Source of the DNA: Idiomarina sp.
Lineage (GTDB): Bacteria; Pseudomonadota; Gammaproteobacteria; Enterobacterales; Alteromonadaceae
Reading direction: 5' to 3'
Assembly: GCA_020832105.1 (NCBI GenBank)
Contig: JAFIFH010000039.1
Location: forward strand, 1-64,000
Length of the DNA: 64,000 bases
The notes below the pieces were generated by a model. The model was not told the origin of the DNA and searched no databases. It worked only from the letters and a program-made list of their open reading frames with translations. Position 1 is the first letter of the stretch. The number at the start of each line of letters is the position of its first letter. This document shows positions 1 to 64,000 of this stretch, piece after piece. The position numbers and the translations under genes are program-made.

Positions 1-25
1 CACGTATTGAGATAAGGAGTTTTTC

Positions 26-511
26 ATGGTTTGGATCGCCTTAATAGTTGGCATTCTAATTATCGTCGGGCTGGCATTTTATGCCGGCTCGCTACTTGCA
101 AAATTACGCAGGCAGCGTGATATTCGGGACAAAGCCATCGCCAAACGCAATGAAAACCTGTATCAAAGTATCGAGACTATTGCACTCGCGATGTCACAGG
201 ATCAATGTCCGTTGTCAGAAGGGGCCTTGCGGGTAACCGTGTTACTAGATCACTTAGCATTGCCAGGTCGTGAAGAAAATGACCGGACCTTTGAAGCTGA
301 ATATCCTGCTATTCATGACATGTACGAACGAATTAAGCATATGCCGACGCATGAAGCGCGGAAGAAGTTCCCGCGCAAAGAAATTCGCGCGATGGATGAG
401 CAGCGGGAAGGCTATGAGACTGAACTTGAGCAGGGCATTCAGCAGGATGTTGGGCGCTTGCTAGTATGGGTAAGAGCACAGCGCAAAGAAACTCAGCGGT
501 CGGTAAACTGA
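26..511 (+). CDS. DUF2489 family membrane-anchored protein
   Basis: This 161-residue protein has one N-terminal membrane segment (about residues 2-24) followed by a basic, then charged, mostly helical cytoplasmic part. The overall pattern matches the gammaproteobacterial DUF2489 family, whose function is unknown. The start is supported by AAGGAG about eight bases before the ATG. A strong bidirectional terminator follows, so it is the last gene of whatever transcript enters from the left edge. The family call is by recognition and is moderately sure; no function is inferred. Confidence 0.7.
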   Translation: MVWIALIVGILIIVGLAFYAGSLLAKLRRQRDIRDKAIAKRNENLYQSIETIALAMSQDQCPLSEGALRVTVLLDHLALPGREENDRTFEAEYPAIHDMYERIKHMPTHEARKKFPRKEIRAMDEQREGYETELEQGIQQDVGRLLVWVRAQRKETQRSVN

Positions 512-533
512 ACGGCTCGCTCAGTCCTGGTAA

Positions 534-562
534 AAAAACGCACCTAGGTAAGGTGCGTTTTT
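534..562. terminator. Bidirectional intrinsic terminator
   Basis: A perfect 12-bp stem (arms 534-545 and 551-562) encloses a 5-nt loop. The arm ends are A-rich on the left and T-rich on the right, so it can work on both strands. It lies between two convergent genes, the DUF2489 gene and the amidohydrolase gene. Confidence 0.88.
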
Positions 563-590
563 CATTTTAGGTGTTTGTCTTTACCTTTGA

Positions 591-1892
591 TTAATGCACC
601 TGACGTTGCTTAAATACCTGGCCATCGCGCATCACAAAATGGACATCGCTGAGCAGGCTAATGTCAGCAAGAGGGTCGCCGTCCACTGCAACAATATCGG
701 CGAGTTTACCGGCCTCTATGGTGCCAAGGTTATCCAGTTGCCCGAGCAGGTCGGCAGCGTAATAGGTCGCACTGCGAATCGCTTCAAGTTCAGGCATGCC
801 GGCTTCAACCATATAGACAAATTCGCGATAATTCTCCCCATGATCGAACACGCCAGCGTCGGTACCAAACGCAACTTTGACCCCAGCGGCATAGGCATCG
901 GCGAACGTCTGCTGAATCAGCGGGCCTATTTCACGTGCTTTGGGGCGGACCATCTCAGGGAAGAAGCCGTCAATCTCGGCGCGTTCGGCCACGGATTTAC
1001 CCGCAGTGATGGTGGGAACGTAGTAAGTACCATGCTCGATCATGGCGTTCATCACTTCCTCGTCCATGTAAGTGCCATGTTCAATGGAGTCGACGCCTGC
1101 ACGCACGGCTCGCAGCATACCGTCACGGCCATGGGCATGGACCGCCACCCGCATATTGTAATCTTTGGCAGTGGCGACAATGGCCTCCAGCTCATCCATC
1201 ATAAATTGCGGGTTGTCCCCGGAGGCAGCCATGGAAAGGACGCCACCGGTCGCGGTCAGTTTAATCAGGTCGGCGCCTTCCTGATAACGTTTACGCACCG
1301 CCTGGCGTGCTTCAATTGGCCCATTCACAACGCCATCGGCAGGCGTCGGTGGTTGGCTGATAAAGCTGTCACGCACATTATTGGTCGGATCCGCATGACC
1401 GCCAGTGGTGGCCAGAGATTTTCCTGCGGCGAAAATACGCGGCCCTTCAATGTGCCCCTGGCGGATACCATTGCGCAGGGCCACTGACACATGATCGCTG
1501 TCACCCAGTTCACGCACTGTGGTAAAGCCGGTTTGCAAGGTAATGCGGGCAAAGCTGGCAGCCTGAATTGCGGTGGTCGCTGGGTTATTGGTAAAGCGGT
1601 CCATGTAGGAGCCCTGGCTTAGCTGTGAAGACAGGTGCGTATGGCTGTCGATAAAGCCAGGCATGACCGTGGCCTGACTTAAATCAATTAAGGTATCACC
1701 CTCTCCTGGGGCTTGCAGGCCGCTCTCAATGGCACTGATACGGTCGCCGTCGATGCGAATGGTGACGTTCTGGCGGGGCGCATTATCCGTGCCATCAATG
1801 AGAGTGCCGGCATGGATTAAGGTGTCTGCGTGGGCAAAGCCGGTGGCGGTTAAACCCACCAGCAACCCGACTGGTACAACAATGGATTTCAT
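591..1892 (-). CDS. Secreted metal-dependent amidohydrolase (prolidase-like subfamily)
   Basis: This 433-residue protein has a Sec signal peptide (about residues 1-22, ending AHA) and the amidohydrolase TIM-barrel motifs in order: HTH after the first strand (SHTHL), a Lys in DLIKL that could be carbamylated, His in VHAHG, His in IEHGT, and the catalytic Asp in GTDAG. Its closest recognisable relatives are the imidazolonepropionase-like and Xaa-Pro dipeptidase-like hydrolases that cleave N-acyl or dipeptide substrates. It probably acts in the periplasm on peptide-derived substrates. The exact substrate cannot be read from the sequence. It is divergent from cysE. Two further amidohydrolases lie within 10 kb. 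Confidence 0.87.
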   Translation of the reverse strand: MKSIVVPVGLLVGLTATGFAHADTLIHAGTLIDGTDNAPRQNVTIRIDGDRISAIESGLQAPGEGDTLIDLSQATVMPGFIDSHTHLSSQLSQGSYMDRFTNNPATTAIQAASFARITLQTGFTTVRELGDSDHVSVALRNGIRQGHIEGPRIFAAGKSLATTGGHADPTNNVRDSFISQPPTPADGVVNGPIEARQAVRKRYQEGADLIKLTATGGVLSMAASGDNPQFMMDELEAIVATAKDYNMRVAVHAHGRDGMLRAVRAGVDSIEHGTYMDEEVMNAMIEHGTYYVPTITAGKSVAERAEIDGFFPEMVRPKAREIGPLIQQTFADAYAAGVKVAFGTDAGVFDHGENYREFVYMVEAGMPELEAIRSATYYAADLLGQLDNLGTIEAGKLADIVAVDGDPLADISLLSDVHFVMRDGQVFKQRQVH

Positions 1893-2003
1893 AAACAGAG
1901 TCCTCTCTTAATAATTGATATGCTTGTATTTTCACCTATGAATCCCAACATATCAGACTTTAGAGAAGGCCGCGAACGCTTTCCCCGTATGCCGCAGACA
2001 CGT

Positions 2004-2009
2004 TATACT
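2004..2009 (+). promoter_or_regulatory. Possible -10 element for cysE
   Basis: TATACT lies 35 bp before the cysE start in the divergent intergenic region. No good -35 hexamer is seen at the right distance, so this is only a plausible promoter element. Confidence 0.35.
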
Positions 2010-2044
2010 AGGCCAAAGCCTTCGTCCAAAACAGGATCAGCGGG

Positions 2045-2860
2045 ATGTTCAAAGCTCTACGAGAAGATATCGCCAGTATTTATGCGCGGGACCCCGCGGC
2101 ACGTCATTTTTTTGAGGTGCTGACCAATTATCCGGGTATGCATGCGATTTGGTGGCATCGGTTGACTCACCGTTTGTGGAAATGGCGTTTACGCTGGCTG
2201 GCGCGCTTCCTGTCCACTATCGTGCGCTGGCTCACCGGCGTCGAGATTCACCCGGGTGCGCAGATTGGCCGCCGTTTCTTTATTGACCATGGCATGGGTG
2301 TCGTCATCGGTGAAACCGCTGAAATTGGCGATGATTGCACGCTGTACCATGGGGTCACCCTGGGCGGAACCAGCTGGAAAGCGGGTAAACGACACCCGAC
2401 CCTTGGCAATGGTGTGGTGATTGGTGCGGGGGCAAAGGTGCTCGGGCCGTTGACAGTCGGCAATAACGCGCGAATTGGCTCCAATGCCGTGGTGGTTAAA
2501 GACGTGCCTGCAGACGCCACCATGGTTGGCATACCCGGGCGTGTGGTCGCCCAGCGCGGCGCGCTCAACGCAAGCGACGAAAAACGTGCAGCGATCGCTA
2601 AAAAATATGGATTCGATGCCTATGCGGTATCAGAAGATAACCCTGACCCCGTGGCAATGGCTATTGGCAATATGCTTGACCATGTCAGTTTGCTTGATGA
2701 GCGGGTCGCCGATTTATGCCGTTCCGTCAATCGAATGGGCGGCGATGTATGTAGCGACCTGCCAAAAATCGAGTTAGACGACGAAGACTTTAAAGAAGCT
2801 GAAAAGAGAGCTGCAGAAAGCCGTCAACAAGCGTTAGATCGCTTCGACCCAAGCATTTAA
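2045..2860 (+). CDS. cysE: Serine O-acetyltransferase
   Basis: The enzyme acetylates L-serine with acetyl-CoA to O-acetylserine, the first committed step of cysteine synthesis in the cytoplasm. This 271-residue protein has the SATase N-terminal helical domain followed by the left-handed beta-helix of hexapeptide repeats (about residues 65-165). The catalytic region is visible as DHG (Asp81, His82) and [10 protein letters not shown] (His102). Length is close to the family norm of about 270. The last residue is isoleucine, the residue that in the family inserts into the active site of the O-acetylserine sulfhydrylase to form the cysteine synthase complex. That fits with cysK starting 15 bp downstream. 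An AGGATC-type ribosome site precedes the ATG. Confidence 0.95.
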
Positions 2861-2875
2861 AAAGGAATCACCATC

Positions 2876-3913
2876 ATGACCGAGCAGAGCGCCGCCGCGC
2901 AGCAACATGCAGCCTCATCGTACACGGATGATCCAGCAGGTATCTTTACCGACAATGCAAGCAGCATCGGCCACACCCCACTGGTGCGGCTGAATCGAGT
3001 GACCAAGGGTCAGGTATTTGCGAAGATTGAAAGCCGTAATCCGTCCAATAGTGTGAAGTGCCGGATCGGCGCAAGCATGATTTGGGCTGCTGAAAAAGCA
3101 GGCTTGCTGACTGCTGGCAAGACCATTGTGGAGGCGACCTCGGGCAATACGGGGATTGCCCTTGCTTTTGTCGCTGCGGCTCGTGGCTATCCTTTGGTAT
3201 TGACCATGCCCGCTTCGATGAGTCTGGAGCGCCGTAAATTACTCAAGGCATTAGGCGCGGAATTGGTATTGACGGCACCCGAGCTGGGTATGAAAGGCGC
3301 GGTGGCCGAGGCTGAACGCCTGGAGCAAAGCGCGCCTGACACATATGTCCAATTAAAGCAGTTTGAGAACCCAGCAAACCCCGCCATTCATATTGAAACC
3401 ACGGCACCGGAAATTGAGCGTGCATTGGGCGGTGCGCCGGACGTATTTATCGCAGGGGTCGGTACCGGTGGAACAATTAGTGGCGTTGCACGCTACTTCA
3501 AACAGGCCAGATTTATTAACGCTGGGGTGCACATGCAGGCGATTGCGGTGGAGCCCAGTGACTCGCCGATCATTGCGCAATCATTAGCGGGCCAGGAACT
3601 GACACCGGGCCCGCATAAAATCCAGGGTATTGGGGCTGGATTCATCCCGCATAATCTCGATTTAAGCCTGCTGGATGGGGTTGAACAGGTTAGCAACGAG
3701 GCGGCAATGACCATGGCGCATCGACTGATGCGGGAGGAGGGCATTTTGGCGGGTATTTCGTCAGGTGCGGCGGTGGTGGCAGCGGTGCGTTTGGCGGAGA
3801 GAGCTGAATATGCAAATAAACGGATTGTGGTGATCCTGCCAAGCTCAGCGGAGCGCTATCTGAGTACGCCGCTGTTCAAAGATGTGTTTACCGCCCAGGA
3901 GCTGGAGCCTTGA
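2876..3913 (+). CDS. cysK: Cysteine synthase A (O-acetylserine sulfhydrylase)
   Basis: This PLP enzyme converts O-acetylserine and sulfide to cysteine. The protein has 345 residues. The PLP lysine is Lys61 in [17 protein letters not shown] binds the substrate carboxylate, and GTGGT holds the PLP phosphate. [10 protein letters not shown] near the C terminus matches the CysK rather than the CysM type. The first 20 or so residues are an extra, low-complexity N-terminal stretch compared with the E. coli enzyme. AAGGAA precedes the ATG. It forms an operon with cysE, and its stop codon overlaps the TTG start of the next gene. Confidence 0.95.
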
Positions 3914-5808
3914 TAAACACCCCATCCTTGTTTAGCGCCATAGGCGTTTATTTTCTTTTTAGCCTGTGGTGCAGTCTGGCCCTTGCAGACGATGAGAAAG
4001 CGCGTGCGGTCGGTGTTTACAGCCCAGCCATCGCGCAGGTTGCAGATAGCGAGTCTGATGCAGTACCGACGTTACCAGTGCAGGCGCACTGGCCACAGGA
4101 CTGGCCTAGCCTTAGGGCAGAGCTTGAGCAGCGCAGCCAACGATTAGGTATCGGTTACGCCGAGCTGGTCATTTTTAACGGTGACGGAGTCATTGAGCGT
4201 GCTCGCTTTGGCCAGGATGAGGTAAGCCAGCCCGCACCCGTATTAGCGGGTCAGTTCACTGAACTGCTTACCGCGCTGGCCGTCATGCAATTGGTTGAAC
4301 GTGGCCAATGGAGCCTGTTTGACCGGGTCAGCCAGCGTTTACCTGGCTTAGTTATAGAGAATGCTTACGCGGAGACTCAGCCACTGCTGCTGATTCATTT
4401 ACTTGAACATGCCAGTGGCTTTGATCAACGTCGCTTTAAAAGTCATTTTGCTACCCCTGCGATCCAGGCGTTAAGCATGCAAGCACGGTTGCAACGTGAA
4501 GACAAAGCGTTGCAGGTGCGCTGGCCACCGGGTTCAGCCTCAAGGCACAGTACGCTCAATTATGTGGTGCTCGTTGCAATGCTCGAAGCCCACTACCGTC
4601 AGCCCTGGGCGGCCATCATCACAACCCAGATAACACAGCCATTAGCGATTGATGCGACACACCTCACCGGGATGCTTGCAGAACACGCCGTGGTTAGCGG
4701 CTATAGTGGGCTACCCGCAGCAGCACACCCCTTGCGCAGCCGGGTTTTTGGGGAAGCTGAGGGTAGCTGGTTAACCATTGACGATATTGTCGCCGTGGGT
4801 CGTCATTTAATGACCCGGGGTGCCAGTAGTACCCCAGCATTATTGCGTGCCGATACCATCGCATTGATGGAGATACCGCGTAGCACTCAGGCCGCCGACG
4901 CCGGCTTAAGTTACGGGATGGCAGCAGGTATTGATAGTCGAGCACGCTATGGGTTATGGCACGGGCGACAGTCGTCCCTCGACGGCTTCAGCGTTAACTT
5001 ACGTTATGACGCTGAGCAAGGTATCGGCTATGCATTGGTGGTAAACCACGAAAGCGTGTTACCTGCACTGGATGAACCGGTCTGGCAATATCTGGTGGCG
5101 CAACAGCCTGCCGTGAATACCCGTGCAGGGGGCGTTAACGTCGAACAGCGCTGGCAGGGCTGGTACCGATTGCACAACCCTCAGCATGCGCTCCTGGCAC
5201 CGTTACAATGGGTCTTTGACTTGGCCTATATTCGCCGTGATGGCGCTCTGCTCGAGCTCGATCCTTTAATTGGTGTGTCGGTGCCGCTGCGCAGTGTGGA
5301 CGGCAGTCGTTTGGCGCATCGTGAAGATGGCACCGTGGTGGGTGTGTTGTTCAGTGATGAAGCAGGTAACCAGCGGGTTCAGGTTCACAATGACGTGCGC
5401 CAGAAAATATCCAGTTGGGCGGCATTAGCACCCTTGGGGTTGTTTGCGATTGCAGTGATTATCATTTTAGCGCATCCGTTTGCTCGCAGTGATAGCCTGT
5501 TATACCCGTGGATGCGCCATCTCACCACACTCGCTGCTCTGTGTTATGTACTGGCTATCTTTGTTGCTGGCAGTCTCAGCCTGGAGCAGGCGACCAGTGA
5601 TAATTGGCGCAGTATTCTGTTATTTGTGTTTACCTCACTCGGCCCATTGCTGGCCTTTGCTGCGCTCGCCCTGGCAGTGCGTGGCTGGCAGCGTGAACCC
5701 AACCAAATCGCAAAATGGCGAGCATTGCTTGGGGCGGTCACGGTGTCAGCGCTGGGGCTGTGGATTATATATTCCGGTTGGTTCGCGTTGCGCCTGTGGG
5801 CGTGGTAA
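3910..5808 (+). CDS. Beta-lactamase-fold (serine hydrolase family) membrane protein with degenerate active site
   Basis: The protein has 632 residues. A signal peptide (about residues 1-26) is followed by a class C beta-lactamase/PBP-type domain (about 65-400), a beta-rich linker, and three hydrophobic segments near the C terminus (about 500-520, 540-560 and 570-625). The fold assignment rests on the [12 protein letters not shown] helix and the LLEHASG stretch. The SxxK catalytic motif that should precede TALAV reads QFTE (residues 115-118), so both nucleophile and base are gone, and the YxN motif is also absent (HST). The start is TTG overlapping the cysK stop, with AGGAG eight bases upstream and no nearby ATG. 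It is therefore probably translated with cysK, but its function is unknown and probably non-hydrolytic. Confidence 0.75.
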
Positions 5809-5815
5809 ATGAACT

Positions 5816-5837
5816 CGGCCAGTATGTTCACTGGCCG
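5816..5837. terminator. Hairpin between the pseudo-hydrolase and channel genes
   Basis: A perfect 8-bp stem (5816-5823 with 5830-5837, CGGCCAGT/ACTGGCCG) encloses a 6-nt loop just after the stop codon. No T-run follows, so it may be a weak or Rho-aided terminator or only an mRNA 3' end stabiliser. Confidence 0.45.
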
Positions 5838-5883
5838 GGGGTCTCTGCAGTTATCTTCAGTATGAATCAGGTAGTGTCTCCCG

Positions 5884-6720
5884 ATGGATAAGCAAGGTCT
5901 TTATCAGTGGCAGCAAGGCTTTTTAAAGCTGCGCTCGAATAAAATTTTCGAAACGGTGGTGATCGCGATCATCGTGCTCTCAGCCTTGATGGTGGGGGCG
6001 AAAACCTACGAGGAAACAAGTCGATTTACGCCGATTCTTAATCTTCTTGATTGGGCGGTGACGATTTTTTTCCTGGTGGAGATCTTGATTCGGCTGATGG
6101 CCGAGCGGCGATTCCGTGATTTCTTTAAATCGGGCTGGAATATCTTTGATTTTATCATCGTGGTAGCCAGCCTGATTCCGGTGGAAAATAGCGAAACGGT
6201 GCTTATCGCCAGGCTTTTACGGGTGTTCCGAGTGATGCGTCTGGTTTCTATGGTGCCAGAACTGCGGATGCTGATGAATGCACTCCTCAAAGCCCTGCCA
6301 AGAATGGGCTACGTTGCCCTGTTTATGTTCATTATTTTCTATATTTACGGGGCTGTGGGCAGCTTCCTGTTTCATGACATTAATCCATTCTACTGGGACA
6401 ACATCGCCATCTCGGTGCTGACGTTGTTCCGCATCGCGACCTTCGAAAGCTGGACCCAAATCATGTACGAGACCATGGAGGTGCACCCATGGTCATGGAT
6501 CTATTATGTAAGTTTTATTTTTCTTAGCGCGTTTATTTTCCTCAATATGATGATCGGCATTGTCCTTGAAACCATGCAAAAAGAGTCCGCCGCGCATGAA
6601 CTGGAGCAGGGCGAGGGCGAAGCTGCTGACATTAAGGCCCTGCGCCAGGGGGTTGACGATGTGCAGGCGCAGTTAAGACGCATGGAAGGGTTATTACAAG
6701 ACCGCGAAAAGTCGTCTTAG
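5884..6720 (+). CDS. NaChBac-like voltage-gated cation channel
   Basis: This 278-residue protein has the single-domain six-helix layout of bacterial voltage-gated sodium channels. S1-S4 span about residues 20-130, with a voltage-sensing S4 carrying arginines at every third position (Arg110, 113, 116, 119). The pore helix and S6 span about 140-235, and a C-terminal coiled coil ends the protein (about 245-275). The selectivity filter reads TFESWT (186-191), against TLESWS/A in the characterised channels; the key Glu188 is kept. It is expected to form homotetramers in the inner membrane. Ion preference cannot be decided because of the Leu-to-Phe and Ser-to-Thr changes. The ribosome site is weak. 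Confidence 0.85.
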   Translation: MDKQGLYQWQQGFLKLRSNKIFETVVIAIIVLSALMVGAKTYEETSRFTPILNLLDWAVTIFFLVEILIRLMAERRFRDFFKSGWNIFDFIIVVASLIPVENSETVLIARLLRVFRVMRLVSMVPELRMLMNALLKALPRMGYVALFMFIIFYIYGAVGSFLFHDINPFYWDNIAISVLTLFRIATFESWTQIMYETMEVHPWSWIYYVSFIFLSAFIFLNMMIGIVLETMQKESAAHELEQGEGEAADIKALRQGVDDVQAQLRRMEGLLQDREKSS

Positions 6721-6829
6721 GGCAATCATGAAGGCTTGCTTTTTTGCTGAATAAAGGCTGCCACTTCAGCTATATAGACTATACTTCGATAACGTTCGGT
6801 CACGTCGTTTTGCTTGACAGGAGTTACCC

Positions 6830-8194
6830 ATGAATCAATCTGCGAACCCATTTGGCAGGTACTTTTCCCGCCCAATGAAAATGTTTCTAACGGTGCCTGT
6901 GTGGCTTGCGGTGGCGTTCGTCGCACCGCTATATGCAAGCGATTATGTATTTATCAACGTCAACGTCGTCCCGATGGGAACGGAGGAAGTGCTTGCAGAG
7001 CATGCGGTGGTGATTCGCGATGACCGTATTGTTCAAGTTGCGAGCATGGCGGACTTTACTGCGCCCGATGATGCTCAGGTGATTGACGGGGGTGGTCATT
7101 ACTTACTTCCCGGGTTGGCCGAAATGCACGGCCATGTGCCGCCGATGCACAGTGACAATTTCCCCGCCCGCTACCTTGATGACACCTTATTCCTTTATCT
7201 GGCTGGGGGTATCACCACGGTCAGAGGCATGCTTGGCCACCCCAACCAGCTTGATTTGGTGGACGACATTGACGCTGGTGACAGACTCGGCCCGACGCTC
7301 TACCTTGCCGGACCAAGCTTCAATGGTAACAGCGTAGAATCCGCCGAGCAGGGGCGCCGTATGGTGCGCGAACACAAAGCAGCGGGCTGGGATTTACTGA
7401 AAATCCATCCGGGGCTTTCGCTGGAATATTTTACCGCTATCGCGGAAGAAGCGGCGAGTCAGAATATTGATTTTGCCGGCCATATACCCCAGGCGGTGCC
7501 GCTGGACAAAGCCATGGCCATGGGCATTCGCACCATCGATCATATGGACGGTTACCTTGAATTTGTTGGGGCGACCGATCGTGAAATAAGCGATGAAGCG
7601 CTGCAATCTCTGGTGCAACTGACCCTGCAATATGAGGTTGGGGTGGTACCCACTCAGGCGCTGTGGGCGACTCTGATTGGCGCTGCCGACCGTGAGGCAC
7701 TAGAAGCATATGAGGAAGCTAAATACGTTCCCGAGAGTGTGCGTGAAGGCTGGCAGCGTTACCTGGATAATGCTTCGCAATCGCGTTATTACACTGGCGA
7801 CACTGCTCAAGTGCACCAGCAAAACCGACAACGCCTGCTGCAAGCCCTACATGCTGCGGGTGCTGAAATCCTTATGGGGACAGACGCACCGCAAGTATAC
7901 AGCGTACCAGGGCTCGGCCTTAAGCATGAACTTGCAATGATGGGTGACGCGGGCCTGACGCCCTATGAGGTACTCTACACTGGCACGGTGGCAGTGGGTC
8001 GCTATTTTGCCGAGCAAGACACCTTTGGACAGGTAGCGGAAGGCCATCGAGCAGACCTGATCCTGACGTCGCTGAATCCGCTGGAGGACCTGTCTACGCT
8101 AGAACAACCGCTTGGTGTGATGGCCAGTGGGCGCTGGTTGGCGCGCGAAACTCTCGACGAAAAGCTTGCCGAGATAGAGGCTGCATATCAATAA
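6830..8194 (+). CDS. Secreted amidohydrolase family protein
   Basis: This 454-residue protein has an N-terminal signal or anchor segment (about residues 17-37) and amidohydrolase motifs: HGH (EMHGH), Lys in DLLKIHPG, His in FAGHIP, His in TIDHMDG and the catalytic Asp in MGTDAP. AGGAG precedes the ATG by eight bases. It starts a close run with the gamma-glutamyltransferase (31 bp gap) and a third amidohydrolase, which suggests a role in extracytoplasmic breakdown of peptides or amino acid conjugates. The substrate is unknown. TATACT at 6780-6785 could be a -10 element, but the -35 is unclear. Confidence 0.85.
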   Translation: MNQSANPFGRYFSRPMKMFLTVPVWLAVAFVAPLYASDYVFINVNVVPMGTEEVLAEHAVVIRDDRIVQVASMADFTAPDDAQVIDGGGHYLLPGLAEMHGHVPPMHSDNFPARYLDDTLFLYLAGGITTVRGMLGHPNQLDLVDDIDAGDRLGPTLYLAGPSFNGNSVESAEQGRRMVREHKAAGWDLLKIHPGLSLEYFTAIAEEAASQNIDFAGHIPQAVPLDKAMAMGIRTIDHMDGYLEFVGATDREISDEALQSLVQLTLQYEVGVVPTQALWATLIGAADREALEAYEEAKYVPESVREGWQRYLDNASQSRYYTGDTAQVHQQNRQRLLQALHAAGAEILMGTDAPQVYSVPGLGLKHELAMMGDAGLTPYEVLYTGTVAVGRYFAEQDTFGQVAEGHRADLILTSLNPLEDLSTLEQPLGVMASGRWLARETLDEKLAEIEAAYQ

Positions 8195-8225
8195 ATTTCG
8201 TTCGCAGCTGGTATTCGCACATCTC

Positions 8226-9947
8226 ATGAGCATTCGTACTGTACTTCTATGTGTTGCAGTCTCTGTGCTAGCAGCCTGTACAAAATCGGATATTCAGCTG
8301 GATGACCATCGCGAGCGCAACGCATTGATTCACAATCAACACGTGGTGGTGAGCGCGAATCAATATGCCAGTGAGATTGGTCGCGACATCATGCGCCAGG
8401 GCGGCAACGCGATGGATGCAGCGGTGGCGACTAAAATTGCGCTGACGTTTGTTGAGCCTCATGAAACAGGGCTGGGGGGAGGCGGTTTCCTGCTCTACTA
8501 CGATGCCGCTAATGGCCAACAATATCTATATGATGGCCGTGAAACAGCACCTCAGAGCGCGCACGAGGATTGGTTCAAAGTCCTGGGTATGCCGGTGCAC
8601 CACTATATCGCGGTGACTCGGGGCCGTTCGGTTGGAGTGCCAGGCATGCTGCTTATGCTGCATCGTGCGCACAACGAGCACGGCCAGCTTCCGTGGGAAG
8701 AGTTATTTACCGCAACGATTGAGATTGCCGACCAGGGTATTGATATGCCGCCGCGCTTGCGTCGCCAGTTTGCCAACGATTTTACACTCGGCTGGTTTGG
8801 TGACATGCGTCAGCTCAGAGACGGCTCGACGTCAACCGATGTTCCGCGACTGGTCAACCCTGAGCTTGCCGAGACGCTACGCAGGTTCGCCAACGAAGGC
8901 CCGGCGCCCTTGTATGCAGGCCGGGTAGGAGAAGCCTATCGTGAGCGGGCGGCAAGACGCTGGCCGATGGCGGGGGAACTCAGTGAAGCCGACTTTGCCG
9001 GGTATCAGGCGGTGTTACGCGACCCCTTGTGCGGCGAGTACCGGGGCTGGCGAGTATGCAGTGCCTCCGCGCCGTCATCAGCGGGGGTAGCGTTACTGCA
9101 AATCTTAGGCATCCTCGAGCACTTTGACATTCCAGCGATGTCCCCTAATAGCCCTGATTTCCTTCATTTGTATGCCGAAGCAAGCCGCCTGGCCTTTGCC
9201 GACCGGCAGTACTACATTGGTGACCCATCGTTTGTCCGTGTTGATGAAGATAGTTTGATTGCGGCTGATTATCTGGCGAAACGTGCCGCGCTGATTGACC
9301 CCTTTGCGGCGAAAGCGACGGTAAATCCCGGAGATCCGCAGGGCGTGGTGGAAATTGAGGATGCACCGCCGGTGTTCGAGGATGATGAAACCGGCACGTC
9401 CCACATTAGTGTGGTGGATGCTGAAGGGAATGCAGTTGGCCTGACCGGCTCTATTGAGGCGCCTTTTGGTAGTCGCATGATGGCCAAAGGGCTGATGCTG
9501 AATAATCAGCTCACAGATTTCGATTTTCGTCCAAACTTAGGTGACAAGCCGTCACCTAACCGTGTTGAACCGGGTAAGCGGCCGCGCAGCTCAATGGCAC
9601 CGACCCTGATTTTTAGCCCTGAGGGTGAACTGACCTATGTGATTGGGTCACGGGGTGGTAGTCGGATCATCGGTTATGTTGCGAAGACCGTCATCGGCGT
9701 GATTGATTGGCGGCTTAGCCTGCAACGCGCGATTGATCTGCCCAATGTGTTACACCGGGGTGAGCGCCTTGAGGTGGAGGCAGGTACCAATCTTGAAGAA
9801 CGGCTAGAAGCGCTGCGAGCTCTGGGGCATCGTGTTGATGTCGAGTTATTAGACAGTGGCGTGCACGGCATTGAGCGCGTCGATGAAGGTTGGCGTGGGG
9901 CAGCGGATAAGCGTATGGAAGGTGCGGTCTATGGAGATTCAAATTGA
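8226..9947 (+). CDS. ggt: Gamma-glutamyltransferase, lipoprotein
   Basis: The enzyme hydrolyses or transfers gamma-glutamyl groups, for example from glutathione. It is an Ntn hydrolase made as a proenzyme that cuts itself into large and small subunits. The protein has 573 residues. Its lipoprotein signal ends LAAC (Cys18), so the enzyme is lipid-anchored rather than free in the periplasm as in E. coli. GLGGGGFLLYYD matches the family's large-subunit core. The catalytic threonine is Thr391 in TGTSHISVVD, and GSRGGSRI forms part of the small-subunit pocket. No clear Shine-Dalgarno is seen. Its stop overlaps the start of the next amidohydrolase gene (TGATG), pointing to translational coupling and a shared pathway. 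Confidence 0.92.
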   Translation: MSIRTVLLCVAVSVLAACTKSDIQLDDHRERNALIHNQHVVVSANQYASEIGRDIMRQGGNAMDAAVATKIALTFVEPHETGLGGGGFLLYYDAANGQQYLYDGRETAPQSAHEDWFKVLGMPVHHYIAVTRGRSVGVPGMLLMLHRAHNEHGQLPWEELFTATIEIADQGIDMPPRLRRQFANDFTLGWFGDMRQLRDGSTSTDVPRLVNPELAETLRRFANEGPAPLYAGRVGEAYRERAARRWPMAGELSEADFAGYQAVLRDPLCGEYRGWRVCSASAPSSAGVALLQILGILEHFDIPAMSPNSPDFLHLYAEASRLAFADRQYYIGDPSFVRVDEDSLIAADYLAKRAALIDPFAAKATVNPGDPQGVVEIEDAPPVFEDDETGTSHISVVDAEGNAVGLTGSIEAPFGSRMMAKGLMLNNQLTDFDFRPNLGDKPSPNRVEPGKRPRSSMAPTLIFSPEGELTYVIGSRGGSRIIGYVAKTVIGVIDWRLSLQRAIDLPNVLHRGERLEVEAGTNLEERLEALRALGHRVDVELLDSGVHGIERVDEGWRGAADKRMEGAVYGDSN

Positions 9948-11326
9948 TGCGTAACAAGAGCAGATTAAATCAGCGTTATCCAGTCTGGGTACTGGCATTC
10001 GTCGCTGGCCTTGGGGTTGCGGCCTGTGATGGCGGTGCCGCTGACGACCACCCCATTAATGAGCAAACCTTCAGCAATGACTTAGCAAATTTGCTCGACG
10101 GCAGCGAAGTTTTTACTGCGGGTTATATATGGGATGGACGTAGCGATAGTTACCTGGAAAATGGCGCTATGGTGGTTCGTGAAGGACGGATGATGGCGAT
10201 ATTCTCCACCGACCAACAAGCATTGCCAGACAGTGGCGTGAATGTCACCGAACTTGGTGATCACCATTACGTGATTCCTGGGTTGATCAATGCACATGGG
10301 CATGTCGGTGTCGCGGACGGTCTCGATGCTGGTGCTGCAGTTGCAAGTGAAGAGCTGGTTCGACAACAACTGATGACCTATGCACAGTACGGCATTACCA
10401 GTGTGGTGAGCCTGGGCGATGAGCCCGCCGAAGCGTTTACGGTAAGGGACAGCATCAATCCACGTAATCCACAGATGGCCAGGCTATGGGTTGCTGGCGA
10501 TGTATTGGACCCACAAGATACGTCAGCCGCCCGCGACCAGGTCGCTGAGGCAGTTGAGCACAATCCGGATTGGCTAAAAATTCGTGTGGATAGTCAGCTT
10601 GGGCGGCGCGAAGCGATGAGCGGCGAGGTATATACCCAAGTCATCGCCAGCGCTCATGAGGCGCAATTGCCGCTAGCTTCTCATATGGTCACCCTTGAGC
10701 ACGCCAAGGGCTTATTGCGCGCCGGCACTGATTTGATTGCTCATAGCGTGCGCGATACAGCCGTAGACGATGAATTAATTGACCTAATGCTGGCGCAGGA
10801 AGTGTGTATCACTCCCACCCTGACACGCGAGCTTTCTACCTATGTGTACGCTGAGCGGCCTGAATTTTTTGATGACCCCTTTTTTCGCCAGTCCGTGAGT
10901 GATGATGTGCTTGAACAGCTGCAGCAACCAGAGGTGCAAGCGCGCTTTCGTGGTGCCGACGCGGATTACTATGAGACGGCGCTACCTCTCGCGAAAGACA
11001 ATATGATGCATATGTTTGCAGCGGGTGTTGGGGTTGCGATGGGGACCGATAGCGGCCCGCCGGCGCGGTTTCAGGGCTATTTCGAACATCTTGAAATGGA
11101 AATGATGGAGAATGCTGGAATGACTGCGATTGAGGTGATGAAGAGTGCGAGCTCAGTTGCAGCCCAGTGCATGGGGCTCGCTGGAGATCTCGGTGAATTG
11201 GAAGCTGGCCGCTGGGCGGACTTTGTCGTGCTGGCAGCCGACCCGATGCAAAGCACTGAGAACCTGCGCAGTATTGAAGCGGTATATATCGGTGGCGAGC
11301 TTTTCACACCGCCCGTTAATCGATAA
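9947..11326 (+). CDS. Amidohydrolase family lipoprotein
   Basis: This 459-residue protein has a lipoprotein-type signal (VAAC) after a hydrophobic stretch. Metal-site motifs are HGH (NAHGH), Lys in DWLKIRV, His in LASHMV, His in LIAHSV and Asp in MGTDSG. The ATG at 9947 shares one base with the ggt stop codon; a TTG one codon upstream is also possible but less likely. Coupling to ggt and similarity in type to the two upstream amidohydrolases suggest a shared extracytoplasmic catabolic role. Substrate is not inferable. Confidence 0.85.
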   Translation: MRNKSRLNQRYPVWVLAFVAGLGVAACDGGAADDHPINEQTFSNDLANLLDGSEVFTAGYIWDGRSDSYLENGAMVVREGRMMAIFSTDQQALPDSGVNVTELGDHHYVIPGLINAHGHVGVADGLDAGAAVASEELVRQQLMTYAQYGITSVVSLGDEPAEAFTVRDSINPRNPQMARLWVAGDVLDPQDTSAARDQVAEAVEHNPDWLKIRVDSQLGRREAMSGEVYTQVIASAHEAQLPLASHMVTLEHAKGLLRAGTDLIAHSVRDTAVDDELIDLMLAQEVCITPTLTRELSTYVYAERPEFFDDPFFRQSVSDDVLEQLQQPEVQARFRGADADYYETALPLAKDNMMHMFAAGVGVAMGTDSGPPARFQGYFEHLEMEMMENAGMTAIEVMKSASSVAAQCMGLAGDLGELEAGRWADFVVLAADPMQSTENLRSIEAVYIGGELFTPPVNR

Positions 11327-11345
11327 TGGCTAAGTAGAAAAACAA

Positions 11346-11371
11346 AAAACGAGGCCAAGCGGCCTCGTTTT
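11346..11371. terminator. Bidirectional intrinsic terminator
   Basis: An 11-bp perfect stem (11346-11356 with 11361-11371; core CGAGGCC/GGCCTCG) has a 4-nt loop, with A-rich left and T-rich right flanks. It separates the converging amidohydrolase and SPFH genes. Confidence 0.88.
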
Positions 11372-11397
11372 AACTCATAACAACCTAGCGAGAATGC

Positions 11398-12342
11398 CTA
11401 TTCGCTAACAGGTGTAGAGCGTTGTTGACCTTTCAGCGACGCATTGTTAACCGCTGACGCACTAATGATTGAGTTGCGGAATTCATCCATTTGATCGAGC
11501 TGACCTGTCGGCTGCGGCACCATAATGACCGTACCTTCCTTACCGATGGACTCTAGCGCGTCCACATAGTTGGTGAAGGTGAGCAGGTAGACTACATGCT
11601 CCGCGCCAATCCCATTTTTCTCGTCGACGACCAGGTCGATAGACTCGCGTAAGCCTTCAGCAATGGCTTTACGTTGACCGGCAACACCTTGACCAGCAAG
11701 AATTTTAGACTCTTTATGTGCTTCTGCGATTTTAACGATTTTAATCCGTTCCGCTTCTGCCTCATGTTCAGCGGCACGACGTTCACGTTGTGCGGCATTA
11801 ATTCGGTTCATTGAACGTTTCACGTCTTCGTTGGGTTCAATGTCGGTTACCAGAGTATTGCGAATGCGGAAGCCGAACTCTTCCATGGCGTCCTGCAATT
11901 GCTCCATGACTACGTTGGAAATGTCGTCTTTATTATCAAACACGTTGTCCAGGGTTTGGCGTGGAATTTGTGCACGTACCACGTCAAACACGTAAGAGGT
12001 GATTTGCTCTTCAGGGTCGTCAAGCTGATAAAACGCGTTATAAGCGGCGTCTGCCGACTCAACAAAGTACTGCACTGACACCCGGGCGATAACGAACACA
12101 TTGTCGGCGGTTTTCGTTTCAATTTGCACGTTAAGCTGCTGCACGCGCAACGATTGTTTGTGTGAGATTTTCTCGACGAATGGAATGAGGAAGTTGAGGC
12201 CAGGTTCGAGAGTTCGGGTGAATTTACCAAAACGCTCAACCAGAGCGACGTGGCGATGAGGGATTAACCGTACCGACAAGGCAATGACTGCCAGCACCGC
12301 TAGTATGGGAATGATATATTCTAAAGGTATGTTGTTTTCCAT
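11398..12342 (-). CDS. SPFH/band 7 (stomatin-like) membrane protein
   Basis: The 314-residue protein has one N-terminal membrane helix (about residues 7-27), then the band 7 domain beginning VALVERFGKFTRTLEPG, and a long charged helical region around residues 170-215 (RERRAAEHEAEAERIKI). The layout is that of QmcA-type stomatins, which form oligomeric rings and membrane microdomains and may assist protease or quality-control partners. The ATG at 12342 is preferred because GGAG lies seven bases upstream; an upstream ATG at 12354 has no ribosome site. No NfeD-like partner gene lies beside it. Confidence 0.9.
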   Translation of the reverse strand: MENNIPLEYIIPILAVLAVIALSVRLIPHRHVALVERFGKFTRTLEPGLNFLIPFVEKISHKQSLRVQQLNVQIETKTADNVFVIARVSVQYFVESADAAYNAFYQLDDPEEQITSYVFDVVRAQIPRQTLDNVFDNKDDISNVVMEQLQDAMEEFGFRIRNTLVTDIEPNEDVKRSMNRINAAQRERRAAEHEAEAERIKIVKIAEAHKESKILAGQGVAGQRKAIAEGLRESIDLVVDEKNGIGAEHVVYLLTFTNYVDALESIGKEGTVIMVPQPTGQLDQMDEFRNSIISASAVNNASLKGQQRSTPVSE

Positions 12343-12526
12343 CAGTTTCTCCATCAATTTTTTTTAGCTTAACATTTATTTACACAATCCTCTTAATCAA
12401 TGTACGAGAAAAGGTAGTATTTTGGCTTAGCTGTTCTAGGTTTTATGCATAGTTAAATATTTAAGTGCCTGAACTCAGGATCAATTTTAGCCAACTTCCA
12501 CGATAAATCCCGACAAGGAGTCTACT

Positions 12527-13645
12527 TTGCCACTACGTGTTCCCCGTCCAGACACCAAACACTGGGTGGCTATTGGCTTCATTGTGCTGATTATCATCTG
12601 GTTCGCCACGGGTACCATTCGGTCCGCTCGAGAGGAGGCGCCCGAGGTTGATCAAACAGACACTGCAGATGCACATGCCAGGGTGCTGGTGCGCGAAGTC
12701 ACTGCCGAGGAATTTCAAACGGAAATCCCCATTCAGGGGTATCTGCGCCCCTGGGAGCATGTTCAGTTACGCGCCAGAATCGGTGCCCAGGTCGTTGCCC
12801 TGCCGGTACAACAAGGGCGCGAGGTTGAGGCGGGCACGGTGCTGATGGAGTTTGATGCAGAAGACCGTCAGGCTCGAGTCAATCAGTTACGCGCGGAGGT
12901 CGAGCTGGCGCAGGTAGAATTGGCCGCAGCACAACGGCTGCAGCGTGAAGACCTGGTATCTCAAACTGAACGGCTGCGGCTGGCCGCCAATCTGGCACGG
13001 GCCGAGGCTGAGTTCGAGGCGGCGCAGCTGCAACTGAGTTACACCCAACTACGAGCACCCTTTGACGGCCTATATGACCAACGTCTGGTTGACCGGGGGG
13101 ACTACGTTCAAGTGGGCCAGGAGGTGCTGGTCTTTGCTAATATATCACGGTTAAGAGCTATTGCCAGCGTGCCGCAACAGCGGGTGGGCAGCCTTGAGGT
13201 TGGTCAGTCGGTCGCAGTGGACTTATTGGATGGTGGCGAATTGCACGGTGAAGTGAACTACTTCAGTCGTATCGGCGATGCGCAGACGCGCAGCTTCGAA
13301 GTTGAGGTGGTCATTGATAATCCACAGCGCCTGCCGTTAGCAGGGGCAAGTGCCAACCTGCGGATCAGCCTCAATCCCCAGCGCGCCCACCGAATAGAAC
13401 CTTCACTTTTGCGTCTTGATGGTGACGGCCGCACCATGGTCCGCATCCTCAACCAACAGGACGAGGTCGAAGAGGTGCAGGTTGACGTACTGAGTATGGG
13501 CCGGGACTATGTGATGGTCGCAGGGCTTGCTGCTACCGTACGCGTGATCACGCAGGGCGCGGGCTTGGTTGAGGCCGGGCAGCAGGTGGAAGTCGGTGAA
13601 GGTGAACCTGCGAGCTCAAACCTACCGGCGGCGGGTGGTCAGTAA
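12527..13645 (+). CDS. RND efflux periplasmic adaptor (membrane fusion protein)
   Basis: This 372-residue protein has one N-terminal hydrophobic segment, a split lipoyl/barrel-sandwich domain (PWEHVQLRARIGAQV and YTQLRAPFDGLYDQRLVDRGDYVQVG), a helical hairpin between them rich in Ala, Glu and Arg, then beta-barrel and membrane-proximal domains. It links the inner-membrane RND pump to an outer-membrane channel. The start is TTG with a perfect AAGGAG six bases upstream. The stop is three bases before the permease start, so the two form an operon. Confidence 0.9.
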   Translation: MPLRVPRPDTKHWVAIGFIVLIIIWFATGTIRSAREEAPEVDQTDTADAHARVLVREVTAEEFQTEIPIQGYLRPWEHVQLRARIGAQVVALPVQQGREVEAGTVLMEFDAEDRQARVNQLRAEVELAQVELAAAQRLQREDLVSQTERLRLAANLARAEAEFEAAQLQLSYTQLRAPFDGLYDQRLVDRGDYVQVGQEVLVFANISRLRAIASVPQQRVGSLEVGQSVAVDLLDGGELHGEVNYFSRIGDAQTRSFEVEVVIDNPQRLPLAGASANLRISLNPQRAHRIEPSLLRLDGDGRTMVRILNQQDEVEEVQVDVLSMGRDYVMVAGLAATVRVITQGAGLVEAGQQVEVGEGEPASSNLPAAGGQ

Positions 13646-13648
13646 CCT

Positions 13649-16600
13649 ATGGAATCCCTTATTCGCGCCGCTCAACAGCGCAGCCGCGCCACTATTCTCT
13701 TGTTTGTCATTATTATCTTCGGTGGCCTGGCGGCTTACCAGGCCATCCCTAAAGAAGCCAATCCGGACGTACCTATTCCTATCATTTATGTGTCGATGGT
13801 GTACCAGGGGGTTAGCCCCGAGGATGCAGAACGCCTAATGGTGCGCCCTATGGAGCAGGAGTTACGCGGTATCGAGGGGTTGCGCAAGATGACCTCCATT
13901 GCCGGTGAAGGGCATGCCTCAGTGACGTTAGAGTTTGATGCGGGTTTTGACTCGCGCTCAGCATTACAGGACGTGCGTGAAAAAGTTGACCGGGCGCGGG
14001 CCTACATTCCTCAGGAAGCAGAAGAGCCGACTGTACATGAGGTGAATGTGGCCTTATTTCCGGTGTTGTCGGTGGGGTTATCAGGGCCGCTTAGCGAAGA
14101 AGTACTGATCCGCACGGCACGGTTACTTAAAGAAGAAATCGAAGGCCTTACGGATGTGCTTGAGGTCGATATCGGTGGTGACCGCGAGGACTTACTCGAG
14201 GTCATTGTCGACCCTCAAGTGCTAGCCAGTTATAACATCCAGTACAACCAGCTGCTTAACCTTATCTCCAGCAATAACCAGTTAATCGCTGCAGGGCGCC
14301 TGGACATGCAAAGTGGCAGCTTCGCGCTTAAAGTACCTGGAGTGATTGAGTCGTTAGACGATGTGTTATCCGTACCGGTCAAGGTGGATGGCGACAACGT
14401 GGTGACGTTTGCTGACGTCGCACGGGTACGGCGAACCTTTTTTGACCCCACGGGATTCGCGCGGATCAACGGACAGCCGGCCGTGGTACTGGAAATTTCC
14501 AAGCGTACCGGGGCGAATATTATCGACACAGTAACCGCGGTTGAACAGCTGATTGCGGGTGCCGGGGATGCATTGCCAGAAGATCTCAATGTCGACTACA
14601 TTCTCGATCAGTCCAGTGAAGTTGAGACCATGCTCTCAGAGCTGTTAAACAACGTCATGACGGCCATTATTCTGGTGCTTATTATCATCATTGCGACCAT
14701 GGGCGTGCGGTCTGCGGTGATGGTTGGCTTGACCATTCCAGGGGCGTTTCTAGCCACGATTCTGGTGCTCTTTGCCATTGGCTACACGATGAACATCATT
14801 GTTCTATTTGCTTTAATTCTGGTTGCTGGGATGTTGGTGGACGGTGCGGTGGTTGTCAGTGAGCTGGCGGACCGTAACCGCCGAGATGGGGACAGCCCCT
14901 ATGATGCCTGGGCAAAAGCCGCCACGCGCATGTCATGGCCGATTATAGCGTCTACTGCAACGACGCTGGCGGTGTTTGTGCCCCTGCTGTTCTGGCCAGG
15001 GGTCGTGGGGGAGTTCATGAAGTATCTTCCCGCCACCGTGATTATCGCATTGAGCGCGTCATTGGTCATGGCGTTGATCTTTTTGCCTACCCTTGGCGCG
15101 GTGAGTGGCGTGCAGCAGGCACAGCAGCGTTCAGACACTGGGGCATTCACTGCCTGGTACCGTAGATCTTTAAGTAGCGCAGTGTCGAGTCCCTGGTGGG
15201 CGCTGTTCGCAATGATGCTGGTGATTGTAATTATTTATGCTTTATATGGGCGCTTCAACCACGGTGTGGAATTTTTTCCTTCGGTGGAGCCGGAGTCCGC
15301 GCAGGTGACGATTCGGGCGCGAGGTGACTACTCGGTGTACGAGAAAGATGCACTGGTACAGCAGGTAGAAACCAGGTTACAACGGATGCCCGAGGTACGT
15401 GCCTTGTATGCGCGGTCCATTGCGGACCCGTCCTGGGACATGGGGGTCGATACGATTGGGGTATTACAATTTCAATTTATTGACTGGGATCAGCGGCGCC
15501 CAGCGCGGGATATCCTTGCAGAAATGCAGAGTAGAACCGAGGACATTGTTGGCTTGACTCTGGAATTTAGAGAACAGGAGCAAGGCCCAGGCGAGGGCAA
15601 ACCCTTCGAGTTAACGGTCAGCGCCATTGAGCCGGAGATGATTGAGCCCGAGGTTGAACGCATCAGAGCGGCAATGAATACGATCGGCGGCTTTACCGAT
15701 GTCGCCGATGATCGCTCGCTCCCTGGAATTGAATGGCGGGTCAGCGTCGATCGCGAAGAAGCGGCTCGACTAGGAAGTAATGTCGCCACGGTAGGGAACG
15801 CAGTGCAGTTAGTGACCAACGGTATTTTATTGGCGCGTTTTCGGCCCGCAGATGCAATTGACGAAGTCGACATCCGCTTACGCTTTCCAGAACGCTGGCG
15901 CACCTTTGATCAGCTGCAGCAGTTGACGGTGCAAACCGAGCGAGGACAAATCCCTATAGCCAATATGGTTGAGCTACTGCCAAGCCAGCAAGTAGGTACG
16001 TTGCGGCGCATGGATGGCCGCCGGGCAGTAACCATAGAAGCGGATCTGGAAGAGGGGTACAGGCTGGACGAGCGTCTACAAAGGCTCATGCAGGAGGTGG
16101 ACGGAGACCTTCCGGATGGCGTATTTATCACTATCGGTGGCGAGGGTGAAGATCAGGCGGAAGCTGCGCAATTTTTGCTTTCAGCCTTTCTGGTGGCGGT
16201 ATTTTTAATGACCTTAATCCTGGTGCTGCAGTTCAACAGCCTGTACCAGACGATGATTGTACTGTCCGCGATAGTCCTCTCCACTGCCGGTATTCTTGCT
16301 GGCTTGCTGATTAACGGTCAGTCGTTTGGCATTGTGATGGTGGGGATGGGGATCATTGCCCTTGCCGGGATCGTAGTGAATAACAATATCGTCTTGATCG
16401 ACACTTATAATGAGTTTCGTCAGCAAGGTTATGACGGTGTGAGCGCTGCAATTGAAACCGGCACCTTGCGTTTACGACCTGTATTAATGACAGCAATTAC
16501 CACCATTCTTGGCTTAATGCCCATGGTGGTGGGGGTTAACGTCAACTTGCTGGAGCCAAGTCTGGGTATTAACGCGCCCTCGACCCAATGGTGGACGCAA

Positions 16601-16723
16601 CTGTCTAGCGCCATCGCAGGTGGATTGGCGTTTGCTACCGTGCTGACGCTCTTACTGACCCCGGTTCTGTTGGTCTTAGGTGAGCGCTTTAAACAGCGCT
16701 TGGCAAAGCGTCGAGCGGCGTAG
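13649..16723 (+). CDS. RND family efflux permease (AcrB/HAE1-like)
   Basis: This inner-membrane proton-driven exporter of 1024 residues has the usual two-fold layout, each half with one TM helix, a large periplasmic loop and five more TM helices. TM4 reads GMLVDGAVVV, so it keeps only the first of the two aspartates of AcrB-type pumps; a Gly in the second place is known from the CzcA-type branch. TM10 has GIVVNNNIVLID where AcrB has a Lys. The periplasmic loops are of the drug/amphiphile type. Substrate is unknown. No outer-membrane channel gene is adjacent, so it must borrow a TolC-like protein. Confidence 0.9.
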   Translation: MESLIRAAQQRSRATILLFVIIIFGGLAAYQAIPKEANPDVPIPIIYVSMVYQGVSPEDAERLMVRPMEQELRGIEGLRKMTSIAGEGHASVTLEFDAGFDSRSALQDVREKVDRARAYIPQEAEEPTVHEVNVALFPVLSVGLSGPLSEEVLIRTARLLKEEIEGLTDVLEVDIGGDREDLLEVIVDPQVLASYNIQYNQLLNLISSNNQLIAAGRLDMQSGSFALKVPGVIESLDDVLSVPVKVDGDNVVTFADVARVRRTFFDPTGFARINGQPAVVLEISKRTGANIIDTVTAVEQLIAGAGDALPEDLNVDYILDQSSEVETMLSELLNNVMTAIILVLIIIIATMGVRSAVMVGLTIPGAFLATILVLFAIGYTMNIIVLFALILVAGMLVDGAVVVSELADRNRRDGDSPYDAWAKAATRMSWPIIASTATTLAVFVPLLFWPGVVGEFMKYLPATVIIALSASLVMALIFLPTLGAVSGVQQAQQRSDTGAFTAWYRRSLSSAVSSPWWALFAMMLVIVIIYALYGRFNHGVEFFPSVEPESAQVTIRARGDYSVYEKDALVQQVETRLQRMPEVRALYARSIADPSWDMGVDTIGVLQFQFIDWDQRRPARDILAEMQSRTEDIVGLTLEFREQEQGPGEGKPFELTVSAIEPEMIEPEVERIRAAMNTIGGFTDVADDRSLPGIEWRVSVDREEAARLGSNVATVGNAVQLVTNGILLARFRPADAIDEVDIRLRFPERWRTFDQLQQLTVQTERGQIPIANMVELLPSQQVGTLRRMDGRRAVTIEADLEEGYRLDERLQRLMQEVDGDLPDGVFITIGGEGEDQAEAAQFLLSAFLVAVFLMTLILVLQFNSLYQTMIVLSAIVLSTAGILAGLLINGQSFGIVMVGMGIIALAGIVVNNNIVLIDTYNEFRQQGYDGVSAAIETGTLRLRPVLMTAITTILGLMPMVVGVNVNLLEPSLGINAPSTQWWTQLSSAIAGGLAFATVLTLLLTPVLLVLGERFKQRLAKRRAA

Positions 16724-16729
16724 CTGTCG

Positions 16730-17287
16730 TTAACGGATGTAGGTTTTGCTGATATGGCGGAACTCGTCGGTGGCACTTTGCTGTAACCACTCAAAGGCGA
16801 CCATTTCACCGCTGACCACGACGCAGCCGGCGTCACGCATACGCTGCAATGCCAGCGCTTTGCTGGCAGCCAAGCGGGAGCCAACAGCGTCGGCGACGAC
16901 GAACACCTGAAAACCGGCGCTTTGCATATCAAGGGCGGTTTGTAACACGCAAACATGGGTTTCGGTGCCGGTTAGAATCACTTGTGGTCGGTTAAGGTTT
17001 TTCAACTTGTCTGCAATATCAGCTTCGGCAAATGCACTAAAATGGGTTTTTTGCATCACAAGTGCATGCGCCAGAGCAGGCTGCAGCGCTGGTACAGTGT
17101 GGCCAAGCCCTTGCGGATATTGCTCAGTAGCAACTACTGGCACGCTCAGCTCATTGGCGATACTTAACAACCAGTGATTACGCTCAATTACTTCTTCACC
17201 TTGCTCAATCGCCGGGGCCAGACGTTCCTGGATATCGATCAGTAAAACGAAGCTGGTACCACGGTGAATAAGTGCGGAATGTTTCAT
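16730..17287 (-). CDS. Isochorismatase-family cysteine hydrolase
   Basis: This 185-residue protein has the isochorismatase-like alpha/beta fold and the family's catalytic triad Asp18 (LLIDIQ), Lys80 (MQKTHF) and Cys113 (GTETHVCV). It resembles YcaC-type hydrolases of unclear substrate. The ATG at 17287 is chosen because AAGGAG lies seven bases upstream; a TTG two codons earlier leaves too little spacing. It converges on the RND permease with only six bases between the stops. Confidence 0.88.
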   Translation of the reverse strand: MKHSALIHRGTSFVLLIDIQERLAPAIEQGEEVIERNHWLLSIANELSVPVVATEQYPQGLGHTVPALQPALAHALVMQKTHFSAFAEADIADKLKNLNRPQVILTGTETHVCVLQTALDMQSAGFQVFVVADAVGSRLAASKALALQRMRDAGCVVVSGEMVAFEWLQQSATDEFRHISKTYIR

Positions 17288-17395
17288 GTTCAAACTCCTT
17301 ACCCTGAAGATAACAACATCCTAGCAGGTAAATGGCGGCGTGTGGGTATGTGTCGTTCATACCGAACTTTTCCTTGAAGTTTTTGGCGATCCTCA

Positions 17396-17433
17396 AATAA
17401 AAAGCCCGATACTACACGGGGGTAGCTCGGGCT
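17396..17433 (-). terminator. Intrinsic terminator for the acylase gene
   Basis: Arms AGCCCGA (17403-17409) and TCGGGCT (17427-17433), with an inner CTAC/GTAG pair, form a hairpin. On the minus strand it is followed by a T-rich tail (complement of 17397-17403). It ends the transcript of the acylase gene and possibly of the upstream serine hydrolase. Confidence 0.75.
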
Positions 17434-17452
17434 GGATAAATTCAGGTCTGAC

Positions 17453-17480
17453 AAAGCTCACCTCACGGCTAGTGAGCTTT
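17453..17480. repeat. Second hairpin behind the acylase gene
   Basis: A 9-bp perfect inverted repeat (AAAGCTCAC at 17453-17461, GTGAGCTTT at 17472-17480) lies between the acylase stop and the terminator. It probably protects the transcript end or helps termination. Confidence 0.55.
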
Positions 17481-17502
17481 ATGTAGGCGCCTAGAGTGTG
17501 AC

Positions 17503-20055
17503 TTAATCGCCCCCAGCACTAATGGTCATTTGCTCGAGCAGCAAGTCGTCGATCTCGTCATTGGTGAACGGGATCGGACGTAAACGCGGCTCAGCCGAAT
17601 AATATAGTGTCTGGTCAAGGAAATGAGGGGAGAACACATCACTGGATTGTGAGTAGGTCAGTAACCCACGGCCCTGAGGTCCCTGGTCAGTAAACGCCAT
17701 CACAAACATCCAGCTTGAACCTGAGGTGATATGGTAGCCACCACCTTCTGCGCTCAATTGGGAGCCGCTAAGCGTTGGGTACATATGACGAGGAAGCAGC
17801 GTTCCGTCATTCGCGCCCTGGCGGGCAAATACATTAAAGCCGCCTTCGATGTTATTTGCGCCACCCCAAGGAATGCGGTTACCGGACGGTGAGCCATCTG
17901 GCATCGAGCGCTCAACAAATTGCACTTCGCCAAAAGGTTGGCCTACCGCAAGCCCCGCATTTTCGATATTTACCACAGCATTAGCCAAATGTTCCAGCGT
18001 CGTCTGTGTCCGCGCTAAGGTATGTGGCGTTGCGATTGGATCTGCCGGGTTGAATGCTACTTCCCATTGCGGGTTCGTAGCAAAACGCTGGGCAAATTCG
18101 CGCAATACCATGGCTCCAACGCTGTCTGTATCCATGCTGCCGTTCCATTGTGACAGCGCAGTACAAGCGTCACTAATGTCGACGTCGCCACTGCTCGTGC
18201 TCACCGGCGTGGTGCCATGAGCTGAACAGAAATCCACCAAGTCGTCCACCACCGCTTCGCCAAGGAAGGCGCGGTTACTGATCAGCATACCTTCCAGCAT
18301 CGCCAGGTCCGGGCTACCTGCGTGGGCAAGTTCGGCTAACTTAGTTTGGCCCATTCTTGAGCGTAATGACTGCTGGTTATTAAATCGACCAAACAGTAAC
18401 AAGTGGTCACCCTGGATGGGTTGATTCGGGTTGGTTAGCCAGTAGCTGTCGTTGGAGTTCTGTACAAACTCGGTGCCACGCAAATGAGGCGCTTGTTCAA
18501 ATGGTACCGTCCCGTCTGCGCGGAATGTTTCGCTGTTACCTGGTACCAGGAAAAAACCAGCCTGTAAGCGGGTCGCCAGAAGTACCGGGTCATCGATTAA
18601 GCGGGTTAATGCTGCTGCACTCAGGTTTGGTACGCTGGAACCATCGGTAAAGAACACTTCACCCGTCGCGTCAGTGGCCATAATATTGTTGAAAATAAGC
18701 CCCGTATAGCGACGGAATGACGCTTCAACATCATCGATGTCGCGCGCGGTATTCAGTGCCAGCCAGTGGTCGATAACATCAAAGTTAGGCAGGTTCGCAT
18801 CATGCAGGGCAAAGGCAGAAACCTGTCCCTGGAAGTCCGCACCCCATTCAAAGTTGCCAGGGACAGTAATCATAGGTCCAAATGAACTGTGGTAGAAATC
18901 ACGGGTGAAGGTAGCCGTGTTGCCGCCACCGACATTCACATCGATTTCAATGGTGCGAGCTTCAATCGGCTGTGGTTCGCCGTCAACCAGGTAGGTCATA
19001 CCGCTGTCGTCAGCCGCGTCGAGTTCAAGTTGATACACCACAAATCGTTGTGCCGTGGAAAACGTATGGGTCCAGGCGACATTTTCGTTGTAACCGATAT
19101 TAATCAGCCCTGGGAAGCCGGATAATGAGCCTCCAACGACTTTCAGCTCACCAGGAATCTCAATACCTGATTGCCAGAAGCGTTGGTTACCGCTGTGTGG
19201 AAAATGTGGGTTTGCTAACAACATACCGGAACCACCAGTGATATCACTACCCAGGCCCCAGCCATTCGAGCCCATATCCATCGGGTTTGGATCAGGCAAA
19301 TCCACGCTTGCCATGCGCTGGCTATTAAACTTATAGTCAGTTATGTCCGGATTATCGCCAACCAGCGCCGCCATTTCAGGCGCAAAGCTTTCTCCAGGCG
19401 GCACGGCCACAAACATGGCTTGAATAAAGTTCGCTGCGCCAGGTAATAAGGCAACGCCCTGGGCATACACCATCATGTCGATTTCATCGATAGGCTGCAT
19501 CCACGGCTGTCCGCTACAAGGTAAAGGCACATCCGCTGCGCGCTCAGTAATGAACTTGTTGTAGCCGGCGGCATAGCCTTGCAGCAGCGCGCGAGCTTCA
19601 ACACTCAGCGAGTCAATGTTAGCTTCCACATTGCCACGAATATCGAGCGCTTTATAGGCAAAGTCACTGATTAGATTCATCGAGTCACCACTGCCAAGAT
19701 TGGCATCGGGACCAAAGTAACGAGAGCGCTGAGAGTTAAAACGCACCACCTGATCCGCTAAAATACAGGCATTATCACGTGCAAAGGCATAGCCTGAACC
19801 AAAGGCTACGCCTTCCAGACTGTCTGCGGTAATGTAAGGGACACCGTAGTCCGCCCAGCGGATATCAGCGCTGAGCTCACCCTCACTGAAAGCGGTGACG
19901 CTGACAGGATCAGGAAGTTGCCCGGTCGGCGGTGGTGGCGGCGGAATGATAGGATCTGGTTCGGTTTCAGAACTTGAACTAAAGCAGCCAGTTAACGCAA
20001 AGACACAGGCGCCGGCAACAAGGCCGAGACGCCAGGATGGAAGTGGTGCACGCAT
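17503..20055 (-). CDS. Penicillin-acylase family lipoprotein, PvdQ/AHL-acylase-like
   Basis: This 850-residue Ntn hydrolase proenzyme has a lipobox LTGC (Cys24), then a Ser- and Pro-rich linker, an alpha-subunit region to about residue 262, and a predicted autocleavage site before Ser263 in MGSNGWGLG. Downstream stretches MLLANPHFPHSG, GGSLSGFPGLINIG and VAWTHTFS match the pattern of PvdQ, AhlM and aculeacin acylases rather than penicillin G acylase. By family knowledge it should remove a fatty acyl chain from an amide, such as an acyl-homoserine lactone, a lipopeptide or another acylated metabolite. Lipid anchoring is inferred from the lipobox. It lies 93 bp behind the serine hydrolase gene on the same strand and may share its transcript. 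AGGAA precedes the ATG. Confidence 0.9.
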   Translation of the reverse strand: MRAPLPSWRLGLVAGACVFALTGCFSSSSETEPDPIIPPPPPPTGQLPDPVSVTAFSEGELSADIRWADYGVPYITADSLEGVAFGSGYAFARDNACILADQVVRFNSQRSRYFGPDANLGSGDSMNLISDFAYKALDIRGNVEANIDSLSVEARALLQGYAAGYNKFITERAADVPLPCSGQPWMQPIDEIDMMVYAQGVALLPGAANFIQAMFVAVPPGESFAPEMAALVGDNPDITDYKFNSQRMASVDLPDPNPMDMGSNGWGLGSDITGGSGMLLANPHFPHSGNQRFWQSGIEIPGELKVVGGSLSGFPGLINIGYNENVAWTHTFSTAQRFVVYQLELDAADDSGMTYLVDGEPQPIEARTIEIDVNVGGGNTATFTRDFYHSSFGPMITVPGNFEWGADFQGQVSAFALHDANLPNFDVIDHWLALNTARDIDDVEASFRRYTGLIFNNIMATDATGEVFFTDGSSVPNLSAAALTRLIDDPVLLATRLQAGFFLVPGNSETFRADGTVPFEQAPHLRGTEFVQNSNDSYWLTNPNQPIQGDHLLLFGRFNNQQSLRSRMGQTKLAELAHAGSPDLAMLEGMLISNRAFLGEAVVDDLVDFCSAHGTTPVSTSSGDVDISDACTALSQWNGSMDTDSVGAMVLREFAQRFATNPQWEVAFNPADPIATPHTLARTQTTLEHLANAVVNIENAGLAVGQPFGEVQFVERSMPDGSPSGNRIPWGGANNIEGGFNVFARQGANDGTLLPRHMYPTLSGSQLSAEGGGYHITSGSSWMFVMAFTDQGPQGRGLLTYSQSSDVFSPHFLDQTLYYSAEPRLRPIPFTNDEIDDLLLEQMTISAGGD

Positions 20056-20148
20056 AAAGAGTATTCCTGTATTGTTAAAATATTGTTTTCAGGCGTTCTC
20101 AGTATTGCGTGCACATGGCGGAAAATCAACCAGTTAGTCTGCTTTCAC

Positions 20149-21750
20149 TTACTCTACCGGTGTAAAACGCACATCACGGTAATAGTTTGTCGGGTAAAGC
20201 CCGACCTGGGTCATCACCGGGCGCAGGGTAAAGCGAATATTCAGTGCCTCTACATTACCATCAGCATCGCCGCTGAAATAAACGAACTTCTCGCGCTGGG
20301 CGCGGTTATGGTAACTGGCTCGCCAGGTATTATGGTGCCAATGCTCAAGGTCGAGCAAGCTCTCGCCGTCGTTCCAAAAATGCAGGGACAGGCCGCCATC
20401 GTCGTTGCGAAACACTTCAATTTGGCCATACAGGTCATCTTCGTACAGGCCAAGCATCTGTGCTTCGGTAAACGCGGACGTGGTGTCGAGCTGCCGGGCT
20501 TGTTCAATCTCCCGGCGCTGGTCCATCGCTTGCTCAAATCGGTTTTGGAACGCGTCATAGAAGTGGCTTTGCCAGTCATGTTGAGGTAAGCCGGCGATAC
20601 GATCGACAATCTCGTTGACCACCGCAGGGCGATACCCGTCAAAGGTATTGGTAATCACCACAATGCCTAAATCGAGCTCAGGCACTAAGGTTAAGCTGGT
20701 ATTAAAACCATCGGTGGCGCCGCCGTGTGACGAGGTGGCGTAACCCTGGTAGTCGCCAAGGCTCCAACCGAAGCCATATGCGCGCAACGACTCACTGCGA
20801 TCGCTACGGGGCAGACTGACCTGGGCCTGATGCATTTCTGCCATCACCTCGTCGCTGAGCAGGCGCTGGCCCTGATAAACCCCAGGTTCACCGAGCTGTA
20901 ATCGGATCCACTGTGCCATGTCATGTACGGTGGTGTTCACCGACGCGGAAGGGCCAACGTTATCAAAATTGCGACGGGCAATAGGAACGATATCGCCTTC
21001 AATATATTGATGAGGGTGGGCAATATTGCGGTCATCCTCAGCAAACTGGGTAATCGACGTATTGCTGCGCGTCATCCCGAGCGGTTGAAACAGTCGCTCG
21101 GCCATAAAATCATCCCACGACATGCCACTCACAGCCGCGACGATCTCGCCGGCGACAGAGTACATCACATTGCTGTAAACGTAGCGTGAACGGAAACTCG
21201 CTTCAAACTCGTGAAAGCGCATCTGGCGAATAACCGCTTCGCGACTTGCAGTAGGCATGAAGCGAATTTGATTCCCGGTCATGCGGCCCACACCAACCTG
21301 GTGACTCAATAAATCACGAATACGGACTTCATGGGTCACCCAGGGGTCGCTAAGTTGAAAATACGGTAGATGCTCAATCACCCGATCATCCCAATCCAGC
21401 TTGCCCTCGTCCACCAACATGGCCAGGCTGGCTGCGGTCATCGCTTTGCTGGTCGACGCCACCCCAAACAGGGTGTCCTGGTTAACCGCGTCGTCCTGTT
21501 CTAGCCCAAGTGCACCAAAACCTTTGGCATAGATCAGCGTATCGTTATGTACAATACCAACCGCCATACCGGGAATTTGCCACTGCTCGCGGCCGCGTTC
21601 AATGTATTCGTCTAATGACTCACGGTCACTCGGATTGAGGCGACTCATACTATCTGCGTGTACGATGGTACTTACTGGTAATAATGCCAACGCAAAGATT
21701 AGCGAGCTGGCGCATCGTAATGAGCCGCGAAATACGTTTATACTAGCCAT
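20149..21750 (-). CDS. Secreted beta-lactamase-family serine hydrolase
   Basis: This 533-residue protein has a signal peptide (about residues 1-32, VHA). All three active-site motifs of class C/PBP-like hydrolases are present: STSK (VASTSKAMTA), YSN (RYVYSNVMYS) and HGG (SSHGGATDGF). A beta-rich C-terminal domain of the DUF3471 type follows (about 420-530). It is likely an esterase, D-aminopeptidase or peptidase acting in the periplasm; the substrate is not readable. In contrast to the protein at 3910-5808, its catalytic site is intact. Confidence 0.9.
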   Translation of the reverse strand: MASINVFRGSLRCASSLIFALALLPVSTIVHADSMSRLNPSDRESLDEYIERGREQWQIPGMAVGIVHNDTLIYAKGFGALGLEQDDAVNQDTLFGVASTSKAMTAASLAMLVDEGKLDWDDRVIEHLPYFQLSDPWVTHEVRIRDLLSHQVGVGRMTGNQIRFMPTASREAVIRQMRFHEFEASFRSRYVYSNVMYSVAGEIVAAVSGMSWDDFMAERLFQPLGMTRSNTSITQFAEDDRNIAHPHQYIEGDIVPIARRNFDNVGPSASVNTTVHDMAQWIRLQLGEPGVYQGQRLLSDEVMAEMHQAQVSLPRSDRSESLRAYGFGWSLGDYQGYATSSHGGATDGFNTSLTLVPELDLGIVVITNTFDGYRPAVVNEIVDRIAGLPQHDWQSHFYDAFQNRFEQAMDQRREIEQARQLDTTSAFTEAQMLGLYEDDLYGQIEVFRNDDGGLSLHFWNDGESLLDLEHWHHNTWRASYHNRAQREKFVYFSGDADGNVEALNIRFTLRPVMTQVGLYPTNYYRDVRFTPVE

Positions 21751-21859
21751 AGTCAGTTTATCCCCTGGTCAGCAGCCCGACAGAATTGCGGCCACATCGT
21801 TACTGATCATTATCGTATCATGGATAAATACTACCGAACTTTTCACTTTGAGGTAAGTC

Positions 21860-22681
21860 GTGCGTTTATCGAGTTTAGGTCCTGCAGGCACATTCAGTGA
21901 GCTGGCGTGTGCCCAATTTATTCGTCAGTCAGGCTTTGCAGATTCGGCGGAAGTCATTTTAATGAATCATTTGCAGCGGGTTCTGCAGTCAATCCCTGAC
22001 GTTGCGGATATCGCGGTGGTACCGATCGAGAATGTGTCAGAAGGCTTTGTACCGATTGTGCTGGATTATCTGGTCAGCGCCGATTTGCATATTGTCAGTG
22101 AAATTCATTTACCTATCGCATTCAGTGCCTGTGGTTATGTGACCGCTAAATCGCAGATTAAACGTTTGTATGTGCAGTTTATTGCTCAGGGGCAGTGCCG
22201 GGAGTTTATCGACAGTCTGGCGAACGTTGAGATTGTGGCGACGCAGAGTAACAGCGAATCCCTTGCCTTAGCGACGCAACACGGTGAAGGTGCGGCAGCG
22301 ATTGTTCCTACTCATATAATGACGTCGGCAGCCGCCGCCCATGTGGTTTGGCAGCAACCTGAGGTACATGATTATGCGCACAACGAAACTCGATTTCTCG
22401 CCCTCGCCCAGGGCCCCGCACCAGCGGACGCGCAAGGCGCCAAGACCTCGTTGATGGTCATCAATGACAATGACCGGCCAGGCTTGCTCGAGAAGGTTTT
22501 ACACTGCTTTTCCACGCGTAAATTAAACCTCAGCTCGATAGTCTCACGGCCAACCGGGCAAGGTTTCGGGCAGTATCATTTCTTTATGGACGTGCAAGCC
22601 AGTTTGGGCAATATCGCGATGCAAGGGGCATTGAAGTCCTTAGCGGACATCGCCGACGTCAAGGTGCTCGGTTGTTACTAA
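21860..22681 (+). CDS. pheA: Prephenate dehydratase (monofunctional) with ACT domain
   Basis: The enzyme converts prephenate to phenylpyruvate in phenylalanine synthesis. The protein has 273 residues: PDT domain (about 1-180) with LGPAGTFSE, PIENVSEG and the catalytic NETRFLAL motif, then an ACT domain (about 193-273). No chorismate mutase domain is fused, unlike the E. coli P-protein. In the ACT domain the feedback motif usually written ESRP reads VSRP, and the GALV stretch reads GLLE, so phenylalanine sensing may be altered. The start is GTG with GAGG six bases upstream. Confidence 0.9.
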   Translation: MRLSSLGPAGTFSELACAQFIRQSGFADSAEVILMNHLQRVLQSIPDVADIAVVPIENVSEGFVPIVLDYLVSADLHIVSEIHLPIAFSACGYVTAKSQIKRLYVQFIAQGQCREFIDSLANVEIVATQSNSESLALATQHGEGAAAIVPTHIMTSAAAAHVVWQQPEVHDYAHNETRFLALAQGPAPADAQGAKTSLMVINDNDRPGLLEKVLHCFSTRKLNLSSIVSRPTGQGFGQYHFFMDVQASLGNIAMQGALKSLADIADVKVLGCY

Positions 22682-22727
22682 TGTAGTCTGGGGCTGTTCT
22701 CAACATCATGAATGAGCAGCAGACAGC

Positions 22728-22767
22728 AAAAAGGCAGGGTCACTGTTGAAGTGAACCCTGCCTTTTT
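22728..22767. terminator. Bidirectional intrinsic terminator
   Basis: A long stem (22728-22743 with 22751-22767; core GGCAGGG/CCCTGCC, one bulged A) is flanked by A's on the left and T's on the right. It lies between the converging pheA and dcp genes. Confidence 0.88.
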
Positions 22768-22799
22768 TATTTTAATCTGGCTAACTGTCGTCGCTCAGA

Positions 22800-25031
22800 T
22801 TAATCCTGGTCAAGTACCGGACCATCGCTTAAACCGCGACGGATAAGTAAGTGACGTGTGTCTGGCTCAGAGCCACGGAAGTCTTTGTATAACTCCATGG
22901 CTTCTTTGGTGCCACCGCGAGATAAAATCGTATCGCGATACCGCTGACCGATCTCACCTTCAAGTCCGCCTTCGTCCATGAAGTAGGAGTAGGCGTCTGC
23001 TGCCAGAACTTCAGACCACATGTACGAGTAGTAACCAGCCGCATAGCCACCAGAGAATATATGCGAGAAGTACGCGCTCTTATAACGTGGTGGAACGTTG
23101 TCCAGATTCACACCATATTTGGCCAATGCTTCGGCTTCAAAGTTCTCCACGTCCTGCTCTTCAGCATCGGCAGACAGCATATGCCACTCAAGGTCTAACA
23201 ACGCAGCAGCGATATACTCGAGGGTGTCAAAGCCCTGATTAAAGCTCATCGCGTTCATGACGCGCTCAAGCAACTCTTCAGGAATATCTTCGCCGGTTTC
23301 ATAATGCTTAGCGTAGTTTTGCAGAATTTCAGGGTAGTGCGCTAAATCTTCGTGGAACGTCGAAGGTGATTCCACAAAATCACGTGGTACTGACGTACCT
23401 GCCAGGCTCGGATAGTAAACGTCTGAGAACAAACCGTGCACACCATGACCCATTTCGTGGAACATAGTGGTGACATGGTCCCATGAGACCAGTGTAGGCT
23501 CGCCGTCCGGGCCTTTTGGGATATTCATCACGTTAAAGACCACTGGCTTTTGTTCATGCATGCCGCTTTGCAAGCGGAATGAACTCATCCAGGCGCCGCC
23601 GCGTTTGCCGTCCCGGGCAAAGTAATCAGCGTAGAAGATGCCCAGGCTTTCACCATCTTTGTCATACACACGATACGCAGTCACATCGTCGTGATACACC
23701 GGGATTTCATCGGTTTGTTCAAACGTGATGCCATACATCAGTTCCATGGCGTAAAACACGCCATCTTCCAGCACCCGGTCAAATTCAAAGTACTGGCGCA
23801 CTTCGTCTTCGTCTAAGTCGTACTCAGTGGCGCGCACTCGCTCGGCGTAAAATGCCCAGTCCCAGGGTTGAAATTCAATGTCGTGACCCATCTCAGCCGC
23901 TTTACGCTCAAGGATTTCCTGCTCAACTAAGGTATTGGCTACCACAGCGTCAACCATGTCAGTCAGCATATCCAGCGCATTTTGCGGCGAGCCGATCATC
24001 CGCTCTTCAAGTGCATAATCAGCAAAGGTGTCGTAGCCAAGGATTTCAGCACGTTCCGCACGCAATTTAGCTAAGCGGCTAACGATACCGGTGTTATCAA
24101 TACCACCATCACGGCCGAGGCCACGGTGGGCAGAGGCTTCCCAAACCCGTTGACGCACGTCGCGGTTGGTCAGCTGACTGAGCACTGGCTGGCGGGTAGT
24201 ATTGGTGATTGGCAGGTAATAGCCGTCTTCGTCACGATCTTCAGCGCGAGCGCGAGCATTACGAATGGCTGACCGGTCCAGACCATCCAGGTCTTCTTCA
24301 CTCTCCACATGCACTGCAATTTCGTCACCCATTTCAAGAACGTTGCGCGCAAAACGGGTGGTCAGTTCAGACTCTTCTTCGTTAAGCTGGCGGATTTGCG
24401 CCATTTGCTCTTCCGTTAAATTTGCACCGGCACGGGTGAAGCGCTCGTAATACACTTCCACCAAACGTTTTTGCTCGTCTTCGAGCTCCATCTCTTCGCG
24501 TTGATTATAAATGGCTTCTACCCGTTCAAAGAGCGCGGAGTTGAGGAAGATATCGTCACGATGGGAAGACAGACGCGGTGCCAGTTCAGTTTGCAGGTCG
24601 CGAATGGTGTCATTGCTATTGGAGCTGGCCATGCCAAAGAAAATTTGCTGCACCCGGGTCAGTGTTTCGCCACTACGTTCAAGGGCTTCAATGGTATTAG
24701 CAAAAGAAGGATCTTCACGGTTCTCAATAATAGCGCGTACTTCAGCGGCCTGCTCGTCCATGCCCGCTTCAAACGCAGCTTCGTAATGGTCATCTTCGAT
24801 AAGATTAAAATCAGGTGCCTGATAGCGCAGTGCACTTGGCGCCAGTAATGGATTGGTATCGCGGATGTTTTCTTCGCTTTGACTCCGCTCAGTTGATTGA
24901 GTGCTGGTCCGCTCAGCGGCTTGCTGGTTTTGCGATTCGTCAGCGCGCTCATTGGCTTGATCGCTACAGGCTGTCAATGAGACAGTCGCTACCGCCATGC
25001 CAACGGCAGCAGCTATAAGTGAAAGACGCAT
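22800..25031 (-). CDS. dcp: M3 family peptidyl-dipeptidase, lipoprotein
   Basis: This zinc metallopeptidase of 743 residues resembles Dcp, which releases C-terminal dipeptides from oligopeptides. The zinc motif HEMGH is followed by GVHGLFSD and then GTSVPRDFVESPS and FHEDLA, as in the Dcp/OpdA branch; the third zinc ligand Glu is in the ESPS region. The N terminus is a lipoprotein signal (LTAC) followed by a polar Glu/Gln/Ser linker, so it is membrane-anchored and faces the periplasm. It fits the other exported peptide-processing enzymes of this window. It is divergent from the cpdB-like gene. Confidence 0.92.
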   Translation of the reverse strand: MRLSLIAAAVGMAVATVSLTACSDQANERADESQNQQAAERTSTQSTERSQSEENIRDTNPLLAPSALRYQAPDFNLIEDDHYEAAFEAGMDEQAAEVRAIIENREDPSFANTIEALERSGETLTRVQQIFFGMASSNSNDTIRDLQTELAPRLSSHRDDIFLNSALFERVEAIYNQREEMELEDEQKRLVEVYYERFTRAGANLTEEQMAQIRQLNEEESELTTRFARNVLEMGDEIAVHVESEEDLDGLDRSAIRNARARAEDRDEDGYYLPITNTTRQPVLSQLTNRDVRQRVWEASAHRGLGRDGGIDNTGIVSRLAKLRAERAEILGYDTFADYALEERMIGSPQNALDMLTDMVDAVVANTLVEQEILERKAAEMGHDIEFQPWDWAFYAERVRATEYDLDEDEVRQYFEFDRVLEDGVFYAMELMYGITFEQTDEIPVYHDDVTAYRVYDKDGESLGIFYADYFARDGKRGGAWMSSFRLQSGMHEQKPVVFNVMNIPKGPDGEPTLVSWDHVTTMFHEMGHGVHGLFSDVYYPSLAGTSVPRDFVESPSTFHEDLAHYPEILQNYAKHYETGEDIPEELLERVMNAMSFNQGFDTLEYIAAALLDLEWHMLSADAEEQDVENFEAEALAKYGVNLDNVPPRYKSAYFSHIFSGGYAAGYYSYMWSEVLAADAYSYFMDEGGLEGEIGQRYRDTILSRGGTKEAMELYKDFRGSEPDTRHLLIRRGLSDGPVLDQD

Positions 25032-25279
25032 GTATTATCTCCTAAAAATGAAAAGGGTCATCAATCTATCCAAAAGTGCACTTAACATAGCAAGGCATGC
25101 CGGATAGCTCAAATCCTTGCACCTTGTGGGGCCGTGCAATGTGCTCACGCTATTTATAACTATAGTTGATGTCAGAGCTCCATGGGTGGCCGGTACTGGC
25201 AGGGCAATCATAAAAGCGGTAATCTTGCCTTCCGAACTGCCTTTCGAGTTGCCTTTTAAACCATGCGCTGGAGCAAACC

Positions 25280-27313
25280 ATGTTGTTACCCCTGTTAAGA
25301 TCATCCTCTCCTCAGCCATTGCGACGCCAGCTGGTACTGCTATTGGGCGCCCTTAGCCTGAGTGCCTGTGCGGTGCAAACTGATACACAGGACAGCGACA
25401 CCACAGAGGCTACCACCGTTGAACTGCGCTTGATTGAAACGACAGACCTGCATGGCTATATCTATGGTTTTGATTACTTTGCCAATCAACCCACCACCGA
25501 ATATGGCCTGGCGCACACTGCGGCACTCATTGCTGAGGCTCGGGCACAGCAACCGAACCACCTGCTGATCGACAATGGCGACTTAATTCAGGGCTCGTCG
25601 CTTGGCGACTGGGTGGTGAAAATGGGCACCGATTACCTACAGGACAATGTTCACCCGGTGATCGCTGCGCTCAACTACCTTGAGTACGATGTTGCCAACC
25701 TTGGTAATCATGAGTTTAATTTCGGCTTAGACTTTCTGCAGCAAACGCTGAACGGGGCTAATTTCCCTTATATTAGTGCGAATGTGTTCTATGCAGATGA
25801 TATGGCGAGCAGCGGCAAACAGCCGGTAGCAGACGAGCAGGCCATGGCATCACAACGGCCGCTGGTAGAGCCTTATTCCATTCAAACCCACGAATTTATC
25901 GATAATCATGGTCGCCCGCAAAGTCTTAAGGTCGGTTTTATTGGTTTTCTGCCACCGCAAATCATGCGTTGGGACCGACGAGAGCTCATTGGCCAGGTCG
26001 CGGTGTACGACATCGTTGAGGCGGCTGAATATTTCATTCCTAAAATGCAGGCGGAAGGTGCAGACCTGATTGTTGCTATACCGCACTCCGGGCTGCAAAC
26101 CTTTGATGATTATCCGCAGTTTGCAGAGCAGGCGACGCTGCAGCTTGCTCAGGTGGCTGGGATAGACGCCATTTTGTTTGGTCACCAGCATAGTCTTTTC
26201 CCTGGTGATGCCCGTTACGATGATTTACCGGGTGTCGACAACCAGGGTGGCTATGTTCATGGCATACCGGCGGTACAGCCAGGTTATTGGGGGAATCACC
26301 TGGGGGTGATCGACCTCAGGTTGCAGCGCGAGGGTGGGCGTTGGACAGTGGTGGACAGTGAGGTCTCGGTGCCTGCCATTGATACGCGTAAGGATGACGA
26401 GGTTGAACGGATTGTTGCTGAGGCGCACGACGCGACCAATGAGTGGCTTCAGCAACCCCTGATGACCTTACAAACACCACTTCGCAACTACTTTGCTAAG
26501 GTGCAGCCTGAGCTGAGCGTGCAGTTAATCAATGACGCGCAACGTGAACATGGCCTGGCGTTGCAGCGGCTGGGGGTATTACCCGCTGATATACCAGTGC
26601 TGAGTGCGGCTGCACCGTTTAGAAATGGAGGTCAGAGCCCGGCGGATTACACCAGTATCGAGGCTGGCGCCATGACTCTGGCCAATCTGAGCGACCTATA
26701 TTTATACCCCAATACCGTGCAGGTAGTTCGCCTGAACGGCGCACAAATTCGAGACTGGCTGGAGATGAGTGCGCGGGTGTATCGACAGATTGAAATGCGT
26801 CAGGACACCCCAGAGCCGCTGCTCAGCGGTCAGGTACCAAGCTTCAATTTCGATGTGATTGCGGGAGTCACATACGAGCTGCAGCCACATTATCCGGCGC
26901 GCTTCGACGGTGACGGTGAGTTAATTAATCCGCAACATCATCGGGTCTATAATTTACGATATCAGGGTGCGTTGATTGACCGCAACGATGAGTTTTTGGT
27001 GGTGACAAATAATTATCGCGCAGGGGGTGGGGGTAACTTCCCGCATCTGGACGGGTCGACAGTGGTCTATGACGGTGCCTACCAAATTCGCCAGCTACTG
27101 CAGGACCATGTGACTAAATTGGGCGCAAGGCACGCTGAGGGGTATCGAATGACGCTTGATCACCATTGGCATCTTGCCTTACCCCGCGGCGCTCAGGTAT
27201 ACCTTGATAGTGCGCCGTCAAGTTCAGCTCAGGACGAGGCTCGGCGGCATCGCGATATCCAGTTTATGCAGATAACTGAGGACGGATACGGGCGCTATCG
27301 CATTTTGCCCTAG
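25280..27313 (+). CDS. cpdB: 2',3'-cyclic-nucleotide 2'-phosphodiesterase/3'-nucleotidase-like lipoprotein
   Basis: This 677-residue two-domain enzyme of the 5'-nucleotidase superfamily has a calcineurin-like metallophosphatase domain (about residues 45-360) with ETTDLHG, DNGDLIQG, LGNHEFNFG and LFGHQHS metal motifs. The C-terminal substrate-binding domain (about 400-640) ends in NNYRAGGGGNFPHLDG. The N terminus has a lipobox-like LSAC, so it is probably a lipoprotein. By family it releases nucleosides from cyclic and 3'-nucleotides in the periplasm. GGAG lies nine bases before the ATG. Recognition as CpdB rather than UshA comes from the C-terminal motif and the size. Confidence 0.87.
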   Translation: MLLPLLRSSSPQPLRRQLVLLLGALSLSACAVQTDTQDSDTTEATTVELRLIETTDLHGYIYGFDYFANQPTTEYGLAHTAALIAEARAQQPNHLLIDNGDLIQGSSLGDWVVKMGTDYLQDNVHPVIAALNYLEYDVANLGNHEFNFGLDFLQQTLNGANFPYISANVFYADDMASSGKQPVADEQAMASQRPLVEPYSIQTHEFIDNHGRPQSLKVGFIGFLPPQIMRWDRRELIGQVAVYDIVEAAEYFIPKMQAEGADLIVAIPHSGLQTFDDYPQFAEQATLQLAQVAGIDAILFGHQHSLFPGDARYDDLPGVDNQGGYVHGIPAVQPGYWGNHLGVIDLRLQREGGRWTVVDSEVSVPAIDTRKDDEVERIVAEAHDATNEWLQQPLMTLQTPLRNYFAKVQPELSVQLINDAQREHGLALQRLGVLPADIPVLSAAAPFRNGGQSPADYTSIEAGAMTLANLSDLYLYPNTVQVVRLNGAQIRDWLEMSARVYRQIEMRQDTPEPLLSGQVPSFNFDVIAGVTYELQPHYPARFDGDGELINPQHHRVYNLRYQGALIDRNDEFLVVTNNYRAGGGGNFPHLDGSTVVYDGAYQIRQLLQDHVTKLGARHAEGYRMTLDHHWHLALPRGAQVYLDSAPSSSAQDEARRHRDIQFMQITEDGYGRYRILP

Positions 27314-27391
27314 TGCCAACCTGAGTATCGGGACCCGTTGTGGCCACCAACCGACCGGCGTATGCTGAACATATCAACAGAGGAATGAACC

Positions 27392-27934
27392 ATGAAAACT
27401 ATCACTGAACAACTCGCTCAATATGCCTGCTACCATCGTGACCGACGTAATATCGTCACTCATTTGGTTGGTATCCCATTGATTGTCATTGCTATTGTAA
27501 CCTTATTATCACGACCGACCCTGTTTGCAATCGGCCCGGTCAGTGTGACCCCAGCCCTGTTAGTGTCCTTAGCCGCAGTGGCCTACTATATTCGTCTTGA
27601 TGGCAAGCTTGGCGCGCTGATGGCGATTTTGCTGGGCGCTTGTTTATGGGTTGGGCTGAATATTGCGCAGAGCTCTACTGCTATCTGGCTTAGTTGGGGC
27701 ATCGGCATGTTCGTGGTCGGCTGGGTGTGGCAGTTCGTTGGTCACTATTTTGAAGGGCGTAAGCCCGCGTTTGTGGACGACCTTGTCGGGCTAGTGATTG
27801 GCCCGTTATTTGTGGTCGCCGAAGTGGTGTTCATGCTGGGCTTGCGCAGCAGTTTAAGGCACCGGGTCGAAGACCGTGTGGCTGAGATGATGCCAGAAGT
27901 GCAGCATGCCAAAGGCAACACCGTAGAAAGTTGA
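27392..27934 (+). CDS. Mpo1-like (DUF962) membrane protein
   Basis: This 180-residue protein has four or five predicted membrane helices and the family's conserved histidine patches YHRDRRNIVTHLVGIP near the N terminus and FVGHYFEGRKPAF in the second half. Fungal Mpo1 is an iron-dependent dioxygenase of 2-hydroxy fatty acids. Whether the bacterial members share this activity is not established. AGAGGAA precedes the ATG by six bases. Confidence 0.83.
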   Translation: MKTITEQLAQYACYHRDRRNIVTHLVGIPLIVIAIVTLLSRPTLFAIGPVSVTPALLVSLAAVAYYIRLDGKLGALMAILLGACLWVGLNIAQSSTAIWLSWGIGMFVVGWVWQFVGHYFEGRKPAFVDDLVGLVIGPLFVVAEVVFMLGLRSSLRHRVEDRVAEMMPEVQHAKGNTVES

Positions 27935-27943
27935 AATACGCTT

Positions 27944-27972
27944 AGGATTGAGGCATCCACGGCCCCAATCCT
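27944..27972. terminator. Possible hairpin between convergent genes
   Basis: AGGATTG (27944-27950) and CAATCCT (27966-27972) can pair, with two extra G-C pairs inside. No T-run follows on either strand, so terminator function is uncertain. Confidence 0.35.
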
Positions 27973-27989
27973 GGGCGCGAAACAGTCGA

Positions 27990-28571
27990 TTACTGCGTTT
28001 GTAAAACCTCACGCACATGCCCCTGCAGGCTGGTTAATCCATACTCTTTACCCAGCTCGATGGCCTCTTCTTCACTCATACCTTCGTACCAAACCGCATG
28101 TAGCGCCATCATTGCACCTACCCGGTTCGAGCTGGCGCAATGCAGGACGGTCGACTCGCCGTTAATACGCTGCAAAATAGTATCAAGTACCGCCACGTGT
28201 TCACGGTTCAGGTCATCGCCGTTAGCAATAGGAATATGGTAGTACGCCATGCCTGCAGAAGAGACCCAGGCAGGTCCGTTGATATCAGCGGATTCTTCCG
28301 GTGGACGCAGGTCGATGACATGTTGCACCCCATGCTGCGCAAAGGCCTGAAACTGGTCTTCGTCAGGCTGACCGGCGGTATAATGCTTGTCGTTCGGCTT
28401 ATGGATATGGTCGACATCCTGTAACGCTGCAGGAATATCGTTGTCGGCAAGCACTGGAGAGGTGGCGAGCAGGCCTGCACAGGCCAGCAAAGCCAGGCTA
28501 CACGATCGAAAACGGCTCATGACACTGCCAATTGTTACTCTATAGGTGGTTAAATTACTTAGTAATTTCAT
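27990..28571 (-). CDS. Secreted DUF442/tyrosine-phosphatase-like protein
   Basis: The 193-residue protein has an N-terminal signal peptide (cleavage near SPVLA). The remaining domain begins HKPNDKHYTAGQP and ends in the loop VLHCASSNRVGAM. This is the phosphatase/rhodanese-like fold of DUF442 proteins; the C-x4-R loop is one residue shorter than the classic C-x5-R of tyrosine phosphatases and has the length seen in sulfurtransferases. Substrate is unknown. AAGGA lies about nine bases before the ATG at 28571; an internal ATG at 28518 would give a more standard signal peptide and is an alternative. Confidence 0.75.
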   Translation of the reverse strand: MKLLSNLTTYRVTIGSVMSRFRSCSLALLACAGLLATSPVLADNDIPAALQDVDHIHKPNDKHYTAGQPDEDQFQAFAQHGVQHVIDLRPPEESADINGPAWVSSAGMAYYHIPIANGDDLNREHVAVLDTILQRINGESTVLHCASSNRVGAMMALHAVWYEGMSEEEAIELGKEYGLTSLQGHVREVLQTQ

Positions 28572-28730
28572 CTTTACACTTCCTTTGGTCAAGCCATGTT
28601 ATTGCGGTGGATAAAGGGGTTTAGCACCCATAGCAAACAAATTTTCTCTCATTTCAGTGTAGCAAGCGTGCGCAACTTAAATCACCTGCTATCTTTAAAA
28701 AGCTACTTTAAATAATCAAGGAGATTTCCT

Positions 28731-28907
28731 ATGTTAGGTTGGGCACTCATATTTTTCATTGTTGCCATTATTGCCGGTATTATGGGCTTTGGTGGTATTG
28801 CTGGGGCAGCGTCGTCCATTGCGCAAATTATATTCTTTATTTTCATCGTTCTGTTAATTATCTCTCTCATTGCGAATGCAGTAAGGGGTCGCGGACCCAA
28901 AGTCTAG
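28731..28907 (+). CDS. DUF1328 (YtjA-like) small membrane protein
   Basis: A 58-residue protein ([13 protein letters not shown] start) with two hydrophobic helices separated by a Gly-rich turn, and a basic tail ending RGRGPKV. It matches the DUF1328/YtjA family of tiny inner-membrane proteins of unknown function, often stress-induced. AAGGAG lies ten to eleven bases before the ATG. A good terminator follows, so it is a one-gene transcript. Confidence 0.88.
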
Positions 28908-28968
28908 CGTCGCTCGATAACACCTTTGCCTGTCATACATAGGCGGGAAAAAAGTTAAGTAGTAGCAG

Positions 28969-28998
28969 ACCCGTGCCTGGCACGGGTTTTGTTTTTTT
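28969..28998 (+). terminator. Intrinsic terminator of the DUF1328 gene
   Basis: An inverted repeat with core CCCGTG/CACGGG (about 28970-28986) is followed by TTTTGTTTTTTT. Confidence 0.88.
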
Positions 28999-29057
28999 GT
29001 CTCAGCTTCAGTAAGATGAGTTACCGTCAGTAACCCGCCCGAAGTTGAGGGAGCCAT

Positions 29058-30263
29058 TTGCCTTTTATCGTAGCTATCCCACTATTGTTATGGGTAGGGA
29101 TGCTCATACTCCCCTCTGTATTCAACTTTGTTGCCGTGGAACTCAGCTGGCTTCGCCATGTGTGGTTGTTATACGCAGCACTTGGTTTTTTGGCCTTGTT
29201 GTCTGGGTTAATGCGCCAATGGGTCTGGTGGTACTGGCTCATCCTGCTCGCCAGTGTCTACCTGTTTTTGACGAATACCCTTGCTCACCCTCTGCAGCCC
29301 GATAAAACGCTGTTTCTAGCCCACTTGCTACCCCCATTATTTGTGCTTGGCGGCTGGTTACTGAGTAGTCGCACCAAGCCGCCGCTGTGGGCGCCCCAGG
29401 GCCTGTTGCTGGCGCTGCTGATATTTCTATCGCCTCATCTACTCGCCATGCTGCCATGGAGCCAGTGGCTTACGCTACCAGGGCTTGAGCTACTCACCGG
29501 CGCGCCGGTGGTGGACTCGATAGCAACCAGCTGGGTCGGCTTACTGACCACGGTAGGCTTGCTACTGGCATGGTGGGTGTGGCGTGTAAGGCGGGTCAGC
29601 CAACCGCGGCACTGGGCTGAATTCGCACTGGTCATACTGTTACTAGGCAGCGTGCTCAGTAGCCAACAGCCCTTGCTGCTGAACAGCGCATTTTTAGCGG
29701 GTGGGGTGACAATACTGCTGGGGCTCAGCATGCAAATGTTAAATCTGGCTTACATCGATGAGCTCACTCAGCTACCCGGGCGGCGTGCGTTACTCACCGA
29801 TATGCGCAAGCTAGGGCGGCGAAGTGCGGTGAGCATGCTCGACGTTGATCATTTTAAGAAGTTTAATGATACCTACGGTCATGACGTGGGCGATCAGGTG
29901 CTTAGGTTGATTGCGGCGCAACTGAAAAAAGAGCCAGGCTGTAAAGCATATCGCTACGGTGGTGAGGAGTTTACTCTGCTATTCAGCCATGACAATCGCG
30001 CTCGTATCGAAGAGCACTTAGAGTCGGTGCGTCAGCGCGTGGCGAATTACCCTCTTCAAATCCGCTCGAAACAACGGCCGAAAAAGCCTGCTAAAGGTCA
30101 GCAAAGACGCGGCGGTAGTCGGGGTAAACAGGTGCGAGTGACCATCAGTTTAGGCTGCGCGGTGCGACAGCAAGGAGAGTCCGCCAATGCCATGCTTACA
30201 CGAGCCGATGGCCTGCTGTATAAGGCTAAAAAAGCGGGGCGCAACCGAGCGGTCATAAGTTAA
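29058..30263 (+). CDS. Membrane diguanylate cyclase (GGDEF)
   Basis: This 401-residue protein has about seven hydrophobic segments (residues 1-225) followed by a GGDEF domain (about 235-400). The active-site loop reads YRYGGEEF, so cyclase activity making c-di-GMP is expected. The inhibitory I-site RxxD that normally lies just upstream is absent (EPGC at the place). The domain also carries an Arg/Lys-rich insertion (RSKQRPKKPAKGQQRRGGSR) before the last strands. The start is TTG, supported by GAGGGAG four bases upstream. Confidence 0.87.
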   Translation: MPFIVAIPLLLWVGMLILPSVFNFVAVELSWLRHVWLLYAALGFLALLSGLMRQWVWWYWLILLASVYLFLTNTLAHPLQPDKTLFLAHLLPPLFVLGGWLLSSRTKPPLWAPQGLLLALLIFLSPHLLAMLPWSQWLTLPGLELLTGAPVVDSIATSWVGLLTTVGLLLAWWVWRVRRVSQPRHWAEFALVILLLGSVLSSQQPLLLNSAFLAGGVTILLGLSMQMLNLAYIDELTQLPGRRALLTDMRKLGRRSAVSMLDVDHFKKFNDTYGHDVGDQVLRLIAAQLKKEPGCKAYRYGGEEFTLLFSHDNRARIEEHLESVRQRVANYPLQIRSKQRPKKPAKGQQRRGGSRGKQVRVTISLGCAVRQQGESANAMLTRADGLLYKAKKAGRNRAVIS

Positions 30264-30284
30264 ACCTGTTGTTCGCCAGTATGC

Positions 30285-31019
30285 TTATAAAGTTGAAGAC
30301 AACATCGCCAGGGCAGAGAAGATTAGCAGGGCATAAACGATTTGTTTAAATTGCCGTTCATTGACCTGCTGGTGGATGCGGTGGCCGAACCAAAAGGCGA
30401 AGGCCAGAACCGGGATATAGCTCAGAATAATGCCGCTCACCGGTTGAATCACCCCTTGTTGCCACATGATCAACGAATAAGTCGTGTTGAGCGCGAACCA
30501 GACACATACCAAAGTGGCACGGAAGTTTGCTTTTGCGATGGCGTAGGTGTTCAGAGAATACACCAGTAGCGGCCCGCCTGAGGCGAACAGGCCATGGGTA
30601 ATGCCGGCTAGAAACGTCCATACTGGCTGCCACCAGCGCGGTTTGGGCCGGTTAAGGATACCGCGCTTGAGTTTGTACCATTCTCGGGCAGCAAACCATA
30701 ACACCAGACAGGCAAAGGCCGCCTTGAGCGCCTCAGAGCTAAGTACCTGTAGCAACGCAATACCGACGAGCATACCGCATAACATCATCGGCACGATGCG
30801 GCGCAAAAGCAGGCCGAAATCGATATCGCGATAAAAGCGAATCAACAGGGCGCCGCTCATGATGACACTCAGCGGCACAAAAATCGGTAGCAGTTCCGGA
30901 ATTGGAAAGAGCATGCTGCCTAAGGCCACAGCAATCACAATGCTGCCAAACCCGGTAATCGATTCGCTGGTAAATGCGACCGCGATAAAAAGCCCCAGTA
31001 GCACAAATTCCCAAGCCAT
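30285..31019 (-). CDS. TauE/SafE family sulfite/organosulfur permease-like protein
   Basis: A 244-residue protein with about seven to eight membrane helices and the N-terminal family pattern FTSESITGFGSIVIAVALG. The family exports small sulfur-containing or carboxylate anions; the substrate here is not known. The ATG at 31019 is chosen, with CAGGGTG just upstream; a GTG two codons earlier is possible. It converges on the GGDEF gene. Confidence 0.85.
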   Translation of the reverse strand: MAWEFVLLGLFIAVAFTSESITGFGSIVIAVALGSMLFPIPELLPIFVPLSVIMSGALLIRFYRDIDFGLLLRRIVPMMLCGMLVGIALLQVLSSEALKAAFACLVLWFAAREWYKLKRGILNRPKPRWWQPVWTFLAGITHGLFASGGPLLVYSLNTYAIAKANFRATLVCVWFALNTTYSLIMWQQGVIQPVSGIILSYIPVLAFAFWFGHRIHQQVNERQFKQIVYALLIFSALAMLSSTL

Positions 31020-31071
31020 ATACACCCTGATATCGTTCGCTGCTGGCCATTTTGACGATGGTCAGCAGAGC

Positions 31072-31103
31072 AAAAAAAAGAGCTGCTATTGTACGCAGCT
31101 CTT
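31072..31103 (-). terminator. Intrinsic terminator of the DUF4382 gene
   Basis: A 9-bp perfect stem (AAGAGCTGC 31078-31086 with GCAGCTCTT 31095-31103) is followed on the minus strand by eight T's. It separates the DUF4382 gene from the downstream permease gene. Confidence 0.88.
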
Positions 31104-31161
31104 GCTTCAAACTTAAGGCTAGGCGACGATTTATCGCGGCCTAAATTAAATGACCAAGGGT

Positions 31162-32160
31162 TTAGTCATTGTCGCTAAAGGAAACTGTCGCAGTTTCGCC
31201 CGCTGAGATGGTCACATTTTGGCCTTTAATAAAGACAATGTCGTTGTCTTCTTCTGGGCTGTCATGCGTGTCACAGGTCAGCGCGGCAAAATATTCACCC
31301 TGATCAATAAACCCAATCTCAAAGGGGTAGTTGCTAACCCCGTCGTAGCGCACTGTGACACTGGTGTAGGCGTCATCGTCACTGTCTGTATTGCCGGCCA
31401 GTTCATTGAGCTGGAGATCAGAGCCTGCAAATAAGTACACTGCGGCAACCGGCTCGCGTGTATCTGCTGGGGCGACGCTGCATTCATTGTTAATCAGCAG
31501 GAGTTCGGCGACTTCGCCCTCAAGATGACCAATCTGGCTGTTATCTACCAGGCGCACCCCGCGCGGCGTTAATGTATAGCCCGGCAAGCCCTGTGGATTA
31601 ATCAGTGCACGGCGCAGATCAAATTCCAGGGTATATGCAAAAGTACCACCAGCACTGAGCGTCGGGCCGTCGAGGCGCAGCTGATCAGAAGGTACACGCA
31701 GCGGGAGCTGCTCTCCATCTACGCTCACATAGCTGCCATCGGCGATATCCAGGCGCAATTGACCGTAGCTACCAGCTGGTAACTCAGCCTGTTCGATTAA
31801 GGACTCTGCGGTGGCACCCTGTAAGGTGAGCAGATCAATGCCGCGGGTATTGGCAATTACATCGCCGTTTGCGTCCAAACAGGCGTCGTTCGCCTCTACC
31901 ACCACTTCGTCGCTACCAATGTCGTAGCGCTGGCTGCCCATGCCGTTACCGACTAACTCAATACCACTAAAACAAACCATCACAACGTCTGCGCTATCCA
32001 CTGGGGAATCACTGACCGCAAGAGAAAACTGAGCCGTGTCACTGGTTGGCGGCATGTTATCGTCGTCAGATGAATTACATGCGCTAAGTAAAAGCGCACT
32101 GCTGATTGCAGCGGCCAGAATGCCGGTGGTTGACCGGATATGAGAATGTTTCATGTGCAT
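31162..32160 (-). CDS. DUF4382 domain lipoprotein
   Basis: This 332-residue protein has a lipoprotein signal (LLLSAC, Cys28), an Asp/Ser-rich linker, and a DUF4382 domain beginning FSLAVSDSPVDSADVVMVCFSGIEL. The rest is beta-rich and acidic, typical of secreted carboxypeptidase-regulatory or immunoglobulin-like modules. Function is unknown. AGGAGG precedes the ATG. The gene stands alone between its own terminator and the ChaC gene upstream. Confidence 0.85.
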   Translation of the reverse strand: MHMKHSHIRSTTGILAAAISSALLLSACNSSDDDNMPPTSDTAQFSLAVSDSPVDSADVVMVCFSGIELVGNGMGSQRYDIGSDEVVVEANDACLDANGDVIANTRGIDLLTLQGATAESLIEQAELPAGSYGQLRLDIADGSYVSVDGEQLPLRVPSDQLRLDGPTLSAGGTFAYTLEFDLRRALINPQGLPGYTLTPRGVRLVDNSQIGHLEGEVAELLLINNECSVAPADTREPVAAVYLFAGSDLQLNELAGNTDSDDDAYTSVTVRYDGVSNYPFEIGFIDQGEYFAALTCDTHDSPEEDNDIVFIKGQNVTISAGETATVSFSDND

Positions 32161-32293
32161 GGGTGCCTCCTGTGAAGTCTACGCCGGCCGGATAGCCTTT
32201 GTAGCTAATAATTGATCAAGTTACTAGACCAATAGTCGTTATCTTCAAACCATAGCACGAAGCATCACTTTCACTCTGATATTTGCGCAAAAA

Positions 32294-32860
32294 TTACTTT
32301 TGGTAACTACGCAGATGTTTAGCAATTTCATATACATGTGGGTCGTCGGCATTCAGCTCTTTCAGTGCATCAGCCAGGCGTAACAGGTATTCGTCGTTAG
32401 GGCCACTAGGGCCTTTACTGTTGGCAATATGGTGGGCAATTTCAAGCTCGCTGGCGGGGCCGAGAAACGCTGCGTTTTCTTCTGTGGCAATATATACCAG
32501 CCCGTCTGCAGTGCTGCCGTCGTCAAAATGCATCGCGGTGGTGAAGCGTAAGTAGCCATTTTTCTCACGATGATCCAGGTGTTCGAATACATCTGGGGTA
32601 ACTAAATATGCCATCCCAGTGCAGGTGGCTCCGGGCTGCTCAACTAAAGTGGCGACCCGACCTGGGGCCGAGGGTGTGCCACGGTGATCGTGGGACCCCT
32701 GCCAAAAGCGACGAGTCCAGTTATAGATCGTTGCAGGGCGAGACTGCAGATACGGAAAATCCACTTTAAAAATCAACGAGCCATACCCGAAGAGCCATAA
32801 CTCTTGTTGGTCACCGAATAAATTTGTTGCCTGATTAAGTGCTTGTGTGTCCTGTGCCAT
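32294..32860 (-). CDS. ChaC-type gamma-glutamylcyclotransferase
   Basis: The 188-residue protein has the family's substrate-binding FGYGSL motif near residue 24 and the catalytic Glu in HLDHREKNGY. By family it cleaves glutathione to 5-oxoproline and Cys-Gly in the cytoplasm. Its start lies inside the end of the upstream GGDEF-EAL gene (26-bp overlap), which suggests co-translation, an unusual pairing of glutathione turnover with a c-di-GMP phosphodiesterase. Confidence 0.88.
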   Translation of the reverse strand: MAQDTQALNQATNLFGDQQELWLFGYGSLIFKVDFPYLQSRPATIYNWTRRFWQGSHDHRGTPSAPGRVATLVEQPGATCTGMAYLVTPDVFEHLDHREKNGYLRFTTAMHFDDGSTADGLVYIATEENAAFLGPASELEIAHHIANSKGPSGPNDEYLLRLADALKELNADDPHVYEIAKHLRSYQK

Positions 32861-34403
32861 GAAGTGCCTTTAATTGTGCAAGGGGAACGGGTCGACCGAG
32901 CAAATACCCTTGCAGTTTATCACAGCGTAAGTTCTGCAATAAAAGCAGTTGCGCGTCATTTTCCAGACCCTCAGCAACCACCTGTAAATCCAAAGCATGC
33001 GCCATAGCGATAATAGTACGGACAATAAGATAATCATTACTGTCTTCGCGTAGGTGGGTAACAAAAGAGCGGTCAATTTTAAGCTCGTCCACTGGCAGTC
33101 GACTGATGACGCTCAGCGAAGAATAACCAGTGCCGAAGTCATCGACAGAAATGCGATACCCCCGTTTTTTGAGCATTTGCAGTAAATGCAAAGCCTGTTG
33201 TTTGTCTTGCATCACTGAGGTTTCAGTGATTTCAAGCTGGATTTTGCCTGCCTCTACCAATTGCTTTGTTGCTGCATCGTGTTCAAACCGTCGCGCGAAA
33301 TCCTCGCTGGCAGTTGCGCTGTTAATGTCGTGGGCAGAAACATTTATCGACACATAGTCGAGGGTATCGAGGAGTCCGCTTGTACCCAGTTCTTCGACGG
33401 CGGTACGACACACATAGTCAGTAAGCTTGCCAATAAAGCCTTCTTGTTCAGCGAGCTCGATAAAGGTGTCCGGACTGATATTGCCGTGCAATGGATGGGC
33501 CCAGCGCAAGAGTACTTCGACACTGGTCATCTTGCCCTTGGGATCGGAAAACTGAGGCTGATAGGCAAGGTAGAGCGGGTTTGTCTTGCTGGCATCCGCG
33601 GTGGTTGCTGGGTTGCTTTGTCGGGAAAGCGTATTGGCAAGGTCCCGAACCAGCGTAGCGCGACGACTGACATTGTCGCTATAGGCCTGTCGATAGGTAC
33701 ACACGTGGCCCTGACCTTTCTCTTTGGCTTCGGCCAGGGCCAGGTTGGCGGCAGTAATCAGTTCTTTCGGTTGCCGTGCATCCTGAGGGAAAACCGCAAT
33801 GCCTGCGCTACAGCTAACACTCTGCTTTGCATCTGTGGTCTGCAGGTGGCTCAGGCTGGGTTGCAGCTCTGTCTGCAAGCGGTCAATCAAATCGATAATT
33901 TGACGTTGTATGTCATCACCGCGCAGGGCAATGCAAAACTCATCAGCGGCTACCCTGCCTAAGGTGGCGTGGGTGGGGAAACTACTGCGAATCGAACCCG
34001 CAACATGTTGCAATAGCGCATCACCTGCACGTTGGCCTATTTGGCTATTCAGTTGGCGAAAACCGTCCAGATTGATCACTGCAACGCCTAGCTGCTGGTT
34101 ATTCAGCTTGGCCGACTGTAACTGGGCATCCACGGCTTCACGAAACATATACCAGTTGAGCAAACCGGTGAGGGTGTCAAAGTCATGCAGCTCACGCTGC
34201 TTGCGTAGCATGGTCCAGGCGAGCAAACCAAATAAAACACCGGTCACCAGCACATACGCCCAGCCTTTGAGTGTTTGCATGCGCATCATAGTGGCAGGGT
34301 CATCAACCAGCAGCTCGAGTGCGCGATCTGAAAATAGTATCCAGACCAAGCCAATAACCATATAAATAATAGTGATTTTAATCGCCGCTCGCGATGGCGT
34401 CAT
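32835..34403 (-). CDS. GGDEF-EAL protein, probable c-di-GMP phosphodiesterase
   Basis: The 522-residue protein has two N-terminal membrane helices, a GGDEF domain (about 70-235) and an EAL domain (about 265-515). The cyclase loop is degenerate (RVAADEF in place of GGDEF), so cyclase activity is unlikely. The EAL domain keeps EVLLRW, the Asn of NVSAHD, EITET, DDFGTGYSSL, KIDRSFV and AEGLE, so phosphodiesterase activity is expected. A CAGGGA ribosome site precedes the ATG. Its last 26 bases overlap the ChaC gene. Confidence 0.9.
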   Translation of the reverse strand: MTPSRAAIKITIIYMVIGLVWILFSDRALELLVDDPATMMRMQTLKGWAYVLVTGVLFGLLAWTMLRKQRELHDFDTLTGLLNWYMFREAVDAQLQSAKLNNQQLGVAVINLDGFRQLNSQIGQRAGDALLQHVAGSIRSSFPTHATLGRVAADEFCIALRGDDIQRQIIDLIDRLQTELQPSLSHLQTTDAKQSVSCSAGIAVFPQDARQPKELITAANLALAEAKEKGQGHVCTYRQAYSDNVSRRATLVRDLANTLSRQSNPATTADASKTNPLYLAYQPQFSDPKGKMTSVEVLLRWAHPLHGNISPDTFIELAEQEGFIGKLTDYVCRTAVEELGTSGLLDTLDYVSINVSAHDINSATASEDFARRFEHDAATKQLVEAGKIQLEITETSVMQDKQQALHLLQMLKKRGYRISVDDFGTGYSSLSVISRLPVDELKIDRSFVTHLREDSNDYLIVRTIIAMAHALDLQVVAEGLENDAQLLLLQNLRCDKLQGYLLGRPVPLAQLKALHGTGHTST

Positions 34404-34525
34404 AGCAATCCCTGTTCATGCCCCTACCTGCCACTCCTACTAAAGCAATATTTTTGTGGGCTGGCAAGTGGAGATATTTTGGCTAGCCTTAACGTAGCAT
34501 ACAAAATATTAAGTGGAGCTCATTA

Positions 34526-35902
34526 ATGATCGTAGAAAAGGTAAAGACGGAAGGGCTGGCCCACCTGTCGTATCTGGTGGCTGACGGCGACCAGGCGATT
34601 GTGATTGACCCGCGCCGTGATACTCGCATATACGAGCGCTTAGCCACAGAGCACGGTTGCCAGATTATTGCGATATTCGAGACGCATCGGAATGAGGATT
34701 TTGTTACTGGCGCACCCGTATTGGCGAAGCGCACAGGGGCCCAGGTCTACCATGGTCCGCATCCAGACCAGCCCATCGAGTATGCCAAAACCGTTGAGCA
34801 GGGTTTCCAGCTCCAGCTAGGTCGCCTACGAATTGACGTGATGGAAACCCCAGGCCACACCTATGACAGCGTGTCCCTTGTGCTGTATGACACCGAGGCG
34901 GATAACAGTCAGGCTGTTGGAGTCTTTACCGGCGATGCACTGTTTATTGGTGACGTGGGGCGCACCGATTTCTACCCGGATGAAGCTGAGAAAGTCGCCG
35001 GCTTACTTCACGATAGTATTGCCAGTATTCTGCAACTGGGTGATCACACTATTCTTTACCCAGCCCATGGTGCAGGGTCGGTGTGTGGTGGTGGTCTTTC
35101 AGATCGGGAGTTCTCCACCCTGGGGCATGAGCGCCTGACCAATCCTGTGCTTAAACTTATCGGTGACCGCGATGCCTTTATCGCCCACAAAACCGGTGAG
35201 CACCACTATATGCCACCTTATTTTTCCTTAATGGAGCAGCGCAATTCCGACGGTAAAGCGCCGGTGCTGCAGCAAGAACTGCCGGCACTGAGTTATGAGC
35301 AATTCAAGGAAAAAGGCAACAAAGTATGGGTGGACGTAAGAAGCGTGGAAGCCTTTAGTGGCCATTATATTGCGGGCAGCCTGGCATTACCGGTCAGTAT
35401 GATAGCGGCGTATGCCGGTTGGTTAATAAAGCCTGAACACGAGATTGTGTTATTGGCTGACAGTGAAACCCAGGCCCACACCGCCTATGCGCATTTCTAT
35501 CGTATCGGTTTTGACAACGTCAGTGGATACTGGCAAATCAACACCAATCGCTGGGCAGTGAAATCAGGCCAGGTTTCGCAAATCGAGCACATTGGGGTCA
35601 ATACCCTAGCCGGTCGTCTGCGAGAAAACCCGGATCTACAAATACTGGATGTGCGCAAATACGATGAATGGAAAGATACCGGGGTGATTAGCGGGGCTTA
35701 TACCGCATATCTTGGTCACCTTGCCGAGAAGCTTGGCGGGCTCAACTCATCACAGCCGGTGGTGGTGGTGTGTGGTTCCGGTCAGCGAGCCACGGTTGCG
35801 GCATCATTGCTTAAAGTGCGTGGCTTTGATCAGGTGTGCGTGCTTTGGGGTGGGATGAACGCCTGGCAGGAAGACTTCAGCACGGAGCCTTACACCGAGT
35901 AA
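34526..35902 (+). CDS. Persulfide dioxygenase-like MBL-fold protein with two rhodanese domains
   Basis: The 458-residue protein has a metallo-beta-lactamase domain (about 1-250) and two rhodanese domains (about 265-355 and 365-455). The usual HxHxDH motif reads ETHRNEDF, keeping only the first His (His54) and Asp58. The three ligands that bind the single iron of ETHE1-type persulfide dioxygenases are still present as His54, His111 (TPGHTYDS) and Asp137 (FTGDALF). The first rhodanese lacks its catalytic Cys; the second has Cys416 in VVCGSGQRA. It probably oxidises protein or glutathione persulfide and handles sulfane sulfur in the cytoplasm. GGAG precedes the ATG by seven bases. It is divergent from the GGDEF-EAL gene. 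Confidence 0.87.
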   Translation: MIVEKVKTEGLAHLSYLVADGDQAIVIDPRRDTRIYERLATEHGCQIIAIFETHRNEDFVTGAPVLAKRTGAQVYHGPHPDQPIEYAKTVEQGFQLQLGRLRIDVMETPGHTYDSVSLVLYDTEADNSQAVGVFTGDALFIGDVGRTDFYPDEAEKVAGLLHDSIASILQLGDHTILYPAHGAGSVCGGGLSDREFSTLGHERLTNPVLKLIGDRDAFIAHKTGEHHYMPPYFSLMEQRNSDGKAPVLQQELPALSYEQFKEKGNKVWVDVRSVEAFSGHYIAGSLALPVSMIAAYAGWLIKPEHEIVLLADSETQAHTAYAHFYRIGFDNVSGYWQINTNRWAVKSGQVSQIEHIGVNTLAGRLRENPDLQILDVRKYDEWKDTGVISGAYTAYLGHLAEKLGGLNSSQPVVVVCGSGQRATVAASLLKVRGFDQVCVLWGGMNAWQEDFSTEPYTE

Positions 35903-35936
35903 AGATAAATGACCACCGGTCTTAACTTGGTTGGCG

Positions 35937-38066
35937 CTAATTTACGACCCGCTGGCGCATCGGCGGCAGGCAGCTAAGTAGCTGTTTGCCATAGCCTTTA
36001 TTTTGGAGGCGCGAATCATAAATAACCACTCGCCCATGACAGGCGTTGCTGCGCATCAGCCGCCCGACACATTGCACCAGGCGCCGACTGGTGTCCGGTA
36101 AAGCAATCAGTGCGAAAGGGTGCAGGCCGAGTGCCGCAATATGCTCGCTTTCAGCCGCGGCAATTGGGCAATTTACATCTGCAAACGGCAGTTTCGCAAT
36201 GCCTACCCAGGTCAAGTATTCAGCAGGTAAATCAAGCCCTTCGGAGAAGCTTTGGCAGCCAATCAATAAGGACCGCTTACCCTGGTCAATGCGCTTCTTA
36301 TGCTCTCGAATCAAACTGTCGCGGGTGCTTGAATACTGCACCAGCGCGTCTGCTTTTAGGCTGTTGGGCAGGGCATCGGCGAACGCTTGCATCTGGCGGC
36401 GCGAGGCAAAGAGCATCAACAATGCCTGATGCTCTTCAACATCTTTACTGAAACGTTTAATGATAGCTTTGGTATGGACAGCTTCGTTCTGGAAGCTAGG
36501 TTCGGGCAAGTTGCTAAAGGTGACGACCTCCGCTTTGCTGTAATCAAAGGGCGACTCAATGACCAGAAACTGCACGCCGTCTTTTTGGTACAAACTCAGC
36601 TGCTCGCTAAACCGGCGGAAATTCCCCAGGGTTTGTAAGGTGGCCGAGGTGAAGATAGTGGCAAATGTAGGTGTCACTATCTCTCGCTCAAACTGCCGGC
36701 CCACCTGGATCGGCGTTGCATTTAAACTGATATCCACCCGCATATCTGAGTGCCTGACCAGCCAGCGTGCAATGCCATGCTTAGGGTTGACGTCAGATTT
36801 AAGCAAAACACAGGCCTGCATCGCCTGATCCAGCCCCTGGGCTAGGTTCCGAATGCTGGCGTGATAGTTTTGCAGACGGCTATCATCGGCAATGGTTTTG
36901 CTTTTTGCTTCAGTGACTTTGCCTAAAACCTTCTGACAGGCCTCATGCAAACCTTCAAGGGTGGGCAAAAGCTGATCGGCAATCAGTAGATGCAGGCTTT
37001 GCGGCAACTGGCCTTGCTCAAAGCGGTGGATCGGTTTTTTAAAGCGTGAGGCGGGTTCATCACCGAGGTAGCCAGATGCTAAGTCGATGACCAAACCGGC
37101 GTGGCTGGCCAGATTCTTAAAATCATCGCGCATGCGCTGAGTCAGAGCCTCAACATCACCGATACTCAGTTGTGCGCCATTCACCAGGCTTTGAATATGA
37201 TTGACCAGGCGGCCACTGAAGCGATCAATGCTGGATAGTTCATTAAAGTCGAGACTGGCCGCCAGTGCACTGCGGAAGGTGTCGCGAATATGATGCGCTT
37301 CGTCAAACACCAGAATGGTGTTTTCCGCCGGCGGCAGCAGGCGCATCTCAGGGTCAACATGGAGCATATCGGCGTAGAGCATGGCGTGGTTGGTAACAAT
37401 CACCTGAGCTTCGCGCACATCTTTACGCGCGTTGAAAAAAGCACAATCGTGGTAATGAGCGCAGCTTTGCCGTGAGCAGGTATCGCGGTTGGCGCTGATT
37501 TGCCCCCACCACGGCGTATCCAGATTCACCTTGCCGGGGTAGTCGTCTTTCAGTCCATTCCAGCGATGCGCATCGAACAGGGTAATGAGCTTTTCCACCT
37601 GGTCCTGAGTTTTGCGTGTGCGCTGAACCTCTTGACGGTCCATCAACAGGTCGGCGGCGTCACTGTCAGTGACAAAGGCTTCGGCGTCCCGGCGGCATAA
37701 ATAGCGGCCTCGGCCTGCCACAAAGGCCTGTTCAAAATGCAGGCCGGCTTTGCGAATGCGTGGTAAATCATGATTAATAATCTGCTGCTGCAGGGCAACA
37801 TTCGCGGTCGCCACCACGACATGCTTCTTCAGTGCGATTGCACTGGCTATCGCGGGGAGCAGATAGCCAAGGGTTTTGCCTGCGCCGGTCTGGCCTTCGA
37901 CGACCAGGGCCCGGTGCGGCTGGTCCTCTTGTTGGTACACGCCATGAATGGTTTTGGCCACTTCAGCAAACATGATCATCTGCCCCTTGCGGCTGCTAAA
38001 AGCATCATCGTCACGCATCGCATTCAGCGTTTTCTGCATCAGCGTTTTTACTTTATCAGGAACCAT
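35937..38066 (-). CDS. dinG: ATP-dependent DNA helicase DinG
   Basis: This 709-residue superfamily 2, XPD-like 5'-3' helicase has Walker A in EGQTGAGKT and the DEAH box in VFDEAHHIRD. Four cysteines expected for the iron-sulfur cluster are present, one in GRYLCRRDAE and three in CSRQSCAHYHDC. SFSEGLDLPAE and LVQCVGRLMRS are the late helicase motifs. It is likely involved in resolving R-loops and damaged DNA structures. The ATG at 38066 is preferred because AAGG lies six to seven bases upstream and the length fits the family; an upstream in-frame start at 38129 would add 21 residues unlike the family. Confidence 0.93.
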   Translation of the reverse strand: MVPDKVKTLMQKTLNAMRDDDAFSSRKGQMIMFAEVAKTIHGVYQQEDQPHRALVVEGQTGAGKTLGYLLPAIASAIALKKHVVVATANVALQQQIINHDLPRIRKAGLHFEQAFVAGRGRYLCRRDAEAFVTDSDAADLLMDRQEVQRTRKTQDQVEKLITLFDAHRWNGLKDDYPGKVNLDTPWWGQISANRDTCSRQSCAHYHDCAFFNARKDVREAQVIVTNHAMLYADMLHVDPEMRLLPPAENTILVFDEAHHIRDTFRSALAASLDFNELSSIDRFSGRLVNHIQSLVNGAQLSIGDVEALTQRMRDDFKNLASHAGLVIDLASGYLGDEPASRFKKPIHRFEQGQLPQSLHLLIADQLLPTLEGLHEACQKVLGKVTEAKSKTIADDSRLQNYHASIRNLAQGLDQAMQACVLLKSDVNPKHGIARWLVRHSDMRVDISLNATPIQVGRQFEREIVTPTFATIFTSATLQTLGNFRRFSEQLSLYQKDGVQFLVIESPFDYSKAEVVTFSNLPEPSFQNEAVHTKAIIKRFSKDVEEHQALLMLFASRRQMQAFADALPNSLKADALVQYSSTRDSLIREHKKRIDQGKRSLLIGCQSFSEGLDLPAEYLTWVGIAKLPFADVNCPIAAAESEHIAALGLHPFALIALPDTSRRLVQCVGRLMRSNACHGRVVIYDSRLQNKGYGKQLLSCLPPMRQRVVN

Positions 38067-38123
38067 GGATGACCTTTTCGGCGGGGAGATTGAGTCGCGC
38101 TTAATTATACCTGAAGGCAGCGC

Positions 38124-39089
38124 GTGCATGGCACCTTTGTAACCGTTAAACTGTACATTATGCTAAAAATAATCCTCTTCCTATGCGCTATCCTGGTCTG
38201 CCTTATTTTTCCGCTGAATGCGGCGCACGCTTTGCTGCTGGGTATTGTTTTCGCCCTGTTAAAATGGGTGCCAGAGCGTGCCCAGCCTGGGCCATGGAGT
38301 AAAAAACTGCTGGCTTTGGCGATTGTGGGCCTTGGCTTTGCTATTGAGCTCAGCGTTGCTCTTGAGGTTGGGCGAGATTACATGGTGCTGATTATGCTCA
38401 CGGTGATGTTTACCTTGCTGGCTGGCTGGTGGCTAGCACGAGGGCTCAAGGTCGCGCGCAAAACAGGCTTTTTGATCAGTAGTGGTACGGCCATATGTGG
38501 CGGCAGTGCGATAGCAGCTGTTGCCCCTTCAATACGCGCCAGTAGTGAACAAATCGCTATAGCGATGGGCTGTGTGTTTATTCTTAACGCATTGGCGATT
38601 GTACTGTTTCCTATCATCGGTAGCGCGTTGTCTCTTGACCCGCATACCTTCGGGGTGTGGGCGGCGGTGGCGATTCATGACACCTCGTCTGTGGTGGGCG
38701 CAGCCCAGGCTTATCACCCTGATGCGCTTGCTAGTGCAACCACATTGAAGCTTGCCCGGGCGCTGTTGATCGTGCCGTTGGTGCTTCTTGCCGCGTATAT
38801 GTTTGCACAGCGCACGCCCCATGCTCGGGATACCATGCGGGCGTTACCAAATTTTATTGGCTGGTTTATTGCCGCGATTATAGTGGCGCAAATTTTTCCC
38901 CAGGCCCAGCCCGTGTACGAAGTGATTCAGGTCATCGCGCAAAAGCTACTGGTGGTGAGTTTGTTTTTGGTTGGGAGTAGCTTGAATCTACAGTTGGTAA
39001 GACAATCGGGTACGCAGCCGATTTTACTAGCGACCATCCTCTGGTTCAGCGTTGCTGGTTTATCATTGTCGTATCTGGTTTATTTCTAG
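38124..39089 (+). CDS. YeiH-type putative sulfate exporter family permease
   Basis: This 321-residue protein has about ten membrane helices. SSGTAICGGSAIAAVAPSI and AVAIHDTSSVVGAAQAY are the two signature stretches of the YeiH/UPF0324 family. Transported substrate is not established for the family; a link to sulfur or taurine metabolism is known for some members. The GTG start at 38124 has GAAGG six bases upstream; an ATG at 38160 (MLKIILF) is the alternative and has no clear ribosome site. Confidence 0.85.
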   Translation: MHGTFVTVKLYIMLKIILFLCAILVCLIFPLNAAHALLLGIVFALLKWVPERAQPGPWSKKLLALAIVGLGFAIELSVALEVGRDYMVLIMLTVMFTLLAGWWLARGLKVARKTGFLISSGTAICGGSAIAAVAPSIRASSEQIAIAMGCVFILNALAIVLFPIIGSALSLDPHTFGVWAAVAIHDTSSVVGAAQAYHPDALASATTLKLARALLIVPLVLLAAYMFAQRTPHARDTMRALPNFIGWFIAAIIVAQIFPQAQPVYEVIQVIAQKLLVVSLFLVGSSLNLQLVRQSGTQPILLATILWFSVAGLSLSYLVYF

Positions 39090-39170
39090 CCAGCGTCAGT
39101 AGCCGATGTTAGCCTTAACTTTTTGCGGGTCCAGCGTGCAGTTTGCGCGATAATAAAAAGAATACATGCC

Positions 39171-42100
39171 ATGGAAAGCAACCCTAATTCAATCAATGCA
39201 GCTCGCTGCAATCGTGCTTATCGCTGCCTGAAGCGACTCGTTCCTGTTGTTTCTCAACTGGTTTTCACTTTTACCTGCATGGTAATCGGTGCGGTGGTGT
39301 ATGGGGTATCACCCCCCGCTTTCAGTCAAAGTTCTGGCTCTATCCCTGCGTTATCAGAGCATCAAAAGCCCTTGAGTCAGTATACCCTCTCCCGTTGGAC
39401 GACTCGGGACGGTCTCCCCCATAACTCAATTAACGGGATTGCTCAGGACCTCGATGGCTATATCTGGTTGGCGACGTGGGAAGGCCCGGTGCGCTTTAAT
39501 GGTCGTGAATTTAAGGTGTTTGACGACCTGGATGAGCTTGAGATGCCGGAGTCCGGCACACTGGGTATCGTCGCCGCAGCCGAGCACAACTCGGTCTGGT
39601 TAAGTGGCCCGCGTGGTGGATTCACTCGCTTTGATGGTCAGGCATGGCAAGGTTTAGAGCGCTTTCCTGGGTTCGTATTTCAGTTAGCGCGAGATTCCAA
39701 TGGCGACATTTGGGCGGCCGCGTCAGGGGCCGGGGTCGCTCGGTATCAAGACCAAACATTCTCTCGTACATATACCGAAGAAAGCGGTCTGCCAGAAAGT
39801 TTTGTATTAAGAGTTTACGTTGCACCAGCCCAGGGCGACCGGGCAGAAACGGTTTGGGCCGGCACATCCGCAGGGCTCGCATACTTCAACCCTGAGCTGG
39901 ACAGATTCGTCGCTATTGAATCAGTCCCGGCCGAACAGGTCCTGGCTATTCTTTTGCATTCCTCGGGCATGCTGCTGGTTGGCACAGAGTCAGGGCTTTA
40001 CTATCAGGCTCATGCTGGGGCAGATTTCGCCCCCTGGCCTGGCGGATATGACGGTCAAATTACTGCCTTAGCCGAAGGCCCTTACGGCGGGGTCTGGTTT
40101 GGTACGTTGACCGCCGGACTTGGCCGGCTGACCCAGGATGGAACGTCCTGGCTCACTACAGATACAGGCCTGCCAAATCCTCATGTATTAACTATCTTCA
40201 AAGACCATGAGCATAATATGTGGGTTTCTACCCATGGTGGGCTGGTCCAACTGAGAGATGCACTATTCACCAGCTATACCCGCACGCATGGCCTTCAGGG
40301 GAATTTCGCTCGCGCGGTTATGAGCGACGCGCAGCATATCTGGGTTGGCACCAGCGAGGGGTTGAGTAAGCAGGTGGGTTCGGGGTTCGAGCCAGGGATT
40401 AGAGGCACGGACCCGGGGCCATTGTCGGTGCTTGCGTTGGAACGGGCTGAAGACGGTGCTCTGTATGTGGGTACCTATGACAGGGGGCTGCTCAAAGTTG
40501 ATGACGGGAACATAGTGGCGCGTTTAGACCGCACCCGTGATCTTTCCCGAATCGAGGTGCGCACCATTCATCGTCTAAGCGGCAGCCCACATATCCTGGT
40601 TGGAAGTCCGACAGGTCTTTTTTTGGTAAAAGACCAGGGGGATGAACTCACAGAGGTAGCAAGACTGGACGAAGAGAACGGATTGTTCAGAACTACCGTG
40701 ACCGCTATTGCACAAGTCACTGAAGACACCCTATACCTGGCCTCTACAATGGGGATCAGCCGGTTGACCATGCGGGGGCCCCCTGAGCAATGGCGCATTG
40801 AGCACATTGATCTGGAAGCATTTACAGCATCACGTAATATTTTCGACGCTCACTATGATGGGCAGTATGTTTGGTTTGCCGCCGACCGAGGCATTCTTGT
40901 GGTCGAAGAGGCGAGTCAGACCTGGCACTGGATAAGTCGTCAACACGGATTGCCTTTTAATAAGTACTTTACGGTTGTTTTCGACGGCGAGGGCCACCTA
41001 TGGCTGGGTAGCAATCGTGGGGTCACCAGAGTGAGTCGGACGTCGCTCAATGCGGTGCTGGCAAACCCGGATGACGCGCGTCTCGAAACGCTGCATTTTC
41101 TGGAAACTGAGGGTTTGATTAGCAGCCAAATTAATACCGGCGGGCCTTCATCCTGGCTGGACGATAATGGAAAACTATGGTTTGCCACCGCCCTTGGCGC
41201 TAGCAGTATTCAGCCAGGCGAGGTCAGCCAGTCGCCAGTGCAGCCGCCGAATCCTATTATTGAATATGTATTGATTGATAATCAACCGGCGCAGCAAGGG
41301 CAGCATATCGAAGCAGGCACCGCTCGTGTTGAAATCGGTTATGCGGGCCTTGGCTATCGAATGACTGAGCATATTCATTACCAGGTGCGCCTGCGTGGAT
41401 TCGATACGCACTGGGTTGATCAAGGGCGTCAGGTGACCACCCAGTACACCAGCTTGCCTCCTGGAGATTACATATTTGAAGTTCGCAGCCGATACCCTGG
41501 TGGAGAATGGTCTTCAGCGGCAACATTTACATTTTATAAAACAGCGCACTTTTACCAGACTCTGGTTTTCTGGTTAGGGGTGTTAGTGCTCTTGCTGTTA
41601 TCCATCATTGCCTATGTCAGGGTGCGCATCTATCGGGTTCGCCGGTCTCAGTATCGACTGCAACAGTTGGTTGATGCGAAGACAAACGAGCTTGCTAAGC
41701 TGGCGAATGAGGACCCCTTAACCGGTTTAGCCAATCGCCGGGCGTTTGATGAGCGCCTTAAAAAAGAAGTTCAGGTGGCAGAAAGGCAGGCTCATCCGCT
41801 GTCCATTGCGATTATCGACCTGGATAACTTTAAACGTATCAACGACAAGTTCTTACATGCTGCCGGCGATAGCGTACTGTGCCAGGTAGCAGACATATTG
41901 AAAGAGCATGTCCGTGAAGTTGACTTTGTCGCGCGCTGGGGCGGTGAAGAGTTTGCGGTCGTATTCCCCGGCGCAGGCCAGGATGAAGCAAAACGTATCT
42001 GTGAACGTTTACGACATGTGCTCAAGCAATCGACTTTTGCGGCGCTCGAAGATGACTGGCAGGTGACAATGAGTGTTGGTTTAGTTACTTTATCGGATGA

Positions 42101-42188
42101 GTATGATGCGTCCACTGCGCTAGTGGCTGCTGACGGGCTCCTGTATCAGGCAAAATCAAAGGGTCGCGACCGAATCCTGACCGCGTAA
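39171..42188 (+). CDS. Periplasmic two-component-propeller sensor diguanylate cyclase
   Basis: The roughly 1005-residue protein has an N-terminal signal/membrane segment, then about fourteen short repeats of the Reg_prop type (DLDGYIWLATWEG, DSNGDIWAAASG and similar) forming two seven-bladed propellers. A Y_Y_Y domain (about 710-775), a single membrane helix (about 785-810), a short coiled coil and a GGDEF domain follow. The active loop is RWGGEEF and an I-site REVD lies just upstream, so an active, feedback-inhibited cyclase is likely. The architecture sends a periplasmic signal to cytoplasmic c-di-GMP; the ligand is unknown. The ATG at 39171 has only a weak ribosome site; a TTG at 39123 is possible. 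Confidence 0.85.
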   Translation: MESNPNSINAARCNRAYRCLKRLVPVVSQLVFTFTCMVIGAVVYGVSPPAFSQSSGSIPALSEHQKPLSQYTLSRWTTRDGLPHNSINGIAQDLDGYIWLATWEGPVRFNGREFKVFDDLDELEMPESGTLGIVAAAEHNSVWLSGPRGGFTRFDGQAWQGLERFPGFVFQLARDSNGDIWAAASGAGVARYQDQTFSRTYTEESGLPESFVLRVYVAPAQGDRAETVWAGTSAGLAYFNPELDRFVAIESVPAEQVLAILLHSSGMLLVGTESGLYYQAHAGADFAPWPGGYDGQITALAEGPYGGVWFGTLTAGLGRLTQDGTSWLTTDTGLPNPHVLTIFKDHEHNMWVSTHGGLVQLRDALFTSYTRTHGLQGNFARAVMSDAQHIWVGTSEGLSKQVGSGFEPGIRGTDPGPLSVLALERAEDGALYVGTYDRGLLKVDDGNIVARLDRTRDLSRIEVRTIHRLSGSPHILVGSPTGLFLVKDQGDELTEVARLDEENGLFRTTVTAIAQVTEDTLYLASTMGISRLTMRGPPEQWRIEHIDLEAFTASRNIFDAHYDGQYVWFAADRGILVVEEASQTWHWISRQHGLPFNKYFTVVFDGEGHLWLGSNRGVTRVSRTSLNAVLANPDDARLETLHFLETEGLISSQINTGGPSSWLDDNGKLWFATALGASSIQPGEVSQSPVQPPNPIIEYVLIDNQPAQQGQHIEAGTARVEIGYAGLGYRMTEHIHYQVRLRGFDTHWVDQGRQVTTQYTSLPPGDYIFEVRSRYPGGEWSSAATFTFYKTAHFYQTLVFWLGVLVLLLLSIIAYVRVRIYRVRRSQYRLQQLVDAKTNELAKLANEDPLTGLANRRAFDERLKKEVQVAERQAHPLSIAIIDLDNFKRINDKFLHAAGDSVLCQVADILKEHVREVDFVARWGGEEFAVVFPGAGQDEAKRICERLRHVLKQSTFAALEDDWQVTMSVGLVTLSDEYDASTALVAADGLLYQAKSKGRDRILTA

Positions 42189-42240
42189 CCTATGAGAGAG
42201 CGATACATGAGTTTTTTATAATAAAAACAAAGAGTTCATT

Positions 42241-44133
42241 ATGCTTAAGTCATTCAAGTTCACGCATAAAGTGATGTTGGCCGCGTCGTTATCTTTAGCG
42301 CTCGTTTTAGGGGCGTTTACGCTGAGTAATTTTCTCCAGATGCGCGATCAAGTGCATACGGATCTGCAACATCAGTTGCAGGCATTGTCGGAATCAGTTT
42401 CACAGAATATCGCCGATTGGCTGAATGCGAAAATGGCAATCATCCGGGCAACAGCTGAGGTTACCGATCCAACTGACAGTCAGTCAGCAATTGTCGACAA
42501 GCTCATCCAATCGCGTATCGCCGGTGATTTTAAGAATGTGTATGTAGGTCTGCCAGACGGCACCTTTATTCTGGATGACCCAAGCATTGAGCTACCACCG
42601 GGTTATGACGCTCGGGAGCGCCCTTGGTACCAGCTCGCGGTGGCACAAGGTGGGGCGAGCTTCACCGAACCTTATATCGATGTCACCACGAATGAGCTGA
42701 CTATTTCAGCAGTGCAGCCTGTGTACAGCGGTCAGCAATTACAGAGCATCGTCGGTGGTGACATCATGCTCGACAATATTTCTGCTATCGTCAACAACAT
42801 CGATTTCATGGGCCTGGGCTACGCATTTTTGGTGAGCGGTGATGGCAATATTCTCAGCCATCCAGACGAAGCATTAGTGGATAATTCCATTCGCCAGCAT
42901 CTCGGCAGTGACGCCCGTATTGACCGCGAGTTTAATAGCTACCAAATTGAGAATCAGGATTACCTGGTGTCTTTTGTGCCGGTGCAGGGCATTCCTGGGG
43001 TGGTCTGGCATCTGGCGATTGCCGTGGATGAACAGCGTGCTTTTGCCCGCGTGGCAGATTTTGCCTGGACTGCCGTGCTCTTTATGGTCATTGGCGTGAT
43101 CGCGATTATTGTGCTGTTTAGCTGGTTGCTAAAAGTATTACTTACACCCTTGACCCGTCTGAATCTGGCGGTGAGAAATCTGGCATCAGGGGAGGGTGAC
43201 CTGACCCAGCGCCTGCCGGTTGAAGGTAATGACGAGTTTGCTGAGCTTTCCTCCCAGTTCAATCAGTTTATCGAGAAAATACAGCACGCCATGCGAGATG
43301 TTGCAATGGCGGCACGACAGGTTGATTCGAATGTAAGTGCCATGGTTGAGGTGACCGACCAGACACTGAGTATGTATGATCAGCAGAGTGAGAGTACTGA
43401 CAGCGTGGCAACAGCCATTAGCGAGCTCAACGGCAGTGCCAACGAAATCGCGCAAAGCGCCGCAGATGCGTCCCATCAGGCCACTTCCGCAGCCGAGTTT
43501 TCCTCGGCAAGCCGCGATGCGCTGAACACCAATATGACTGCGATTCATGAACTGTCAGAACGGATGGCAAAATCCAGCGAGGCCATTAGTGAGCTGGATG
43601 AAAATACGCGCAATATTGGTCAAATACTTGAGGTCATTAAAGGCGTTACCGAACAAACCAACTTGCTGGCGCTGAATGCGGCTATTGAGGCTGCCCGAGC
43701 AGGCGAGGCGGGCAGAGGGTTTGCCGTGGTGGCCGATGAAGTACGCGCACTTGCTAAGCGAACTCAGGAGTCTGCAAGCCAAATCGAAAACATGATCGTC
43801 AAGTTAGAGGACGGCACCAAAGCGGTAGTCACCGTAATTCGCGAAAGTCAGGGGGTTAGCGAGCAGTGCGTCACATCGGCTCAAACCTCTGGTGAGAAAA
43901 TGGAAGCCGTAGATGCAGCCATCGCGCAAATTGACTCGGTGAATCATTCGGTAGCCGCCGCGACGGAAGAACAAACCAGCGTGATGGAAGCGCTGAATAA
44001 CGACGTCAGCGCGATTCAGGACGCAAACCAACGGGGCGTGCACAACCTGCAACAAACCCGCGATGCATGCCACAAGTTGCGTAGTGAATGTGACCGGCTG
44101 GAACGTCAGCTAGGGCGTTTTAAAGTAGATTAG
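42241..44133 (+). CDS. Methyl-accepting chemotaxis protein with dCache amino-acid sensor
   Basis: This 630-residue chemoreceptor has TM1 (about 10-32), a periplasmic dCache domain (about 35-270), TM2 (about 275-297), HAMP and a long signalling hairpin with the tip [19 protein letters not shown]. The dCache domain carries the pattern of the amino-acid-binding subgroup: Tyr122, Arg127, Trp129 and Tyr130 in [13 protein letters not shown], Tyr145 and Asp174. By that published motif it probably binds amino acids directly and steers swimming through CheA. It stands alone, 52 bp behind the propeller-GGDEF gene on the same strand. Confidence 0.92.
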
Positions 44134-44227
44134 CCAAACACAGTAGGACTTGTTACGCATTGATTACGGCCGGTTGTCTTTGCGGTGTACAGACAGCTGT
44201 CAGCGCTTGAGACCAGTTCCGTCAGCT

Positions 44228-45127
44228 TTAAAGCGTTGACTCACCGCCACGTAAAGCGAGATCGCTAAAGCGCTTGATCAATGGCTGATTGGCGTTGTCT
44301 TTATGGCTGACAATGTACCATTGCCCTGGGAGCGGAAAATCTTTCACCTTCAATATCGACAGCGGGTCGCTACCATGTTCGACAATATGCTCAGATAACA
44401 CCGCGAGCCCCATGCCCGAGGCTACGCTTAAACGTATTGCCTCATTACTTTCAACCTGAACCCGGTGGGATAGCTGAATACCGCGTCCGGCGAGCCAGGT
44501 GTCGAATACCATGCGAGTCGCAGAGCCTTGTTCGCGTAAAAGAAAACGCTCATTTCTTAGGCTATAGAAGTCAATGTCTGAATGCCCGCATGCCCAGTGA
44601 TCCGGCGGCGCGATTAGCACCAGCTGATTACCCATGAATGCTTGCGCCTCGGCCCCCGAATCTGTCGGTGGGTGACTAAAAATATAGATGTCGTCTTTAT
44701 TCTGCATGTAGCGCTGCAGGGTGCTTTCCCGGTTGCCAATACTCAGGTCGACCTGGATGTCCGGAAACCGCTCGGCAAAACGCGCCACCAGCTGCGGCAC
44801 GACGTATTGTGCCGTATTCACCAGAGCGATTCTAAGCACACCACAAAGCCCCTCGTTAACGCCAGAAAGCTGCTCTGCAAACGACTGCATGCGCCTGGTC
44901 GCATCCCCCGCGGCCTGGAAAAGATACTCGCCAGCCAGTGTTGGCAGCATCGACCGGCTCTCTTGGTAGAGTAGTTTGCTACCGCAAATCTCTTCCAACC
45001 GGCGCACCTGTGCCGACACTGTGGGCTGAGTCAGATGCAAGCGACGCGCAGCGGCTGAGAGGCTCTTGAGCTCGACGACGGTGATAAATACTTCGAGAAG
45101 CCGGAAGTTTAGATGGCGCAGGTTCAT
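44228..45127 (-). CDS. LysR-family transcriptional regulator
   Basis: The 299-residue protein has an N-terminal winged helix-turn-helix (LKSLSAAARRLHLTQPTVSAQVRRLEE) and a C-terminal periplasmic-binding-type effector domain. It is divergent from the SbtA-type transporter gene with 103 bp between the starts, the usual arrangement of a LysR regulator and its target. It resembles the CbbR/CmpR group in general form; an inorganic-carbon-related effector is only inferred from its neighbour. No clear ribosome site is seen; palindromes lie immediately before its start. Confidence 0.92.
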   Translation of the reverse strand: MNLRHLNFRLLEVFITVVELKSLSAAARRLHLTQPTVSAQVRRLEEICGSKLLYQESRSMLPTLAGEYLFQAAGDATRRMQSFAEQLSGVNEGLCGVLRIALVNTAQYVVPQLVARFAERFPDIQVDLSIGNRESTLQRYMQNKDDIYIFSHPPTDSGAEAQAFMGNQLVLIAPPDHWACGHSDIDFYSLRNERFLLREQGSATRMVFDTWLAGRGIQLSHRVQVESNEAIRLSVASGMGLAVLSEHIVEHGSDPLSILKVKDFPLPGQWYIVSHKDNANQPLIKRFSDLALRGGESTL

Positions 45128-45130
45128 ATT

Positions 45131-45154
45131 TATCTATAGATATATTGCTATAGC
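45131..45154. promoter_or_regulatory. Tandem palindromes, likely LysR-type operator
   Basis: A perfect 12-bp palindrome TATCTATAGATA (45131-45142) is followed by a perfect 8-bp palindrome GCTATAGC (45147-45154). Both contain CTATAG, 14 bp apart. They lie 4 bp before the lysR start codon and 77 bp before the sbtA-like start, so binding here could repress lysR and activate the transporter. Confidence 0.55.
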
Positions 45155-45230
45155 TATGACTGAATTTATTGATTTTTAATTATGGATTCGAGTCTGCATA
45201 ATCGCAACACTTTCATCACAAGGATTGGTT

Positions 45231-46178
45231 ATGCCAGATATCGTTGTCGCTTTTTTCGTTCTGGGCCTGATTGCGGGTATTGTTAAGTCAGACCTTAAAA
45301 TGCCGGGTCAAATTTATGAGATTCTCACCATATTACTGATGCTTAGCATTGGTATTAAGGGTGGGCTTGCCTTGTATCAAGATGGTGACACCGTGGTGTG
45401 GTCCCATTTACTAACCATCATGTTGCTGGGTCTGCTGATTCCCTGTGTATTGCTACCTTTGCTACGCAAGATTGTTAAACTCCCCCGCGCCGACGCTATC
45501 AGCCTTGCTGCGCATTATGGCTCGGTAAGCGCCGGTACGTTTGCGGTGGCCTGGGCCCTCGCCGGCAGCTATAACTTGACGATAGCTGCCGACGCTACGT
45601 TGTACCTGGTGATTCTTGAGCTACCGGCGATCGTGTTAATGCTGGCCTATCACCATTGGCGTAGCGGTCAGGAGGGTGAAGGGGCGCGCATGTCGGCCAT
45701 CTGGCACGAAGCATTTACCAGCCGTGGGGTCATACTGCTGATGGGCGGCGTGGTCATTGGTTGGCTTTACGGCCCGGCGGGGCTGGGCTCAATTGAAACA
45801 TTGGTGACCAATGGTTTCACTATTTTGCTTGCGTTGTTCTTATTAGAAATGGGCCTGACCACCGCCAAAGTATGTTGGCCGTTACCCATGGCTCAGTGGC
45901 GCTTAATCATTTTCGCAGCACTGATTCCACTCATTTTAATCTGGCCTGGCGTTCTACTTGGGTTTTATCTTGATTTGCCCCTTGGCAGCATCCTTATCCT
46001 TGGTGCCCTTAGTGGCAGTGCGTCTTATATCGCGGCGCCAGCAGCTATTCGTGCAGCGATTCCGGATGCGGATATCGCCAAAGCGATGTTAGCGGCGTTA
46101 GGCGTTACGTTTCCACTTAACGTGATTATCTATATTCCCTTACTGGCTCGCGAATTGGCAGCGACCCAGATGGGTTAA
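45231..46178 (+). CDS. SbtA-type sodium-dependent bicarbonate transporter
   Basis: The 315-residue membrane protein has about ten helices and the family's KMPGQIYEILTILLMLSIGIKGG pattern and two inverted halves (SAHYGSVSAGTFAVA-like and ALSGSASYIAAPAAIR stretches). Cyanobacterial SbtA imports bicarbonate with sodium; the role in a heterotroph may be to supply carboxylases. The ATG at 45231 follows AAGGA by six bases. No PII-like SbtB gene is adjacent; a YqhA-like gene follows after 36 bp. Confidence 0.85.
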   Translation: MPDIVVAFFVLGLIAGIVKSDLKMPGQIYEILTILLMLSIGIKGGLALYQDGDTVVWSHLLTIMLLGLLIPCVLLPLLRKIVKLPRADAISLAAHYGSVSAGTFAVAWALAGSYNLTIAADATLYLVILELPAIVLMLAYHHWRSGQEGEGARMSAIWHEAFTSRGVILLMGGVVIGWLYGPAGLGSIETLVTNGFTILLALFLLEMGLTTAKVCWPLPMAQWRLIIFAALIPLILIWPGVLLGFYLDLPLGSILILGALSGSASYIAAPAAIRAAIPDADIAKAMLAALGVTFPLNVIIYIPLLARELAATQMG

Positions 46179-46214
46179 ACCGGGATTACGTGAGACTTAA
46201 TTAAAGGAGTTATT

Positions 46215-46694
46215 GTGCTGGAACGAGCTTTCAATAGAAGTCGGTACCTGGTACTCATTATCGTAGCCACAAGCATGGTAGCGGCTATGACTCTTTATCT
46301 GAGCACCCTAATCGTAGTCTGGAACGTGGTGGTAGATGTCGTTACACAGCCGCCGGGCAGTGCGGATGGCGGTAAAAGACTTGCTGTCCGCCTGCTGAAG
46401 GTTCTTGATATATTATTGATCGCGCTGACCTTTCAGATTATTTCAATTTCTCTATACCGCCTGTTTATCAAAAGCAGCAGTGGACGGCCCTCGCAGTTCA
46501 TCAAGGTCCTGAGAATTAATAACTTTCATGACTTAAAAATCACCTTGCTGCACGTCACCATCGTGATTCTGGCCATTTTGTTTCTTGAACAGGCGGTAGA
46601 AGTAGGTGCTGCTTTGGAAACACTCTACTTTGGCGCGTCTGTGGCGGTGGTGATAGTTGCTATTGTATTTGCTACCAAACATATGGCCGACTAA
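46215..46694 (+). CDS. YqhA-like (UPF0114) membrane protein
   Basis: This 159-residue protein has four hydrophobic helices (about 10-35, 60-82, 105-125 and 132-155). The pattern LERAFNRSRYLVLI at the start and LKVLDILLIALTFQIISISLYRLF in the middle resemble the YqhA/UPF0114 family, function unknown. The start is GTG with a strong AAAGGAG four bases upstream. It follows the SbtA-type transporter on the same strand and is probably in its operon, so it could be an accessory or regulator of that transporter; this is inference. Confidence 0.6.
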   Translation: MLERAFNRSRYLVLIIVATSMVAAMTLYLSTLIVVWNVVVDVVTQPPGSADGGKRLAVRLLKVLDILLIALTFQIISISLYRLFIKSSSGRPSQFIKVLRINNFHDLKITLLHVTIVILAILFLEQAVEVGAALETLYFGASVAVVIVAIVFATKHMAD

Positions 46695-46711
46695 CCCGTC
46701 AGGCGTTTAAC

Positions 46712-46727
46712 TACCTCTTCTGGAGTA
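46712..46727. promoter_or_regulatory. NarL-type 7-2-7 binding site upstream of moaA
   Basis: TACCTCT-TC-TGGAGTA fits the NarL inverted repeat TACYYMT-N2-AKRRGTA with one mismatch (first base of the second heptamer). A further heptamer-like TACCCCC lies at 46732-46738. The centre is about 66 bp before the predicted transcription start of the moaA operon, a position suited to activation. Confidence 0.65.
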
Positions 46728-46750
46728 AGCCTACCCCCTCTTCAGAGCAA

Positions 46751-46779
46751 TTAACCTGTGCAGGGCAACGCGCTATTGT
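46751..46779 (+). promoter_or_regulatory. Predicted sigma70 promoter of the moa-mod operon
   Basis: TTAACC (46751-46756) and TATTGT (46774-46779) are spaced by 17 bp. Transcription would begin near 46786, just before the riboswitch. Both hexamers are imperfect, as expected for an activator-dependent promoter. Confidence 0.5.
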
Positions 46780-46792
46780 GCTTAGCGTACGC

Positions 46793-46897
46793 CGAGCTCC
46801 AGTTTCTAAACCTTCGGGCATGACGCTGGTGCCGTGGCAATACTGCCACCAGGGTGAGCGTGGAAACGCTCTCACCTCCCGACTTTGGAAAGGTGTG
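46793..46897 (+). ncRNA. Molybdenum cofactor (MoCo) riboswitch
   Basis: The moaA leader ends in the hallmark CACCTCCCGACTTTGGAAAGGT just before the start codon, as in the moaA leaders of E. coli and other gammaproteobacteria (Rfam MOCO RNA motif). Upstream lie a CTGGT/ACCAG stem with inner GGCA/TGCC, and a GGTGAGCG/CGCTCTCACC stem closed by a GGAAA-type loop. The element overlaps or abuts the AAGGTG ribosome site, so cofactor binding would most simply block translation of moaA. Boundaries are approximate. Confidence 0.85.
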
Positions 46898-46900
46898 GAA

Positions 46901-47872
46901 ATGCTCCAGGATACTTACTCCCGTCGCTTTACCTATTTGCGACTCTCAATTACAGAAAGCTGCAACTTTCGTTGCGACTACTGCTTGCCCGATGGTCCGG
47001 ACTGTCTGTCACGTCGAGGCGAAATTACCCTCCCTGAAATACGCCGGGTGGTTACCGCGTTCGCTAAACTTGGCACCCGTAAGATACGCCTGACCGGCGG
47101 TGAGCCCTGCCTGCGTAAAGATCTCTGTGAAATTATTGAGGTCTGTAAGTCAATACCGGGCATCGAAGAAGTGGCCCTGACCACCAATGGCTACCGCCTG
47201 CAGCGCGATCTTAACGACTGGGTTGCGGCCGGCCTCGACGCGGTGAATGTCAGCGTCGATAGCCTTGACCCTGCTACCTTCCATTTGATTACCGGGCAGA
47301 ACAAGCTGCCAGAGATCCTCGAAGGTATTGATATGGCAGCAGCGTCGCCCCTCAAGCGGGTGAAAGTGAATACTGTACTGCTGCAAGGCCATAATGGTGG
47401 TGAGTTAGCACAGTTCCTTGAGTACATCCGTGACCGCCGGGTGGCGCTGCGCTTTATTGAACTGATGCAAACCGGTGATAACGAGCAGTACTACCAACGC
47501 CATCACATTAGCGGCCAGTCAATTAAAGATAAACTGCTCGACGCGGACTGGACGTTACAGCAGAAAAGCCAGACCGCTGGCCCGGCCCAGGAATTCAGTC
47601 ACCCTGACTATCAGGGCAAGCTGGGTCTAATCATGCCGTATAGCAAGGATTTCTGTGCAGATTGCAATCGTTTGCGGGTGTCCAGTAAGGGGCAGCTATT
47701 TATGTGCCTGTTCACTGAGCATCACAACGATATTCGCGAGTTCTTGCAGTCCGATGATGTTGAGCCGTTGATGCAGCACTTGCAGTCGGTAATCAAGGGC
47801 AAAGATGCGACCCACTTTCTACATCAGCAGTTCACCGGTTCAACCAAAAACCTGGCGATGATAGGCGGATAA
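46901..47872 (+). CDS. moaA: GTP 3',8-cyclase (radical SAM)
   Basis: It catalyses, with MoaC, the first step of molybdenum cofactor synthesis, GTP to cyclic pyranopterin monophosphate. The protein has 323 residues. The radical SAM cluster motif is Cys21, Cys25, Cys28 (CNFRCDYC), the second 4Fe-4S cluster is held by Cys252, Cys255 and Cys269, and the C terminus ends in the required Gly-Gly. The start MLQDTYS is chosen because it matches the family and follows AAGGTG by eight bases; an in-frame ATG at 46778 lies inside the riboswitch leader. mobA follows after two bases. Confidence 0.95.
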   Translation: MLQDTYSRRFTYLRLSITESCNFRCDYCLPDGPDCLSRRGEITLPEIRRVVTAFAKLGTRKIRLTGGEPCLRKDLCEIIEVCKSIPGIEEVALTTNGYRLQRDLNDWVAAGLDAVNVSVDSLDPATFHLITGQNKLPEILEGIDMAAASPLKRVKVNTVLLQGHNGGELAQFLEYIRDRRVALRFIELMQTGDNEQYYQRHHISGQSIKDKLLDADWTLQQKSQTAGPAQEFSHPDYQGKLGLIMPYSKDFCADCNRLRVSSKGQLFMCLFTEHHNDIREFLQSDDVEPLMQHLQSVIKGKDATHFLHQQFTGSTKNLAMIGG

Positions 47873-47874
47873 CC

Positions 47875-48426
47875 ATGTCTCCCCACAGTGCTATTTTGTT
47901 AGCCGGCGGGCAGTCGTCGCGGATGGGAACCGACAAGGCATTACTACAAGTCGGTTCACGGACCTTGCTGGCGCATATGCAGGACCTGCTGGCGAAAAGC
48001 GGAATCGCAGACGTAGTGCTAAGCCGCAATGACGGACAACCCGGCCACGTGGCGGATATCGTACCCAATCGCGGTCCATTAGGCGGTATTCATGCAGGTT
48101 TAAGTGCGTGTCTGCATGACCGTGTGCTTATTATTCCGGTGGATATGCCATTACTCACTCCCATGACATTAGGTGCCTTATTGGCACCACCCTCGGGCTG
48201 CGTCCGCTTTATCGATTCTGAACTGCCATGTGTTGTCGAAAAGTCGCCACGTCTTTATGGGTATTTGCAGCGTCAGTTAAATATGTCCGGTGGTCAGTTA
48301 TCGGTGCGGAGGATGCTCGAGTTTCTCAACGCTACGCAACTTGAAAATACATGTGCCGCGGACCAGTTAACCAATACCAACACCCCCGAACAATGGAACC
48401 ATTATGCCCAATCACACCAATTTTGA
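47875..48426 (+). CDS. mobA: Molybdenum cofactor guanylyltransferase
   Basis: The enzyme adds GMP to Mo-molybdopterin to make the bis-MGD cofactor needed by nitrate reductase NarG. The protein has 183 residues, with the nucleotide-binding LLAGGQSSRMGTDKALL at the N terminus, the NRGPLGGIHAGL stretch and the metal-binding PVDMPLL. It starts two bases after moaA and overlaps moaB by 23 bases. Confidence 0.92.
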   Translation: MSPHSAILLAGGQSSRMGTDKALLQVGSRTLLAHMQDLLAKSGIADVVLSRNDGQPGHVADIVPNRGPLGGIHAGLSACLHDRVLIIPVDMPLLTPMTLGALLAPPSGCVRFIDSELPCVVEKSPRLYGYLQRQLNMSGGQLSVRRMLEFLNATQLENTCAADQLTNTNTPEQWNHYAQSHQF

Positions 48427-48928
48427 AGCCTTGAATATCGCGCTGCTAACTGTGTCCGACAAGCATACTGCGGACACTGACAGCACCGGCGACTGGCTGG
48501 AGCATGCAGTGCAACAGGCGGGCCATAGGCTGTCTGCACGGGATATGACTGCCAGTAATCGTTATTCAATACGCGCCCGAGTCTCCGACTGGATAGCCAA
48601 CCAAAGCATTCAGGTGATTGTGGTAAACGGTGGCACGGGGTTCGCTGCCCATAATTGCACCGAGGTTGCACTGAAGCCACTTCTTGATAAAGAAGTAGCC
48701 GGGTTTGGAGAGTTATTCCGCCAATTGTCGTTTCAGTCTATTGGTACCGCCAGCATGCAGTCCCAGGCCTTTGCCGGGCTTGCTAACCATACGATTATTT
48801 TTGCGGTGCCGGGCTCGGGTGGCGCAGCTAAGCTGGCGTGGGACGAACTGATTGCATCGCAACTGGATGCGCGTCAGGGCCCCTGTAATTTTGTGCCTCA
48901 TCTTATGAAGGAAACCTGCAATGGCTGA
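48404..48928 (+). CDS. moaB: Molybdopterin adenylyltransferase-family protein MoaB
   Basis: This 174-residue MoaB/Mog-fold protein contains VNGGTGFA (family GGTG), LLDKEVAGFGELFR and IFAVPGSGGA. In organisms that lack Mog, MoaB can adenylylate molybdopterin before metal insertion by MoeA. No mog gene is seen in this window. It overlaps mobA by 23 and moaC by 8 bases. Confidence 0.93.
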   Translation: MPNHTNFEALNIALLTVSDKHTADTDSTGDWLEHAVQQAGHRLSARDMTASNRYSIRARVSDWIANQSIQVIVVNGGTGFAAHNCTEVALKPLLDKEVAGFGELFRQLSFQSIGTASMQSQAFAGLANHTIIFAVPGSGGAAKLAWDELIASQLDARQGPCNFVPHLMKETCNG

Positions 48929-49400
48929 ACTAACTCATATCGACAGTAGCGGCAGCGCTCGCATGGTGGATATTAGCGATAAAACCGTGACCCGCCGTCA
49001 GGCCACCGCCACCGCGACGTTACACAGCCAAAAGGACGTGATTGCATTGCTTGAGCAGGCGGCGCAGAAAAAGGGTGACGTGATTGCCACGGCGCGGGTT
49101 GCCGGCATTATGGCGGCCAAGCGCACCAGCGATTTAATTCCCCTGTGTCACCCATTACCGCTCAATAAAGTCACCATTGATATTACGCCTGACAGCGCCA
49201 GTGGCAGTATCGCCATCGCTGCCACCTGCGTCACAGAGGGCAAAACCGGGATTGAGATGGAAGCGCTGACCGCAGCTTCGGTCACGGCGCTCACGCTCTA
49301 CGACATGTGCAAAGCGGTGGATCCCGCGATGGTGATTACTGATATCAAGCTGACAGAAAAAATCGGCGGCAAAAGCGGCCATTGGAGCCGCGAGAGTTAG
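48921..49400 (+). CDS. moaC: Cyclic pyranopterin monophosphate synthase
   Basis: It works after MoaA to form cPMP. The protein has 159 residues with the conserved MVDISDK start region, AAKRTSDLIPLCHPLPL, CVTEGKTGIEMEALTAAS and the catalytic Asp in LYDMCKAVD, and ends with KSGHW as in the E. coli enzyme. It overlaps moaB and is ten bases from moaD. Confidence 0.95.
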   Translation: MAELTHIDSSGSARMVDISDKTVTRRQATATATLHSQKDVIALLEQAAQKKGDVIATARVAGIMAAKRTSDLIPLCHPLPLNKVTIDITPDSASGSIAIAATCVTEGKTGIEMEALTAASVTALTLYDMCKAVDPAMVITDIKLTEKIGGKSGHWSRES

Positions 49401-49410
49401 GGCGTGAACC

Positions 49411-49656
49411 ATGATTAAAGTAAAGTTTTTTGCTGCGTTACGCGAGCGGCTTGATTGCAACGAAACGGGCGTGGAGAACTTTCAGGGGACAGCTCATGAA
49501 CTGCTGGATATTCTGAAATCACGTTCAACACAATGGCGAGCGACATTGGAGGCGCAGCAGGTGTTGTGCGCGGTGAACCAGCAACTGGTGCCGCTCTCTG
49601 CCGAGGTGAATGAAGGTGACGAGGTGGCGTTATTCCCTCCGGTCACGGGCGGTTAA
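49411..49656 (+). CDS. moaD: Molybdopterin synthase sulfur-carrier subunit
   Basis: This 81-residue ubiquitin-fold protein ends in PPVTGG; the terminal Gly-Gly becomes the thiocarboxylate that donates sulfur to the pterin in the MoaD-MoaE synthase. VKFFAALRERL at the N terminus is typical. The activating enzyme MoeB is not encoded in this window. Confidence 0.93.
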   Translation: MIKVKFFAALRERLDCNETGVENFQGTAHELLDILKSRSTQWRATLEAQQVLCAVNQQLVPLSAEVNEGDEVALFPPVTGG

Positions 49657-49668
49657 CAGGAAGCCGAG

Positions 49669-50127
49669 ATGACGATACGTATACGGGTACAGAATGACGA
49701 CTTTGACATGGCTGCCGAGTATGAGCGCCTGCGACGCAACGACAGTTATGGTGCGGTGGTAACCTTCACTGGGTTGGTCCGTGAAGTACAGGGTGATCAT
49801 CTGCAGGCCATGCATCTTGAGCATTATCCAGGGATGACCGAGAACGTATTAATGACCATTGTTAAGCAAGCAGACGCACGCTGGAACCTTGGTGACGTGA
49901 CGGTGATTCACCGGGTCGGATCGCTCACACTTAACGAACAGATCGTGCTGGTTGCAGTGTCCAGTGCTCATCGGGTAGATGCTTTCGAGGCTGCCCAGTT
50001 CATTATGGATTTTCTTAAAACCAAAGCGCCATTCTGGAAAAAAGAAGCGACTACGCGCGGCGAGCACTGGGTTGAGGCAAAAGATAGCGATGACAAAGCG
50101 GGCCAGCGTTGGAGCGTAAACAAGTGA
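49669..50127 (+). CDS. moaE: Molybdopterin synthase catalytic subunit
   Basis: This 152-residue large subunit of molybdopterin synthase has GAVVTFTGLVRE near the N terminus, HRVGSLTLNEQIVLVAVSSAHR in the middle and the lysine-rich active-site stretch APFWKKEATTRGEHW near the C terminus. Its stop overlaps the GTG start of modA by four bases, joining cofactor synthesis and molybdate uptake in one transcript. Confidence 0.95.
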   Translation: MTIRIRVQNDDFDMAAEYERLRRNDSYGAVVTFTGLVREVQGDHLQAMHLEHYPGMTENVLMTIVKQADARWNLGDVTVIHRVGSLTLNEQIVLVAVSSAHRVDAFEAAQFIMDFLKTKAPFWKKEATTRGEHWVEAKDSDDKAGQRWSVNK

Positions 50128-50876
50128 TTAAGTGTTGGTTTGGGATGTTATTGGTCGTGGCGTTCAGTTTCAATACTCATGCTGCCGAGCTACGCATTGC
50201 TGTAGCGTCCGATTTGCGTTTTGTTATGCCGAAAATCGAGCAGGCGTTTCAGCAAGCGTTTGCTGATACCCAAACCCAGGTAATCTACGGCTCGTCAGGC
50301 CGGTTTTTCAGCCAAATCAGTAATGGCGCGCCTTTTCACATATATATGTCAGCCGACATTGAATACCCTAAACGCCTGCAACAAGAGCAGCCGGGAACCG
50401 GTGATGTTGTTGCCTATGGTGATGGCCAGTTGGCGCTCTGGCAGCGCGGTCGAACAAGCCCGGATATGGACGCACTCAGGGCAGCACGGCGTATCGCCAT
50501 CGCTAATCCGCAGCACGCGCCATATGGCCAAAAGGCGTTGCTATGGTTGCAGCAGTTACCCGAGTGGCCAGAGCTGGAAGGCAAGCTCGTCTATGCCGAA
50601 AGCGCAGCCCAGGTAGCTCACTTTGTTCGCAGTGGTAGCGCGGAAGTGGGCATCACCGCTCTGGCGTTAGTGTTAAGCGAAGAACTAAGAAGGCAGGGGA
50701 GTTACCTGACTATACCGCCAACTGATGGTTACCCAGCCATCCAGCAGGGCATGGTGATTACTGCACGTGGTGCAGCCCACTCAGCAAGCCAGGACTTTGT
50801 CGACTTTATGCAGTCGGAACAGGCCCGGCAATTACTGTTAGATGCTGGGTTTATCTTTCCTGATGCTGCCAGGTAG
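50124..50876 (+). CDS. modA: Molybdate ABC transporter substrate-binding protein
   Basis: The 250-residue periplasmic binding protein has a signal peptide (about 1-20, ending NTHA) followed by ELRIAVASDLRFVMPKIEQAF and GSSGRFFSQISNGAPFHIYMSAD, which line the oxyanion site. The GTG at 50124 is preferred because it overlaps the moaE stop (GTGA) and has GGAG nine bases upstream; a TTG at 50109 would add five residues. It captures molybdate, and possibly tungstate, for ModBC. Confidence 0.9.
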   Translation: MIKCWFGMLLVVAFSFNTHAAELRIAVASDLRFVMPKIEQAFQQAFADTQTQVIYGSSGRFFSQISNGAPFHIYMSADIEYPKRLQQEQPGTGDVVAYGDGQLALWQRGRTSPDMDALRAARRIAIANPQHAPYGQKALLWLQQLPEWPELEGKLVYAESAAQVAHFVRSGSAEVGITALALVLSEELRRQGSYLTIPPTDGYPAIQQGMVITARGAAHSASQDFVDFMQSEQARQLLLDAGFIFPDAAR

Positions 50877-50888
50877 CGGGGGTAGCTT

Positions 50889-51566
50889 ATGTCTGCAGCA
50901 GATTTACAAGCCATTACGCTCACCCTCAGGCTCGCGTTTATCTCCACGCTGATACTGCTGGCGTTGTCTTTACCTTTGGCCTGGTGGCTCAGTCAGACCC
51001 GCAGTCGGTTAAGGGTCTTCTGCGAAGCCTTGATAGCACTCCCGTTAGTGCTACCTCCAACCGTGCTTGGCTTTTATTTACTGCTGGCGCTGGGGCCCAA
51101 CGGACCGATTGGTGGCACCCTTGAGCGGCTTGGCTTGACTCATCTGGCGTTTAGTTTTACCGGTCTGGTGATTGGGTCAGTTATATACTCGCTACCTTTT
51201 GCCGTGCAGCCTTTGCAAAACGCCTTTGCCCAAATAGACCGCCGTTTACTGGATGCTTCGGCGTGTCTGCGAGCAAAGCCGCTGGATCGTTTTGTCAGTA
51301 TTGTCTTGCCCCTTTCAAAGCGCGGTTTTCTCACCGCGGCGGTGCTGTCGTTCGCGCATACCATCGGCGAGTTTGGAGTGGTGCTGATGATAGGGGGGAA
51401 TATCCCTGGTGAAACTCAGGTCGTGTCCATTGCTATTTACGATCATGTCGAAGGGCTTAATTATGGCGCAGCTAACCAGTTGTCACTGTGGCTGCTCGGC
51501 TTTTCGCTGGTCGTGTTGATGCTGGTGTACGGCTTTAACCGGCAAGGGGGGATGTTACGCACATGA
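50889..51566 (+). CDS. modB: Molybdate ABC transporter permease
   Basis: The 225-residue inner-membrane permease has about five to six helices and the EAA loop pattern ASACLRAKPLDRFVSIVLPLSKRG for contact with the ATPase, followed by SFAHTIGEFGVVLMIGGNIPG, typical of ModB. Its stop overlaps the modC start by four bases (ATGA). Confidence 0.94.
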   Translation: MSAADLQAITLTLRLAFISTLILLALSLPLAWWLSQTRSRLRVFCEALIALPLVLPPTVLGFYLLLALGPNGPIGGTLERLGLTHLAFSFTGLVIGSVIYSLPFAVQPLQNAFAQIDRRLLDASACLRAKPLDRFVSIVLPLSKRGFLTAAVLSFAHTIGEFGVVLMIGGNIPGETQVVSIAIYDHVEGLNYGAANQLSLWLLGFSLVVLMLVYGFNRQGGMLRT

Positions 51567-52615
51567 GCCTAATTATTTCGGTCGCGTTCCAGCGTGACAG
51601 CTTTGCGCTCGATGTAAACGCCTGCCTGCCCACGTCGGGCATTACTGCCATATTTGGCCCCTCAGGCTGTGGTAAAACGACCTTGCTCAGGGCTGTGGCC
51701 GGGCTAGAAGAGCAAGTTAGCGGTTCAATCCTGTTCAATGGCGATACCTGGCTGACTGCTCAAAGCGCCATGCCTGCCTGGCAACGCCCGGTAGGCATGG
51801 TATTTCAGACCCCAAGCTTATTCCCGCATCTGACGGTTGCAGGCAATCTGCAATACGCTCGCAAACGCGCGACCCAGCGTCAGGACTCCCTCTCCGTTGA
51901 GCGGATTACCCAGCTGACGGGTATCGGAGAGCTGCTCTCACGTAAACCGGATCAGCTTTCAGGTGGACAACAACAACGGGTCGCCATCGCCCGTGCGCTG
52001 GTGGGCTGCCCTGCTTTGTTGCTAATGGACGAACCCCTGGCGAACCTTGACGGAGGAGCGCGGCATGAGTTGCTGCTGCTATTACGGCAGATTCATATCG
52101 AGCTTGATATCCCCATCCTTTATGTCAGCCACCAATTAGATGAAGTGGTGCAGCTTGCGGATCACCTGATGTTTATGCAGAACGGACAGGGGAAGCTGGT
52201 TGATGGTTTACAGGCGCAACTTAATTCAGAGCGAGGCAGGCAACTTAGTGGCGGCGCTAATGTGGTTTTTGTTCAGCCCTGCGATACTCAGCAAATAACT
52301 AACATGCAGGTGTTACAGGTAGGCGAGCAAAAATTGCAGATACCCGACCCGGGCTATGCGGTTGACCGGCTTTTAATTTATGCCAATGACATTAGTATGA
52401 GCCGGGAGGCGTGGGCGGATTCAAGTATTACCAATCAACTCAGTGTCCAGCTTGAGTCCATTGAACCAGCCACTCACCAGGCTGAGGTGTTTTTAAAACT
52501 TCGCCTGGGGTCGCAGTATTTGCTTGCCCGTATCACCCGGCAGTCCGCAGCACGTTTGCAGTTGCAAGCCGGGCAACAATTGATCGCACATGTGAAAGCA
52601 GTCGCCTTACGCTAG
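51563..52615 (+). CDS. modC: Molybdate ABC transporter ATP-binding protein
   Basis: The 350-residue ATPase of the ModABC importer has Walker A GPSGCGKTT, the ABC signature LSGGQQQR, Walker B LLMDEPL and the switch His in VSHQLDE. The C-terminal part (about 280-350) is a MOP/TOBE domain that may bind molybdate and shut down uptake. Its stop overlaps the convergent moeA stop by four bases. Confidence 0.94.
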   Translation: MSLIISVAFQRDSFALDVNACLPTSGITAIFGPSGCGKTTLLRAVAGLEEQVSGSILFNGDTWLTAQSAMPAWQRPVGMVFQTPSLFPHLTVAGNLQYARKRATQRQDSLSVERITQLTGIGELLSRKPDQLSGGQQQRVAIARALVGCPALLLMDEPLANLDGGARHELLLLLRQIHIELDIPILYVSHQLDEVVQLADHLMFMQNGQGKLVDGLQAQLNSERGRQLSGGANVVFVQPCDTQQITNMQVLQVGEQKLQIPDPGYAVDRLLIYANDISMSREAWADSSITNQLSVQLESIEPATHQAEVFLKLRLGSQYLLARITRQSAARLQLQAGQQLIAHVKAVALR

Positions 52616-53826
52616 CGCAGCGGTGAGGTAAAGGGTATGACAGTGACCCATTCTCCCTCTTGCACCGACCCCTGCTCCGCATCGAGCTGCACATAACAAT
52701 TGCCTTCCGCCAGAGACGTCAGCATTGCTGAGCCTTGTGGGCCGGTTGAGAAAACACGGCTTTGGTCGCCATAAGGCTGAATCAATGCACGTTGAAAGTC
52801 GGCCCGCCCAGGACGCTTTTTGAAAGCTGTGCCAGCTTGCAATCGCAGAGCAATACGATCGTAGTCCTGAATTCCCCGCATTTTTTGGATTATAGGTAGC
52901 GCAAGCTGATCAAATGTCACTACTGCAGACACCGGGTTGCCAGGCAGACCAAAAAACCAGGCGTCATTTACTTTGCCAAAGGCGAAAGGCTTGCCGGGCT
53001 TCATTGCAACTTTCCAGAATCCGACCGAGCCATAACTATCCAGGATCTGTTTGGTGTAATCGGCGTCGCCTACTGAAACCCCGCCACTACAGATAATGGC
53101 ATCCGCCTGCTGACTGGACGATTCAAAAGCTTCACGAATGGCGTCTTTGTCATCTGCAATTAACCCCAGGTCAATGACCTCGCAGCCAAGTCGCTGCAGC
53201 ATCGCTTTCAGCACATACCGGTTACTGTCATAAAGCTGCCCGGTACTCAGGGTTTGCCCTGGTTGAACCAGCTCATCACCGGTTGAAAACAGGGCGACCC
53301 TGAGCCGCTGGCGGACGTTGATATCGGCTCTGCCCAATGACGCCAGTAGCCCGATATCGACGGGTGTAATGCAGTGTCCGGCCGTATAGATCGCTTCGCC
53401 CTGACGGATCTCCTCGCCTTGTCGGCGAATGTTGCTGCCAACTTTCAGTTCAGCGTGAATGGTAATCATGTCGCCGTTAGCTTCGGTATCTTCCTGAGCA
53501 ATCACGGTGTCGGTGACCGCTGGTACCTGAGCACCGGTCATGATTCTAATGCAGCACCCCGGCGGACAGTCCCCAGTGTAAGGGTGCCCCGCCAACGCGG
53601 TACCAACTAACTTTAATGAGGTGCCAGAGCTTACGTCTTCTGCCTTGAACGCGTAGCCGTCCATGGCAGAGTTGTCGTACGCAGGAACGTCCATGGTGGA
53701 AGACACAGGCTCAGCCAGCACTCTGTCCAGGCTGTCTTCAATGGCTATGGTTTCGCCGCCGGTCAATGAGCCAACAGCAGAGTGCATATGTTCAAGCGCT
53801 TCAGCGACAGACTTCATCGTTGTCAT
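52612..53826 (-). CDS. moeA: Molybdopterin molybdenumtransferase
   Basis: It inserts molybdate into adenylylated molybdopterin. The protein has 404 residues, with DVPAYDNSAMDGYA, RIMTGAQVP, STGDELV, SGGVSVGDADY, PGKPFAFG and LPGNPVSA motifs covering the MoeA domains. A ribosome site AGGGG lies about nine bases before the ATG. It begins four bases after the narL stop on the same strand, so narL and moeA look like one operon. It ends head-on against modC. Confidence 0.95.
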   Translation of the reverse strand: MTTMKSVAEALEHMHSAVGSLTGGETIAIEDSLDRVLAEPVSSTMDVPAYDNSAMDGYAFKAEDVSSGTSLKLVGTALAGHPYTGDCPPGCCIRIMTGAQVPAVTDTVIAQEDTEANGDMITIHAELKVGSNIRRQGEEIRQGEAIYTAGHCITPVDIGLLASLGRADINVRQRLRVALFSTGDELVQPGQTLSTGQLYDSNRYVLKAMLQRLGCEVIDLGLIADDKDAIREAFESSSQQADAIICSGGVSVGDADYTKQILDSYGSVGFWKVAMKPGKPFAFGKVNDAWFFGLPGNPVSAVVTFDQLALPIIQKMRGIQDYDRIALRLQAGTAFKKRPGRADFQRALIQPYGDQSRVFSTGPQGSAMLTSLAEGNCYVQLDAEQGSVQEGEWVTVIPFTSPLR

Positions 53827-53830
53827 GCAA

Positions 53831-54472
53831 TCACCCCTTTTGGTTGACCATCCACACTGCGGCTTCTACGCGTGAACGTAAACCAAGCTTTTTCAGTAAA
53901 TGTTTGACGTGTACCTTCACCGTGCCGTCGGAAATATCAAGCTCCCGGGCAATCACTTTATTGCTCATGCCTTTGGCGATCAGGCTAAGAATTTCGTATT
54001 CGCGATTAGTCAGGCTGTTGAGATTAGCTTGATCACTGGAGAACGGCTTACGAATAGCGCTCGCCAGTACTTCGGTGACATTCTCACTCAGTACCATTTT
54101 GCCTTCCAGCGCTTTGCGCAATTGCTTGAGCAACAACTCAGGGTCCATATCTTTGAGCAGGTAGCCATTTGCGCCACCGCTAATAGCCTGCACGACGTCT
54201 TCGTCAGCGTCTGAAACGGTGAGCATGACGATCTTTGATTCAACACCTCTTTTACGCATCCCGCGCAAGGTCTCGAGCCCGTCCATGCCCTGCATGTTCA
54301 GGTCCAGAATAATCAGGTCTGGTTGAAGCTCAGTGGCGAGCTCAATCGCCTCAGCACCGTTGTTGATTTCGCGAATGACATCGAGGTCATCTTCTAAGGA
54401 CAATAGTTGTTTTAACCCCTTAAGGAGTAGGGGATGGTCGTCGACCAGCATAATAGTTGCTTTGTCGCTCAT
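53831..54472 (-). CDS. narL: Nitrate/nitrite response regulator
   Basis: This 213-residue regulator has a receiver domain (acidic pair Asp11/Asp12, phosphorylated Asp57 in IILDLNMQG, Lys in YLLKDM) and a LuxR-type helix-turn-helix (LTNREYEILSLIAKGMSNKVIARELDISDGTVKVHVKHLL) closely resembling NarL. It should be phosphorylated by NarX and activate nar genes. AAGGAG lies eight bases before the ATG. It lies 264 bp downstream of narX rather than overlapping it, and four bases before moeA. Confidence 0.94.
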   Translation of the reverse strand: MSDKATIMLVDDHPLLLKGLKQLLSLEDDLDVIREINNGAEAIELATELQPDLIILDLNMQGMDGLETLRGMRKRGVESKIVMLTVSDADEDVVQAISGGANGYLLKDMDPELLLKQLRKALEGKMVLSENVTEVLASAIRKPFSSDQANLNSLTNREYEILSLIAKGMSNKVIARELDISDGTVKVHVKHLLKKLGLRSRVEAAVWMVNQKG

Positions 54473-54594
54473 GGTGTTCGCTCCTTAAGAGTCGTTAAAT
54501 GTAATGCTATGTTACCTTTATTGAGTATCCAGCACAGCGTCCCCAGTACCGGAGCGGACGCTACCTGGGGCCCTGGAACCTCTTCGTGTAACTG

Positions 54595-54607
54595 CAAGTA
54601 TTTGATT
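54595..54607 (-). promoter_or_regulatory. Possible IHF site before narL
   Basis: On the minus strand AATCAAATACTTG fits the IHF consensus WATCAANNNNTTR exactly and has an AT-rich 5' side. Its position just downstream of the predicted narL promoter is unusual, and single matches of this degenerate motif occur by chance, so this is weak. Confidence 0.3.
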
Positions 54608-54609
54608 TT

Positions 54610-54638
54610 TAAATGAATAATCAAGATTTGCGAGTCAA
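54610..54638 (-). promoter_or_regulatory. Predicted narL-moeA promoter
   Basis: On the minus strand TTGACT (54638-54633) and CATTTA (54615-54610) are spaced by 17 bp. The -35 is good and the -10 poor, which fits an activator-dependent promoter beside the NarL-type site. Confidence 0.4.
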
Positions 54639-54640
54639 CA

Positions 54641-54656
54641 TACCTACTTAGGAGTA
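54641..54656. promoter_or_regulatory. NarL-type 7-2-7 binding site upstream of narL
   Basis: TACCTAC-TT-AGGAGTA matches the NarL inverted repeat with a single mismatch (last base of the first heptamer); the second heptamer is perfect. It abuts the predicted -35 of narL, implying autoregulation of narL and moeA. Confidence 0.6.
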
Positions 54657-54736
54657 CCACCAGGTTATTCTTTGCTACCTCATTTAACATTGGTTGTAGC
54701 TGTCTGGGCAGTTAGCGCCGCTGTTTGCGCCACGCT

Positions 54737-56551
54737 TTAGCTGCCTGTTTCGGCGAATTGTTCGTTCATATACTCTGGGGTAAACGAGAAGTAGACGCCG
54801 GTCCCACCGTCTTCCCGGCTTTGCACTGTAAGCAGCCCGTCGAGATGTCGACTCCGCTCCTGCATAATAGCCAGGCCGTAGTGATTGAGTTTTTCCGGAT
54901 GGTCGGGAAGGCCTACCCCGTCATCTTCCACACTCAATTGGATCAGACTGGCTTCACTGATAAGAGAAATCTTGAGCCAGCCGCCCTGGCTGTGATTGAC
55001 TGCGTTTTGCGATGCCTCCCGGATGATCTGCAGTAGGTGAACCTCTTCGTGTGGGGTGAGCGGCACATCTTCGAGCTCGTATACCAGGTGTATTTGCATG
55101 TCAGTGCGGTCTTCGAGCTGGTCTACCGTAGTTTCCAGGGCATGCAGCAGGCCTTTGCCATCCACCTTGAGTCGGAATGTGGTCAATAACTCCCGTAGCT
55201 GCCGGTATGCCGAGTCGAGACCTTCTTTAAGCTCATTGGTCACATCGTCAAGTAATTCCCGATTATTGGATTCTGTGGCTTTGCTCAGTCGTACCACCTG
55301 AATTTTAAGATACGACAGCGCCTGCGCCAGCGAGTCATGTAATTCCCGGGCGATGACGGTGCGCTCTTTCATTAACGCCAGCCGCCGCAGGTTTTCTTCT
55401 TCAGATTTCACGTTCATCGCCAGTGACAATTGTTCAGCGACGGACCGCAGTAACTGTTGTTGCCAGCTATCCAGCCTTTGCACGGCATCCAGTCGGGCAA
55501 TCAGCACCCCATATTGCTTTTGGTCGCGGGACAGTGGATATCGGTAGATGGCGCGACCATTTTCAATCGTCACACCGTCACAGGTCATTACGCAGGCCTC
55601 GCAGTTATTGGTGATGCAAGGTGTGGTGCCATTGTCCTCCGGCTGGAACTGATGATACGGCCGCTTACCGGCCTCTGTCAGCAGGCAGAGCTCGATGTCG
55701 TCTACTTTTATAAGGGCCCGCAAAGCCTCAACGATTTTACTGTAATCATGGTAGCCCATGGATTTCTCGTTCACTTCACGAGAGATCTCATAGAGGAACT
55801 GCAGGGTTTTATGGCTACGCATAATTTCGTGGGTTTGTTTATCAACCCGGTCTTCGAGGTCACCATACATATAAGTGATGGTGTCACTCATTTTGTTCAG
55901 GGTACGGCCCAGAACCCCTAGCTCGTCATTGCTCTGCAAATGGGACCTGGCGGTAAAGTCCCCCTGGGAAATATGCCTGGCCTGCTGAATGAGCGACGAC
56001 AGGGGCGCCTCAAAGCGTGATTTAAGCCAGAACAACACGACTGCCGCAAGCATAATGGTTAATAGTAAGGCGATAACCAATACCACCCGCAAGGCAAGAA
56101 TTTTGTATTCGGCGTCTTGCTGAGTCATGCCGACAAAACGGTCCAATTGGCCGACTAACGCCTGTAAGCGGCCATCCAGCAGCTCGGGTTCCAACCCGTT
56201 TATAAAGGCATTTTCTGTGACTTGCCACATCTCATGCGCTGTGCGGAATGCTTCCGCAGTCTGGTCATCGCGATAATAGTAGGAGGCGAAGACTGGATGG
56301 TGCCACTTCTCACTGACTTCGGATAGCAGGGAAATGGCCTGGTCAGGATCATGCTGGTAAATAAAGCCTATGCGATAGGTTTCCATGCGCAGTGAACCTG
56401 AGTGATTGATCAGGTGCGGGTCATGCACCGCCCGATCCGACAACCAGTAGGAGGCAATCACAGTCGCACAGGCCAAAAGGAGAATAGCCACCAGGGCCAG
56501 CGTGATTTTACTGACCAGAGTGGTAGGGCCGATACGTTTAGGTGGAGGCAT
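54737..56551 (-). CDS. narX: Nitrate/nitrite sensor histidine kinase
   Basis: The 604-residue membrane kinase has two TM helices framing a periplasmic sensor with the P-box (INHSGSLRMETYRIGF), a HAMP linker, a central module with a cysteine cluster (C-x4-C-x2-C-x3-C in CITNNCEACVMTC), a HisKA_3 domain with phosphorylated His405 (VIARELHDSLAQ) and an ATPase domain (ASQNAVNHS, DDGVGLPD). It senses nitrate and nitrite and controls NarL. The ATG at 56551 with AGGA upstream is preferred over a start 30 codons earlier that matches no family sequence. It is divergent from narG. Confidence 0.94.
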   Translation of the reverse strand: MPPPKRIGPTTLVSKITLALVAILLLACATVIASYWLSDRAVHDPHLINHSGSLRMETYRIGFIYQHDPDQAISLLSEVSEKWHHPVFASYYYRDDQTAEAFRTAHEMWQVTENAFINGLEPELLDGRLQALVGQLDRFVGMTQQDAEYKILALRVVLVIALLLTIMLAAVVLFWLKSRFEAPLSSLIQQARHISQGDFTARSHLQSNDELGVLGRTLNKMSDTITYMYGDLEDRVDKQTHEIMRSHKTLQFLYEISREVNEKSMGYHDYSKIVEALRALIKVDDIELCLLTEAGKRPYHQFQPEDNGTTPCITNNCEACVMTCDGVTIENGRAIYRYPLSRDQKQYGVLIARLDAVQRLDSWQQQLLRSVAEQLSLAMNVKSEEENLRRLALMKERTVIARELHDSLAQALSYLKIQVVRLSKATESNNRELLDDVTNELKEGLDSAYRQLRELLTTFRLKVDGKGLLHALETTVDQLEDRTDMQIHLVYELEDVPLTPHEEVHLLQIIREASQNAVNHSQGGWLKISLISEASLIQLSVEDDGVGLPDHPEKLNHYGLAIMQERSRHLDGLLTVQSREDGGTGVYFSFTPEYMNEQFAETGS

Positions 56552-56876
56552 GGTAAACGTCCTGGATATGGTGGTGAATTTGTATCTACATATTAGCACT
56601 ATCCCCTTGCGCGCATACAGCTGAAGCAGAAGAGCTACCACTTTTGCCTTGAGGGTAGTTTAAAGCCCCGGGCCAGGCCCGCCTTTTAATGCGTTATTCC
56701 TTTTAAAACAAAATCTTAAGTAACTTCCTGGCACTATCACCTTGGTGGTAGTAGCCCTGTTTTGGTCAATTAACCCCCTATTTCGCGGGGGGAAAAAATC
56801 CAGCATGATGCGCTTCATACAACATCCAGTCCGTGAGATCTAAGCAACATAACGGATAAGACCAGGAGTCAAAGCT
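56552..56876. promoter_or_regulatory. narX-narG divergent control region (325 bp)
   Basis: It contains an inverted repeat CTATCACC-TT-GGTGGTAG (56734-56751, seven of eight pairs) with the 7-2-7 geometry of NarL sites but off-consensus heptamers. A NarL-like heptamer TTAAGTA (56716-56722, one mismatch) and a possible FNR half-site TTGGT (56762-56766) are also present. CCCCC and GGGGGG tracts (56774-56792) can form a short hairpin in the narG leader. No ORF is credible here. Promoters could not be placed with confidence. Confidence 0.45.
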
Positions 56877-59800
56877 ATGAGCCATTTACTCGACAGATTG
56901 CGTTACTTTAAGGCGCGCAAAGAGTCATTTTCTGATAACCATGGGATGACCACCGAAGAAGATCGGACCTGGGAACAGGGTTACCGTCAACGTTGGCAGC
57001 ACGACAAAGTGGTGCGTTCGACCCACGGTGTTAACTGTACCGGCTCTTGTAGCTGGAAGATCTACGTGAAAGACGGCCTGGTCACCTGGGAAACGCAGCA
57101 GACCGACTATCCGCGGACTCGCCCTGACTTGCCAAACCATGAACCGCGCGGCTGTCCTCGTGGTGCCAGCTACTCATGGTATATCTACAGCGCAAACCGC
57201 TTGAAATATCCGAAAATGCGCCAGCAGTTAATGAAGCTGTGGCGTGAAGCCCGTGAGCAGCACAGTGACCCGGTAGATGCCTGGGCCTCGATCGTCAGTG
57301 ACCCGGTAAAAGCGAAAAGCTACAAAGAGCGTCGCGGCCTGGGTGGCTTCGTGCGCGCGTCCTGGCAGGAAGTCAATGAGCTCATCGCAGCTTCAAACGT
57401 CTACACCGCAAAGGAATATGGGCCGGATCGGATTAGTGGGTTCTCGCCGATTCCAGCGATGTCGATGGTGTCTTATGCTGCTGGCTCGCGATATCTGTCA
57501 CTGATTGGCGGTAACTGCCTGAGTTTCTACGATTGGTACTGTGACTTACCTCCAGCATCACCGCAGGTTTGGGGCGAACAAACTGACGTGCCCGAGTCTG
57601 CCGATTGGTTCAACTCTAACTACATCATTGTATGGGGCTCAAACGTTCCACAAACCCGTACGCCGGATGCTCACTTCCTCACCGAGGTTCGTTACAAAGG
57701 GACCAAAACCTGTGTCATCACCTCGGACTACTCAGAAGCGTCTAAATTTGGCGACACCTGGTTAGCACCGCGTCAGGGTACTGATGCAGCACTAGGTATG
57801 GCGTTCGGTCACGTGATTCTGAAAGAATTCTATGTTGAGAGCCAGAGCACTTACTTCAGCAACTATGTGCGTAAATACACGGATATGCCGATGCTGGTCA
57901 TGCTTGAAGACGATGGTGGTCGCCTCAAACAGGGTCGATTCCTACGTGCTGCGGATCTCATGGACAACCTCGGTGAAGACAATAACCCGGACTGGAAAAC
58001 TATTGCCTTGAACGAAGAGGACGGTCGCCTGACCAGCCCGAACGGTGCCATTGGGTATCGCTGGGGTGGTGAGCAGGGCAACTGGAACCTTGAGCAGAAA
58101 GATAAAGACGGCGAAGTTTCTTTAGCACTATCACTCAAAGACACGGCCGACGAGATTGCTGAGGTAGCATTCCCATACTTCGGCGGTGCTCCGCACGAGT
58201 ACGAGTACTTTCAGCATACCGACCACGACGAAGTGCAAATGCGTCGCATCCCGGCCAAACGCATCACCCTGAAAAATGGTGAAACTGCGTTGGTCGCCAC
58301 GGTCTATGACTTGATGCTGGCGAACTACGGTGTTGACGATGGCTCTGGTGACCCGGGCCGTGCCACCAGCTTTGAAGACGATATTCCATATACGCCAGCA
58401 TGGCAGGAAAAAATCACCGGTGTACGCCCAGCCGATGTGATCCGTGTGGCCCGTGAATTTGCGCGCACAGCCGACAAAACTCAGGGTCGCTCAATGATTA
58501 TCGTTGGTGCCGCTTTGAACCACTGGTACCACATGGATATGAACTACCGCGGCATTATTAATATGTTGATGATGTGTGGTTGTGTTGGTCAGAGCGGTGG
58601 TGGCTGGGCGCACTATGTGGGGCAGGAAAAACTGCGTCCACAAACCGGCTGGCAACCGCTCGCTTTTGGTCTTGATTGGCAGCGCCCACCGCGTCATATG
58701 AACGGTACGTCGTTCTTCTACAACCATTCGAGCCAGTGGCGTTATGAAAAGCTGGACATGAGCGAGGTGGTGTCACCGTTAACCTCGAAGAATAAGTGGA
58801 AGAGCAGCATCATCGACTACAACACCCGTGCTGAGCGCATGGGCTGGTTACCGTCTGCGCCGCAGCTGGGCACCAACCCACTGGGCGTGGCTAAGGCTGC
58901 TAAAGACGCAGGTATGGAAGTCAAAGATTATGTGGTGCAGCAGCTTAAAAATGGCGAGATAAAATTTGCCAATGAGCAGCCGGACAATCCGCAGAACTTC
59001 CCGCGTAACATGTTTATCTGGCGTTCGAACCTGCTCGGTTCGTCAGGTAAAGGCCATGAGTACATGCTCAAGCATTTACTCGGCACTAAACATGGTTTGT
59101 TGGGTAAAGACCTGGGCGAATTTGGTGGTCAGAAACCAGACGATGTTGAGTGGGTTGATGATGGCGCTGAAGGCAAAGTAGACCTGTGGGTCACACTCGA
59201 CTTCCGCATGTCAACGACTTGTCTGTACTCAGACATAGTGCTGCCGACTGCTACCTGGTACGAAAAAGACGACATGAATACGTCAGACATGCACCCGTTC
59301 ATTCACCCGCTTACCGCTGCTATCGACCCGGTATGGGAAGCGCGCAGTGACTGGGAAATCTTCAAAGGTATCGCGAAAGAATTCTCGCGGGTCTGTGTAG
59401 GACATCTGGGTGTTGAGCAGGACGTGGTCACCGTACCTATGTTGCATGACACGCCTGCAGAGCTGGCTCAACCATATGGCGTTAAAGCTTGGTGGAAAGG
59501 CGAGTGCGAGGCGATCCCGGGGCAAACCATGCCAAATATTACCGTAGTCGAGCGTGACTATCCGAACACTTACTATCGTTTCACATCGCTTGGTCCGTTA
59601 ATGGAAGAGTTGGGGAACGGTGGTAAAGGTATTGGTTGGGATACCAAAGATGAAGTGGCACTGCTTGGTGACCTGAACTTGCGTCACACTGACGAAGGTG
59701 TTCACAAAGGCCGTCCGCGCATCGACACAGCGGTTGACGCTTGTGAAGTGATTCTGTCACTGGCACCGGAAACCAATGGTCAGGTCGCAGTGAAGGCATG

Positions 59801-60599
59801 GGAAGCGTTAGGTAAGATTACTGGTCGCAGTCATACCCACCTGGCACTGCCAAAAGAAGACGAAAAAATTCGTTTCCGTGACATTGTCGCGCAGCCACGC
59901 AAAATCATTTCCTCGCCCACCTGGTCAGGCCTGGAAGACGAGCATGTGTCTTATAACGCGGGTTACACCAATGTTCACGAGTTGATTCCATGGCGCACCA
60001 TTACCGGCCGCCAGCAGTTCTATCAGGACCACGAATGGATGCGCGATTTCGGTGAGAACCTATGTGTGTATAAACCGCCGATTAACCTGAAAACCGTTGA
60101 GCCGGTGCTGAATAAGAAGTCGAATGGCAATAAAGAAATAGTCTTGAACTTCATTACACCGCACCAGAAGTGGGGTATTCACAGCACTTACTCAGACAAC
60201 CTGTTGATGCTGACACTGTCCCGCGGCGGTCCGATAGTCTGGATCAGCGAAGTTGATGCTGCAGAAGCCGGCATCGTGGATAACGACTGGATTGAAGTAT
60301 TCAACGTCAACGGTGCATTGAGTGCCCGAGCAGTTGTATCGCAGCGTGTGCCAGAAGGTATGAGCATGATGTATCACGCTCAGGAAAGAATTATTAACAC
60401 CCCAGGCTCTGAGCAAACCGGTACCCGTGGCGGTATTCACAACTCAGTCACCCGGGCCGTGATGAAGCCAACACACATGATTGGTGGCTATGCCCAGCAG
60501 TCATACGGCTTCAACTACTACGGCACAGTGGGATGTAACCGCGACGAGTTCGTCATTGTTCGCAAGATGGACAAAGTCGACTGGTTAGACACCGAATAA
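56877..60599 (+). CDS. narG: Respiratory nitrate reductase alpha subunit
   Basis: This 1240-residue molybdenum bis-MGD catalytic subunit reduces nitrate to nitrite on the cytoplasmic side of the inner membrane. The FS0 cluster ligands are His50, Cys54, Cys58 and Cys93, at the same positions as in E. coli. The molybdenum-ligand Asp lies in FYDWYCDLPPASP (near residue 223). Length agrees with the family (about 1250). AGGAG lies eight to ten bases before the ATG. It has no Tat motif, as expected for cytoplasmic Nar. First gene of narGHJI. Confidence 0.97.
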   Translation: MSHLLDRLRYFKARKESFSDNHGMTTEEDRTWEQGYRQRWQHDKVVRSTHGVNCTGSCSWKIYVKDGLVTWETQQTDYPRTRPDLPNHEPRGCPRGASYSWYIYSANRLKYPKMRQQLMKLWREAREQHSDPVDAWASIVSDPVKAKSYKERRGLGGFVRASWQEVNELIAASNVYTAKEYGPDRISGFSPIPAMSMVSYAAGSRYLSLIGGNCLSFYDWYCDLPPASPQVWGEQTDVPESADWFNSNYIIVWGSNVPQTRTPDAHFLTEVRYKGTKTCVITSDYSEASKFGDTWLAPRQGTDAALGMAFGHVILKEFYVESQSTYFSNYVRKYTDMPMLVMLEDDGGRLKQGRFLRAADLMDNLGEDNNPDWKTIALNEEDGRLTSPNGAIGYRWGGEQGNWNLEQKDKDGEVSLALSLKDTADEIAEVAFPYFGGAPHEYEYFQHTDHDEVQMRRIPAKRITLKNGETALVATVYDLMLANYGVDDGSGDPGRATSFEDDIPYTPAWQEKITGVRPADVIRVAREFARTADKTQGRSMIIVGAALNHWYHMDMNYRGIINMLMMCGCVGQSGGGWAHYVGQEKLRPQTGWQPLAFGLDWQRPPRHMNGTSFFYNHSSQWRYEKLDMSEVVSPLTSKNKWKSSIIDYNTRAERMGWLPSAPQLGTNPLGVAKAAKDAGMEVKDYVVQQLKNGEIKFANEQPDNPQNFPRNMFIWRSNLLGSSGKGHEYMLKHLLGTKHGLLGKDLGEFGGQKPDDVEWVDDGAEGKVDLWVTLDFRMSTTCLYSDIVLPTATWYEKDDMNTSDMHPFIHPLTAAIDPVWEARSDWEIFKGIAKEFSRVCVGHLGVEQDVVTVPMLHDTPAELAQPYGVKAWWKGECEAIPGQTMPNITVVERDYPNTYYRFTSLGPLMEELGNGGKGIGWDTKDEVALLGDLNLRHTDEGVHKGRPRIDTAVDACEVILSLAPETNGQVAVKAWEALGKITGRSHTHLALPKEDEKIRFRDIVAQPRKIISSPTWSGLEDEHVSYNAGYTNVHELIPWRTITGRQQFYQDHEWMRDFGENLCVYKPPINLKTVEPVLNKKSNGNKEIVLNFITPHQKWGIHSTYSDNLLMLTLSRGGPIVWISEVDAAEAGIVDNDWIEVFNVNGALSARAVVSQRVPEGMSMMYHAQERIINTPGSEQTGTRGGIHNSVTRAVMKPTHMIGGYAQQSYGFNYYGTVGCNRDEFVIVRKMDKVDWLDTE

Positions 60600-60618
60600 C
60601 TGGAGTGAGGTATTCACA

Positions 60619-62154
60619 ATGAAAGTAAGAGCGCAAATCGGCATGGTATTGAATCTGGACAAGTGTATTGGTTGTCACACTTGTTCCATTACCTGCAAAA
60701 ACGTATGGACCTCACGCGAAGGCGTTGAATATGCCTGGTTTAACAACGTTGAAACCAAGCCAGGTATCGGCTTCCCAAAAGAATGGGAAAACCAGGACAA
60801 GTGGAAGGGTGGCTGGACGCGTCAGGCCAACGGCAAGCTGATTCCACGTATCGGTGGCAAGCTGCGGATTCTGGCAAATATTTTTGCCAACCCGGACATG
60901 CCGGTGATCGATGACTACTACGAACCTTTTGATTTCGACTACGAGCATTTGCACACCGCGAAGGACGTCAAGCACCAACCGACGGCTCGCCCGCGTTCGC
61001 TGATCAGCGGTAAGCGCATGGAGAAAATTGAATGGGGTCCGAACTGGGAAGAGATCCTCGGTACAGAGTTTGAGAAGCGTAAGAAAGACAAAAACTTTGA
61101 CGACGTTGTGCAAAAAGAGATCTACGGCCAGTTTGAAAAGACCTTCATGATGTACTTGCCGCGTTTGTGCGAGCACTGTCTGAACCCGACCTGTGTGGCG
61201 TCATGCCCATCTGGCGCTATTTATAAGCGCGAAGAAGACGGCATCGTACTGATTGACCAGGACAAGTGCCGAGGCTGGCGGATGTGTGTGTCTGCGTGCC
61301 CCTACAAGAAGATTTACTTTAACTGGAAGAGTGGCAAGTCAGAGAAATGTACCTTCTGTTACCCGCGCATTGAAGCCGGGCAACCGACCGTATGTTCGGA
61401 AACCTGTGTAGGCCGGATTCGTTATCTGGGTGTGTTGTTGTATGACGCAGACAAAATTGCAGCGGCAGCAAGTACGCCAAACGAGAAGGACCTGTATCAG
61501 GCGCAGCTCGATATCTTCCTTGACCCGTTCGACCCGGAAGTTCAGGCAGCGGCACGTAAAGAAGGTATTTCTGAGAACTGGCTGCAAGCAGCTCAGCGCT
61601 CGCCGGTCTACATGATGGCGATGGACTGGAAAATTGCGCTGCCATTGCACCCTGAATATCGGACCTTGCCTATGGTGTGGTACGTACCGCCACTGTCGCC
61701 CATTCAAAGTGCTGTAGAAGCGGGGCACGTAGGGATGAACGGGGAAATTCCTGACCTTAAGTCACTGCGGATTCCACTGCGTTACCTGGCTAACATGCTC
61801 ACCGCCGGTGATGAAGCACCCATTGTCAGAGCGCTGGAGCGGATGATCGCGATGCGTGCCTACAAACGTTCGCAACAGGTGGACGGTGTGGAAGACTTTG
61901 AAGTGCTGAAACAAGTTGGCCTGACCCCGAACCAGGTGGAAGAAATGTACCGGTACATGGCGATTGCCAACTATGAAGATCGCTTTGTTATCCCTACCAG
62001 CCACAAAGCGTATGCCGAAAATGCCTATGGCATGAAAGGCGAATGCGGCTTCAGCTTTGGTAATGGCTGTAGCGGTGGTGAAAGTAACCTGAATATCTTT
62101 GGTGGCAAGAACAAAGGTGTTCGTCAGGTTATCCCAGTCACCATGAAGGAGTAA
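60619..62154 (+). CDS. narH: Respiratory nitrate reductase beta subunit
   Basis: The 511-residue electron-transfer subunit has four cysteine groups: CIGCHTCSITC near the N terminus, CEHCLNPTCVASC around residue 184-196, CRGWRMCVSAC with the Trp that marks the 3Fe-4S cluster, and CTFCYPRIEAGQPTVCSETC. It carries electrons from the haem subunit NarI to NarG. It is 19 bases from narG. Confidence 0.97.
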   Translation: MKVRAQIGMVLNLDKCIGCHTCSITCKNVWTSREGVEYAWFNNVETKPGIGFPKEWENQDKWKGGWTRQANGKLIPRIGGKLRILANIFANPDMPVIDDYYEPFDFDYEHLHTAKDVKHQPTARPRSLISGKRMEKIEWGPNWEEILGTEFEKRKKDKNFDDVVQKEIYGQFEKTFMMYLPRLCEHCLNPTCVASCPSGAIYKREEDGIVLIDQDKCRGWRMCVSACPYKKIYFNWKSGKSEKCTFCYPRIEAGQPTVCSETCVGRIRYLGVLLYDADKIAAAASTPNEKDLYQAQLDIFLDPFDPEVQAAARKEGISENWLQAAQRSPVYMMAMDWKIALPLHPEYRTLPMVWYVPPLSPIQSAVEAGHVGMNGEIPDLKSLRIPLRYLANMLTAGDEAPIVRALERMIAMRAYKRSQQVDGVEDFEVLKQVGLTPNQVEEMYRYMAIANYEDRFVIPTSHKAYAENAYGMKGECGFSFGNGCSGGESNLNIFGGKNKGVRQVIPVTMKE

Positions 62155-62157
62155 TGT

Positions 62158-62886
62158 ATGCAATTTATTCGAGTACTTTCCCTGTTGCTGGACTATCCGA
62201 CAGCAGCATTGGTAGAAGCAAAAGACGACTTATTAGCGGCGGTGGAGTCTGCGCCGCTGCGTACCACCCGTAAAGAACAGCTGAAGCTATTCATTAAGAA
62301 CCGCTGCAGCGGTGACCTGATGGACTGGCAGTCTCACTACGACTCGTTGTTCGAGCGCGGCCGTGCTGTGTCACTGCTGTTGTTTGAACACGTACATGGC
62401 GAATCGCGGGACCGTGGTCAGGCGATGGTTGACCTGATGCGTGAGTACCGCGAAGCCGGGCTCGATATCGGAGTGCGTGAATTGCCGGATTACATTCCAC
62501 TGTATCTTGAGTTCCTGAGTACCCAGGGCGAGGATAACCTGCAAATCGGACTAGCGGACGTAGCGCATATCCTCTCGGTTCTGGCATGTCGCCTGGAGCA
62601 GCGGGACAGTGATTACGCAGTGATTTTCTATAGCCTGATTGATCTCTCTGGTGCTGAGTTGGACCTCGACTCAGTGCGCGAACAAATAAAATCAGAACAA
62701 CGTGACGACACCAAAGAAGCAATGGATAAAGTCTGGGAAGAAGAGATGGTGACCTTCGGCCCTGACTCCGGCTCCGATGGCTGCGGTAGCGCGACTAGTC
62801 GACCCTCTGCGGGTCAGCAGCGCCAGGATCACGTGCCGATTAACTGGGCAGATGCAAAAAATGCAGCTGCACCAACTGTTGAGTGA
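62158..62886 (+). CDS. narJ: Nitrate reductase assembly chaperone
   Basis: This 242-residue helical chaperone of the TorD/NarJ family has LSLLLDYPTAALVEAKDDL at the N terminus and SVLACRLEQRDSDYAVIFYSL in the core. It holds apo-NarGH until the molybdenum cofactor and clusters are inserted. GGAG lies six bases before the ATG, and it begins three bases after narH. Confidence 0.94.
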   Translation: MQFIRVLSLLLDYPTAALVEAKDDLLAAVESAPLRTTRKEQLKLFIKNRCSGDLMDWQSHYDSLFERGRAVSLLLFEHVHGESRDRGQAMVDLMREYREAGLDIGVRELPDYIPLYLEFLSTQGEDNLQIGLADVAHILSVLACRLEQRDSDYAVIFYSLIDLSGAELDLDSVREQIKSEQRDDTKEAMDKVWEEEMVTFGPDSGSDGCGSATSRPSAGQQRQDHVPINWADAKNAAAPTVE

Positions 62887-62897
62887 GGAGTCTGACA

Positions 62898-63596
62898 ATG
62901 AACTTCATGGATATGTTGCTGTATGGGATTTACCCATACCTGGTAACGGTCGTTTTCTTTCTGGGTTGTATTATTCGCTATGACCGGGAGCAGTATACCT
63001 GGAAGGCACAGTCTAGCCAGATGCTGCATAACAAGAACTTCCGGATTGCCAGTATTCTCTTTCATATTGGTATTATCATGATCTTCTTCGGCCATTTTGC
63101 TGGTCTGTTCCTGCCTTGGGAAATCTGGGAGTTCCTCGGTGTGTCCCTGCAAACTAAGCAGCTGATTGCAATTGGCGTGGGGGGCGTTTTTGGTGTGCTG
63201 TGCTTTATCGGCCTCACTATGCTGGTCTGGCGCCGGCTGTTTAACGACCGTGTCCGCGCTACGAGCAGCACCATGGACACGCTGATTCTGCTACTCCTTT
63301 ACTGGCAGTTGATCCTTGGCTTACTAACGTTGCCTGTTTCAACGGGTCACATGGACGGCGAGGCAATGAAGAGCCTGATGAGTTGGTCACGCTACTTACT
63401 GACGTTCCGCCCTGCGGAAGCGGTGGAGTTTATGGCTGACATCCATTGGATTTATAAAGCCCACGTGTTTTGGGGGGTAACAATTTTCTTATTGTTCCCG
63501 TTCAGTCGCCTGGTGCATATCTGGAGCGTGCCAATTAAATACCTGGCCCGGCCATACCAAATCGTTCGCCGTCGTTTTCGTGCCACGGTTAAATAG
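62898..63596 (+). CDS. narI: Respiratory nitrate reductase gamma subunit (cytochrome b)
   Basis: The 232-residue membrane subunit has five helices and oxidises quinol at the periplasmic side. Haem-ligand histidines are His56 and His66 (LFHIGIIMIFFGHFAG), and His189 and His207 near the C terminus. The ATG at 62898 with GAGGAG seven bases upstream is preferred over a GTG at 62883 that overlaps narJ. Confidence 0.95.
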   Translation: MNFMDMLLYGIYPYLVTVVFFLGCIIRYDREQYTWKAQSSQMLHNKNFRIASILFHIGIIMIFFGHFAGLFLPWEIWEFLGVSLQTKQLIAIGVGGVFGVLCFIGLTMLVWRRLFNDRVRATSSTMDTLILLLLYWQLILGLLTLPVSTGHMDGEAMKSLMSWSRYLLTFRPAEAVEFMADIHWIYKAHVFWGVTIFLLFPFSRLVHIWSVPIKYLARPYQIVRRRFRATVK

Positions 63597-63604
63597 AAGT
63601 CTGC

Positions 63605-63625
63605 GGCCGGGGTCGCCCCCCGGCC
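63605..63625 (+). terminator. GC-rich hairpin between narI and the isomerase gene
   Basis: GGCCGGGG (63605-63612) pairs with CCCCGGCC (63618-63625) around a 5-nt loop. No T-run follows. It may partly stop transcription or protect the narGHJI message, lowering expression of the downstream isomerase gene. Confidence 0.55.
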
Positions 63626-63643
63626 AAGTTTGTGGAGTCGATT

Positions 63644-64000
63644 ATGATTCAGGTAAATGAAGTAGAGATCTCCGAATCAGCGGTATTTGCTGAAACTCAA
63701 TACCACCCTGCTGAGACTAAGGAAGAAGCCATTAATAGCGCGGCGCGCACGCTTATCATCGCAGAATTACTAAAGCAGCGCGCTCTGGCACTAGGGCTGG
63801 AACCTGCTGCTGATGACGCTAAAAGTAGTGAAGATGATTACCTCGAGAAGCTGATTGAAGCTGAGGTGTATATACCTACTGCCAGTGACGACGCCTGCCG
63901 GCAATACTTTGACAACAACCCTCAGCGCTTTACCACTTCACCTCTGTTAGAGGTGCGCCACATACTGTTGGCTGCAGGCCCGGAAGACGATGTCGCCCGG
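63644..64000 (+). CDS. Parvulin-type peptidyl-prolyl isomerase (5' part, cut by window end)
   Basis: The 119 visible residues start MIQVNEVEISESAVFAETQY and reach LEVRHILLAAG, the beginning of a PpiC-type rotamase domain. The N-terminal part is helical, as in NifM-like isomerases. A prolyl isomerase gene at the end of nar operons is known from Pseudomonas and relatives, where it is thought to help mature the reductase. The ribosome site is GTGGAG about seven bases before the ATG. No signal peptide is seen, so it is probably cytoplasmic. Confidence 0.85.
   Translation, partial: MIQVNEVEISESAVFAETQYHPAETKEEAINSAARTLIIAELLKQRALALGLEPAADDAKSSEDDYLEKLIEAEVYIPTASDDACRQYFDNNPQRFTTSPLLEVRHILLAAGPEDDVAR

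Follow-up and report, generated by a model that had tools for sequence, protein, structure and literature searches.

In this marine Idiomarina strain, the moa–mob–mod operon is very probably controlled jointly by nitrate-activated NarL and by a riboswitch that senses the molybdenum cofactor (Moco). The window (the whole 64-kb stretch of DNA analysed here) has an intergenic region that extends from a UPF0114 gene, ending at 46694, to the moaA start codon (ATG) at 46901 and holds both a NarL-type palindrome and a riboswitch, arranged as follows:

46712..46727, + strand: site 1, a NarL-type 7-2-7 palindrome, TACCTCT-TC-TGGAGTA (centre 46719.5, at about −66.5)
46735..46750, + strand: E2, a NarL-like element, CCCCTCTTCAGAGCAA (centre at about −43.5, 23 bp 3' of the palindrome centre; 1 mismatch to the NarL core CYYMTNNAKRRG)
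46774..46779, + strand: predicted −10 hexamer TATTGT (start point expected at about 46786, on the basis of conserved spacing)
46778..46910, + strand: Moco riboswitch aptamer RF01055 (score 89 bits, gathering score 36; model positions 1–135)

The NarL consensus used here was TACYYMTNNAKRRGTA, i.e. TACYYMT-NN-AKRRGTA, which consists of inverted TACYYMT heptamers with 2 bp between them. The stretch 46712–46727 has both heptamers in this 7-2-7 arrangement and a single mismatch, in full agreement with the preliminary description of this DNA. What sets the palindrome apart from chance is its position and conservation, not its count. The 64-kb window showed no excess of such palindromes (36 matches at ≤3 mismatches versus 33.3 expected from shuffles), and neither did the whole genome (16 sites at ≤1 mismatch versus 15 for a reversed-pattern control). 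Among the genome-wide counts only the concentration of sites on the nar contig is informative: 7 of the 16 one-mismatch sites are found on this contig, which makes up 177 kb of the 3.03-Mb genome (P = 1.7e-5). Gene context was recorded for these seven, the nine others being on other contigs. Two (12726 and 54414) fall within genes and five are intergenic, namely those before moaA, between narX and narL (54641), between a divergent narK pair (69061), in the narK–nrdG gap (72265) and in the nnrS–DGC gap (79417).

Several of these sites deserve mention on their own account. The one-mismatch NarL-type site at 54641–54656, within the 264 bp that separate narX from narL, suggests that narL may regulate itself. 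The sites at 69061, 72265 and 79417 (contig positions beyond the window) each lie no more than about 120 bp from a perfect FNR box, and their location near narK genes, the anaerobic ribonucleotide reductase gene nrdG and the nnrS–DGC gap points to a wider predicted NarL/FNR regulon. Upstream of narG, inspection by eye revealed a perfect inverted repeat that is off the NarL consensus (TATCACC-TT-GGTGGTA, 56735–56750) and an inverted repeat of a C-run and a G-run (56773–56793).

Conservation of the palindrome was assessed in a set of 80 named moaA relatives, in which narL was scored at ≥60% identity inside the examined stretch, a site was accepted at ≤3 mismatches 150–350 bp before moaA and the riboswitch was recognized by a simple pattern. 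Palindrome and riboswitch were both present in all 28 loci with narL in the stretch. The remaining 52 loci, whose narL status is known only within the examined stretch, comprised 24 with a site (19 with the riboswitch pattern and 5 without it) and 28 without; the ≤3-mismatch threshold admits chance matches, such as those within 200 bp of 16 of 81 riboswitches from genomes devoid of narL. The preliminary description had staked its proposal on conservation in close relatives, where the palindrome is indeed kept, both in 44 of the 45 nearest named loci and in another genome of the same genus (G122). The locus L058, a second moaA on the contig of L056 that has neither the site nor the riboswitch pattern, was left out of the footprint alignment, which consisted of the 44 other nearest loci and the window. 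In the Moraxella and Psychrobacter loci (L110, site at −196; L107, site at −252), moaA is preceded by NarL-like palindromes with 1 and 2 mismatches and no riboswitch by the simple pattern; after these two examples, NarL may control moaA without a riboswitch.

The footprint alignment showed an information content below 0.3 bit at most of the 40 bases upstream of the palindrome and of 0.7 to 2 bits at its outer positions, a difference inflated by aligning the loci on their best consensus match; the bases 3' of the site were not used in aligning. The palindrome varies among the 45 loci in the way that the NarL consensus allows (C/T at Y5, C/A at M6, G/T at K11, G/A at R12 and G/A at R13), at its inner seventh base C prevails (28 loci) over T (12 loci), and exact TAC and GTA ends occur together in 35 of the 45. 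A TANNNT motif is located 44–47 bp 3' of the palindrome in every one of the 45 loci, compared with 2.6 expected from shuffles. With this spacing, the palindrome centre lies roughly 64.5 to 67.5 bp before the expected start point. A search of 46500–47000 found no sigma-70 promoter scoring ≥9/12, and the assignment of the predicted −10 hexamer is based on conserved spacing, not on consensus strength. The distance of about 66 bp between palindrome and promoter that was given in the preliminary description holds for the expected start point at about 46786 (66.5 bp from the centre); the −10 hexamer itself is 54.5 bp away and is not part of a consensus promoter.

Between these two features, the core of E2, CYYMTNNAKRRG, was found at ≤3 mismatches and a spacing of 21–25 in 44 of the 45 loci, with 9.0 expected from shuffles. 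E2 lacks the TAC/GTA ends in the window, so it is put forward as a NarL-like element, i.e. a proposed degenerate second NarL site at about −43.5. In two other genomes, G145 and G014, E2 appears by eye to be nearer to a full palindrome. An FNR-like or ArcA-like site was considered at this position and set aside since the NarL core fits better, the alternatives having been judged by eye.

These data bear on whether the palindrome has been kept merely through block inheritance of the nar–moa region, with no working NarL site at moaA. The site does accompany the narL-linked moa lineage, and our statistics ignore shared descent. Simple co-inheritance would hardly account, however, for the persistence of the palindrome, E2 and the −10 hexamer while most of the upstream flanking bases have been randomized, nor for a distance between the site and the −10 hexamer that varies by ≤3 bp over 45 loci. 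The site also spans six genera (Idiomarina, Rheinheimera, Alishewanella, Thalassolituus, Marinimicrobium and Gilvimarinus), and in the last three of them narL sits on the opposite side of moaA. We regard block inheritance without function as quite improbable.

The riboswitch match, which extends over the full length of RF01055 and is the only one in the assembly, bears out the earlier view that a Moco riboswitch leads into moaA. Compensatory changes, with both sides altered and pairing kept, were seen at 14 of 31 predicted pairs in 20 aligned sequences, and each position of the GUGGC/GCCAC stem is paired in 19–20 of the 20. Judging from the order of the stems, GUGGC/GCCAC would be P3, the stem that goes with the molybdenum rather than the tungsten cofactor (PMC2408646). 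The ligand is presumably Moco. The 3' end of the aptamer spans GGAAAGG (46887–46893) and the moaA ATG at 46901, and because of this overlap the control is likely to be translational, as in Escherichia coli. The first few aptamer positions precede the expected start point, and a transcript starting at 46786 would lack the weak pairs at the beginning of P1 in the Rfam model, which counts against the proposed arrangement.

As read from the sequence, the system would work in the following way. A promoter directly before the aptamer would drive the moa–mob–mod operon, and phosphorylated NarL, supplied by the nearby narXL genes, would bind the palindrome at about −66.5 and probably also the degenerate second site at about −43.5. 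With nitrate present, NarL would activate transcription of the operon; the position of the palindrome suits activation without proving it. The transcript would start at the edge of the Moco riboswitch, which overlaps the moaA ribosome-binding region and start codon, and as the cofactor builds up the aptamer would close and moaA translation would be blocked. Nitrate would in this manner switch on the synthesis of the cofactor and the import of molybdate at the same time as nitrate reductase, and the cofactor would switch them off. The genes concerned, and the neighbouring nar genes, are these:

46901..47872, + strand: moaA, GTP 3',8-cyclase (TIGR02666)
47875..48426, + strand: mobA-like nucleotidyltransferase gene (PF12804)
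48404..48928, + strand: moaB (TIGR02667 slightly below cut-off, 217.6 of 222.4 bits)
48921..49400, + strand: moaC
49411..49656, + strand: moaD (ThiS family, PF02597)
49669..50127, + strand: moaE
50109..50876, + strand: modA
50889..51566, + strand: modB
51563..52615, + strand: modC
52612..53826, − strand: moeA, convergent to the moa–mod run and downstream of narL
53831..54472, − strand: narL, response regulator and proposed binder (NF007935, above cut-off)
54737..56641, − strand: narX-type nitrate sensor kinase gene (best match NarX, 406 of 578 bits, below the equivalog cut-off)
56877..63596, + strand: narGHJI, respiratory nitrate reductase, a consumer of the cofactor

Joint control of the nine-gene set from moaA to modC, probably as a single transcript, is plausible because these genes either overlap or are separated by ≤12 bp. 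The genome is Idiomarinaceae-like, its MoaA being 74% and its NarL 86% identical to those of the Aliidiomarina celeris locus (L031). Plasmid records searched with MoaA gave matches that were all below 60% identity and were set aside.

Analysis of the distribution of narL was extended to a family set of 147 genomes, 109 of which had a Moco riboswitch match under strict filters that possibly missed some, giving 115 riboswitches. The genomes divide sharply by NarL: a protein 66–100% identical to that of the window was found in 34 genomes and one at 53% in four more, and the best match in the remaining genomes had E = 5e-46 (50%, partial). Six of the 34 narL genomes (G026, G029, G070, G104, G131 and G132) lack a riboswitch match and were excluded, which left 28 genomes with 34 riboswitches to be compared with the 81 riboswitches of the others. 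A site with ≤2 mismatches at −85 to −50 before the aptamer was found at 18 of the 34 riboswitches in narL genomes versus none of the 81 in other genomes (Fisher 5e-12), and with ≤3 mismatches at 24 of 34 versus 2 of 81 (Fisher 1e-14); these values treat related genomes as independent and are uncorrected for shared descent. When the site was allowed anywhere within 200 bp, the counts were 19 of 34 versus 2 of 81 at ≤2 mismatches and 26 of 34 versus 16 of 81 at ≤3. Position thus matters, since the 200-bp search raises the counts of the genomes lacking narL, and the 3-mismatch threshold alone over 200 bp is weak evidence. A pattern for E2 taken from the alignment was found before 17 of the 34 riboswitches of narL genomes versus 0 of 81 of the others, although this pattern was drawn post hoc, fits 35 of the 45 loci and is not matched by the window itself. 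With related genomes counted as independent, occurrence of the predicted site tracks narL.

Nearness of a riboswitch to narL was judged from coordinates: 25 riboswitches share a contig with narL within about 54 kb, and those of G110 and G136 are on separate short contigs. At ≤3 mismatches, ten of the 34 riboswitches were misses. Seven of these are far from narL, namely the sole riboswitch of G079 and the second copies in G037, G062, G094, G096, G125 and G145. The other three (of the 27 not known to be far from narL) are close to it, with variant sites in G145 and G014 and a site displaced to −123 in G051. Six genomes have two riboswitches, and in five of the six a site with ≤3 mismatches precedes the narL-near copy, compared with none of the six other copies. 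The narL-near copies have ≤2 mismatches in G037 and G094, the variant TATCCCTTTTGGGGAA in G062, G096 and G125, and 4 mismatches in G145, whose second copy has a 3-mismatch match at −87, just beyond the −85 to −50 interval. Within the genus, G122 has NarL, a riboswitch and a site, TACCCCACAAGGAGTA, at −65, and G010 and G059 lack both a NarL of this type and a riboswitch match.

A regulator other than NarL that recognizes a similar palindrome could in principle use this site: its C-rich arms (TACCCC-N4-GGGGTA) and a seventh base that is less conserved than in the NarL consensus would fit such a protein. Site presence follows NarL, however, and no ModE was found in the assembly. The NarL of the window, moreover, retains a TVKVHVKH stretch equal to that of E. 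coli NarL (1a04), which we take to be the DNA-contacting helix. We hold use by another regulator to be very improbable.

The preliminary description saw no ModE-like gene in the window, and this absence extends to the whole assembly (92.8% complete): TIGR00637 had zero matches there or in the congeneric genomes G010, G059 and G122. In the family set the profile matched 47 of 147 genomes, with five matches above 90 bits, one of them above the cut-off, and most others near 25 bits; the latter look like cross-matches. ModE matches of about 92 bits lie less than 2 kb from narL in two genomes of genus g17 (G097:C1:1941175 and G017:C17:20583), and ModE is not missing everywhere. As a direct regulator of the moaA promoter in this strain, ModE is unsupported, no match to it having been found in the assembly. 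Direct control of this promoter by FNR is unsupported as well, given that the best FNR box (TTGATNNNNATCAA-like) in the 70 bp upstream of the palindrome has 3 mismatches. The genome as a whole does have many perfect FNR boxes (14 versus 1 for the control). In the 45 aligned loci, an FNR-like box with ≤2 mismatches was found within 70 bp upstream of the palindrome in 16, with 1.3 expected; 11 of these are Idiomarina or Pseudidiomarina loci (L032–L042), in which the boxes start 17–42 bp upstream of the palindrome. The A. celeris locus L031 has no such box before its palindrome.

The boxes in those 16 loci suggest that elsewhere NarL probably acts together with FNR, and E. coli NarL can either activate or repress FNR-dependent promoters (PMC3688515). 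NarL might accordingly bind at moaA but repress, or chiefly tune another regulator such as FNR, in which case nitrate would not be the main on-switch. We consider this unlikely for the window, whose promoter has no FNR box of that quality and whose NarL-type sites end upstream of the −10 hexamer and the start point; the need for the cofactor in nitrate respiration likewise argues for activation. Chances seem evenly balanced for a broader proposal that goes beyond activation by NarL, namely that in this lineage NarL has replaced ModE and FNR as the gate of cofactor synthesis, with nitrate as on-signal and the cofactor as off-signal for a moa–mod operon that accompanies the nar genes, and that genomes with two riboswitch-led copies split them between nitrate respiration and general use.

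The leader of E. coli moaABCDE is controlled by FNR, ModE and a Moco riboswitch (PMC2408646). The arrangement described here is similar in having a Moco aptamer over the moaA ribosome-binding site with activator sites upstream, but predicted NarL-type sites are found where FNR and ModE act in E. coli (PMC2408646), no ModE gene was found in the assembly, and a mobA-like gene and modABC belong to the same run of genes. E. coli differs less from this arrangement than the preliminary description had it, when it named ModE, FNR and the riboswitch as the main controls there: moaA of E. coli is listed as FNR-activated in nitrate, and co-activation by NarL or NarP has been suggested for its operon group (PMC3688515). 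Nitrate-raised moa expression is thus common to that system and to our proposal, although the E. coli entry names FNR in nitrate rather than NarL, and the accessible part of that paper yielded no NarL site for moaA (PMC3688515). NarL, NarP, ArcA, NAC, Fur and FNR are among the E. coli regulators of molybdoenzyme and cofactor operons (PMC10845959).

The nearest precedent is the prediction of NarP sites at moaABCDE in three of four Pasteurellaceae and three of four Vibrionaceae, with conserved sites in the columns AA, HI, HD, VV, VP and VC and none in PM, VF, YP and YE (PMC1805755). Both studies place sites for a nitrate response regulator upstream of moaABCDE, but the regulator is NarL here and NarP there, the ten genomes of that study being without NarL. 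Its main text does not use the word riboswitch, and we found no tandem geometry or narXL link in the parts accessible to us (PMC1805755). Since Moco RNAs precede the cofactor operon of Haemophilus ducreyi (PMC2408646), the two papers in combination already imply a nitrate regulator and a Moco RNA on one operon. Anoxic Pseudomonas aeruginosa has more cofactor-synthesis transcripts, with no tie to NarL found in the accessible text (PMC4731081), and NarP is present in most Shewanella, in a paper whose main text lacks the term moa (PMC3223726). Within the accessible portions of the open literature we found no report of NarL at a riboswitch-led moa operon (PMC10845959, PMC1805755, PMC3688515, PMC3223726, PMC2408646, PMC4731081). 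The predicted combination is thus a variant of known regulation, one for which the comparative support far exceeds the evidence from a single site, and it extends in concept the 2007 NarP predictions. It would match supply to demand, in that one signal would induce both a molybdoenzyme and the supply of its cofactor and metal, with RNA feedback on the same transcript, and genomes that have two riboswitches allow a nitrate-gated copy to be compared, in a natural setting, with an ungated one.
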